Source: a virus
Direction: 5' to 3' (one strand)
DNA: 35,854 nt
Virus record (IMG/VR): IMGVR_UViG_3300021178_000029
Span: 1-35,854 of that record
Shown here piece by piece: positions 1-35,854 of this stretch (its first letter is position 1; each line of letters starts with the position of its first letter). The notes below the pieces were generated by a model that saw only the letters and a program-made list of their open reading frames with translations, had not been told where the DNA came from and did not search any database. Position numbers and translations under genes: made by a program.

Positions 1-204
1 CTAGCCGCAGTAGCAGCAAAATCAGCATTGTCTTTGTTCTTAAGATCGGCCATCAAACGGAAAGCAATCGGACTGGCATTATTGGTCCATGCCTGCTCGA
101 ACATTTGAGGATTGGCATAGGCAGCATTGGCTCCTTGCTTGGTCAGAAAGGCTCGAGAGGCGGAAGCATAGGCATGTGCTGCCTCATTAACCGAGGCACC
201 AAAA
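1..204. repeat. Terminal direct repeat, left copy
   Basis: These bases recur at the right end of the window (35651-35854) with one difference, C at 122 against T at 35772. Both copies lie in the same ejection-protein gene, which reads continuously if the copies are merged. This is what an over-assembled circular or terminally redundant phage genome looks like; the unit length would be 35650 bases. Confidence 0.95.
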
Positions 205-1436
205 CGAAGCTTCTCTGCCAAGGCAGTCGGCCCCATGACTTCAGGATTTCCGGTAGCCCCAGCTTGCTGTTCTCGAGCAAAGTTAGTAGCGGCTCCAGTA
301 GCAGCAGAATTCTGCGCCGACAAACGATCCAAATACCCAGCTACTTCCTGATAGCTAGTATTGGGATCGAATGTATGGTTGGTTCCTGTTCCTATTCTTC
401 CCAGGAATTGATTCCATGCATTAGCTCCCGGACCAGTGTTCGGATTCTTGTCCAACAAGCTTTTCAAATTAGAGTAGACCTGACTGGTAGCGTTATAGCC
501 AGAAGCCGGATCTACATCGCGCGTTTGAGCAGAACTCCAACGAGTCTGTGCATCAGCTGCATTAGCTGCCTGCTGCTTGTTCATCCAAGATGGAGGGGCG
601 GGTAAAGAGGTAGATGCTGGCGCTGCAGCTGGAGGACCTCCTGGTGTCTTCTTTCCTGGCAAGAATCCAGCAACAGGAACCAGATTCCCAGCTGAATCTA
701 TTTGCCAACCGGCAGGAGCACCCAAAGGAATGGGCTCCCCTGCTTTCTGGCCATAGGTTAGACCGCTCCAATTAGGCTGGCTAACAGTAGGAGTAGCCTG
801 CGGACCTTGATTGAGCAATGTAGTTCCTGCTTGCCTGGCAGCAATAATGCTAGGAACTGCCTCGGCCCTGAGAGAAGCAGTCTGCAAAAAAGAATCATAT
901 TTCTGCGGATTGTTTCCCATCTTGCCAACCGCATCCGCAATTGAATTAGCTAACTGCGCAGCTTGCGGCCCTTTAGTATTGGCTTTCCAGTCCTGCAAAT
1001 CGCTTAGAAGCGCAGAAGGATCATTCTGGCCTACATGCGAAGCTGTAATGCGGCTCAAAGCCTCTCGAGCATCGCTATCCAGCCCAATAAGCATGTCATT
1101 GGTCTTAGCAGTCTGCTGATTGCTGGTAGCGACATTGCCTGTGTAATAGCTCCAGGTCTGCGGGGCCAATTGCTGTAGTTTTGCAGTCGATTTCGCAGGA
1201 TCAATCAAGCCCGTCGTAGGATCGGCCTGCAAATCAGGATCGCTCTGCATAGCAGCAATAACTGCCTTGCGTTCATTGTTGGCCTGAACCTCCGATTGCA
1301 GATTAATGCCGAGCCGCTGTTGCTGAATTGCTCCGCTCTGGAAGCTTTGGATTCCCTGCGCAGTGTTGACGAGATTACCCAAAGCTCCAAGCGTATTGGG
1401 CTGATTGACTTGGAGCGGAATACTGTAATCCGGCAT
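1..1436 (-). CDS. Ejection (DNA injection) protein, cut by the window edge
   Basis: The frame opens at ATG 1436 and is uninterrupted to base 1. Through the terminal redundancy it continues at 35650 and stops at 35572, giving about 504 residues. The protein is Ala/Gln/Asn-rich, with no signal peptide, a long helical N-terminal half and a Pro/Ala-rich linker near the middle. It lies between the gp7-like protein (its start overlaps that gene's stop as TAATG) and the 690-residue protein. In P22-like phages this place holds the ejection proteins (gp7, gp20, gp16) that leave the capsid to form a channel across the envelope. The ejection role is inferred from position and composition; I see no catalytic motif. 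Confidence 0.75.
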   Translation of the reverse strand, partial: MPDYSIPLQVNQPNTLGALGNLVNTAQGIQSFQSGAIQQQRLGINLQSEVQANNERKAVIAAMQSDPDLQADPTTGLIDPAKSTAKLQQLAPQTWSYYTGNVATSNQQTAKTNDMLIGLDSDAREALSRITASHVGQNDPSALLSDLQDWKANTKGPQAAQLANSIADAVGKMGNNPQKYDSFLQTASLRAEAVPSIIAARQAGTTLLNQGPQATPTVSQPNWSGLTYGQKAGEPIPLGAPAGWQIDSAGNLVPVAGFLPGKKTPGGPPAAAPASTSLPAPPSWMNKQQAANAADAQTRWSSAQTRDVDPASGYNATSQVYSNLKSLLDKNPNTGPGANAWNQFLGRIGTGTNHTFDPNTSYQEVAGYLDRLSAQNSAATGAATNFAREQQAGATGNPEVMGPTALAEKLRFGASVNEAAHAYASASRAFLTKQGANAAYANPQMFEQAWTNNASPIAFRLMADLKNKDNADFAATAA

Positions 1437-2431
1437 TATCCGGCTCCCAATCCTGCATCCCACGGAACCGCTGCAGCACCTGCGCCGCCGCCTCCAGACA
1501 GTAGATTCTGGAAAGCATAGGCGCTACCAAGATTACCAATCCCGCCGCTAAGAGCGTTAGCTACGCCGACTTGTCCAGCAGCCTGTGCCTGCCCCAATCC
1601 CTGAATAGTCTGCGAGATCCCGCTAGAGAATAGCGGAGCGCCCGAGGCACTTCCTGTAGAAGCCTGTTCACCAAGTTGGGCAAGATTCCCAAGACGGCCG
1701 TAGATATTCTGCTGATTGGTCGTGTAGTTCTGGAATGCTTGCTGATAGGCATTTTGCGCATAGTTCTGTCCGAAGCTCTGCAGACCTGCAAGGGTATTAC
1801 CGCTCATTCCGGTAGCGGCTCCTTCATTGGCAATCTGCCCTTCGCCCTGCCCTAACTGGAAATTGAATCCAGGCGCTAAATTCGCATTCAGATCCGAAGC
1901 GCCGAAAGGATGCATCAACCATCCGGCACTTCCAGGAGTGCCATTACCTGATGCAGCTGCCTGCATTCCAGAAGTCTGCTGACCGCTGGTAGGTCTGGCC
2001 GCTTGTGCGGCCGTGGTAGTAACGCCAAAAGCACTCCCAGGATAGCTATTGCCATACTGATCCTGCACCATGCCGTTAGGCTGTAGGGTATATCCGGCAT
2101 TGGCATATTGAGGAGGAAGCGTTGCTCCTGCAGCTGCAGCACCGCTCGACTGCGCTGGAGCTAATCCTCCCCCCATATTTCCGGCAGGACCGTAGGAATT
2201 TCCTGATCCAATTCCTAGCTGATAATCGAGAGAGTTAAGAGCACCAACACCTTGCTGCATGTAAGGCGAAAGATTGCCCATGACTTGGTTGAACATTCCA
2301 AGTTGGGCATTAGTGGCATTCTGTGCGGCTCCGGCCTGAGAACTAGCGGCTCCAGAGGCAGCATTCGCGCCCAGCAGACCGCCTATAAGGCTAGTTCCTC
2401 CAAGGATTGCCGCACCGATGGAAAATGGCAT
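1436..2431 (-). CDS. gp7-like ejection protein (DNA transfer protein)
   Basis: 331 residues. The N-terminus has a hydrophobic Gly/Ala/Leu stretch (about residues 5-30, with GGLLGANAA) followed by a Gln/Asn/Ala/Gly-rich low-complexity body. This pattern is typical of P22 gp7-type proteins and other podovirus ejection proteins. The C-terminus is glycine-rich. The start codon overlaps the stop of the upstream 58-residue gene (TGATG), and the stop overlaps the next ejection gene. The assignment rests on N-terminal character and on its place between the gp10-like tail gene and two further ejection genes. Confidence 0.7.
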   Translation of the reverse strand: MPFSIGAAILGGTSLIGGLLGANAASGAASSQAGAAQNATNAQLGMFNQVMGNLSPYMQQGVGALNSLDYQLGIGSGNSYGPAGNMGGGLAPAQSSGAAAAGATLPPQYANAGYTLQPNGMVQDQYGNSYPGSAFGVTTTAAQAARPTSGQQTSGMQAAASGNGTPGSAGWLMHPFGASDLNANLAPGFNFQLGQGEGQIANEGAATGMSGNTLAGLQSFGQNYAQNAYQQAFQNYTTNQQNIYGRLGNLAQLGEQASTGSASGAPLFSSGISQTIQGLGQAQAAGQVGVANALSGGIGNLGSAYAFQNLLSGGGGAGAAAVPWDAGLGAG

Positions 2432-2607
2432 CAGTCGCCTCCAAAGCGCCTATCGCGCTCTTCCATCATTTCGTCTGCAATGATCGCGCATTCCACTACA
2501 GTCCTCGGTATAGCCTTGTCTCGAGTCGTCCCAGGATGCAGGCTCATAGCCATGACTGCCGAAAAATAGGCATCCCATGCAAGCTTTCTGCCGGCGTCTT
2601 CGTTCAT
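2431..2607 (-). CDS. Small hypothetical protein in the tail/ejection operon
   Basis: A 58-residue frame starting MNEDAGRKLAWDAYF, with an acidic C-terminal helix (DEMMEERDRR). It is tied to both neighbours: its ATG overlaps the upstream stop (ATGA at 2607-2604) and its stop overlaps the downstream start (TGATG). That tight coupling is the main support. The function is not recognised; it may be an internal virion or assembly factor. Confidence 0.7.
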   Translation of the reverse strand: MNEDAGRKLAWDAYFSAVMAMSLHPGTTRDKAIPRTVVECAIIADEMMEERDRRFGGD

Positions 2608-2972
2608 GATGGGAAAAACGTCAAAGTAGGAGCGCCACCACCATAAGTGACGGTTAGGATATCTCCCGGAGACATCGGGAAATATCCTGATACTGGCCCA
2701 GGGGTATATGTATTTTTGCGAGTTATCGTGACCGCAGAAGCCGCATTTCCAGTGATGAGCATTTGCCCGCGCTGACTGGCTTTATAGAAGGTCGGAGAAG
2801 TCCCTACGACCACGGCAGATTCCGTCTGAGGCACACCCGCAATAGCATTAAAGAAACGCCACCAAGCCTGTTCTACAGCCCCGCTATCCTTTTTGGCGAT
2901 AGGAGCTTCTGGCTTGGGGATGCCCGTAAAGTCGCCGGTAGTTCCGGGGGTTAAATAGGATTGGCTAGCCAT
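2604..2972 (-). CDS. Probable small virion protein
   Basis: 122 residues. A Pro/Lys-rich N-terminal tail is followed by a helix (EQAWWRFFNAIAG) and a Ser/Thr/Gly/Val-rich beta region that contains YTPGPVSGYFP. No signal peptide or membrane segment. It sits directly after the gp10-like gene and overlaps it at one base, so a tail-associated structural role is likely. The position matches that of the tail needle in P22, but I see no needle-type coiled coil, so I do not call it that. Confidence 0.65.
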   Translation of the reverse strand: MASQSYLTPGTTGDFTGIPKPEAPIAKKDSGAVEQAWWRFFNAIAGVPQTESAVVVGTSPTFYKASQRGQMLITGNAASAVTITRKNTYTPGPVSGYFPMSPGDILTVTYGGGAPTLTFFPS

Positions 2973-4621
2973 TAATGTGCCGATGCTTGCGCCCGTAAGT
3001 TAGCCGAAATTATCACCCATTTCACGGGATCTGACACTTCTACTTGAAAGATCCGGTCGCGACCCATTCCGAGACGCTGCCAGCGAGCCCGATTCTTATA
3101 CTGTCCTATCGCTCCTACAGATGTCCAATGCTGATTGGAGAATGTGGATCCCCCATCGTCTGAATATGTAAGCATCGCCTGAGGATTGCTCCCTTGGCCT
3201 GTAACAAGCCCAACTCCAGGTTCAAATTGAATCTGTAATTCTTGGTATGCCACGCGCTTTAGGTCTGCTGTCAAATGAGGAGCGCGCCGCATGCGCCAAA
3301 TCGGAACCCCGCCAGCATCGGTATAAACGCCAAGGTCGAGCGAGTAGAGATTGCCATTAGACCAGTCGCCTACCACGACTTTGTTCGAAAAGACCGCTGC
3401 GCAATTGCCTCTGTCGCGATGTAGCACATTCAGATTGTCTCGATATAGTCTCTTGTGCCAAAGCCTAGAGGTGTCGTCATAGACCCATGTGATATCGGCG
3501 CTTGGCAAGGTCAGGACATAGAACTCATGCCCTCCCTGCTGGTATGTATAGGCCCGCGCATCAGAGATGACCGGATAGCTCGTAATCGCATTTTCCACTG
3601 CATAGGTCGAGATGCGTTCCGGGATATATCCGTTCATCTTCCAGACTATTCCCTGCCCACGAGAATCCTTCCCTAACCATGCAAAGCTTCCCCCAAGGCG
3701 GGAAATGGAATACTGAGCCGCGCAGCCATGCTGGGTCGAGGTTCCCGGAAGCCGGACGAACGGGAAAGGGAATGATCCTTGATCTACCCAAACCTCGCTC
3801 GAACGCTCCCCGAGCAGGAAGACTTCCCGATTGTTTACAATCAGGGTAACCAGGAAATCCGCCGACCCGTCTTTAAGCCCGACAGACAGCGGCTGACTGG
3901 CAGGAGAATTCAGGTTACTGGCTCCCCATTGATTGCTATTTGGATTCGCATAGACGAAAAATCCGTCTACTTCCCCTACCTGGGAGCCTCCCGTAAAGGC
4001 ACCATCAACGGTAGTCATTGCCTCTGGACCGAGTGTATTGGTCAGACTGATGGTATAGGTTCCGGTTGTTCCTGTGCCTGTTCCAAAGGCTGTAATCTGT
4101 GTGCCCGGAGTGATCCCGGCTCCGCTTACGGTCTGGAAAAGCCCCAGGAACCCGCTCGTCATCGAATTAACGGTCAGGGTAAATCCAGCCATCGTCCCAT
4201 TGAACGAGGCTCCGGTACCGATGCTGGAAAAGTAGCCAGTGCTTGGCACATAGACATAACGGCTATTGCCATCCACCAGCATTACATGTGTGCCGTTGTC
4301 CGCGATCGAGACAGGCCCTGCGCTAGTAGCTAGACTTCCAACGAAAGTCGCCACAAAGCCCGTAGAGACGCTGTAGACGCTGGATCCGCAGACGGCTATC
4401 AGGATGGTCGAGCCGCTGAATACGCCTAGTCCTCGGACTTCTGCTAGGTCTGCAAAGGTCAGGAGCGTGGTCTTGCCGGGAACAGGATAGAGATTGACCT
4501 GACCGCGCCCGTCAGGACGCTTTACCTCTAGGACTTCTGGGTACCAATTAATGCACTCCTCGTCATCCGCATAGATGGAACGAGCAGTGTAAGTAGGTCC
4601 GCAGAAGTCAAAATCGCTCAC
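2972..4621 (-). CDS. gp10-like tail hub / packaged-DNA stabilisation protein
   Basis: 549 residues. The N-terminus (FCGPTYTARSIYADDEECINWYPE) followed by LYPVPGKTTLLTF and repeated beta-propeller-like strands is typical of the P22 gp10 family, which closes the portal channel after packaging and holds the tailspikes. Residues about 139-203 form an extra Gly/Thr-rich module (from FNGTMAGFTLTV to TGTYTISLTN) absent from the plain propeller pattern; a related module sits in the gp4-like protein. The gene lies immediately after the small 84-residue gene and before other tail genes, in the same order as in P22-like phages. Confidence 0.85.
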   Translation of the reverse strand: MSDFDFCGPTYTARSIYADDEECINWYPEVLEVKRPDGRGQVNLYPVPGKTTLLTFADLAEVRGLGVFSGSTILIAVCGSSVYSVSTGFVATFVGSLATSAGPVSIADNGTHVMLVDGNSRYVYVPSTGYFSSIGTGASFNGTMAGFTLTVNSMTSGFLGLFQTVSGAGITPGTQITAFGTGTGTTGTYTISLTNTLGPEAMTTVDGAFTGGSQVGEVDGFFVYANPNSNQWGASNLNSPASQPLSVGLKDGSADFLVTLIVNNREVFLLGERSSEVWVDQGSFPFPFVRLPGTSTQHGCAAQYSISRLGGSFAWLGKDSRGQGIVWKMNGYIPERISTYAVENAITSYPVISDARAYTYQQGGHEFYVLTLPSADITWVYDDTSRLWHKRLYRDNLNVLHRDRGNCAAVFSNKVVVGDWSNGNLYSLDLGVYTDAGGVPIWRMRRAPHLTADLKRVAYQELQIQFEPGVGLVTGQGSNPQAMLTYSDDGGSTFSNQHWTSVGAIGQYKNRARWQRLGMGRDRIFQVEVSDPVKWVIISANLRAQASAH

Positions 4622-4876
4622 TTATCCGCCAAACTTGATTTTCCCCGCACCCGAGAGCCAACCAGCCAAGGCAAGAATGGCCGCCCCAAGGATCCAGAGA
4701 CCTTTCGATATAAGCCCAGTACCGACATACTGCGGGAAGATTTCTTCCCAAATGATGCGGGCGACATTTCTAGAGAGCTTTTCTGCGTACTCTGGCGAGC
4801 ACGAAAGTTCGGCAGCTCTACGGGCAATGGCTTCGAATTCTTCATCTGATAAAACTCCCTTCCGCCTATCCTCCAT
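4622..4876 (-). CDS. Small membrane protein between the tail genes
   Basis: 84 residues. A charged helical N-terminal part (MEDRRKGVLSDEEFEAIARRA) is followed by one hydrophobic segment near the C-terminus (residues about 57-76, LWILGAAILALAGWLSG). Its start overlaps the gp4-like stop and it ends one base before the gp10-like gene. The single C-terminal membrane anchor is unusual among virion genes. It could be a tail-associated membrane factor or a holin-like protein; no family was recognised. Confidence 0.65.
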   Translation of the reverse strand: MEDRRKGVLSDEEFEAIARRAAELSCSPEYAEKLSRNVARIIWEEIFPQYVGTGLISKGLWILGAAILALAGWLSGAGKIKFGG

Positions 4877-5832
4877 TATGCGAACCCGCCATGTAGGATC
4901 CAGCCAGCATCCTTGCGAATCTGCTGCAATAGCACATCATCAAATGTGGCGGGGACCTGTGGATTCATATTGGTGCGACGGACTAACGACCTGCCGGCAG
5001 CTGCAAACTTCTGGATCATCTGTACTTGGGTCGGCTCAAGCTTTCCATACTCAGGCATAAGCAATTCAGCCAAGCCCCAGTGCATAGCCCCCTGATAGCC
5101 TTGCGGCAGCACGATATTGTCATTGACGGTGGAGAAGTTGTTCAGCACCGTATCGACAAAGATATGCATCTCCCCTTGGCTAGGATTGGGGAAGAAATAC
5201 AGGCTCGCTAGCGGCTCCGTAGGCAGCATCGAGATAATCTTCGGCCACGGTCCAGGCAGAGTCTTGATTCCTATCTGCTGGTAGCGCTCGTAAGGCCAGA
5301 CATCAACGTCATAATCGAGCGTCCCGGTAATGCTGTTCACGACACGCACAAAGGCCGTATTGATCCGCATGGGACGCGGCTGGTAAGAGGTGATGGTGAT
5401 ACTTCCTGTCGAGGGAGACGACAGATTAAGATTGTAGGTCCCTATTGCGTTGTTACCATTGCCGCCAAAAGCCGTTCCGAGGCTCGTGATGGCGCTACCT
5501 GCAGTAATACCGGAACCAGAGATAATCTGTCCAGTAGAGATAGCACCCGATGCGAGATTAGTGACAGTAAGCACAGTTCCGCTAACGGATCCGGTAAAAG
5601 ATGAACCCACAGAACCGCCCGGGCCAATGGTGTAAATGTATTGTCCACCGACAAGCTCCAGAATGACTTCCTGTACCGAGAATACCAGCAAGTGGTCGTT
5701 TGACCACTGATCCAGCATTTCGTTAAGCAGATAGAACGCGTCGTTAGTCTCGGCGGTTCCTATGGTGTCGCCTGAGCCGAATGCACCTATCGACCGGAAG
5801 GCGGACGAGATTATGTTCAGAGGTTGTGCCAT
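4876..5832 (-). CDS. gp4-like head-to-tail adaptor (tail accessory factor)
   Basis: 318 residues. The start (MAQPLNIISSAFRSIGAF) followed by ETNDAFYLLNEMLDQWSND is a hallmark of the P22 gp4 family, which forms the ring below the portal. The C-terminal part (YQGAMHWGLAELLMPEYGK) continues the family. Residues about 78-149 (SFTGSVSGTVLTVTNL onward) are a Ser/Thr/Gly-rich insertion not expected in the adaptor core, and related to one in the gp10-like protein. The gene sits between the decoration protein and the small membrane protein. P22 gp4 has been linked to muralytic activity; whether this one does is unknown. Confidence 0.85.
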   Translation of the reverse strand: MAQPLNIISSAFRSIGAFGSGDTIGTAETNDAFYLLNEMLDQWSNDHLLVFSVQEVILELVGGQYIYTIGPGGSVGSSFTGSVSGTVLTVTNLASGAISTGQIISGSGITAGSAITSLGTAFGGNGNNAIGTYNLNLSSPSTGSITITSYQPRPMRINTAFVRVVNSITGTLDYDVDVWPYERYQQIGIKTLPGPWPKIISMLPTEPLASLYFFPNPSQGEMHIFVDTVLNNFSTVNDNIVLPQGYQGAMHWGLAELLMPEYGKLEPTQVQMIQKFAAAGRSLVRRTNMNPQVPATFDDVLLQQIRKDAGWILHGGFA

Positions 5833-6533
5833 CAGACATTACGAAATATAAGCGCAATGTTAGCTGCGGAAAGAGCAGACCCCGTAGCATTGATATCAGA
5901 TACCGCATAAGTCGCTGATGCCGCATTCTGGGCTACCGAATGCACCCCCATGCCGGCATACAAACCGCCTGATGTAGCCGTAGCATTGGTGAACTCTACC
6001 GCGATATTAGAGGCAGTCTGCAACTGATTGCCGCCATACATCGAGAGTGTCTGTCCAAGGGCTGTAGTTGCCGCTCCGATCGAACTGGTATTCGTGGAAA
6101 GCACAAACGCCACGAAATACTCGCCAGGATTGAACGAAACGTTCATCGGAACCGAGATAGCTCGAACAGCCGCTTGGTTAAGCTGCGTCTGGCCTGCCGT
6201 ATTGCTGGCAACACTGAAACTGACCGTGGTCGAGCCGGTAGAAAGCGAATTCAGCGTCGAAGCACTATTACTGTAAATCCCTGCAATGGCTGTGATGACC
6301 AAGCCGTAGGTAACGGCAGAAGCGGTCGAGGCTACTGACATTCCGACCAGAACATCAACCCGGCTGGCACTGAATGCCCCTGCTACAGGCAAGTACTGAA
6401 AACTCATACTGCCCATTGTCGGGGCAGTAATGGCTGTCAGATTGCCATCAGGAAAGATCGTCCGGTTCGGGATCTTTAGGGGGCCAATCCCCGTCGAGGC
6501 TAGACCTGATGGAAGATCGGCATGCAGGGCCAT
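5832..6533 (-). CDS. Decoration-type virion protein, paralogue of the 8801-9541 product
   Basis: 233 residues, almost entirely Ser/Thr/Ala/Val beta-rich sequence, without signal peptide or Cys. It aligns along nearly all its length with the product of 8801-9541: both have SVASNTAGxTQLNQ, SIGxxTTALGQT, ATATSGGL and ATYAVSDINATG, and both end in FRNV. Such paralogues next to the coat gene suggest head decoration or head-fibre subunits. The start follows the previous gene with no gap. Confidence 0.7.
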   Translation of the reverse strand: MALHADLPSGLASTGIGPLKIPNRTIFPDGNLTAITAPTMGSMSFQYLPVAGAFSASRVDVLVGMSVASTASAVTYGLVITAIAGIYSNSASTLNSLSTGSTTVSFSVASNTAGQTQLNQAAVRAISVPMNVSFNPGEYFVAFVLSTNTSSIGAATTALGQTLSMYGGNQLQTASNIAVEFTNATATSGGLYAGMGVHSVAQNAASATYAVSDINATGSALSAANIALIFRNV

Positions 6534-6920
6534 CTAGACCCCTTCTCCAGGAGACATATATACGTCAGCCGTTGCAGCTGCAGTGCCACACCACAAAGCA
6601 AAGAATGAATTGACCGGGAAATCCAGTACTTCGACTTCAGACCCAAGAAACGTGAGCATCCCGCCTCCGCTGCTGGCTAGCGGTGTTTGCTGGCCTGCGG
6701 TCGGAGTGCCACCAGCGCCGGCAATGTTCGTGGCAATCTGTGCGGTCTGCCCCCAAGCGATATGCACCAATCCTGAAGTCGTGTTGGCTACTACAATCCT
6801 GATCTGCTGCCGCACGCTCTGAGCATTGCCGACAAGTTGGAATGGCGTAGCAGTCGGCGTAGCCGTTACCGAAGCATGATATTGCCCGTTAGTCTGTCCA
6901 AACGCCGTCGCGGTCGCCAT
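6534..6920 (-). CDS. Small structural protein
   Basis: 128 residues, Ala/Thr/Gly-rich, with alternating hydrophobic strands (QIRIVVANTTSGLVHIAWG and VLDFPVNSFFALWCG). This is typical of small phage head or decoration proteins. It abuts the decoration paralogue downstream and the methyltransferase upstream (6921), with no spacer on either side. No enzymatic motif seen. Confidence 0.65.
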   Translation of the reverse strand: MATATAFGQTNGQYHASVTATPTATPFQLVGNAQSVRQQIRIVVANTTSGLVHIAWGQTAQIATNIAGAGGTPTAGQQTPLASSGGGMLTFLGSEVEVLDFPVNSFFALWCGTAAATADVYMSPGEGV

Positions 6921-7517
6921 TTATGCCTTCTTGGTCATGGTGCAATGAGTGTCTAAGCAGGCATCTTTATAATTTGCCATAGCAAACTGCTGGTATTCGC
7001 TGTTGCGGGTCACAAGATCAGGCCGCATTCCATAGCCCCAAGCGCATTCCAGATCGCAGGAATAGCCTTTAGGATTCCAGCGAATATCCGTATGCGGGGC
7101 GTCCGTCTCCCGCCATTTTTTCGACAGATAGTAAAAGGACATCTCGCTCACTGGAGGCCACGCATGGGTGAAATCGCCATAGGCCCGATTGCTGGCCCAA
7201 TGCGGAGTAATGATCGTTGCTTTCGCTCCAGGCTTGAGAACCCGATAAAGCTCATTGTAGAAATGCACCCGCTCTTCGCCAGTCAGATGCTCAATAAAAT
7301 GGCTCGAGTGAACCTCGTCCACTGAATCATCGTCATACGGCCAGCGGGCGCGCACATCCATGACGACATCAACCCCATCCATCTTGTATTGGTCGATACC
7401 GGTCCATTCTCCAAGACCATCATCATTCTTTTTCTTGTTTTTCCCACAACCTACATCCAATCTTGTGATAGACTTTGGCTCTGCCTTTATCGATTTCAAC
7501 TTAGCAGAGGACCTCAT
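6921..7517 (-). CDS. SAM-dependent methyltransferase (class I)
   Basis: 198 residues from ATG 7517. Motif I is LDVGCG (residues 20-25), an acidic residue follows the second strand (GID, about 42), and HFIEHL (73-78) and RVLKPGAKATI (about 92-102) match the Methyltransf_11-type fold. GGAG lies seven bases before ATG 7517, so I prefer this start to an in-frame ATG 33 bases upstream. Its ATG overlaps, on the opposite strand, the ATG of the HNH gene (CATG). The substrate is unknown; with the nearby glycosyltransferase it may modify a virion protein, host envelope sugar or DNA. Confidence 0.85.
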   Translation of the reverse strand: MRSSAKLKSIKAEPKSITRLDVGCGKNKKKNDDGLGEWTGIDQYKMDGVDVVMDVRARWPYDDDSVDEVHSSHFIEHLTGEERVHFYNELYRVLKPGAKATIITPHWASNRAYGDFTHAWPPVSEMSFYYLSKKWRETDAPHTDIRWNPKGYSCDLECAWGYGMRPDLVTRNSEYQQFAMANYKDACLDTHCTMTKKA

Positions 7518-7908
7518 GCCAGTCTCCAGAATTTGCAAACAATGTGGCAATTCATATTCAACTTTTCCGTGTCAGAAAAAGTTCTTTTGTAGCCAAAAAT
7601 GTTATGACACATCTAAATCAGGCTCCGGTAATCCTAAATGGAGGGGCGGGGTATTGCATGCTTCCGATGGATACATCTATATCTACGCTCCCAATCATCC
7701 TGATGCTACTAAGCTTGGATATGTTCTTGAGCATAGACTTATTATGGAACAAATCGTTGGAAGACGGCTTACCAAGAAAGAAGCGGTTCATCACAAAAAT
7801 GGCATACGAGATGACAATAGCCCAGATAATCTGGCGCTTTGCGAAAGCAATGGAAAACATGCCGCTAAACATCATGTAAAAAGAGACAAGCTAGGTAAAT
7901 TTTCATAA
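7516..7908 (+). CDS. HNH homing-type endonuclease on the opposite strand
   Basis: 130 residues. An N-terminal zinc ribbon (C7, C10, C25, C29) is followed by a GNPKWRGG motif, EHRLIME and the HNH core VHHKNGIRDDNSPDNL. This is a common architecture of free-standing phage HNH endonucleases that cut near their insertion site to spread. ATG 7516 has AGAGG five bases upstream. It is the only rightward gene inside the long leftward structural block. Its start overlaps the methyltransferase start and its stop at 7908 abuts the stop of the next leftward gene at 7909. Base composition is more A/T-rich than the neighbours, consistent with acquisition. Confidence 0.85.
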   Translation: MPVSRICKQCGNSYSTFPCQKKFFCSQKCYDTSKSGSGNPKWRGGVLHASDGYIYIYAPNHPDATKLGYVLEHRLIMEQIVGRRLTKKEAVHHKNGIRDDNSPDNLALCESNGKHAAKHHVKRDKLGKFS

Positions 7909-8058
7909 TCAAGCTTTCAGGGCTGCTAGCGCGGCCTGCATGGTCGCAACAAATGCATTTTTCTTGGACAGATCGGCTTCCTGAGCGGTAGCCACGGCAA
8001 CTATCTGCCTCAAAGCCTCTTCCGCTGCGGCCACATGCACATCAACGCTGGTATCCAT
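7909..8058 (-). CDS. Small Ala-rich hypothetical protein
   Basis: 49 residues, predicted helical (AAAEEALRQIVAVATAQEAD, then KKNAFVATMQAALAALKA). GGAG precedes ATG 8058. The stop codon at 7909-7911 is directly adjacent to the stop of the opposite-strand HNH gene. It resembles small helical proteins found among phage structural genes. Function unknown. Confidence 0.7.
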   Translation of the reverse strand: MDTSVDVHVAAAEEALRQIVAVATAQEADLSKKNAFVATMQAALAALKA

Positions 8059-8066
8059 AACTTCTC

Positions 8067-8798
8067 CTAATACATCATGTCGGGCTGACCGAACACTCCA
8101 GTTAAATCATAGTGTCCAACCTTCACGCTACAGTCGATAGCGCACCGATAGCCATTCTTGCGAAAGTCCTGCCAAGCGTACAAATCCTGGGTCATCATGC
8201 CGTCTTTGGTCTGAGTTTTGAACCATGGCTTGCGAAGCTTCGGATCCTTGAACATCTTCATACGCCAGAGAGCAAACCCCATCCCGGTACCGCAGCATTC
8301 CACTAGCTTTCCCTCTGGATCGGGAGGCTGCGGACGGAAATTCAGGACTGGATCTTTAGGATCACCCCAGATCTGAGCACATCCGTCGATACCCTTGGTG
8401 TAATACAAACCGCTGATACACGACAACTCTGGATGCTCTTCCATCCGCTCCAGAAGCTTCATAACACCGTCTGCAGGAGGGGCGTTATCGTGCTCGATCG
8501 TCAGCAGATATTCCCATTTCCCTATTTCCGGATGAGCCAGGATTTGCTCGATCGCGGTCGTATAAGCGTCCCCGACTTCCATGCCTTGAGCCAAAATGCG
8601 GACTACCCCATTATTCGGAGGAAAGGCTAGATTCCAATGGCTAAGAGCTACCTTGGCAGGGATGGTATCGGCGGCAGGAATAACAACGGCAATTCGCTGC
8701 TTCTTCCAGGTGCCGCCTTTGGTAAGGCGTAGACGAGTAGCGTCTACATCCTTGTTATGGACTCCAGAAAAGTCCTGTACTACCAGTTCTGCTTTCAT
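8067..8798 (-). CDS. Glycosyltransferase-like protein (GT-A type)
   Basis: 243 residues. RIAVVIPA (about 35-42) is a first strand typical of GT-A enzymes. YLLTIEHDNAPP (about 97-108) is the acidic metal-binding place of such enzymes, here EHD rather than a textbook DxD. Later VGHYDLTGV resembles the conserved C-terminal His region of family-2-like transferases. It lies between one decoration paralogue and a small gene, near a methyltransferase, so modification of virion or surface structures is plausible. Only weak ribosome-binding sequence precedes ATG 8798, so it may depend on coupling to the upstream gene, which ends at 8801. Confidence 0.7.
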   Translation of the reverse strand: MKAELVVQDFSGVHNKDVDATRLRLTKGGTWKKQRIAVVIPAADTIPAKVALSHWNLAFPPNNGVVRILAQGMEVGDAYTTAIEQILAHPEIGKWEYLLTIEHDNAPPADGVMKLLERMEEHPELSCISGLYYTKGIDGCAQIWGDPKDPVLNFRPQPPDPEGKLVECCGTGMGFALWRMKMFKDPKLRKPWFKTQTKDGMMTQDLYAWQDFRKNGYRCAIDCSVKVGHYDLTGVFGQPDMMY

Positions 8799-8800
8799 TT

Positions 8801-9541
8801 TTAGACAGTGACATTGCGGAACACCAGAGCAATATTAGCAGCAGAAAGGTTTACGCCGGTAGCATTAATGTCGGAAACCGCATAGGTAGCCAGCGGAGCA
8901 CTTTGCGTTACCGAGTGCACGCCCATGCCTGGGAAAAGTCCACCAGAAGTGGCGGTTGCGCCCGTAAATTCGACTGCATAGTTCTGACCGGTTTGCAGCT
9001 GTGCGCCACCGTAGATAGACATCGTTTGACCAAGTGCGGTGGTGGAAAGCCCGATCGATGTGGTATTGGTCGAAATCGCAAATCCCACCAGGTATTCACC
9101 CTGATAGACCGAGGCAAAGCCAAGAGGTACAGAGATATTCCGCAGCGCACTCTGATTAAGCTGGGTCACCCCTGCCGTGTTGCTGGCTACGCTATAACTG
9201 ACCGTCACAGATCCAGTGGTCAGCGCGGTCAGACCCAAGGTAGTAGCAGTGCCAGCTCCGAGAGAAGTTTGCGTATAAATGCCGGCAATGGCAGTGATAG
9301 CCAGACCATAGGTATTAGTGGTTGCGCTCGAAGCTACCGAAAAGGCCACCAGAGCATCGACCCGACTGCAGGTGAACGCATTCGGCACGTTCACATAGTT
9401 AAAACTCATGGTCCCATTACCGGGCGCCGTCAGAGCCGTTAACTGGGCGGAGGGATAGATCGTACGCGAGGGCTGGCTGACCGTGATCAGCTCCGCCATG
9501 GAGTTACTTACGATGTTAGTTGCTGGTCCGGGATTAGGCAT
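8801..9541 (-). CDS. Decoration-type virion protein, paralogue of the 5832-6533 product
   Basis: 246 residues, Ser/Thr/Ala/Gly-rich beta protein. From TIYPSAQLTALTAP onward it matches the 233-residue protein at 5832-6533 closely, with conserved blocks YGLAITAIAGIY, TALGQTMSIYGG and MGVHSVTQ. The N-terminal 25 residues differ. It lies two genes downstream of the coat gene, so a head-surface role is likely. Duplication followed by insertion of other genes between the copies would explain the arrangement. Confidence 0.7.
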   Translation of the reverse strand: MPNPGPATNIVSNSMAELITVSQPSRTIYPSAQLTALTAPGNGTMSFNYVNVPNAFTCSRVDALVAFSVASSATTNTYGLAITAIAGIYTQTSLGAGTATTLGLTALTTGSVTVSYSVASNTAGVTQLNQSALRNISVPLGFASVYQGEYLVGFAISTNTTSIGLSTTALGQTMSIYGGAQLQTGQNYAVEFTGATATSGGLFPGMGVHSVTQSAPLATYAVSDINATGVNLSAANIALVFRNVTV

Positions 9542-9554
9542 TTATTCCTCGCTA

Positions 9555-9956
9555 TCAAGCTACAGGTTCTACGAAAAGTTGGATCAGCCCTACACCACTA
9601 GTCATCGTTCCGCCGATAACCACTGCAAGAGAATCGCCAGTATTCAGAGTTACATTAGAACTGTTATTTCCAACCGTCAGCGCAGCTGTAAGCGTCGTAT
9701 CAGCCGTAGGAGTTGCGCTAATGTCAATGGCCGATGTAATCACTGTGCCATTTGCAGGAGCCGTACCAGTTGGGCATTTGACGATCTGGAAAGTCCCTGA
9801 ACTTGATCCCACACGAATACGGTAAGTAACCGCAGTTAGAATGCATGGGATGGTTGCAATAAAAAGATGCTGCGAAACGGTGGTAGCGATGTACAAAAGC
9901 TGCAGCGTCTCGCCGCAAGACTGGCTGGTCATTACCCCTAGAGCGCGTCCAGGCAT
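9555..9956 (-). CDS. Small beta-rich virion protein next to coat
   Basis: 133 residues. The C-terminal two thirds (GSSSGTFQIVKCPTGTAPAN to IQLFVEPVA) alternate short strands with Thr/Asn turns, a pattern common in small phage head-surface proteins. It starts ten bases after the coat gene and is cotranscribed with it. No enzymatic residues seen. Possible decoration or head-stabilising protein. Confidence 0.65.
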   Translation of the reverse strand: MPGRALGVMTSQSCGETLQLLYIATTVSQHLFIATIPCILTAVTYRIRVGSSSGTFQIVKCPTGTAPANGTVITSAIDISATPTADTTLTAALTVGNNSSNVTLNTGDSLAVVIGGTMTSGVGLIQLFVEPVA

Positions 9957-9965
9957 CGTTAGCTC

Positions 9966-11225
9966 CTAGGCCGCAACCCGACAGCCAAGCTCCGGATATA
10001 GCATCGCCCATCCGAACAAGACATCAAGCCTGGTTGGAATGGCGTCGTTATTGATCGTGTACTGGCGCACCACGCGAATCGACAGGCCAATTTCTTCATC
10101 CGATGCTCGACCCGCGAAGTGGACACCCTCCGGCAATTCCAAGTCTGCTACTGCCAAAGTCAGGGCATTGCGGTGCAGCACGATATTCTGTGGAGAGATA
10201 ACCGCGCTCGAAGCTCCAGCAGTCGGCAGGCTGGTGAAGGTAACCGTGCCGCCCGTCGTGGGGGCAGCTGTCACGTTCTGGAACTGTCCGCCGTAGATCA
10301 CAGCGGGAGATACCACTACGTTGAAGTTACCCGCCCCGGACTGGGTAGCGGTCGCAGTTACCACGAAGTTACGCAGTCTGTTGGAGCCATAAGCCTGACG
10401 GTTCTGAGGGTTGACCGCATTCGATCCAGGGAACTGAAGGACATCCCCTACCTGCAGGGTGACGTTATTGGCTGAGTTGTTGATACTGATGGTCGAGGTT
10501 GCCGCCCAGCCGGTTGCCAATCCTTGGTTCGCACCGTTCACGGTGATGGTGGTTGCGCCAGTGGCGAACCCGAACGTGTGACTGACAATGTTCTGATCGT
10601 TATACCAGTTCATCCCTGCGGAATCACGGCCCATCAGGCCCCGCATGTACTGGGATCCGATCTTGTCCTGAGGCACAAACAAGCCCTTCAGGGCATCAAT
10701 AATGGTCGCCGACGTGAAAGGCTCGATCACACATGAGCGCTCACCATCCCGAGGCGTCCCTTCAGCGTCCAGGAAGGCGGCTGCAGTAAGGTAGGTGAGG
10801 AGCGCTGTCGGCGGTGTTCCTGGGGTTCCTACGATGTTCGCAATGCCATTGGCAGCGGTCGTAGTACCCTGAAAGTCGATCTTGTTGGCAATGGCGGCAA
10901 TCTGGGGCTTAAGAACGCGATCGCTGAACATGTCCACGTTAAGCGCCAGCTCTTTAGTGCCGAACTGCGTATCCGTGTGGAACTGAGTCGTCAGGACAAC
11001 CGGAATAGAGGTTTCATTAAAATCCTCGATATTCAGGTTAGGGCCGGTCGTACCGATCACCCGCACCGGGCGACGGACGTTTACCGTGTCGCCAATTTTC
11101 GCGCCTACGACCGCGTATTGATCGTCGTAATCGCGGTTCACACACATCGTGAATGTGAGTGAATTTTCCAGGACCATCAACGCCTCGTTGGTGATCTTGG
11201 AAATCGTAAGTTCCGTATTGGCCAT
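9966..11225 (-). CDS. Major capsid (coat) protein, P22 gp5-like
   Basis: 419 residues. The N-terminus MANTELTISKITNEALMVLENSLTF, then GAKIGDTVNVRRP and FNETSIPVVLTTQFH, is the conserved start of P22-type coat proteins (HK97 fold with an inserted domain). The closing region VRVVRQYTINNDAIPTRLDVLFGW is also typical. GGAGG precedes ATG 11225. A strong promoter-like sequence lies about 125 bases upstream, giving the coat gene its own transcription start as expected for the most abundant protein. Confidence 0.9.
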   Translation of the reverse strand: MANTELTISKITNEALMVLENSLTFTMCVNRDYDDQYAVVGAKIGDTVNVRRPVRVIGTTGPNLNIEDFNETSIPVVLTTQFHTDTQFGTKELALNVDMFSDRVLKPQIAAIANKIDFQGTTTAANGIANIVGTPGTPPTALLTYLTAAAFLDAEGTPRDGERSCVIEPFTSATIIDALKGLFVPQDKIGSQYMRGLMGRDSAGMNWYNDQNIVSHTFGFATGATTITVNGANQGLATGWAATSTISINNSANNVTLQVGDVLQFPGSNAVNPQNRQAYGSNRLRNFVVTATATQSGAGNFNVVVSPAVIYGGQFQNVTAAPTTGGTVTFTSLPTAGASSAVISPQNIVLHRNALTLAVADLELPEGVHFAGRASDEEIGLSIRVVRQYTINNDAIPTRLDVLFGWAMLYPELGCRVAA

Positions 11226-11345
11226 GTGGCCTCCGAAAAGTTAGTTGGGATTTCGGTCCCGACTACCCATGGGGGCCAACACGATATTTGCGCGATTAAG
11301 GCTCGCTACTCCGTCTGTATGTCGCCCAGACCGGCGCTCTAAGTA

Positions 11346-11495
11346 CTACTTATAGCACGACAATTTTTTCGCTGTCAAAGCCCGATAAACCTTATGAGAA
11401 TTGAATCCCCACGGTCTTTTGCGGGGATGGCCTCTTTTCTTGCCTTCATAACCGAACGCCCGCAAGACCCATAAACGGTCGCATGCCCAGCACAT
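11346..11495 (-). CDS. Small basic CxxC protein upstream of coat
   Basis: 49 residues, starting MCWACDRLWVLRAFGY, with a Lys/Arg-rich middle (EGKKRGHPRKRPWG) and a basic end. Its ATG overlaps the stop of the 107-residue gene (TGATG at 11497-11493), which strongly supports translation. The CxxC and high charge suggest nucleic-acid or zinc binding, but no family is recognised. The last part of the gene contains the promoter for the coat gene. Confidence 0.6.
   Translation of the reverse strand: MCWACDRLWVLRAFGYEGKKRGHPRKRPWGFNSHKVYRALTAKKLSCYK
11349..11378 (-). promoter_or_regulatory. Sigma70-type promoter for the coat gene
   Basis: On the minus strand TTGACA (11378-11373), an 18-base spacer and TATAAG (11354-11349) match the housekeeping consensus at 11 of 12 positions. 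Transcription would start near 11342, leaving a leader of about 117 bases before the coat ATG. The leader can form small hairpins: one with GTCTG/CAGAC arms, and GGGA/TCCC just before the ribosome-binding site. Confidence 0.7.
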
Positions 11496-11818
11496 CAGAA
11501 ATGGAAATGCACACCCATATATGCGTTATGAGAGACTATAGCTGCTTCGAAACCGATCACCGTATAGATATGTCGTGACTTCCACGGTTCCGGCAATACT
11601 TGGTTCAGTGTCACGGTAGATGCAGCTCCAATTCCGAAGAATATAGCCGCTCTGGATTGCGAAGGATGGCGACCAAGCATCGGATTCTGTTCCGAACGAT
11701 CTAAACAGGTAATCCGCTTTCCTACAGTTTCGCATTGCTGCGGCCTGTCTATGATTTGGCGAGTTTGCAGATAGTCGGCAGTTTCTAGCGAAAGAGCCAA
11801 TGCCAGCGCGGGATCCAT
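11495..11818 (-). CDS. Conserved small hypothetical protein (ETADYLQT...NPMLGRHPS type)
   Basis: 107 residues. The central NPMLGRHPSQSRAAIFFGIG and the late EAAIVSHNAYMG follow a pattern seen in many small phage and bacterial membrane-associated proteins (E-NP-LG--PS, a hydrophobic helix, then E----HN). One hydrophobic segment lies at about residues 57-70. I chose this frame over an overlapping one (11526-11831) because of that pattern and because its stop overlaps the next gene's start. It sits alone behind its own promoter candidate. Function unknown. Confidence 0.6.
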   Translation of the reverse strand: MDPALALALSLETADYLQTRQIIDRPQQCETVGKRITCLDRSEQNPMLGRHPSQSRAAIFFGIGAASTVTLNQVLPEPWKSRHIYTVIGFEAAIVSHNAYMGVHFHF

Positions 11819-11852
11819 TAGATTGTGCCATTAGTTTGTATACGATATCTGT

Positions 11853-11888
11853 ATAGTATCCTGTTATTGCTAATGGTCAATGACCATT
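11853..11888 (-). promoter_or_regulatory. Promoter candidate with palindromic operator
   Basis: On the minus strand TTGACC (11880-11875), a 16-base spacer and TACTAT (11858-11853) form a fair promoter facing the 107-residue gene. The -35 box lies within a near-perfect inverted repeat, AATGGTCA-A-TGACCATT (11872-11888), which could bind a dimeric regulator. A second pair of arms, TATAC and GTATA, flanks the downstream side. Confidence 0.5.
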
Positions 11889-11895
11889 CGTCGGT

Positions 11896-12819
11896 CTATT
11901 TGATCTTTCCCGCACGGCGGGCATTCCGGTACTCCAAATAACTGCCGGTTACGTTCCCGTCTGCATCCACCACCCCGCCAGGGCCTACCTGCTGGCTTCC
12001 TTCGATCGGCTTGATAGGCTCTGGAGCCTCTTTGGCGCGACGGAATGGCTCAAGTTTCGGAACTGGCAGCGGAGGCACTTCCACATTGCTTTTCTTGCCG
12101 CGAGCCTCGTTTTCAGCCTCAATCCTGACTTCAATCCGGCCCAGATAACGCAATGCAGCAGGAGCTGGCATAGCGTTTACCTTTCCTGCCTCGTCCCGAT
12201 CCTTGGAGAAGTAGTAATGCAACTGCGGACCAACCTCTGATTCGAACATGGCCTGCTGAATCCAGGGCTGGAGAGACAAAGGCTCCGCCATGATCACGTC
12301 GTCAAAGTCGTCGATTTCCTTCTGGCACTTCTTGTAGCGCTGATTCCAGTCAGCAGTCAGCCTAGTCTGGCGCTTTTCCTCCGCTTCCTTGCGGTCAGCC
12401 TCATCCTTTTTCCTTACCTTCTGGTCAGCCAGCCATTCCCCATATGCCTCTCCATATTTCACTGGATCCTGGAAATCTTCCGGCCTCGGCTTCGAATCCT
12501 TGGGCCTCAAAGCAATATCGCGCTCCCGTTCCAGTTCCGCAGCACGCTTTTCAGCATCCGCAGCACGCTTTTCAGCGTCCCGGCGCTTAGCTGTAAGCTC
12601 GGAAATGCGCTCATCGACGCTGCTTTTCTCCTTGCTCTGCTCCGCAGCCTTAGCCTCGACTACAGCCGTTTCCTGCTTCTCAGCGGTTTTGCTGACTTCC
12701 GTCTTAATGGATTTGGACTCGACTGGCTTGGTAGGAAGACCCTGCGAAGGCGCAATCTTCCCCTTGGACGCCATGAAATCGGCGCGCGTATCTCCTGTTA
12801 CTACGGTTGCTTCACCCAT
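11896..12819 (-). CDS. Scaffolding protein
   Basis: 307 residues. A long charged helical middle (residues about 55-140) is rich in Lys/Glu/Ala heptads (SELTAKRRDAEKRAADAEKRA). The N-terminus is flexible and acidic, and the C-terminal tail is basic and ends SYLEYRNARRAGKIK. High charge, coiled coil and placement between portal and coat match the scaffolding proteins of P22-like phages, which drive procapsid assembly and then leave. The start overlaps the end of the 74-residue gene. Confidence 0.75.
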   Translation of the reverse strand: MGEATVVTGDTRADFMASKGKIAPSQGLPTKPVESKSIKTEVSKTAEKQETAVVEAKAAEQSKEKSSVDERISELTAKRRDAEKRAADAEKRAAELERERDIALRPKDSKPRPEDFQDPVKYGEAYGEWLADQKVRKKDEADRKEAEEKRQTRLTADWNQRYKKCQKEIDDFDDVIMAEPLSLQPWIQQAMFESEVGPQLHYYFSKDRDEAGKVNAMPAPAALRYLGRIEVRIEAENEARGKKSNVEVPPLPVPKLEPFRRAKEAPEPIKPIEGSQQVGPGGVVDADGNVTGSYLEYRNARRAGKIK

Positions 12820-13036
12820 CTATGTGCTCCGCACGTTCGTTTCTTCCGGCTTCTATGTTTAGATCAGTCTCAATAGAGCTTTTTGCAAACCGTCTAGCCC
12901 ATGCAATCCAGTTCATGCAGTGCAATTGATCGCATTCCCTGCCATCAGGTGTAATGGGCTGATTTACGATGTAAGCAAGCACTGACCTGAGCTTTTCGAT
13001 ACGTCCATTCATCCTCGCAAACTCTGCATGTGTCAT
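12812..13036 (-). CDS. Small hypothetical protein between portal and scaffold
   Basis: 74 residues, starting MTHAEFARMNGRIEKLRSVLAYIV, with CDQLHCMNWIAWARRF in the middle. Both ends overlap neighbours (ATGA with the portal stop; eight bases with the scaffold start), so it is very probably translated. No recognised family; possibly an assembly accessory factor. Confidence 0.65.
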   Translation of the reverse strand: MTHAEFARMNGRIEKLRSVLAYIVNQPITPDGRECDQLHCMNWIAWARRFAKSSIETDLNIEAGRNERAEHIDG

Positions 13037-15102
13037 TGTCCCGATCCGTTCGTGGTTTGTGCCTGTTGCTGGTTTACCAATGCCTCGAAAGCAGCCAATA
13101 CGCGCTCATGGCCGTGCTGCTTGATCTGCTTCATGATCTCCACCGCACCATTGATTTCCGCCGCGCTCAGGGTCGCATGAGCCTTCGTATGCATATCGTC
13201 CTGCTTGGTGCGATCGCGCATCATCTCCCGCTGGGTCTCTGCACTTTCCTTGATCTGCAGACGATGAGACTCGGCCGCTTCTTTCATGGACTCAATATCC
13301 GCTCGGCTCTTGATCTGCATTCCTGCGGCCTGCAACTGCTGTCCGGCCTGCTGCAACTGAGTCTGCAGCTGCTTGATCATCATTTGCGCATGGGGCGGGA
13401 TGTCGGACTTGTCATCGATCTGTGCAAGCGGGTTCGCTGCAGCCAGCCGATCCGCAATAACCTCTGCACCTGGGAAATCCATATTTCGGAAGAATAAATC
13501 CCCGGCAACTTGCATAAGCGGATTGTTTGGACCCTGCAGGAGCGGGGCCATAGACTCCACCGCTTCCTGGCGCTTAGAGTTATATCCCGGCCCCGTCTCC
13601 ATGACCACATCGTATTGCCCTACCGTCAAATCATTCTCGATCTTGCTGACCGCCTGATCGTCATTGATGGTCACCAGATCCGGTTTCCCATCATCCCCGA
13701 TAATCCGCATAACCCGGCGCTTGCCATAGTAGGCAGGAATCCACGACAGGATAATCCGGCCCGTATGCTTAACAGATCGCGTGAAATTGTCATAGAAATG
13801 GTAGCTCGACATATCCGATTGTTGCTGTTCGGCATTCAAAGCCTTGCCGCTGGTCGGACCATCTCGACGCATAGCAGGATCGAACATTCCGGCGACTCGC
13901 TGCAATGACTCATGTGCATTATTAGCAGCAACTAGCCAGCCCTCGGGCGGAGGCTCAGGCGCTTGCCGCTGAGGCATAGGAATCTCGTTCCCCTGCTCGT
14001 CCCGATGCTCATACCTCAGTAGCGCATAAGAGCTAATGTTGGCCGCCTGCCACTCATTCAGGGTGTTATTGACCGCTTCCGAGGCAGCAACCCATTTGGC
14101 TTTAGGCGCCAAAGCAACAGTTTCGATAATCGCGGTCTGGGTGAAATTCAGGACTTGCTGAGGATCCCTCATATGTCTAGTCATGCCGAACCGCTGCGTC
14201 TTGCCGTCAACCACGATATTAGAGCCATAGACCGGCACTACCGGAATCCAGCGTCCAGGCAATAGCCGCGATTCAAGCACTTCTACAGCCGTAACCTTGT
14301 ACCAATTGACGCGATGACGCCAGCTTTCCCGGTCACCTTTTACCTTGATCCCGGCGCGCTCGAGAATGCCGCTGTCCGGAATCTCGTCATGCCACCAGGA
14401 AGACCCGTCAGACAGATTAATGAGTTTGTGCTTTTCCTTGTCGAGCTTATAAAACTCACCCCACCGAATCGAATCCTTGGTCAGCCATTCTCCGGTCGTA
14501 TCTCCTACCGCTCTTACGCTAAAGCTTGTCTCCTGAGCATCCGGATACATCCTGCGAAAATCATCCTTCGCCATCATCCCGGATATCAGGCATTTCGTCT
14601 GGTCCGAACCGTCCGGGGCGTGCGAGTACGGATCAAAGCTAACCGAAAACGGATTCCAAATAGGCTCGATGAATACGTCTTGGTCGAAACTATCATCATT
14701 GCAGTAATCCGCCCTAAGCCTCCAATAGCCCCACCCCATTCGGACCGCGAATTCGGCGGCCAGATCGTAAGCGTTAGAAGCATCGGATAACTCCTCAATA
14801 TGTCTGGTCAAACCTGTAATGATCTCCGCAATCTTGGCATCAGCGCTCGAGTTAACCCCATGAGCCTTGATTCTGGGCCGCTGCTGGCGGATCTGGTTCA
14901 CGACCTGACGGATGTAGGAATCCGTCTCATTGATCGTGAACATAGGACGCTTCTCCAGATGCCGCTGATTCTGCATTTCTGGTGGCCATTGGCTGCCATA
15001 GGAAAAGCGCAAGTCCTCTAGACCTTGCTGGCGATAGTGCGAGCTGTAGTCTTCCGAACGCCGGAAGAATTCGATCGACTCCTGGGGAATGGTGCTAGAC
15101 AC
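13033..15102 (-). CDS. Portal protein, P22-like
   Basis: About 689 residues from GTG 15102. Conserved stretches are FFRRSEDYSSHYRQQGLEDLRF, RPMFTINETDSYIRQVVNQIRQQRP and RMGWGYWRLRADY, all features of the P22-type portal family (usual length about 700). The C-terminal 130 residues are helical and Gln-rich, the barrel-type tail. The frame is open to an ATG at 15147, but those extra residues are read from the end of the HNH gene. The GTG overlaps that gene's stop and has AAAGAG upstream. The protein forms the DNA gate and the docking site for terminase. Confidence 0.9.
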   Translation of the reverse strand: MSSTIPQESIEFFRRSEDYSSHYRQQGLEDLRFSYGSQWPPEMQNQRHLEKRPMFTINETDSYIRQVVNQIRQQRPRIKAHGVNSSADAKIAEIITGLTRHIEELSDASNAYDLAAEFAVRMGWGYWRLRADYCNDDSFDQDVFIEPIWNPFSVSFDPYSHAPDGSDQTKCLISGMMAKDDFRRMYPDAQETSFSVRAVGDTTGEWLTKDSIRWGEFYKLDKEKHKLINLSDGSSWWHDEIPDSGILERAGIKVKGDRESWRHRVNWYKVTAVEVLESRLLPGRWIPVVPVYGSNIVVDGKTQRFGMTRHMRDPQQVLNFTQTAIIETVALAPKAKWVAASEAVNNTLNEWQAANISSYALLRYEHRDEQGNEIPMPQRQAPEPPPEGWLVAANNAHESLQRVAGMFDPAMRRDGPTSGKALNAEQQQSDMSSYHFYDNFTRSVKHTGRIILSWIPAYYGKRRVMRIIGDDGKPDLVTINDDQAVSKIENDLTVGQYDVVMETGPGYNSKRQEAVESMAPLLQGPNNPLMQVAGDLFFRNMDFPGAEVIADRLAAANPLAQIDDKSDIPPHAQMMIKQLQTQLQQAGQQLQAAGMQIKSRADIESMKEAAESHRLQIKESAETQREMMRDRTKQDDMHTKAHATLSAAEINGAVEIMKQIKQHGHERVLAAFEALVNQQQAQTTNGSGQ

Positions 15103-15577
15103 GAGCGAACTCTTTATGCAGTAAAGGAACAGCAAATTTATAGGCATTATGAGCCGAATATTTGCTAGGCCAATATCCTAGATGAAGCAGTCTTCCATTA
15201 ACGCGGATTTTGGCTACCCAACAATTTAGCCTTGGATACCAATAGGCGCCCTTTAAGCCGCTCGAACTGCGTTTCGTTATTCCTCTATTTCTTTGGTTCT
15301 GCGCTCTTGTTGCAAGCCTTAGGTTGCATATTCTATTGTCCGCACGAATCCCATTGATATGGTCAATTTCTTCCTTTGGAATATCTCCATAAACAAAGAG
15401 CCATGCCAATCTATGAGCCTTACAGCTTAATCCCTTAACTTTTATCTGGACATAGCCGCAAGAATTTTTAGAACAGCCAGCTACATCTCCAGCTTTTACG
15501 CGACCGCGCGAACTTTTCCACCGGAATATTCCCGTTTCCGGTTCATAGCTCAGAAGTTCTTTAAGAGTTTCAGGCAT
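15095..15577 (-). CDS. HNH endonuclease with AP2-type DNA-binding domain
   Basis: 160 residues. The HNH_3-type core is HRLAWLFVYGDIPKEEIDHINGIRADNRICNLR, followed by an AP2-like DNA-binding region (LKGAYWYPRLNCWVAKIRVNG to YWPSKYSAHNAYKFA). This is the standard architecture of homing endonucleases. It lies immediately before the portal gene; its TAG stop overlaps the likely GTG start of portal (GTGTCTAG), and its start overlaps the 57-residue gene by eight bases. Composition is more A/T-rich than the packaging genes, which suggests it inserted at this junction. Confidence 0.88.
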   Translation of the reverse strand: MPETLKELLSYEPETGIFRWKSSRGRVKAGDVAGCSKNSCGYVQIKVKGLSCKAHRLAWLFVYGDIPKEEIDHINGIRADNRICNLRLATRAQNQRNRGITKRSSSGLKGAYWYPRLNCWVAKIRVNGRLLHLGYWPSKYSAHNAYKFAVPLLHKEFARV

Positions 15578-15743
15578 TCAGATGATCAACAATGCCGCAA
15601 TCCCAATTCTCTATTCGACATTTCGCCCATGTATCAATGCATAGAATATAGGGCGCGTCTAGAATGATCCTGAATCTTTCGGGAATCTCATACCGCCTAG
15701 CAGGCTCATAGATCACATGAAATGGCGTCAGATAGTTCCACAT
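15570..15743 (-). CDS. Small hypothetical protein
   Basis: 57 residues from ATG 15743, which overlaps the upstream stop (TGATG). It contains two aromatic, charged helices (FHVIYEPARRYEIPERFRI) and Cys residues in CIDTWAKCRIENWDC. No known family recognised. It may be part of the packaging operon that was separated from portal by the HNH gene. Confidence 0.6.
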   Translation of the reverse strand: MWNYLTPFHVIYEPARRYEIPERFRIILDAPYILCIDTWAKCRIENWDCGIVDHLNA

Positions 15744-16384
15744 CACTCTTTGATCCAAGTCACATCCGGTGATTTCTTTACTACCGTCGAACCATGACTA
15801 TCATGTGCGCGCGGAAGTTTCTGTGGCGGCTCAGTAGGTGGCCGCATCGCTCGCCTGACAAACTCCTGCTCCGTCATCTGCCCCATGGGCGTATCGACCT
15901 TGGGAGACTCGGCAGGAGGATTCAGGCCATACTTGGCTGCTTGCCTGTCTTTCATGCGCTGGGCCGCAGCAGCACGGCGTTCTGGCGTCCAGTTATGCGT
16001 GCCTTTCGGTTTCTGCGCTTCTCTACGCTTGACAATACTCTTGCTAGGAGCGGGGTGAGCTTGTGGCTCAGGAAGTGCCGTTGTTCCTACAGCACCGCCA
16101 TTGCCCCGCATAAACATTTCCTCAAGACGCGCTAGCCTCATCTTAAGTTCTTCATTCTCTATCTCTGCCGCGCTCTTGCGCACATGAGCCTTGTTCTCTC
16201 CCTCCCACTGAGATACAAAGATGCTGAGCTGATTCGTCAGGGTATCCCTCAGCTTAAGCTTGCTCTGCTCATGCTTGCAGTTGCCGGCGACCGACAGTCC
16301 GCTCGGCAGATGCGTGAGTCTCATACCATACGGCATGATGGCAGAATCGAAGTATTCGGAGATGTTGATATCGTCTAGTTGCAT
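15743..16384 (-). CDS. Release-factor-like fold protein without GGQ
   Basis: 213 residues. Residues about 20-55 (MRLTHLPSGLSVAGNCKHEQSK, then LKLRDTL) follow the later part of the catalytic domain of class I peptide-chain release factors (THIPTG-I-V---ERSQHKNR). The catalytic GGQ loop that should precede it is absent. The rest is a helical linker (EIENEELKMRLARLEEMF) and a basic, Pro-rich tail with TPERRAAAAQRMKDRQ. Release-factor-like genes occur in other phages; their role is not settled. It lies between terminase and portal. It cannot hydrolyse peptidyl-tRNA by the known mechanism. Confidence 0.5.
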   Translation of the reverse strand: MQLDDINISEYFDSAIMPYGMRLTHLPSGLSVAGNCKHEQSKLKLRDTLTNQLSIFVSQWEGENKAHVRKSAAEIENEELKMRLARLEEMFMRGNGGAVGTTALPEPQAHPAPSKSIVKRREAQKPKGTHNWTPERRAAAAQRMKDRQAAKYGLNPPAESPKVDTPMGQMTEQEFVRRAMRPPTEPPQKLPRAHDSHGSTVVKKSPDVTWIKE

Positions 16385-16386
16385 GA

Positions 16387-16575
16387 TTATTCAGTCCTTG
16401 GAGAAGTATCGCCGTCTCGCCTTACTCTTTGGCTTGTTGGACGATCATTAAATCTAAATTTTATATGTGATCCAGCCGCAATAAAAGAAGTCGCTTCCAA
16501 TGTATGAGCCTGGACACAATTGATTGTCCAGTTATCTCCATCTTCTGGTAAAGATTCGTAAGGAAGATATTTCAT
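16387..16575 (-). CDS. Small hypothetical protein after terminase
   Basis: 62 residues from ATG 16575, which overlaps the terminase stop (ATGA). Starts MKYLPYESLPEDGDNWTINC and ends in a basic Ser/Arg tail. No family recognised. Tight coupling to terminase supports translation. Confidence 0.6.
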   Translation of the reverse strand: MKYLPYESLPEDGDNWTINCVQAHTLEATSFIAAGSHIKFRFNDRPTSQRVRRDGDTSPRTE

Positions 16576-17921
16576 CCTGCCCAAATCATACGCTGTTGCG
16601 GTAAGGGTTTGACCTTCTGTTTCTTGCGCTCTGCAACAATTCCAGGGAATAGCTCCGAAAGAGCCCAGATCGCAGCATCAGCCCGGTTAGGACTTCCTGT
16701 CCCTGTATAGCCAATGGTCGAGAATCCGGCTAGCTCATCCTCCAGATCCCTGAAATATCCCACATGGCGCACCTTACCAACGTCATATAGCGCCGCAATC
16801 GGCTCGGCCCTCACTACCTTACCCCTGCTGGCAATGACAGCCTTGTAGGGCGTTCTGGGCCGCGCTGTCTGAATCACGTGTTGAACCATGGCGCCACCAA
16901 AGTTAGCCTCCCCAACAATGAGGTCAGCTTGGTGCCGGTCAAAAGCCCCCGTGGCAATCGCCCCCCACAGTCTCGGTCCTCCCTTAACGGTGCAGTCTTC
17001 GAGCACGTATGCGTTCCCATCAGTTCCAAGGCCAGCGACAATAACTCCGATTGAGTCATGCTCGGTAGTGTCCCGGTCGCTGGCTCCAGAGGGATCCACG
17101 CCAATGACGATGCGTTGCAAGTCGGGCACCACCCCGTCAAGCACCCGCCATTTGTCAATCGTTGCATCATCAAAAAGGGCATCCGGGTTAGCATCGGCAA
17201 ACTCTCCTCTAACGAACCGTTTCTGCAGCCTGGCACTCAGCCCCTCGAGCGTCTTTATATAGTCCGCCGGCAGATTATCCATGTTGTCATATGGATTCAT
17301 CTGCAGCGCAACATAGTTCTGCTGATCTCCTAGCGGTATCTTGGTATCCGGATCACGCTTCTCTATGAAGAGCTTGTAGGTCCAGTGTCCTTTGCTTGGA
17401 GGATTCTCGTCTAGATATAGCTTGCGCCGCAAATCCCGCTCGGTCCCGTCGATCTTCACCTTCTGCGCTAGGCGAGTCACCGCTATGTCCCGGCTGGACT
17501 TCGGGATCTGGCTGGCTTCGTTCAGGAAGATGCTCGAGAACTCCATGCCTAGGATCTTCTCAGTCCGTTCCTTGTCGTCCAGACCGCCGAACCATATCTC
17601 CGAGTCGTTCTCGAACCTGGCTACCCATTCCCGCTTGTCTACGCTGTACTTAAGCTCGGGCCAGCAGCTGCGCATGACCTTGGGAAAGGTGTCCGCAACG
17701 ATCGAAGCCATGACAGCGTTGAACCGGAACCGGAACACTGCATGTCTCGAGAACGAAGCGGCCAAGGCTCGGACCACGATCGCACGGACAATCAGGAATG
17801 TCTTGCCGGATCTGGAGCCTCCATACAGCAGGATTTGCTCGGCTGAGCTGCCAAGCAAGTCGTTGGCTTGCTCCTGCTTGACTGTCAGTTTCACGGCGAG
17901 AACTGATTGCGCCAGCGCCAA
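16572..17921 (-). CDS. Terminase large subunit
   Basis: 449 residues. ATPase: Walker A GGSRSGKT (residues 34-41) and Walker B IFLNEAS (131-137), with the catalytic Glu at 135. Nuclease: IVIGVDPSGA (about 271-280) with the first acidic residue at D276, then DLIVGEANFGG and a late RADAAIWAL. This is the DNA-packaging motor that cuts concatemers and pumps DNA through the portal. The start overlaps the small HTH gene by 31 bases and lies just downstream of the putative small subunit. Confidence 0.92.
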   Translation of the reverse strand: MALAQSVLAVKLTVKQEQANDLLGSSAEQILLYGGSRSGKTFLIVRAIVVRALAASFSRHAVFRFRFNAVMASIVADTFPKVMRSCWPELKYSVDKREWVARFENDSEIWFGGLDDKERTEKILGMEFSSIFLNEASQIPKSSRDIAVTRLAQKVKIDGTERDLRRKLYLDENPPSKGHWTYKLFIEKRDPDTKIPLGDQQNYVALQMNPYDNMDNLPADYIKTLEGLSARLQKRFVRGEFADANPDALFDDATIDKWRVLDGVVPDLQRIVIGVDPSGASDRDTTEHDSIGVIVAGLGTDGNAYVLEDCTVKGGPRLWGAIATGAFDRHQADLIVGEANFGGAMVQHVIQTARPRTPYKAVIASRGKVVRAEPIAALYDVGKVRHVGYFRDLEDELAGFSTIGYTGTGSPNRADAAIWALSELFPGIVAERKKQKVKPLPQQRMIWAG

Positions 17922-18058
17922 GCATTATCCACACAGATTCCATATATCTCAGAGGCTTGGCGACATGTAAGGCTCTCCAGAATCATCCTTTCCGCCACTT
18001 CCTGCTTGAATTCCTTGGAATACTCTTTGCGACGCTTAGGCTCGATCAGGTGAATCAT
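17891..18058 (-). CDS. Small helix-turn-helix protein (transposase-OrfA-like HTH) between the terminase genes
   Basis: 55 residues: a basic start (PKRRKEYSKEFKQEVAERM) followed by CRQASEIYGICVDNAWRWRNQF. This matches the HTH of IS3-type OrfA proteins, where a YS-EFK start and an R-A-E-YGI----WRW turn are typical. There is no transposase catalytic part and no inverted repeats. The start overlaps the upstream gene (ATGA) and the end overlaps terminase by 31 bases, so it belongs to the packaging operon. It may be the DNA-recognition part of a split small terminase, or a regulator. Confidence 0.6.
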   Translation of the reverse strand: MIHLIEPKRRKEYSKEFKQEVAERMILESLTCRQASEIYGICVDNAWRWRNQFSP

Positions 18059-18330
18059 AGGAGTTTGGTATCGCTGTCAGACAGCTTCACTTCGAATGGC
18101 TTCCCGCCAGCATTGCCGATGTCCACATTGGCTAGCTTTGGATGAATGTAAGGGGCCGCAGTCTGAGCCGCCCATTTCCTGTCCTCTGGCTTAGCATTTT
18201 CGGTTCTCAGAAGATTCAGCATGTAGTCGAGCGGCGTTAACCCGGAATTCGACACAGACTCCTGTCTAGCTGTACTAGCTCTGTTGGGAGTGCCGCGAGT
18301 CCTGCCACCAGTTTTTCGTCCAAGCGCCAT
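18055..18330 (-). CDS. Putative terminase small subunit
   Basis: 91 residues. It begins MALGRKTGGRTRGTPNRAS, a basic start shared by many proteins found just before phage large terminases. Then comes a helical stretch (PLDYMLNLLRTENAKPEDRKWAAQTAAPYIHPKLA) typical of small-terminase-like proteins. The C-terminus is acidic. Position, two genes before the large subunit and overlapping the HTH gene, supports a role in recognising the packaging site. No separate HTH motif is obvious in it; the neighbouring 55-residue protein has one. Confidence 0.65.
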   Translation of the reverse strand: MALGRKTGGRTRGTPNRASTARQESVSNSGLTPLDYMLNLLRTENAKPEDRKWAAQTAAPYIHPKLANVDIGNAGGKPFEVKLSDSDTKLL

Positions 18331-18341
18331 CTAGCTATTAT

Positions 18342-18479
18342 CTACTTCTGACGCTTTTTTTCTACTCCCTTGATCGTACCCTTATTTCGGCTAGCGTAGA
18401 ACACTTCCTTAGCCTTCTTGCCGCCGTACTCCTTGACCATGTTTCCCATGATCTTTGACCCTTTTTTTGTTAGTGGCAT
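18342..18479 (-). CDS. Small conserved basic phage protein (MPLTKKGSKIM type)
   Basis: 45 residues from ATG 18479: MPLTKKGSKIMGNMVKEYG followed by GKKAKEVFYASRNKGTIKGV. This short Lys-rich form (KKG-KIM----YG-KK-K-VFYA---KG) recurs near terminase genes in many phages. Function not established. It sits between the co-chaperonin/membrane genes and the small terminase. Confidence 0.75.
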   Translation of the reverse strand: MPLTKKGSKIMGNMVKEYGGKKAKEVFYASRNKGTIKGVEKKRQK

Positions 18480-18485
18480 TATGAT

Positions 18486-18647
18486 CTAGCGAAACCCGGC
18501 GCCCCAGGTGCTCTTAGGGTCCAGTTTCCTAGCTTCGCTTCGTCGAGCAGCCCCTTCGCCAGCGAAGGGTCCAGCCGCGGCGAGAAGCAGCCATAGTCCG
18601 GCGGTGATCTGCCCGCTGATCCCGAGATCGGAGATGACTTTATTCAT
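18486..18647 (-). CDS. Small single-span membrane protein
   Basis: 53 residues from ATG 18647, which overlaps the end of the GroES-like gene by eight bases. A hydrophobic Ala/Leu segment (AGLWLLLAAAGPFAG, residues about 16-30) is followed by a basic tail. It could be a tiny membrane factor; no family recognised. The frame is also open upstream, but those residues overlap the GroES-like gene. Confidence 0.55.
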   Translation of the reverse strand: MNKVISDLGISGQITAGLWLLLAAAGPFAGEGAARRSEARKLDPKSTWGAGFR

Positions 18648-18963
18648 TCTCGATGATTCCGCATATGTCTTGCCATGACAGAACCAGTAGCCTATCTGGC
18701 CCGAGAGCGGGTACCTCAGGGTAGTCCCATTCGCCAAAAAGTACGCGATCGCCTACAGAAAGGGCTGGCGAGTGCTGGACCCCTTTTCGCGTGGTCTTAC
18801 CAGGACCCACAGCAACAACAGTACCCGTACGGCCCAGCTGCTCACGGCTGCCAGCATGATTCTCCCCTGTTCCTACCGTACGAGCATTCACCACTATCCG
18901 CTTGCTCACATGGCCCGCAATGGGGTCTGGCTTCACCAGGATGTGATCCCGGAGCGGTCTCAC
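18640..18963 (-). CDS. GroES-like co-chaperonin (Cpn10)
   Basis: 107 residues from GTG 18963, which overlaps the upstream stop (GTGA). The pattern VRPLRDHILVKPDP, GRTGTVVAVGPG, SVGDRVLFGEW and DICGIIE follows the GroES fold from the first strand to the last. Residues about 18-43 form a longer variable stretch where the mobile loop that contacts GroEL belongs. Phage co-chaperonins (T4 gp31 is the known case) adapt GroEL to fold the coat protein; that role here is inferred. No phage GroEL is present. Confidence 0.85.
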   Translation of the reverse strand: MRPLRDHILVKPDPIAGHVSKRIVVNARTVGTGENHAGSREQLGRTGTVVAVGPGKTTRKGVQHSPALSVGDRVLFGEWDYPEVPALGPDRLLVLSWQDICGIIENE

Positions 18964-19364
18964 TTGACTTCCTTGCAATGCTCTCTAACCCATTCTATCG
19001 GCGCACAAATCCGGCCGAATTGCTCCACAAATGGCTCTTTCAGGGTTTTCTTATCGTCCTCGTATAGCGTATCTTTGTGATCTGCTTTGTATCTGCATCC
19101 CGCAAACGCCCAGACTTCCGTATCGATATTGATCTCATAGCATCGAACGGCATAGCGGCCAGAATTAACCGCTACCTTGACCATTTCCTGCTGTGCCCAT
19201 TTCAAGCGCCCATTGACGCTATCGTTTAAGCATTCCTGCTCATAGGCCAGATCCAGCGCTTGCTCGAGCATTTTCCAATTGGGCTGGTCATAGCCGTACT
19301 TTTCTAATGCAGAAGCCAATTGCCCTGTCTTGGAATGCCATACATAGCCCTTCATTTGGCTCAT
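18960..19364 (-). CDS. Hypothetical protein
   Basis: 134 residues, soluble, aromatic and charged (YVWHSKTGQLASALEKYGYDQ; CYEINIDTEVWAFAGCRYK). The stop overlaps the GTG of the GroES-like gene. No domain recognised and no signal peptide. It lies at the border between the small early genes and the packaging genes. Confidence 0.6.
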   Translation of the reverse strand: MSQMKGYVWHSKTGQLASALEKYGYDQPNWKMLEQALDLAYEQECLNDSVNGRLKWAQQEMVKVAVNSGRYAVRCYEINIDTEVWAFAGCRYKADHKDTLYEDDKKTLKEPFVEQFGRICAPIEWVREHCKEVK

Positions 19365-19366
19365 TC

Positions 19367-19741
19367 TTAGCCTTTATGGGTGAATCCCATCTTGCCGCGC
19401 TGATGACGGTAAATAACGCCTTCTTGTTTCCCGGAATTCATCTCGCCCGTGCGGCCATCATGGGCACCAGCATGGGATGCTTTGCGGCCGGTTAATGCAT
19501 CAGCCTTTCCTTGACCGACGCCGCCCTCAATCTTTTCCCTGCGTTCGCCGGTACTATCCTTGCCTTTAGCGCCAGCAGGTTCCCGCTCGCGCGTGTAGCC
19601 TTCTTGGCCCTTCTCCCGATCCGCAATCGGGACCGAGACTTTCTTCTGCCAGCGATCGGCCGCAGCTGCGCCCTTGGGTTCCTTCTCTCCGGATTCGCCC
19701 TTGGTGCCGTAATCCGTTTTGTACTGATTCATCTTAGCCAT
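19367..19741 (-). CDS. Highly charged hypothetical protein
   Basis: 124 residues with very high Lys/Glu/Gly/Arg content and few hydrophobic residues, so probably disordered (KGESGEKEPKGAAAADRWQKK; KIEGGVGQGKADALTGRKA). The C-terminal RGKMGFTHKG resembles a short tail seen in small phage proteins. It may bind DNA or act as an internal protein; no family recognised. Confidence 0.55.
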   Translation of the reverse strand: MAKMNQYKTDYGTKGESGEKEPKGAAAADRWQKKVSVPIADREKGQEGYTREREPAGAKGKDSTGERREKIEGGVGQGKADALTGRKASHAGAHDGRTGEMNSGKQEGVIYRHQRGKMGFTHKG

Positions 19742-19742
19742 G

Positions 19743-19982
19743 CTAGCTCCTGACGATCCTAGGGAAACCAGCTGCCATATTACGTCTTACTGCCTCCGCC
19801 TTGCAAGCTTCCTTGGGACAGACCACTGTCGCCATGGCTTTGCCATCTTTCGCGGTAGCTTCAAGAGCTACATAATTCTCATCTAATTCATGTCCCCCGA
19901 ATGGCTCTCCACAGACTGGACAAGGAAACCAAAAGTATCCCATCACATCTGCATAGAACTTATGGAAAGTTCTCGGAATCAT
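19743..19982 (-). CDS. Small zinc-finger-like protein
   Basis: 79 residues from ATG 19982, which overlaps the upstream stop (ATGA). FPCPVCGEPFGGHE and, about 40 residues later, VVCPKEAC supply two CxxC/CxxxC pairs that can bind one zinc ion. Typical small phage zinc-ribbon-like protein of unknown role. Confidence 0.65.
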   Translation of the reverse strand: MIPRTFHKFYADVMGYFWFPCPVCGEPFGGHELDENYVALEATAKDGKAMATVVCPKEACKAEAVRRNMAAGFPRIVRS

Positions 19983-20155
19983 CGTTTTCTCCAATTTCGC
20001 AATACTATCCAAATTGCTGTTTTGATTCGATCAAAACTAGCTATCAAAACAACTATTACATACTGAGCAAAGAATCCAATAACCCATGTCCACCACGGCC
20101 AATGAATAGGATCTAAACAATCTCCTCTAGTTGGACACCATGCAGGATCTGTCAT
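19979..20155 (-). CDS. Small membrane protein
   Basis: 58 residues: a Cys/Trp-rich start (DPAWCPTRGDCLDPIHWPWW), then one membrane span (WVIGFFAQYVIVVLIASF) and a basic tail. The stop overlaps the next gene (ATGA). It follows a hairpin with a short T run, so it may be subject to attenuation. Confidence 0.65.
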   Translation of the reverse strand: MTDPAWCPTRGDCLDPIHWPWWTWVIGFFAQYVIVVLIASFDRIKTAIWIVLRNWRKR

Positions 20156-20159
20156 AAAA

Positions 20160-20223
20160 CGGGATCCCCAACCGCTAACGCCATGTCAGATTACTCTGTG
20201 TGCTGCTGCGCATTGGGGTCCCG
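20160..20223 (-). terminator. Long hairpin, possible terminator or attenuator
   Basis: On the minus strand an 11-base-pair stem with one bulge (CGGGACCCCAA at 20223-20213 pairing with TTGGGGATCCCG at 20171-20160) encloses about 41 bases, which contain a CAGA-GTAA-TCTG hairpin with a GNRA-type loop. TTTT follows directly and then the ATG of the next gene. It begins just after the stop of the pentapeptide gene. Confidence 0.5.
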
Positions 20224-20225
20224 GT

Positions 20226-20876
20226 TCACTCGCTAGAACACGGACTAGCATCAATCGTCGGCACTTCCTCGACATGAATAGCGCATTTCCTGATGTCTTC
20301 CATCGCATCGTCATCTGTTGCATAGAAATCAGGCGCAGGCTGTCCGGGCCGTGAAGCTTCGTAGATCAAAGTTCCTGCAATTTGCGGGCCAAATCTGGCC
20401 TCCAATGCTTTCCCTTTCTCTCCCCCTAGATGCACAGCCCATCCGGCACGGCAATGAGTTGTCCCGCATATGCCATTGGCATGCCATGAATTCATATCAA
20501 GTTTTCCGCCCATCTCGATAGCACCAAGAATTACGTTGTCGATATTCGGAATCACCGGAATATCCGCAGAATCCACTTTTAATGCACCGCGCAGGTTCGC
20601 ACCGCGCAGGTCCGCACCGCTCAGGTTCGCACCGCGCAGGTCCGCACCGCTCAGGTCCGCACCGCACAGGTTCGCACCGCACAGGTTCGCATCGCGCAGT
20701 TACGCACCGCGCCCGCCCGCACCGCGCAGGTCCGCATCGCGCAGGTCCGCACCAGTCTTATATGCCCACCTTACAGCCAAACCAAGCTTTACCGATACCG
20801 AAGCATCTTCCGCACATTCAATCTCTGCCGTGAATTGAACTTCACCAGAAAATCGGTTCTTAACCTCGAACTTCAT
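20226..20876 (-). pseudogene. Pentapeptide-repeat protein interrupted by an in-frame stop
   Basis: From ATG 20876 (GGAGG upstream) the frame reads MKFEVKNRFSGEVQFTAEIEC, then pentapeptides GADLRDADLRGA, then a TAA at 20702-20700. In the same frame the pentapeptides resume ([23 protein letters not shown]) and are followed by a conserved-looking C-terminal domain ([15 protein letters not shown] to [13 protein letters not shown]) that ends at 20226. Intact relatives join these parts, so this copy is about 216 codons with one nonsense codon. The repeat just before it is also degenerate (GGRGA). It may be a real mutation, an assembly error in the repeats, or two separately translated pieces. Confidence 0.75.
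20583..20753 (-). repeat. 15-base tandem repeats encoding pentapeptides
   Basis: Eleven tandem copies plus six bases of a GGTGCGGACCTGCGC-type unit on the minus strand. Copies differ mainly at codons for Asp/Asn and Arg/Ser/Cys. Units three and four are the most divergent, and unit four contains the stop codon. Such near-identical units can expand, contract or misassemble. Confidence 0.9.
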
Positions 20877-20884
20877 AGTTCCTC

Positions 20885-20989
20885 CTAGCAATGACAGGCC
20901 GCAATGATTAGCATGTCGATAGCTAATACAAAGGCCCCAACGGAAAGACCAAAGCAGAGACTCTCCAACATAAACAGATCAATTTTCAT
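20885..20989 (-). CDS. Very small membrane protein
   Basis: 34 residues from ATG 20989 with GGAG upstream. Nearly all hydrophobic (CFGLSVGAFVLAIDMLIIAAC), one membrane span. It fits exactly between two genes. Function unknown. Confidence 0.5.
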   Translation of the reverse strand: MKIDLFMLESLCFGLSVGAFVLAIDMLIIAACHC

Positions 20990-20991
20990 TG

Positions 20992-21228
20992 CTAGCTCCG
21001 TTCGGTCCTCGGCTCAGAAGCATCCAGCAAGCGCTTGTAATGCGCTACCTGCGCTGTCATCCAGCCGTCGATATAGCCATCCATCCGCGCCTGATCCAGC
21101 TTCCCCTTCACTACAGGTTTATCGACCTTGCCTAGCGCGAAGTCTCGCTTGCCTTTGTTGAATCCTAGTACCTTCTGCATCTCAAGAGCCGCGTTTCCTG
21201 CTGCATCGAATGGGCCGAATTGGATCAT
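20992..21228 (-). CDS. Hypothetical early protein
   Basis: 78 residues, starting MIQFGPFDAAGNAALEMQKVLG, basic in the middle, then DGYIDGWMTAQVAHYKRLLDA. Overlaps the upstream gene (ATGA). No family recognised. Confidence 0.6.
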   Translation of the reverse strand: MIQFGPFDAAGNAALEMQKVLGFNKGKRDFALGKVDKPVVKGKLDQARMDGYIDGWMTAQVAHYKRLLDASEPRTERS

Positions 21229-21416
21229 GCTGCTTCCTTGTTTAGTAGATCCTGATACTCCGCCATTTGAACAGCGAGCCTTATGAGCTTCTTAGCAGCC
21301 CTTTTTTCTTCGGCAGAAAGATCATCAATACTTTCCTGTTCCTGGAAGAACTCCAGACAACCCTCGAAGTCCTGTACGGTATTCTGGAATCTGCAATAGG
21401 ACATGTTAGCCATCAT
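21225..21416 (-). CDS. Conserved small phage protein (MSYCRFQNT type)
   Basis: 63 residues. MANMSYCRFQNTVQDFEGCLEF followed by LSAEEKRAAKKLIRLAVQMAEY matches a small family common in proteobacterial phages (M-YCRFQNT--D---C--------L---E---R--LI-L). The function of the family is unknown. It overlaps genes on both sides. Confidence 0.7.
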   Translation of the reverse strand: MMANMSYCRFQNTVQDFEGCLEFFQEQESIDDLSAEEKRAAKKLIRLAVQMAEYQDLLNKEAA

Positions 21417-21520
21417 CTCACCTTGTATTGATCTGAGTTATAGATACGTTCCCACATAGACTCGGACAGGAACAGCCGGTCGGACCAGCGGAACCATGCG
21501 CGGAGGAGGCGGCGGGTCAT
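21413..21520 (-). CDS. Very small hypothetical protein
   Basis: 35 residues from ATG 21520, overlapping the upstream stop (ATGA). MTRRLLRAWFRWSDRLFLSESMW is basic and aromatic, resembling short peptides found beside MSYCRFQNT-type genes. Its stop nearly coincides with the next start. Confidence 0.55.
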   Translation of the reverse strand: MTRRLLRAWFRWSDRLFLSESMWERIYNSDQYKVR

Positions 21521-21807
21521 GCGCCCTCCGCTTTTGCGATCGCATGCGCTGCCAACTTATCCGCAGCAAGGCGCTGCTCCACAAGGTCGCCGTTGATGGT
21601 GCGCGCCCGCGCAAGTGCCAGGGCCGTCTCTTTGAGCGCGTGCAGAAGATCGGGCGCGGCAGCAATCAGGCGGGCGTTTTCCTCGCAGCGCAGATGGGCG
21701 ATGATCGCATCGCCGTTGAAACCGCCCTTTGGCTTGACGACCATGAAGTGATTCGCCTCTTCCCCTGAGGGCTTCCATTCCCACGGTCCAGGAGTATGCG
21801 TTCCCAC
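21517..21807 (-). CDS. Conserved small phage protein (EENARLIAAAPDLL type)
   Basis: 96 residues from GTG 21807, seven bases after AGGGGAG. The start (GTHTPGPWEWKPSG) and the core EENARLIAAAPDLLHALKETALALAR are signatures of a very common phage accessory family without known function. The frame is open further upstream, but the GTG has the best ribosome-binding site. Confidence 0.75.
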   Translation of the reverse strand: MGTHTPGPWEWKPSGEEANHFMVVKPKGGFNGDAIIAHLRCEENARLIAAAPDLLHALKETALALARARTINGDLVEQRLAADKLAAHAIAKAEGA

Positions 21808-21820
21808 GCTCAAACTCCCC

Positions 21821-21889
21821 TCAACGCCCAGCACGCGAACTCGACGAGCAGGTTTTCAGCGGGTCGAAGCTAACTTGGCGGACGGTCAT
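21821..21889 (-). CDS. Short leader ORF, possibly frameshifted remnant
   Basis: ATG 21889 follows AAGGGGA and encodes 22 residues (MTVRQVSFDPLKTCSSSSR...). In another frame the same DNA reads AENLLVEFACWALRGV before its own stop, which looks more protein-like than the ATG frame, and it lacks a start. A one- or two-base indel would join the two parts. It is the first open frame behind a good promoter, so it may also act as a leader peptide. Confidence 0.35.
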   Translation of the reverse strand: MTVRQVSFDPLKTCSSSSRAGR

Positions 21890-21926
21890 TTCGGATTCCC
21901 CTTGCGTTTGTGTTTCGATGTTTTGA

Positions 21927-21955
21927 ATCCTAAACACAATCGGTCCTGTTGTCAA
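21927..21955 (-). promoter_or_regulatory. Sigma70-type promoter within the early block
   Basis: Minus strand TTGACA (21955-21950), a 17-base spacer and TAGGAT (21932-21927), followed by A/T-rich sequence and the start of the short leader ORF. Ideal spacing and a perfect -35 box make it the likely start for the run of small genes below 21.9 kb. Confidence 0.65.
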
Positions 21956-22168
21956 TCACGAACCGACGAACGGTAAATCTCTAGTCCTGGTCCAATCGAA
22001 AGGATAGAAGCCGTATTTGTGCTGAATTTTCTTTACTCGATATTCAATCGGATCCGTTTTCACGATCATCTTCAACAGCCACGTTTGCAGTCCGATCAAT
22101 TGACCGCGTCGGATCACTAACCGCTCCTTGTGATGACACCATTCTTGGTCGCCTACTCTTCGGCTCAT
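21956..22168 (-). CDS. Small hypothetical protein
   Basis: 70 residues, basic, starting MSRRVGDQEWCHHKERLVI and ending YGFYPFDWTRTRDLPFVGS. The ATG overlaps the upstream stop (ATGA). No family recognised; the stop lies directly at the edge of the downstream promoter. Confidence 0.6.
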   Translation of the reverse strand: MSRRVGDQEWCHHKERLVIRRGQLIGLQTWLLKMIVKTDPIEYRVKKIQHKYGFYPFDWTRTRDLPFVGS

Positions 22169-22632
22169 ACCGGATCCCCTTCATGCTGTATTGCAGCACG
22201 TTCTAGTTCCCATTCGGCATCTCTGTGAAACTGCACATCACAAGTTTTTGGTAGTCCTGCTCCAGGCCTGAGCGTTACCACTTCCCCCAAGCTTACAAAT
22301 GTCCCTACAGACCTACTGGCAGGCTTAAGCTTTGCCATCCTCTCCCAGAACTCCCTATAGGCCGCAGAATCGGCTCTGCCGGCCTGTATAGGCTTGGATT
22401 GCGGGTAGGTTCGTTTAGGCGGCTCAGGGGCGAATACTGGCTTCCTGCGGGTATTCCTGACCCATGTCTGCCAGGTGCGCTTCCAGTCCACCATTGTTTC
22501 GCCGCGCCCTACCCAGTAATCCGTGAAATCCTCCCATATTTCATGCGGTTTCAGATCCGGCCGGCGCTCGATACAGTACTCGGCCCAGTCGTCTGGAAGC
22601 TCGGTAATGGAAAGACGGGTGCCTCTGCTCAT
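22165..22632 (-). CDS. DnaT-like primosome/replication protein
   Basis: 155 residues. ELPDDWAEYCIERRPDLKPHEIWEDFTDYW followed by DWKRTWQTWVRNT matches the C-terminal DnaT-like domain found in many phage replication proteins (DW--Y-----P-L----W--F--YW, then DW--TW--W-R). Such proteins are thought to load host helicase at an origin. The usual N-terminal DNA-binding domain is absent; only about ten residues precede the domain. It overlaps genes on both sides. Its role in recruiting the host replisome is inferred. Confidence 0.65.
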   Translation of the reverse strand: MSRGTRLSITELPDDWAEYCIERRPDLKPHEIWEDFTDYWVGRGETMVDWKRTWQTWVRNTRRKPVFAPEPPKRTYPQSKPIQAGRADSAAYREFWERMAKLKPASRSVGTFVSLGEVVTLRPGAGLPKTCDVQFHRDAEWELERAAIQHEGDPV

Positions 22633-22820
22633 GATATGTCCTTCTCCAATTGATCGATCCGGGAAATGGCCTCCCTCAATTGGCGGCGTATATCCCTATA
22701 AAAAGATAATGGCATTTCGACCGTGGTAGATTCGTCATCTACGCCATGATTTACAACGAAACGCTTTTCGAATTCATCGATAACGCATTCGGTCAGCTCG
22801 AGACGGGTTCCTCGGGTCAT
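22629..22820 (-). CDS. Small hypothetical protein
   Basis: 63 residues: MTRGTRLELTECVIDEFEKRF followed by a helical end (SFYRDIRRQLREAISRIDQLEKD). The first residues resemble those of the next gene (MSRGTRLSITE), suggesting a local duplication of the gene start. Overlaps its neighbours (TAATG, ATGA). Confidence 0.6.
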   Translation of the reverse strand: MTRGTRLELTECVIDEFEKRFVVNHGVDDESTTVEMPLSFYRDIRRQLREAISRIDQLEKDIS

Positions 22821-23002
22821 TAGCAGTCCCAGTCATAAGCCGCGCAACGGGCCGCTTCAACGATACTGTCGCCGCGCTTTATGTATTGAGAAAAGCTCAG
22901 CACCACTTCTACGCTCATATGTGCATATTGTGCGCGTTTAAGCATTGAATGGACCGCGAGCATGTCAGCGGCATCTGCCTTATTGCCGTCGTTAGTAGTC
23001 AT
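22820..23002 (-). CDS. Small hypothetical protein
   Basis: 60 residues, helical (DAADMLAVHSMLKRAQYAHMSVE; YIKRGDSIVEAARCAAYDWDC). The ATG overlaps the upstream stop (ATGA) and the stop overlaps the next ATG (TAATG). No family recognised. Confidence 0.6.
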   Translation of the reverse strand: MTTNDGNKADAADMLAVHSMLKRAQYAHMSVEVVLSFSQYIKRGDSIVEAARCAAYDWDC

Positions 23003-23370
23003 GGCTTGTATACCTTAGCAATATGGCGGGCGAGCGGCAACGGGATCTTGGCAATCTGGGCAGAAGCGCGGGCGCGGGCAGGCGATTTAGAACTTGTTGT
23101 GGCGGATAGGTTGCCTTTACCGTCAGACCACCGATTCCTCGCATTTTTCAACCCAGCCAGCGCATGAACAGGATTCCGGACGAGACCACTCATCGTGTTG
23201 TTAGCGACGTTGAACCACGAGCCGCCCCAATTCTTGATTGCGACCTCGATCGGCATCAGCGTCGGCACGTCGCCCCAAAGGTGAAAGCTTCCGAAGTTCC
23301 AGCGCGAGCGCCCGACCCATTCGTTCGCTCCGCGCACGTGCTTCCCCAATGGCGATAGCCCTGGCTCCAA
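22999..23370 (-). CDS. Hypothetical protein, start uncertain
   Basis: Up to 123 residues, opening at TTG 23370; a GTG about 33 bases downstream has a better upstream GGGGAAG. Contains NEWVGRSRWNFGSFHLWGDVP and a basic C-terminal half (SSKSPARARASAQIAKIP). Reality is supported by the stop, which overlaps the next gene as ATGA. Base composition is more G/C-rich than the two genes upstream. Function unknown. Confidence 0.5.
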   Translation of the reverse strand: MEPGLSPLGKHVRGANEWVGRSRWNFGSFHLWGDVPTLMPIEVAIKNWGGSWFNVANNTMSGLVRNPVHALAGLKNARNRWSDGKGNLSATTSSKSPARARASAQIAKIPLPLARHIAKVYKP

Positions 23371-23382
23371 TGCAGTGGCGCT

Positions 23383-23655
23383 TTAATCCGGGAACTCTCC
23401 GTCTGGTAGAAACTTTGATCCATCAATTCGAGAATATCCTCTAGAAGAAAGCCAATCTTTACTTTGTTGTCGGGTTAAATTGCTCAGATTTGTACATTCA
23501 TATCTTGCCTTGTGCATGGCAATAATTCTTACTTCATCGCTAGTTGCGTAAGGCATATTTTTTCTAGCCCATTCCATGTCCATTACTGCAAGAGCATCAT
23601 CTCTTTCTTGAACATTTCGTCTAATTTCTTCAGAATCTTTCATTCCATAGTCCAT
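23383..23655 (-). CDS. Small hypothetical protein
   Basis: 90 residues from ATG 23655, with GGAG eight bases upstream. Charged and helical (DSEEIRRNVQERDDALAVMDMEW), with a Ser/Gly-rich end. A/T-rich relative to neighbours. No domain recognised. Confidence 0.6.
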   Translation of the reverse strand: MDYGMKDSEEIRRNVQERDDALAVMDMEWARKNMPYATSDEVRIIAMHKARYECTNLSNLTRQQSKDWLSSRGYSRIDGSKFLPDGEFPD

Positions 23656-23674
23656 ATGTAAATCTCCATAGATT

Positions 23675-23875
23675 TCATTTAATCCCCAAAACTTCTCTTA
23701 TTCTCTTGGAAGTTTCATGACAAGCAAAATCCTCAATGCTCATTTCCAGAATATCGTTTAATACTTCAATAAAGGGAGACACATAACAACGCATCTGTTC
23801 TTGAGAATATCCTTTTGAAATACCGTATCTTCCCAATCCATTATATGCAGGTTCTGGTAAATCAGGAAATTTCAT
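23675..23875 (-). CDS. Small hypothetical protein
   Basis: 66 residues from ATG 23875 with GGGGA upstream: MKFPDLPEPAYNGLGRYGIS, then GYSQEQMRCYVSPFIEVLND. Similar short proteins starting FPDLPEPA occur in phage early regions. First gene after the structured noncoding stretch, so its expression may depend on it. Confidence 0.65.
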   Translation of the reverse strand: MKFPDLPEPAYNGLGRYGISKGYSQEQMRCYVSPFIEVLNDILEMSIEDFACHETSKRIREVLGIK

Positions 23876-23914
23876 AGGATCCCCTTGCAAGCGTCTTTTG
23901 TGTTTTAGATCAGT

Positions 23915-23942
23915 AAAAAGGAAAGACCCGCCTTTTCGCGGT
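23915..23942 (-). terminator. Terminator-like hairpin after the structured RNA
   Basis: Minus strand CCGC-GAAAAG-GCGG, extended imperfectly by flanking A and T runs, followed by GTCTTTCCTTTTT. The stem is short but the T-rich tail is good. It lies between the structured RNA and the next leftward gene. Confidence 0.5.
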
Positions 23943-23947
23943 TTGCC

Positions 23948-23956
23948 TGTGGATAA
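23948..23956 (-). other. DnaA-box-like site
   Basis: TTATCCACA on the minus strand is a perfect match to the strong DnaA box. Only one copy was noticed here. It lies at the edge of the structured noncoding stretch and 1.3 kb from the DnaT-like gene, so an origin in this region is possible but unproven. Confidence 0.4.
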
Positions 23957-24231
23957 CTTGGGCCAGCTCGCATTTTGCTGGTCGGGTGCCATTCGTTTAG
24001 CTGCCGTACCAGCCCTAGTAAGCGCTGGCTACTTTCAGCTTCATCCCCTGCGGGCACCGTCTCGACGGGTAGGACCGGGTCAGTCCCGAACCGACGTCCA
24101 GACGCAAAAACGCCCACGGCTGGACTGGTTGGGGAATACGGTGGAAGTCCGCATACCTCTTTCGAGGTCCCAGCCCAAGCGTGGGCGCTCTTTCCATTAA
24201 ATCCGATTCCCCAATCGGCATGCATATGCTA

Positions 24232-24420
24232 TCAAACCTTTTTTGCCATTGCAACTTTGCTAGCCGCCATGCATTTATCGATTTCCCTATCTAGGGCATC
24301 GGTCGTTCCGTTCCAATTCTTCTTAATCGGAGTCCAGGTCTCGTCTCCGATATCACGTAACCATCGATATCTAGCAGCTTCTTTCTGCAGCTTATGAAAA
24401 TGCTTCTCAGTAATTTCCAT
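24232..24420 (-). CDS. Small hypothetical early protein
   Basis: 62 residues: a helical start (EKHFHKLQKEAARYRWLRDIG) and DALDREIDKCMAASKVAMAKK. This form (RYRWLRD ... LD-EID--M) is common among small phage early proteins of unknown function. GGAG precedes ATG 24420. Last gene before the structured noncoding stretch. Confidence 0.7.
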   Translation of the reverse strand: MEITEKHFHKLQKEAARYRWLRDIGDETWTPIKKNWNGTTDALDREIDKCMAASKVAMAKKV

Positions 24421-24423
24421 GAT

Positions 24424-24603
24424 TCACTCCGGAAACACCTTAAAAGCAACCCTCTTAGCAAGCGAATGGGATCCCATCATCTTGCGAGCCTCCAGGAATA
24501 CCAATGGATGATCCCGGAAATATGACTCCAGATGATCCTTAAGAAACATCCGCAGATGGATGTCTGATACTCGATAATTATTCTTAGGCTTAGGCTTTGT
24601 CAT
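24424..24603 (-). CDS. Small hypothetical early protein
   Basis: 59 residues from ATG 24603 with GGAGGAA upstream: MTKPKPKNNYRVSDIHLRMF followed by DHLESYFRDHPLVFLEARKMM. It overlaps the end of the HTH regulator gene by 14 bases and is probably cotranscribed with it. No family recognised. Confidence 0.65.
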   Translation of the reverse strand: MTKPKPKNNYRVSDIHLRMFLKDHLESYFRDHPLVFLEARKMMGSHSLAKRVAFKVFPE

Positions 24604-24817
24604 ATTTCCTCCGTTTGACCAACCGTAACTCATACCCAAATGCCGGCGCGATCCTGCTGGCAAGCTCTACAGATAGCAGGGGAACCTTGCGCTGAGCTAG
24701 ACGGCAGAGAGTCGCTCGATTGACGCCTGTAGCCTCCTGCATGACTTCGTAGGTCCGTCCTGCATAGTTATCCTCGCCGATCGATTTGGCGAGTTCTTCA
24801 AGAATTGGATGAGTCAT
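24590..24817 (-). CDS. Small HTH regulator (Cro-like)
   Basis: 75 residues. The middle (TYEVMQEATGVNRATLCRLAQRKVPLLSVELASRIAPAFG) has the spacing of an XRE/Cro-type helix-turn-helix: helix 2 at VMQEATG, turn, recognition helix at NRATLCRLAQ. The tail is basic (RLVKRRKYDK). It is the first gene of the leftward block and is transcribed away from the ERF gene across a 66-base region containing overlapping promoters, the usual position for a Cro- or CI-type switch protein. Operator binding is inferred. Confidence 0.7.
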   Translation of the reverse strand: MTHPILEELAKSIGEDNYAGRTYEVMQEATGVNRATLCRLAQRKVPLLSVELASRIAPAFGYELRLVKRRKYDKA

Positions 24818-24883
24818 GTCATTCCTTTGTTGACAACGCCCATATCATCGTTTATTATTCGTAACGTGTCAAGCGGAGGAATC
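24818..24883. promoter_or_regulatory. Divergent promoter/operator region
   Basis: Rightward: TTGACA (24830-24835), 17-base spacer, TATTAT (24853-24858), an almost consensus promoter for the ERF operon. Leftward: TTGACA on the minus strand (24872-24867) with a weak GATGAT (24849-24844) at 17 bases, for the HTH regulator. The two overlap so only one polymerase could bind at a time. Short inverted repeats (GTTG-A-CAAC around the rightward -35; CGTT/AACG around the rightward -10) are possible operators. Confidence 0.65.
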
Positions 24884-25549
24884 ATGGAACGCAGTGAACA
24901 GATCAACGAACTTGCGACGGCGCTTTCCAAGGCGCAGGGCATGATGGAAGGCGCAATCAAGGATAGCCGCAATCCGCACTTCAATTCAAAGTATGCGGAC
25001 CTGGCTAGCTGTTGGGATGCGATACGCGGCCCTCTTTCGTCCAATGGGCTATCAGTGGTGCAATTCCTGTCCTCTGTAGATGGCGGGGTTTCCTGTCAGA
25101 CGATGCTGATGCACTCTAGCGGGCAGTGGATGTCATCGGATTTCTTCATTCCAGTGGACAAGACCAATGCCCACGGATACGGCAGCGCAGCAACCTACAG
25201 CCGCAGATTTAGCCTGCAAGCGATTTGCGGTATAGCTCCGGTGGATGATGATGGCAATGCAGCTGCGGCCGCAGAACCTCAGAAACGCATCAATCCGCTT
25301 GAGAATGCAATGGCTGGCGAGCCTGAATTGGCTCCGGAAGTCATGGAAGTTATTAAGGAACTGACTATGGATCTGGTGGAGATGATCGAGGTTAAGGGAG
25401 ACGAGTCGGGAGCCTTCAAGCGCTTCACTGAAGCAAATCTCGACAACGAACAGAAAATGACTCTCTGGCAGCTTCTAGGATCCAAGCACAGCAAAACCCG
25501 CACGTCCCTTAACAAGCAAATCGCTACAAGGCAATCGGTGAAGAGGTAG
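24884..25549 (+). CDS. erf: ERF-family single-strand annealing recombinase
   Basis: 221 residues from ATG 24884 (GGAGGA upstream). The N-terminal domain (residues 1-130) has the ERF pattern: KAQGMMEGAIKDSRNPHFNSKYADL, then QTMLMHSSGQWMSSDF, then YGSAATYSRRFSLQAICGIAPVDDDGN. The second half is a linker and a helical end. ERF proteins anneal complementary strands, circularising or recombining phage DNA; P22 Erf is the prototype. First gene of the rightward operon, next to nuclease and resolvase genes. Confidence 0.9.
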   Translation: MERSEQINELATALSKAQGMMEGAIKDSRNPHFNSKYADLASCWDAIRGPLSSNGLSVVQFLSSVDGGVSCQTMLMHSSGQWMSSDFFIPVDKTNAHGYGSAATYSRRFSLQAICGIAPVDDDGNAAAAAEPQKRINPLENAMAGEPELAPEVMEVIKELTMDLVEMIEVKGDESGAFKRFTEANLDNEQKMTLWQLLGSKHSKTRTSLNKQIATRQSVKR

Positions 25550-25552
25550 TCC

Positions 25553-25810
25553 ATGCGAACCAATCCTTATAACCATCTTAAAGAGTGTTGCAGAAAAGAG
25601 TTCTCTAAGATCATATATAGAAAGCGAGTTCTGCTTTGGACATATTCGAAAGAAAATATTAATACAACTTGGTCTTTGTCCGAACTAGCTCATAGAGTTA
25701 AAGCGGCTGATCAATTAGGGTTTGATGTAAGACTAATTTCTAACGAAGATGGCGGATTAAGAGTGGAATATATCTCCAAGGTAATTACTGATATGCCATG
25801 GTGGTTGTAG
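25553..25810 (+). CDS. Small hypothetical protein
   Basis: 85 residues, A/T-rich gene, starting three bases after the ERF stop. TWSLSELAHRVKAADQLGFDVRLISNEDGGLRVEYISK suggests a small alpha/beta protein. No known family recognised. Ends directly at the next start codon. Confidence 0.65.
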   Translation: MRTNPYNHLKECCRKEFSKIIYRKRVLLWTYSKENINTTWSLSELAHRVKAADQLGFDVRLISNEDGGLRVEYISKVITDMPWWL

Positions 25811-26140
25811 ATGATTTCTGACGACACCGTAGACAAAGCATTGGAATGGCTCTCCCAGAATGCCCAGAAAGCGGCCAAAGCGCGCGCAGAACGCATTTTC
25901 CTGGAAGGCTATACCAAGCACCTAGTCGCAAAGCTAGCGCGTGCCTCAGAGGCTTCTAGCGTATCCGGCAAGGAACAGGAAGCGTATGCGTCCCATGAGT
26001 ATCTGGAGCACTTGGAGGCCGTAAGAATTACTGTCGAGGCTGATGAGCATTTAAGATGGCTTCAGAGTACGGCAGATGCGAAGCTTGAGGCATGGAGGAC
26101 ATACAACGCCAATCAGCGGGCGCAAGGCAAGATCGGATGA
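25811..26140 (+). CDS. Conserved phage hypothetical protein
   Basis: 109 residues, helical and charged: DKALEWLSQNAQKAAKARAERIF, then HLEAVRITVEADEHLRWLQSTADAKLEAWRTYNANQRAQG. The form DKAL-WL-----A-AKARAER and LEAWR is common in proteobacterial phage recombination operons. Its stop overlaps the next gene's start (ATGA). Biochemical role unknown. Confidence 0.7.
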   Translation: MISDDTVDKALEWLSQNAQKAAKARAERIFLEGYTKHLVAKLARASEASSVSGKEQEAYASHEYLEHLEAVRITVEADEHLRWLQSTADAKLEAWRTYNANQRAQGKIG

Positions 26141-26418
26141 CAAAGCAAGAAAAGTTATACCTGAGAAACGTAGCGGCTCTAGGATGCGCCGCATGCCGGA
26201 GGATAGGAATCAATGACTCGCCCTGTGAGATACATCACATCCGCGAAGGACGCCTTGGTAAGCGAAGCGATCACATGGATGCTATCCCGCTATGTCCTAG
26301 GCATCACAGAAATGGTAATGAAGCTCTACATGTGATGGGAAAGCGTGCCTGGGAGCGGCATTTCGGGTTCACGGAATTCGATTTGCTAGAAGACGTTAAA
26401 AGGATGATGAATGGATAA
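26137..26418 (+). CDS. Ref-like HNH nuclease
   Basis: 93 residues from ATG 26137. YLRNVAALGCAACRRIGINDSPCEIHHI supplies the CxxC and His residues, and GKRSDHMDAIPLCPRHHR and MGKRAWERHFG follow the pattern of P1 Ref-like (RecA-dependent) HNH nucleases. In phages these lie beside ERF or RusA genes and help recombination. Its place between such genes fits. Unlike the two homing-type HNH genes, it is a normal member of its operon. Confidence 0.75.
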   Translation: MTKQEKLYLRNVAALGCAACRRIGINDSPCEIHHIREGRLGKRSDHMDAIPLCPRHHRNGNEALHVMGKRAWERHFGFTEFDLLEDVKRMMNG

Positions 26419-26605
26419 GGAAAAGTTGGCGGGGTTTCTTGAAGACATTTCTATTGCTTCGATGAAGCATGGAATTTACATAGAAGGGTGCGGGTGCTGC
26501 GATAGCCCATACCTATGCGAAATGGACGATAAAACTAAGCATGGAGATTACAAATATACAGAGCTTATTGGTGATCATTTGACATGGGTTCCGGTAGAAA
26601 AATGA
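26411..26605 (+). CDS. Small Cys-containing hypothetical protein
   Basis: 64 residues: MDKEKLAGFLEDISIASMKHG, then IEGCGCCDSPYLCEMDD. The cluster CGCC plus a later Cys might bind metal. It overlaps the Ref-like gene by eight bases and the RusA-like gene by four. Function unknown. Confidence 0.65.
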   Translation: MDKEKLAGFLEDISIASMKHGIYIEGCGCCDSPYLCEMDDKTKHGDYKYTELIGDHLTWVPVEK

Positions 26606-26973
26606 CAGTTCTCTGGACCGGGGTTATTCCTCACCAACCTTACTCGAAAAGTAACTCCCGTCGCATGGTGATTAACAAGAAGACGCATAAGCCGATGTTC
26701 ATCAAATCGGCTCCAGCGCTGGCATTCGAAAAGGTCGCAGCACTGACCTTGCCTACCCTCGATCCGCTGATCCTGGGGCCTGTAGGAGTCACCTGCTGGC
26801 TGTATTACACGACGGAGCGCAGCGATCTTGATCCCTCATTATGCTTCGATGTGCTGCAAGGAAAGATCATAAAAAACGATAGGCAGATAAGAGAAATGCA
26901 TGTACATCATGGGATAGATAAGCAAAACCCAAGAGCGGTCATACAGGTATATTCGCTATCGGAGGAATCATGA
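26602..26973 (+). CDS. rusA: RusA-like Holliday junction resolvase
   Basis: 123 residues from ATG 26602 (overlaps the previous stop). GVIPHQPYSKSNSRRMV at the start and RSDLDPSLCFDVLQGKIIKNDRQI with a late AVIQVY follow the RusA family, where acidic residues spaced as D-x-D ... D-L ... D(D) coordinate metal and cut four-way DNA junctions. Length is close to the family's usual 120. The substitution NDRQ for the more common DDRQ at the last acidic position is notable. Confidence 0.75.
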   Translation: MTVLWTGVIPHQPYSKSNSRRMVINKKTHKPMFIKSAPALAFEKVAALTLPTLDPLILGPVGVTCWLYYTTERSDLDPSLCFDVLQGKIIKNDRQIREMHVHHGIDKQNPRAVIQVYSLSEES

Positions 26974-27209
26974 AACATGCACTAGAAGCAGGAATCTTGA
27001 TTGTTGCGGTAAGCATGGGATTCTGTGGAGGCTATGTGCTGGGCTATTACACAGGATCGGTAGATTCCATGGCATATACAGAATCAGAACGAGCCATGAA
27101 GATGGCTCATTGCGCGCAGACAGAGGCTTTATCTTCTACTGTTCGAACGGAAACCGGAGACATTGATATATGCGTCTTCGGCTCACATCGCATGGAGCGT
27201 ATCCAATGA
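26970..27209 (+). CDS. Small membrane-anchored protein
   Basis: 79 residues. One N-terminal hydrophobic span (ILIVAVSMGFCGGYVLGYYTG) and a soluble tail with two later Cys. Overlaps both neighbours (ATGA). No family recognised; could be a host-membrane effector. Confidence 0.6.
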   Translation: MKHALEAGILIVAVSMGFCGGYVLGYYTGSVDSMAYTESERAMKMAHCAQTEALSSTVRTETGDIDICVFGSHRMERIQ

Positions 27210-27395
27210 CTGATCTGCGCGAACTGCTGCGGTCTTTGCGCAAGGACATCGCGGAGGCCGCGCGTGCTGGCGGGAGCCAAGGCGCAGGCGTTGAGGGATG
27301 CAGCCGACAAGATCAGACAAGATTTTGGCTCAATCAATCATACTCGAGTAATTGATGCCTTGAATCATCTGGCCTCCGAGCACGAGCATGGATGA
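27206..27395 (+). pseudogene. Small gene with apparent frameshift, or two overlapping ORFs
   Basis: ATG 27206 opens MTDLRELLRSLRKDIAEAARAG, but the frame then turns unlike protein and stops at 27355. From GTG 27264 in the next frame the sequence reads VLAGAKAQALRDAADKIRQD, then INHTRVIDALNHLASEHEHG to 27395, where the stop overlaps the following ATG (ATGA). Joining the two gives a coherent helical protein of about 62 residues. Either one base is missing or extra near 27255-27265 (in a GCGCG run), or the second part starts at the GTG. Confidence 0.55.
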
Positions 27396-27889
27396 GGAAA
27401 TACTTCTGCCACGAGTGCCAAACCTACCACTGGGGCTTCTGCCCTGCGGAGTGGCCTTTAGATTTCTTGCTGCACCCGAGCCGAAGGGGATTCGGTACTT
27501 TTTTTAAGGAGATGGTTTTGAAGAGACTTTTGATTGCTTGTTTGATGGTGTTGGGGTTTAGTGCCCCCGCATTTGCATCTTGGACGGTAAGCACCCAAGA
27601 TTGGGTATCAAACAGCCCAACTGGTAGTGGTAGTGTTCCGCAAGTAGGAGATCATTTTTCCAGTGCTGCCGATCTTTGCAATGCAGAGGACTCCCACATC
27701 AAATATATATTAGATAATGGTTCTAGCACCAAATCGGATGGTCCTTGGAGTGTAGTGATGGACCCAACTTCCTTTGGGTACACAATTATTACGCCCTCAC
27801 AAGTATACTGCACATGGCAAGCAACACCAACAACTGGGCCTCAGATTCATGGGTACGCCCAGTGGTATACACAAGGCACCAACCCGTAA
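27392..27889 (+). CDS. Secreted protein with possible internal start
   Basis: 165 residues from ATG 27392 (coupled to the upstream stop). Residues 1-40 are soluble with a small Cys/His cluster (CHECQTYHWGFC). Residue 41 opens a classic signal peptide (KRLLIACLMVLGFSAPAFAS), and AAGGAG precedes an in-frame ATG 27512 and a TTG 27518. The short form of about 123 residues would be exported; the long form would carry an odd N-terminal extension. The mature part is rich in Ser/Thr/Gly (TGSGSVPQVGDHF) with two Cys. No family recognised. Confidence 0.6.
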   Translation: MRKYFCHECQTYHWGFCPAEWPLDFLLHPSRRGFGTFFKEMVLKRLLIACLMVLGFSAPAFASWTVSTQDWVSNSPTGSGSVPQVGDHFSSAADLCNAEDSHIKYILDNGSSTKSDGPWSVVMDPTSFGYTIITPSQVYCTWQATPTTGPQIHGYAQWYTQGTNP

Positions 27890-27903
27890 GAAAGAGTAAC
27901 TCC

Positions 27904-27936
27904 GAGCCCCAGCGGTTCCTGGGGCATTTTTCTCTT
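27904..27936 (+). terminator. Rho-independent terminator
   Basis: GCCCCAG (27906-27912), a six-base loop and CTGGGGC (27919-27925) make a perfect seven-pair stem, followed by ATTTTTCTCTT. Strong intrinsic terminator 15 bases after the previous gene and before one more rightward gene. Confidence 0.85.
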
Positions 27937-27950
27937 GGGGAGAAACACGA

Positions 27951-28925
27951 ATGAAGAAACTTGCGGGGGCTTTACTTATCGCGTGCGTGCTTCCAGCATA
28001 CGCGCAGGTAGCCGCGGAATCGGTAGACGAATGGACATTCTCGGGCGGCGCGGGATCTGGAAACGGAACTGTAGTCATCCCGGGAACCGGCACTGCGCCT
28101 GCACTGGCGTCCGTGACGATCGGGTTTCAGTACGGACAGCAAGGTGACACCCCGGGACTATCGTTCATCAAGGAGTACGGACAGAACTCGCTAACTGGGC
28201 GCTACGGCAATGGGCATAGCGTTACGTCGATCCCGACGCAGCCCGTGCTCTACACCACGATGCCAATTATCGAAATGTCCACCCAGACCACCACCTACAC
28301 GGATCCCGCAGGCAACGTTTTGCTGTCCGTGGCGGTCTATGTGACACCTGCGTCGGCTAATGGGACCTTCGTCACCTATGGCGTGAATGGACAACCGATC
28401 GACCCGGCTACCAACGCAGAGATCGTCAGCTGCAACACCACATACCAAGACAACAGCATGCCCAATCCGGACGGCTCGACGCTTGATGTGTTGAATACTT
28501 CGTATCAAGCGTGTGCGCCGAATGGCTGGTATTACAATTCGGCAAACACATCAACGCCGCTGTACCAAGACGTAGCCCAGGCAGTTGATGTGAATGGCAA
28601 CGCGGTCGTGTTCGTCCACTCTCTGACCGGGCAAGCTCGCAACAACTACACGCCCGAGTGCTGTCAGGTGGACAACTGGGATCTGTATACCATCGTTGTG
28701 AATGCCGATGGGACGACCACGCAGACGCTAGGAGCCACGCTGCCCTTCACTACCTACAATATCGAGAACCCGCTTGTGGAGTCTTGCCAGGCAGCCGGCT
28801 GCAAAGTATCGGGCGGCACATACTTCTACGTCCACTCGACGCTGCCTGTGATAGCTCCTCCGCCTCCTCCCCCGCCGCCCTGCACTGACGATTGCGGAGG
28901 AGACTCTAGAATACAAAGGCGCTAA
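27951..28925 (+). CDS. Secreted protein with proline-rich tail, unknown function
   Basis: 324 residues. The signal peptide MKKLAGALLIACVLPAYA is cleaved probably after residue 18. The body is Thr/Asn/Gly/Val-rich beta sequence with several Cys (CNTTYQ, CCQVDNW, CQAAGCK) that could form disulphides in the periplasm. Eight prolines then precede CTDDCGG near the C-terminus. GGGGAG precedes ATG 27951. It stands behind an intrinsic terminator without room for a usual promoter. Its composition is richer in G/C than the gene before it, so it may be a later addition. Its stop overlaps the stop of the opposing block by four bases. Confidence 0.7.
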   Translation: MKKLAGALLIACVLPAYAQVAAESVDEWTFSGGAGSGNGTVVIPGTGTAPALASVTIGFQYGQQGDTPGLSFIKEYGQNSLTGRYGNGHSVTSIPTQPVLYTTMPIIEMSTQTTTYTDPAGNVLLSVAVYVTPASANGTFVTYGVNGQPIDPATNAEIVSCNTTYQDNSMPNPDGSTLDVLNTSYQACAPNGWYYNSANTSTPLYQDVAQAVDVNGNAVVFVHSLTGQARNNYTPECCQVDNWDLYTIVVNADGTTTQTLGATLPFTTYNIENPLVESCQAAGCKVSGGTYFYVHSTLPVIAPPPPPPPPCTDDCGGDSRIQRR

Positions 28926-29431
28926 GGACCCTTGAACGGCTGGAAGCAGAACATAGGACGATCATCAGGCGTGTGCTTGGAATCGATGATGTCCTTAAGC
29001 TTCCAGCCGAATCTTAAGACATAGGGTAAGTGCCACTCGAAGTAGGCTTTGCCGCCAGTAAGCATACTTGCCGTGTAGATCCTAGCGGACGGCAAGGATT
29101 GCACCCAGGACGTGTTAGGCCAATCTGTAGGCCCAGGAATCATATGGAACAGGCCGTAGGATTGGTTCCTTAGGCCGAGCCAATACCAAGTCTTCACATA
29201 CCATCCTAGGTGCGTCCTCACCCAAGCTACAGAAGCCACATCTTTCTCACCCTGAGTAGGAATTAGGTCATCCCAGGTATTCAGAAAATATAGCCATGAA
29301 GGAAGAGAATTAGGACCGTCAGGAGTGGCCCAAATCAGGGCTACAGCCATCGCAAACGGGCATATGGCTGTCATGACAAGCATGAGCAGGAAAAGAGCAC
29401 TCCAGCGGGCTATAGTGGCTGCTACGGTCAT
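28922..29431 (-). CDS. Membrane-anchored hypothetical protein after the spanins
   Basis: 169 residues. A hydrophobic N-terminal segment (ALFLLMLVMTAICPFAMAVALIW, residues about 12-34) is followed by an aromatic soluble part: LGWYVKTWYWLGLRNQSYGL and RFGWKLKDI. The form WYWLGLRNQ-YG ... GWKL recurs in phage proteins of unknown function near lysis genes. Its start overlaps the i-spanin stop. Last gene of the leftward block. Confidence 0.65.
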   Translation of the reverse strand: MTVAATIARWSALFLLMLVMTAICPFAMAVALIWATPDGPNSLPSWLYFLNTWDDLIPTQGEKDVASVAWVRTHLGWYVKTWYWLGLRNQSYGLFHMIPGPTDWPNTSWVQSLPSARIYTASMLTGGKAYFEWHLPYVLRFGWKLKDIIDSKHTPDDRPMFCFQPFKGP

Positions 29432-29925
29432 TTCTGTTCCCCTATCACTGTGGCTGCCCAGGCTTCGGCAGCACGGAGCTTGACGGCACAGCTAGCGGCG
29501 TCTTGGCTAGGTTCTGCACCTCCAATTGCCAGCGACCCGGCCAAGCTTCCCAGCTCGATAACTCTGGGGTCGGGAGGGGATACGGGAACGGAGGAGCTTT
29601 GGGGCAATCCTGCAGGGTTAGGCTTGGCGGCATAGATGGCGATTGCGTCGCGCATCCGCTTAAGACTGTCGCTAGCATCAGCATTGGCAGCGGCAAGAGC
29701 CTGTACGCGTTTCTGGTAGTCATAAACTACTCCTTGCTCGTGGGCATTGGCAACGTCTTGGACTCCTGATACTGCGGCTTTGAAGCTTGCTTCTTTCTTT
29801 GATGCATCCAGCTGCATAGCCTCTTTATCTGCTTGGCAAGCGGTATTGGCGACGTGTTGCCCATAAAAGAATGCTGCCACAGATAGAAGAAGTCCACCAA
29901 GAGCGCTAATGAGAGTCAGATTCAT
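29428..29925 (-). CDS. Rz-like inner-membrane spanin
   Basis: 165 residues. The N-terminal membrane anchor (LISALGGLLLSVAAFFYGQHVA, residues 4-25) is followed by a long charged helical periplasmic part (ADKEAMQLDASKKEASFKAAV ... RVQALAAANADASDSLKRMRDA) and a C-terminal part rich in Pro/Ser/Ala. This is the i-spanin architecture; with the embedded o-spanin it fuses inner and outer membranes at lysis. The start overlaps the holin candidate. Confidence 0.8.
   Translation of the reverse strand: MNLTLISALGGLLLSVAAFFYGQHVANTACQADKEAMQLDASKKEASFKAAVSGVQDVANAHEQGVVYDYQKRVQALAAANADASDSLKRMRDAIAIYAAKPNPAGLPQSSSVPVSPPDPRVIELGSLAGSLAIGGAEPSQDAASCAVKLRAAEAWAATVIGEQK
29445..29723 (-). CDS. Rz1-like outer-membrane lipoprotein spanin, embedded in Rz
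   Basis: 92 residues entirely inside the Rz-like gene in another frame. Signal sequence with lipobox LSGC (Cys24) and a Pro-rich mature part (PSMPPSLTLQDCPKAPPFPYP). Length, lipobox and embedding match Rz1 proteins. The lipoprotein signal is good evidence for a Gram-negative host. Confidence 0.85.
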   Translation of the reverse strand: MTTRNAYRLLPLPMLMLATVLSGCATQSPSMPPSLTLQDCPKAPPFPYPLPTPELSSWEAWPGRWQLEVQNLAKTPLAVPSSSVLPKPGQPQ

Positions 29926-30124
29926 GATTCCCCATCTTTGACCTCAGGAATTCCCGGAACATAGCACGCCCCATATGGTAAGTCCCATACATGGTCGTAT
30001 AGGCCACGAACGGCCAGGTAACAGTGAAATTGTGCACCACGACATAGACCAGAACGAAGGTAAGTGCCGACCCTCCAGCCAAAAGCTCCAGCGCTGAAAT
30101 TGCTCGAGCGATCAGGAGCCACAC
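29906..30124 (-). CDS. Holin candidate
   Basis: 72 residues from GTG 30124 (AAGGAG 11 bases upstream); an in-frame ATG at 30166 would add 14 residues. Hydrophobic segments near LLIARAISALELLAGGSALTF, VLVYVVVHNF and WPFVAYTTMYGTY give two or three membrane spans, with a charged tail (REFLRSKMGNHESD). It lies directly upstream of the spanin pair, the standard place for a holin. No sequence family recognised, so the role is inferred from topology and position. Confidence 0.6.
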   Translation of the reverse strand: MWLLIARAISALELLAGGSALTFVLVYVVVHNFTVTWPFVAYTTMYGTYHMGRAMFREFLRSKMGNHESDSH

Positions 30125-30270
30125 GCTTTCTGATGCTCCTTGAGCCAGTTCTGGTACGGGGACCACATGCCGCAGGTATTGGCATGCGGATTCTGCTTGC
30201 AGAGCGGACAGACAGGGTCGAGTTTCTTGGGATAGTCTCCAGGATTAGTTATTGGCCCCTGATTATTCAC
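30112..30270 (-). CDS. Small Cys-containing protein in lysis module
   Basis: 52 residues from GTG 30270, which overlaps the DUF5675-like stop (GTGA). VCPLCKQNPHANTCGMWSPYQ and a late KACG give a zinc-finger-like arrangement of four Cys and a His. It ends within the holin candidate. Short phage proteins of this type occur between tail and lysis genes; function unknown. Confidence 0.65.
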   Translation of the reverse strand: MNNQGPITNPGDYPKKLDPVCPLCKQNPHANTCGMWSPYQNWLKEHQKACGS

Positions 30271-30674
30271 TCGATTGTCACCTGTCCCGAAGTTACTCCG
30301 TCGAAATGTCCGGTAAAGAGCGTGTAGGCATCAACGCTATTAGATACATCCTTGACGGTTCCTAGCGTGCTTACATGCGTACCGCAGAGATAGCATCCTT
30401 CTGAATCTCGCTCAGGTAGATTCCCGGTGTGCGGCAACAGTATTCCTGTATGTCCAGGAACGTTCATAACCTCAAAGGTATAGAACGTCTGTCCGGTCTT
30501 CAGAGTGTGATTTCCGCGCACCAAGTCATACACACCAACAGGAGTCTTGGGGAGCCATGAGCCGTCTGTCTGTTGATAGGTATGGGTGGCGACATAGAAG
30601 AGTAATTCGTCTTCATCATAGAACTGATAGAAGGCGCCTTGATTATCGACCGATATCTTGCGGAGGTAAATCAT
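30267..30674 (-). CDS. DUF5675-like protein, possible cell-wall enzyme
   Basis: 135 residues. PVGVYDLVRG, the core FEVMNVPGHTGILLPHTGN (about 68-85), and RDSEGCYLCGTH (about 89-100) follow the DUF5675 family, common near phage lysis and tail genes. The spacing of His82-x-Gly84 and Gly93-Cys94 recalls the HxG ... GC arrangement of L,D-transpeptidase-type enzymes, but that is only a resemblance. No signal peptide. No other gene in the genome looks like an endolysin, so this is a candidate for wall-active function. Confidence 0.65.
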   Translation of the reverse strand: MIYLRKISVDNQGAFYQFYDEDELLFYVATHTYQQTDGSWLPKTPVGVYDLVRGNHTLKTGQTFYTFEVMNVPGHTGILLPHTGNLPERDSEGCYLCGTHVSTLGTVKDVSNSVDAYTLFTGHFDGVTSGQVTIE

Positions 30675-30772
30675 CGCGGAACTCCTGGAATAGGAAGTCT
30701 CCTGTCAATAGGAGGAATCCAAGGCCATTCTTCATCTTTAGATGACTGGAGGCACGACTTCGTAACTTCCAC
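30671..30772 (-). CDS. Possible very small ORF after tailspike
   Basis: 33 residues from GTG 30772 inside the end of the tailspike gene, stopping in an ATGA overlap with the DUF5675-like gene. Contains WPWIPPIDRRLPIPGVPR. The overlap and non-random composition are in favour; the GTG start without clear ribosome-binding site is against. Confidence 0.3.
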   Translation of the reverse strand: MEVTKSCLQSSKDEEWPWIPPIDRRLPIPGVPR

Positions 30773-32435
30773 TGATAATCTCCACAAAGCTGTTTGCACC
30801 CACAAAAGAAACCCCATCATATTTGAAAATAAACATTGTGGTAGCAGCCGAGTTTATCTTGGCCATCAAAGCTGTTCCTGTTGTAGTTTCCCATCCAGTG
30901 GCAGCCGCAGAGCAAGATGCTCCTGATGTAATAGGCAGGGTAGCACCAATGAAACTTCCCGCAGTTCCAACACTGTTGGCTGCCTGAAATGTAATGACAA
31001 TCGAGAAGTTGACAACATTTCCAGTGAGAATATAGCGCCCAGTTGCCGTTGGAGGACTTACTCCGAATGCTCCCGAGCCTGCGGTTAACACAGGAACATA
31101 GGAAGCCCATCTTCCGGTAACCCAAGTATCGCTATCCCACCATGAAACCTGTGCCCCACCATCTACAACAGGATCTGGCGTATTGTTCTCTTTGTTAAGA
31201 GATAGGATCTTGATATTACCTGGAGCTACTGCAAATCCTGCCCCTTTAGCATGAGCCGCCACCGTAGTATAAAGAACATGGAATAATTCGCTTCTGGTAG
31301 CCTGTGCTGCAGTAGCTCCACCATCCCATTCGATAGAATTGTTAGCCGTTCCCCCTCCTGTTTTGAAACATCGAACATTTATCCAAATATTCGAGTCCGC
31401 GTTAATTGACTGAATAGCCAAAGCATTTGAATGAACAATATCTATGATTTCGAATATATTGAAAGACGGATTGGCTCCAGAATCTCCATTGAGCACTAAT
31501 GAGATGCCGTTAACTCCCGATCCATTTGTCTGACTTCCCTTATATCGAATTTTGTTTATCTGGAAGTCGCGAGGATCCGAAGTGAGAGAAGCAACTACTC
31601 CGCAAGTAAGTCCGGCGGTCCCGGCATCCTTGACGCGTAATTCAAATTCGCCGCCCCGTATAGATTGAAGCAAAACCCCGTTAGCAATGGTTCCGCTATT
31701 GCAATCGAAACTCACCCCCAAAAGTCGGTTGCCTACTAAGTATTGCTGTGCTCCACTGGTAGGAGCTATCGTGAGCATGGTTCCAGAACTAGAGCTTCCT
31801 ATCCATTTTATGAAGGTCTGATCGGTTCCGGTTCCTCCGTTATGGAAGTCATCAGAACCAGCCCCAAGAATCCACACTCCGCTGCTATTGATTTGAGGAA
31901 GAGGGGCACTAATGTTGTAGACAGTGGAAGCCATCTTCCCAAACTGATTGGTGGATACAGTGTTAAGATAAGTTATCCATGCGCTTAAAGCTGTAGTATC
32001 GTCTCCTCCAGTTCCAACATTAGTTCCAAAATCTTCCGGTGTTATCCATTGGCGGCCTAACTCAATAGCTACCGTAGTTGTTACGGCTCCAGTACCTCCA
32101 GGCGTATATGAAACTTGTGTGGCATCATATTGCCCGACAATATTGTCATATGTGGGGCCTATTTGGACGCCATAAATATCTGTGATAATGAACTTGTATG
32201 AAATACCGCCGGTAAGCCAAATTTCAAAAGGTGCCATGCCAGCCGGGGTAAGTACGATAGGATTTGTATTGGCTACATTTCCTAAGGATGTTGTATAGGT
32301 TGCCGCTGGCGTAGTAGTGCCGGCCAAATAAGTATTTATGAATCCACCATTAGCAGGCAATCCAGCACCAGCAAGAGATGCCGGAGGATTCAGGAAAACA
32401 TCACCATTCCCAACCGGAGAAAGAAATACGCTCAT
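30738..32435 (-). CDS. Tailspike / tail fibre with beta-helix body
   Basis: 565 residues. The N-terminal domain (residues about 1-115: LPANGGFINTYLAGTTTPAATY ... EIWLTGGISYKFIITDIYG) is a virion-attachment domain seen in many phage tailspikes. A central part (from ITPEDFGTNVGTGGDDTTA to NIWINVRCFKTGG) shows the Asn/Gly/Ile-rich strand pattern of a right-handed beta-helix, as in pectate-lyase-like tailspikes. The C-terminal domain begins about WASYVPVLTAGSGAFG. It overlaps the other fibre gene (ATGA). It probably recognises or cleaves a surface polysaccharide; no catalytic residues are assigned. Confidence 0.75.
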   Translation of the reverse strand: MSVFLSPVGNGDVFLNPPASLAGAGLPANGGFINTYLAGTTTPAATYTTSLGNVANTNPIVLTPAGMAPFEIWLTGGISYKFIITDIYGVQIGPTYDNIVGQYDATQVSYTPGGTGAVTTTVAIELGRQWITPEDFGTNVGTGGDDTTALSAWITYLNTVSTNQFGKMASTVYNISAPLPQINSSGVWILGAGSDDFHNGGTGTDQTFIKWIGSSSSGTMLTIAPTSGAQQYLVGNRLLGVSFDCNSGTIANGVLLQSIRGGEFELRVKDAGTAGLTCGVVASLTSDPRDFQINKIRYKGSQTNGSGVNGISLVLNGDSGANPSFNIFEIIDIVHSNALAIQSINADSNIWINVRCFKTGGGTANNSIEWDGGATAAQATRSELFHVLYTTVAAHAKGAGFAVAPGNIKILSLNKENNTPDPVVDGGAQVSWWDSDTWVTGRWASYVPVLTAGSGAFGVSPPTATGRYILTGNVVNFSIVITFQAANSVGTAGSFIGATLPITSGASCSAAATGWETTTGTALMAKINSAATTMFIFKYDGVSFVGANSFVEIISGSYEVVPPVI

Positions 32436-33466
32436 GCTGTTCTAGCCACCAGATAACCGCAAAAACTTGTATCCCCTAGAGAAGCTCCAGAGACAAGAAT
32501 ATATGAGGCAGTGAATCCGGAATCGTTTCCGCAAAGCACGGTCTGTCCTGCAGTTAATGGGCATGTGGTAGATATTCCCCATCCTCCAACAACTCCCGCT
32601 GCTATGGTTACTGTATATCCTGCAACTCTAACAGAATTTGCAGTTATGGAGCTGCCAGCAATAATCCCCGCGCCTCCAGTATTGGACACAGCTAATGCGC
32701 AATCGAAGTGATACCATCCAGTGAAAGGTGCGGTGAATATTCCAGTGCTATTGCTGTAATTTGTTCCTCCTGTCTGGCTATCTATCACATCAAATATTGC
32801 GGTAGTACCAGTAGTTTGGTTGGATGATCTATGCGCCCTGAAAAATACCGTGTTATATGGAAGTATCTGCGGAACACTAGGATTGCTCTCCCCTAGCAAC
32901 CCAACCAGAGCTTGATTCAATCCGTTATCGAGTGCCTGTCCAGTATCCATCGTAAGCACAATGGTCGTGGATACACCGAACGTGCTTGTGAAGACTGTCC
33001 CATATACGGTGCCTGCTGTTACAGTAGCCTTTACTCTTCGCCCAGGCTGAAATGTCCCGGTCGTGTTTCCTGGGGTCGTGAAGGTAGTAGCGCTCGAGTA
33101 AGTAGGAACCGCGCCCGATGCTATCCACTCGGCGTTAGTGATCTGCGAGGAATCATTGATTCCGGAAACGTTATCGACAATCCATATCTGGAATCCGGTC
33201 GAGTCTGTAAGCTGGAACTTGTACGCCTGCCCAGACAGCAGCCAGATAGCCCCCGCAAAGCGGCCATCAGGCCCTAACTGCATCGTGGTAGAGTTCTGGA
33301 TAGATCCTAAATTGTTAGCAAACGTGGCAATAGGCGTAGAGGTTCCTGCCTGGAACGTGTTCAGGAATCCGCCATTTAGGGGCAGATTCGGAGGAAAATT
33401 AGCCCCGGCAGCACCGAAAAATTGCTCGAATTCGTTGCCAATTGGGCTAAGATTGTAGGTAGCCAT
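32432..33466 (-). CDS. Tail fibre with C1q-like C-terminal domain
   Basis: 344 residues. The N-terminal domain (LPLNGGFLNTFQAGTSTPIATF ... AIWLLSGQAYKFQLTDSTG) is related to that of the next fibre gene, so both attach to the tail in the same way. Residues about 205-344 (FFRAHRSSNQTTGTTAIFDV; GIFTAPFTGWYHFDCAL; GQTVLCG; FCGYLVA) follow the C1q/TNF-like jelly-roll pattern, a trimeric receptor-binding fold also used by phages. Probably the second host-recognition protein. Confidence 0.7.
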   Translation of the reverse strand: MATYNLSPIGNEFEQFFGAAGANFPPNLPLNGGFLNTFQAGTSTPIATFANNLGSIQNSTTMQLGPDGRFAGAIWLLSGQAYKFQLTDSTGFQIWIVDNVSGINDSSQITNAEWIASGAVPTYSSATTFTTPGNTTGTFQPGRRVKATVTAGTVYGTVFTSTFGVSTTIVLTMDTGQALDNGLNQALVGLLGESNPSVPQILPYNTVFFRAHRSSNQTTGTTAIFDVIDSQTGGTNYSNSTGIFTAPFTGWYHFDCALAVSNTGGAGIIAGSSITANSVRVAGYTVTIAAGVVGGWGISTTCPLTAGQTVLCGNDSGFTASYILVSGASLGDTSFCGYLVARTA

Positions 33467-33506
33467 GATTCAGATTCTTTTAGCTATAGCGGCCGTAAAA
33501 GCATGG

Positions 33507-35579
33507 TTATGGCTGCGCCGCAGGTACCGGACCTGGCCCTAGAGGCTTGATACGCTGCTGCATCTGTTTGCGGGCATAAGCAGCCTGCATCTTCTGGGAC
33601 ATTTGGCTCATTGCGGCTTCACCAGCCAATGCGCCTGAGCCAGCACCTAAAGGACCAGCCAACAAGCTTCCAGCTGCCCCTCCTGCCATACCTCCTAGCT
33701 TGGGCAATGCATAAACTAGACCGCGCTGCAGGAAGTTCTGGCTCTGTCCTGCGGCTCCTATATAACGTTTGTCCATTGCCGTAATTTTCCCTGCCTGATT
33801 CAGATCGCCGATCATATTCATGCCTTCTGGCGTAAATACTTGGGCCAAACGAGCATTATTGTTTTGCAGATATTTGGATACTCCAATGTCAGACCAGGAG
33901 CCTCCTACTGCTTTAGGAGTCCCGGCTTCTACAATTCTATTGGCATAATGACCAGCAATCTCCTGCAATGCCTGAGTACCTAGGGGCTGCAATCCTTCAG
34001 GCATATTGGAAAAAACATTCACCACATGCGCCAGCTGATCGGATGGAAGCCTAGCAACAGCATCAGGAATAGCTTCGAAATTCTTGGCGTCTGATAGACC
34101 TGCAATCCTTTCGAAAGCCGGATTCTGCAATTGTTGCGCTTGCAAGGTCCGGGCCGCTCGAGCCTGTTCGAATACATCCTTACCGGCTGCTTGTGTAACA
34201 TCAGTGTCGAGAGCGTTCTTAAGCTCTGTTATGAATCCTGATGTTTCCGGCTTCCAGCTTGAATTCATCCATTGCCGAAGTCTTTCGGCATTGTTGACGC
34301 TGGTAGATAAGATATTCCCTTGGGGATCAGCAATCCCTAGAGATTGCATTACCTTATCCAATTGCGCTTTGAACGCCAATCCCTGTGGAGTGCCAGAAAC
34401 CTTAGCCGGATCAGGAGCAATTTCTGCAAGACTATTCAGTTTTACTGGAGTATCACCCAAGGCAGTACGAGCGGCAGCATACTGACTGGCTACTTGATTA
34501 TCGTGCCATTGCTGAAGCCCAGCTCGAGCGGCATCAATGGTATCTCCTCTAGCATTTAGGCTTGCCTGATCCAGGCCAGCCGTACCGCCAGTGGCCTGCT
34601 GTATCTTGCTAGCGAATGCTGCATTAGCCGCAGTTTCAGAATCAATCTGCTGACGCATCATTTGCCCGGCTTCTGACAGGCTTTTGGCAGAATCGAAATC
34701 GAACATGGTGGCAGGACCATTGCCAGTAACAGCGCTTGTCCTAGCGCTCTGATGCCCGACTCTAGCCAGAATTGCCTCCCTCTGCGCCTGCAATGCGGGA
34801 CCTAGATCACCCGGAGCATGGTCTATTGCTTCTGGAATAGGAACAGATGGAGTTTCTACTGTTGGCTGAATTGATTTGGCAGCAAGAGCCACTTCAGGCG
34901 CGGAAGTACCTCCTACTACAGCCTGTCCTGTTGCCTGTGGGGCCTTAACGATCGAATCAGGAGCAAATCCTGCAACCGCAGGCTGCGGAATGGCTTCTGG
35001 CTCTGATGTCCCTCCGCTCATACGCTGGGCAAGCTTGGCAGCTGCTAATTGCGGGAGAGCCTGCAAAGTGGCGTCTACCGTTGAGGCTAACGTAGGGGAT
35101 CCGGTAATATCAAGAGTCTTCTGACCAGCACCGCTAGCAAAAGCTGAAATCTTCCCGCCTATCCAGTTCATGCCTTTCTGGATAGTTTGACCCGTGGTGG
35201 TTTCTGGCTCCCCATACAAGCCGCCTGCGGTAGAGACTTCTTGCTGTACCTTATTCGCCCATCGTTGCGCTCGATCCCAGTCGCCTCCAGGCAAAAAGCG
35301 CCCCGCATAACTGGCCGCTCCTCCTGCTAATTGCCCAGCAAAACCCAAGGCTCCGCTGGTAAGTGTCTCTCCAACACCTCCAGCAACGTCTAAAGCGCCA
35401 TGCAGGGCAAGCGCTGGCAGTGATGCTTGTCTGGGTGAATCCGGAACTACAATAGGAGTTCTAGGGCTTGCCTGGCGCGTGGCAGGATTTAGCGCCTGTT
35501 CGATCGGATCGGAAGACGATGAGGACGCCGCCGCCGAGGTTTGCGGTCGAAGCGCGAGTTCGATCGGATCATCATCCAT
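33507..35579 (-). CDS. Large ejection protein, gp16-like position
   Basis: 690 residues, Ala/Gln/Gly-rich. The N-terminus repeats DDPIELAL / SDPIEQALNP before a Pro-rich linker. Gly/Ala helices (GALDVAGGVGETLTSGALGFAGQLAGGAA) and a second hydrophobic Gly/Ala stretch near the C-terminus (LGGMAGGAAGSLLAGPLGAGSG) suggest membrane interaction. The end is basic (RKQMQQRIKPLG). It is the last of three ejection-type genes, as in the P22 order gp7-gp20-gp16. Its start overlaps the stop of the joint-spanning gene by eight bases. Assignment is by position and composition. Confidence 0.7.
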   Translation of the reverse strand: MDDDPIELALRPQTSAAASSSSSDPIEQALNPATRQASPRTPIVVPDSPRQASLPALALHGALDVAGGVGETLTSGALGFAGQLAGGAASYAGRFLPGGDWDRAQRWANKVQQEVSTAGGLYGEPETTTGQTIQKGMNWIGGKISAFASGAGQKTLDITGSPTLASTVDATLQALPQLAAAKLAQRMSGGTSEPEAIPQPAVAGFAPDSIVKAPQATGQAVVGGTSAPEVALAAKSIQPTVETPSVPIPEAIDHAPGDLGPALQAQREAILARVGHQSARTSAVTGNGPATMFDFDSAKSLSEAGQMMRQQIDSETAANAAFASKIQQATGGTAGLDQASLNARGDTIDAARAGLQQWHDNQVASQYAAARTALGDTPVKLNSLAEIAPDPAKVSGTPQGLAFKAQLDKVMQSLGIADPQGNILSTSVNNAERLRQWMNSSWKPETSGFITELKNALDTDVTQAAGKDVFEQARAARTLQAQQLQNPAFERIAGLSDAKNFEAIPDAVARLPSDQLAHVVNVFSNMPEGLQPLGTQALQEIAGHYANRIVEAGTPKAVGGSWSDIGVSKYLQNNNARLAQVFTPEGMNMIGDLNQAGKITAMDKRYIGAAGQSQNFLQRGLVYALPKLGGMAGGAAGSLLAGPLGAGSGALAGEAAMSQMSQKMQAAYARKQMQQRIKPLGPGPVPAAQP

Positions 35580-35854
35580 TTGGGGGCAAAAGGCCCTTCA
35601 GTAAATAGTCCCTGAGATTCAGATATTGCTGATGATCTTGCGGAGAAGCTCTAGCCGCAGTAGCAGCAAAATCAGCATTGTCTTTGTTCTTAAGATCGGC
35701 CATCAAACGGAAAGCAATCGGACTGGCATTATTGGTCCATGCCTGCTCGAACATTTGAGGATTGGCATAGGTAGCATTGGCTCCTTGCTTGGTCAGAAAG
35801 GCTCGAGAGGCGGAAGCATAGGCATGTGCTGCCTCATTAACCGAGGCACCAAAA
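35572..35854 (-). CDS. C-terminal part of the joint-spanning ejection protein
   Basis: The frame enters from the right edge and stops at 35572. The part from 35651 duplicates bases 1-204 of the window; only 35572-35650 is new and completes the gene described at 1-1436 (last 26 codons and stop). In this copy T at 35772 makes residue 439 Thr (ACC) instead of Ala (GCC), a population variant or sequencing error. Confidence 0.8.
   Translation of the reverse strand, partial: FGASVNEAAHAYASASRAFLTKQGANATYANPQMFEQAWTNNASPIAFRLMADLKNKDNADFAATAARASPQDHQQYLNLRDYLLKGLLPPNG
35651..35854. repeat. Terminal direct repeat, right copy
   Basis: Copy of bases 1-204 with a single substitution (35772). It marks the circular or terminally redundant joint, and lies within a coding sequence rather than in an intergenic end structure. 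Confidence 0.95.

Follow-up and report, generated by a model that had tools for sequence, protein, structure and literature searches.

What is encoded in the 356-nt stretch at positions 23876–24231 of the virus record IMGVR_UViG_3300021178_000029 (IMG/VR; 35,854 bases, hereafter the window), of which the first-pass annotation had called 23905–24231 the only long gene-free stretch and had read as a folded noncoding RNA? The first part of that description is roughly right. By our hand-made gene list, on which the ranking rests, it is the longest internal gap of the window, and the next two are 290 and 269 nt in length; nominally it is covered by a 106-residue open frame, which gives no sign of coding selection on comparison. 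As for the second part, comparison with one homologue indicates that the element located in this gap is almost certainly a selected structured RNA.

Judged by its P22-type portal and its ERF annealing protein, the window is from an uncultured P22-like podovirus. It also encodes a terminase and a head protein, and one HNH gene (15095–15577) adjoins the portal gene. The early genes form two operons that run apart from a point near 24.82 kb, with ERF on the rightward side and a small Cro/C1-type HTH protein on the leftward side; the latter call is based on weak Pfam matches, and its homologue in the second phage described below weakly matches a PHROG transcriptional regulator. The element is located ∼370 bases leftward-downstream of the Cro-like gene. 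It lies ahead of one gene (22165–22632) that resembles replication-initiation or primosomal proteins, and its immediate neighbours are a 62-residue gene before and a 66-residue gene (g23675) after it. Between ERF and the Cro-like gene there are divergent, overlapping sigma70-like promoters (24830–24872; TTGACA-17-TATTAT on the plus strand and TTGACA-17-GATGAT on the minus strand), both of which are kept in the second phage.

The cassette and its relative in a second phage

Two independent searches, one using the protein of the replication gene and the other using a degenerate pattern of the P2 3′ strand, both led to contig IMGVR_UViG_3300021559_000036 (L099; 9,706 bases), which carries one copy of the element (Table 1). 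The terminase of L099 is a different one, and its RecE-like exonuclease takes the place of ERF; a homologous Cro-like gene, the element and the replication gene are common to both phages. In L099, a stretch of ∼80 bases separates the Cro-like gene from the element, and a C5-type methylase gene comes next. Homology between the two copies sets in with the first base of the 5′ hairpin and breaks off within the T-run of the terminator. Because the flanks are unrelated and the homology is bounded by these two features, the element is a discrete cassette of ∼300 bases. The methylase gene of L099 (6674–7237, minus strand) is just downstream of the element; the window keeps two fragments of its 3′ part at 22998–23343 (minus strand).

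A blastn search against phages and plasmids returned no substantial match, and the relatives found via ERF and terminase carry no recognisable copy of the element. Three other DNA patterns in viral contigs, one genome pattern scan, translated scans, 369 bacterial genomes (scanned without a positive control) and one covariance model run over 57 loci all yielded nothing beyond L099. Other candidate hits, which had context at chance level only, were dropped, and one 14-mer common to two further loci (L051 and L096) was judged to be chance. From these searches, two members are known so far, the window and L099.

Table 1. Positions of the cassette, its predicted helices and its candidate signals in the window
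Feature	Positions	Strand	Comparison with L099 and remarks
Whole RNA element (cassette), ∼300 nt	23915–24219	−	87% identity to L099:7350–7645 (−); abrupt ends at both borders
P1, 5′ hairpin CCGATT-GGGG-AATCGG	24203–24218	−	6 bp kept, one U-A to U-G
Long-range helix, 5′ strand TTGGGGAAT	24206–24214, extending to 24203 with one bulge	−	Double compensatory changes with 24137–24129
Long-range helix, 3′ strand ATTCCCCAA	24129–24137	−	Five consecutive double compensatory changes
P2 5′ strand (P2a + P2b)	24170–24192	−	Variation of G-U type and one lost pair only
P2c hairpin, GAAA loop, ACCTC-GAAA-GAGGT	24155–24168	−	Three double changes
P2d hairpin	24137–24153	−	Two double changes
P2 3′ strand ending in U5 (24110–24106), internal terminator-like site	24106–24128	−	Invariant
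GTCCAG, alternative partner of CTGGAC (24101–24096)	24120–24125	−	Competes with P2 and P3
P3, long irregular hairpin of the 3′ domain	24058–24104	−	19 of 19 pairs kept
Helices P4–P7 of the 3′ domain, two alternative pairings predicted	23963–24058	−	Nearly invariant, one G-U change
Perfect DnaA box TTATCCACA	23948–23956	−	Unpaired in the RNA fold; conserved, within a fully invariant stretch
Intrinsic terminator, hairpin 23941–23927 then T-run	23915–23941	−	Re-formed with shifted letters, T6 run
Probable promoter, TTGCAA (24254–24249)-17-TAGCAT (24231–24226)	24226–24254	−	Ends 7 nt before P1; consensus match
Open frame, 106 residues, across the element	23905–24225	−	Judged not a gene

Compensatory changes in the predicted fold

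Every part of the fold proposed by the first-pass annotation could be located. The GGGG-loop hairpin is present on the minus strand (P1), and the complementary segment, which was placed about 70 bases on, corresponds to TTCCCCAA at 24136–24129, 66 nt on from P1. A GNRA-capped hairpin in a stem followed by five T was also described; the GAAA hairpin P2c and the TTTTT at 24110–24106 are there, but the stem is much longer than the eight pairs given, as 24192–24170 pairs with 24128–24106 through 20–22 pairs and runs into the TTTTT. GTCCAG and CTGGAC are complementary as stated, and their pairing would open this stem. Both hexamers are invariant in the two sequences, and the pairing was assessed by its energy. 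The terminator-like hairpin at the end of the element was found as well, directly followed by TCTTTCCTTTTT.

The long-range helix is TTGGGGAAT/ATTCCCCAA in the window and TTGGTAGTC/GACTACCAA in L099, and the five consecutive double changes are seen in a plain MAFFT alignment. P2c changed from ACCUC/GAGGU to CCUCC/GGAGG and P2d from UGCGG/CCGUA to UCGGG/CCCGA; covariation in these two hairpins depends on a hand-shifted, structure-aware alignment, with a one-base shift for loop length. P3 contains one compensatory pair (C140G/G148C) and one G-C to G-U change. Leaving P1 aside, the helices contain 11 pairs with changes on both sides, 5 with a change on one side and 1 that broke. Because P2d lies against the long-range helix, it was omitted from the null, which counts 15 variable pairs; 14 of these are still paired, compared to 6.0 expected and a maximum of 13 in 20,000 redraws. 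In the unadjusted MAFFT alignment, 96.8% of cells are paired, versus 32–44% when the partners were slid by 1–3 columns; this control favours a structure derived from the same sequences, a bias that the double changes share less. The covariation comes from two sequences only, on which phylogeny cannot test it. Taken at this level, the substitutions indicate selection on the RNA fold, and this covers the long-range helix as well as the 5′-half hairpins.

The two halves of the element evolve at different rates. The 5′ half is diverged; the 3′ half is nearly frozen at 97–98% identity (98% mean column identity over 151 columns), and the coding neighbours, at 85–89%, are below it. Up to the terminator, the 3′ half has five clean substitutions only, all of which fit the fold: C140G and G148C are partners in P3, C164T and C199T each lead to a G-U pair, and T251G is located in a loop. 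Since this region hardly varies, the pairing topology of nt 165–260 (P4–P7) is ambiguous. The P2 3′ strand is invariant, while the P2 5′ strand, which is the 5′ arm of the terminator-like stem, drifts, mostly via G-U intermediates; one strand being fixed while the other drifts suggests that the P2 3′ strand has a second partner.

The fold is also stronger than that of shuffled sequence. For the minus strand of 23915–24222 the folding energy has a z of −4.1, and for the homologue it has a z of −5.1; in both cases none of 100 dinucleotide shuffles was as good. Between nt 1–30 and nt 55–96, the longest Watson–Crick helix reaches 9 bp in the window, a length matched by 9 of 2000 shuffles, and 12 bp in the homologue, matched by 0 of 2000. 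As 16 G-U cells would become A-C on the other strand, the minus strand is taken as the transcribed one. An RNA from the plus strand was rejected owing to this and to its weaker fold, with a z of −3.0 compared to −4.3 for a slightly longer minus-strand stretch.

Could the open frame encode a protein instead? It is open in both phages (106 residues in the window and 107 in L099), and the translations are 79% identical over 90 residues. However, its substitutions are spread 13/19/13 over the three codon positions (third position, 13 of 45) and 2/3/0 in its 3′ part (0 of 5), whereas the flanking genes are clearly biased, 11/8/38 in the replication gene (38 of 57) and 8/7/18 in the Cro-like gene (18 of 33). 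One 2-nt indel shifts the N-terminal frame near the start, no Pfam or PHROG match was found for the 106-residue frame, and the changes across it compensate for RNA pairing. Coding is unlikely because none of the five 3′-domain substitutions is at a third codon position, and altogether we consider a protein product extremely improbable. By this comparison there is no coding selection on the frame, whose openness we attribute to the high G+C content of the stretch.

The first-pass annotation had set two outcomes beforehand as grounds to give up the RNA, a lack of covarying pairs in homologues and codon-level selection. Against the homologue, covarying pairs are present and codon-level selection on the frame is absent, in a comparison of two sequences. 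A folded noncoding RNA with a pseudoknot-type long-range helix and competing stems, as had been proposed, is thus supported by comparison with the sole homologue. It was also correct that no known family is matched; no family in Rfam 15 scored above its gathering score for the element, and neither tRNA nor tmRNA was found in it.

Cassette borders and place in the early region

At the level of consensus matches, a promoter and an intrinsic terminator are present at the cassette borders. The upstream site is TTGCAA-17-TAGCAT in the window and TTGACA-16-GAAAAT in L099, and its −35 hexamer is 36 nt from the first hairpin in both phages; otherwise, the 5′ flanks are no more alike than shuffled sequence. 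The window site is weak, matching the consensus at 8 of 12 positions (3% of random positions are as good), and the L099 site matches at 10 of 12 (0.4%). At the 3′ border, both phages have a short hairpin and a T-run composed of different letters. Because these signals sit at the cassette borders, an autonomous trans-acting RNA is favoured among the functional guesses made earlier. We consider it rather probable that the element is an autonomous gene. With marginally less confidence, we would describe it as a ∼300-nt noncoding RNA gene, read leftward, with a promoter (start near 24219) and an intrinsic terminator (∼23915) of its own, and it is from these signals that we infer transcript ends near 24219 and 23915.

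The location between the Cro-like gene and the replication gene suggests that the element tunes early-gene or replication control, and for that reason early-gene control is our best guess. Control of this kind could also be exerted in cis. In HK022, putR is placed after cro; an element at the place of putR, or of nutR-tR1 in lambda, could combine an antiterminator with terminators and, made in the RNA of the leftward operon after the Cro-like gene, gate RNA polymerase into the replication genes. Such a reading agrees with the gene order of both phages, in which the element follows the Cro-like gene and precedes the replication gene, and with its two terminator-like sites; the invariant 3′ domain could be a binding site for RNA polymerase. 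HK022 put, too, is a structured RNA of an early operon, in a phage of lambdoid type, and putR has a place comparable to that of the element; putR lies ∼270 nt after the PR start, and put is ∼70 nt in length with two stem-loops and has left and right copies (PMC9378689). The cassette, however, is ∼300 nt, it has a promoter-like site at its border in both phages as well as its own terminator, and the directly downstream genes differ (g23675 in the window and the methylase in L099). It is present in one copy, as no second copy was found on the rightward (PL-like) side of the window. We therefore regard control in cis as unlikely and prefer the autonomous RNA.

A role in the replication origin, as a DNA or primer-RNA structure beside the DnaA box, had been guessed too, and this guess rests mainly on the one conserved box. 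The box is perfect, near the cumulative GC-skew minimum and 1.3 kb from the replication gene. On the other hand, the turn in GC skew falls where the two operons diverge, and the G-U pairs and the promoter and terminator borders point to RNA. Iterons were looked for in the window and not found, and at the element there is only one DnaA box; an origin function is accordingly given a very small chance. A second perfect DnaA box, again TTATCCACA, is located at 17925–17933 (plus strand), just upstream of the large terminase gene.

A possible termination switch in the 5′ half

The 5′ half may work as a co-transcriptional switch module in which P1 and the long-range helix compete ahead of the stem with U5. 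When growing prefixes were folded, the long-range helix (nt 9–20 with nt 82–94) was part of the best structure at 96–104 nt; once nt 95–117 were out, the best structure became P1 plus the P2 stem running straight into U5, which resembles an intrinsic terminator whose top is branched. In the proposed order of events, nt 9–20 would pair with nt 82–94 when ∼96–104 nt have been made. As the next bases emerge, refolding to P1, P2 and U5 would favour termination near nt 117 and release one short RNA. Otherwise, the long-range helix would be kept, GTCCAG would pair with CTGGAC, P2 would stay open, and readthrough into the 3′ domain would be favoured and give the ∼300-nt RNA. That the switch acts by termination is a tentative proposal derived from modelling. 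The nearly invariant 3′ domain probably binds a host or phage factor.

At equilibrium, P1 plus P2 is better than the long-range alternative by 8–13 kcal/mol in the window and by 7–10 kcal/mol in L099; the switch must therefore be kinetic or need a partner, or else the helix forms a true pseudoknot with P2. The long-range helix and P2 share no bases but cross, so that such a pseudoknot is possible on paper, although by our estimate the connector of 10–13 nt is on the short side to bridge a complete P2. A small 5-bp hairpin ahead of U5 could still form while the long-range helix is in place.

The same segments could serve phage immunity, as the antisense RNAs P4 CI and P1 C4 do. One short 5′ RNA would use the fast-changing P1 loop to pair in trans with nt 82–94 of the nascent RNA from the same locus and force its termination, with a specificity for each phage type. 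From one relative to the other the pairing letters change but the pairing does not, which is what a specificity determinant would show. The complement and the target are in one transcript, as in P4 (PMC4825925). Like P4 CI and the C4 RNAs of P1-like phages (RF01695), the element is a structured phage RNA of the early control region with complementary segments, for which a termination-based switch is plausible. Different from them, it has one complementary site rather than two flanking ones, and it is longer, with a large conserved 3′ domain. The C4 model matched neither the window nor L099, at its gathering score or up to E = 10, leaving the P4/P1 membership considered in the first-pass annotation unsupported. 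In a search for exact complements, that of the P1-loop 9-mer occurs once only in the window, and likewise for the homologue 9-mer in L099. Furthermore, neither integrase nor CI-type repressor was seen among the window proteins scanned, a scan that was not exhaustive. Immunity of the P4 type is thus a doubtful reading, which we rate well below control in cis and hardly above an origin function. An equally long shot is that the element stands for a new class of phage RNA switch with an exchangeable specificity helix, in which a fast-changing self-complementary segment of 9–12 bp on a near-invariant 3′ effector domain would decide early termination sequence-specifically, including in trans between phages, and so give P22-like phages either an immunity that needs no protein or a means of timing their early genes.

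Two further groups of RNAs resemble the element in part. GOLLD and ROOL are also complex RNAs of phages and mobile elements; they are large and ornate, ∼500–900 nt in size, compared to ∼300 nt for the element, which has no Rfam match. IsrK RNA of the Gifsy-1 prophage has a promoter and a terminator of its own, occurs in a short and a readthrough form, and can adopt alternative structures (PMC4825925). The element is similar in its own promoter-like site and terminator and in the possible short and readthrough forms; different from IsrK, which is by a Q-like gene, it follows a Cro-like gene and has no conserved downstream ORF, and no sequence relation between them is shown. The element is best classed as a new family of structured phage RNAs, with two members so far. 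Such RNAs are seldom recognised in phage control regions, as they have no relatives at the sequence level. The cassette described here is common to two phages whose packaging and recombination genes differ, and it is composed of an invariant effector-like domain and one pairing module in which many letters have changed while the pairs are kept; if confirmed, this would be a new RNA family beside the Cro-type switch.

Two observations concern the rest of the window. A pentapeptide-repeat-like gene (20229–20876, minus strand) has an in-frame stop near 20700, and the corresponding L099:4439–5209 is an intact frame of 256 residues. Window positions 6575–20299 recur at 100% identity in IMGVR_UViG_3300050821_002351, a contig of another metagenome, which by this identity is the same phage from a different sample.
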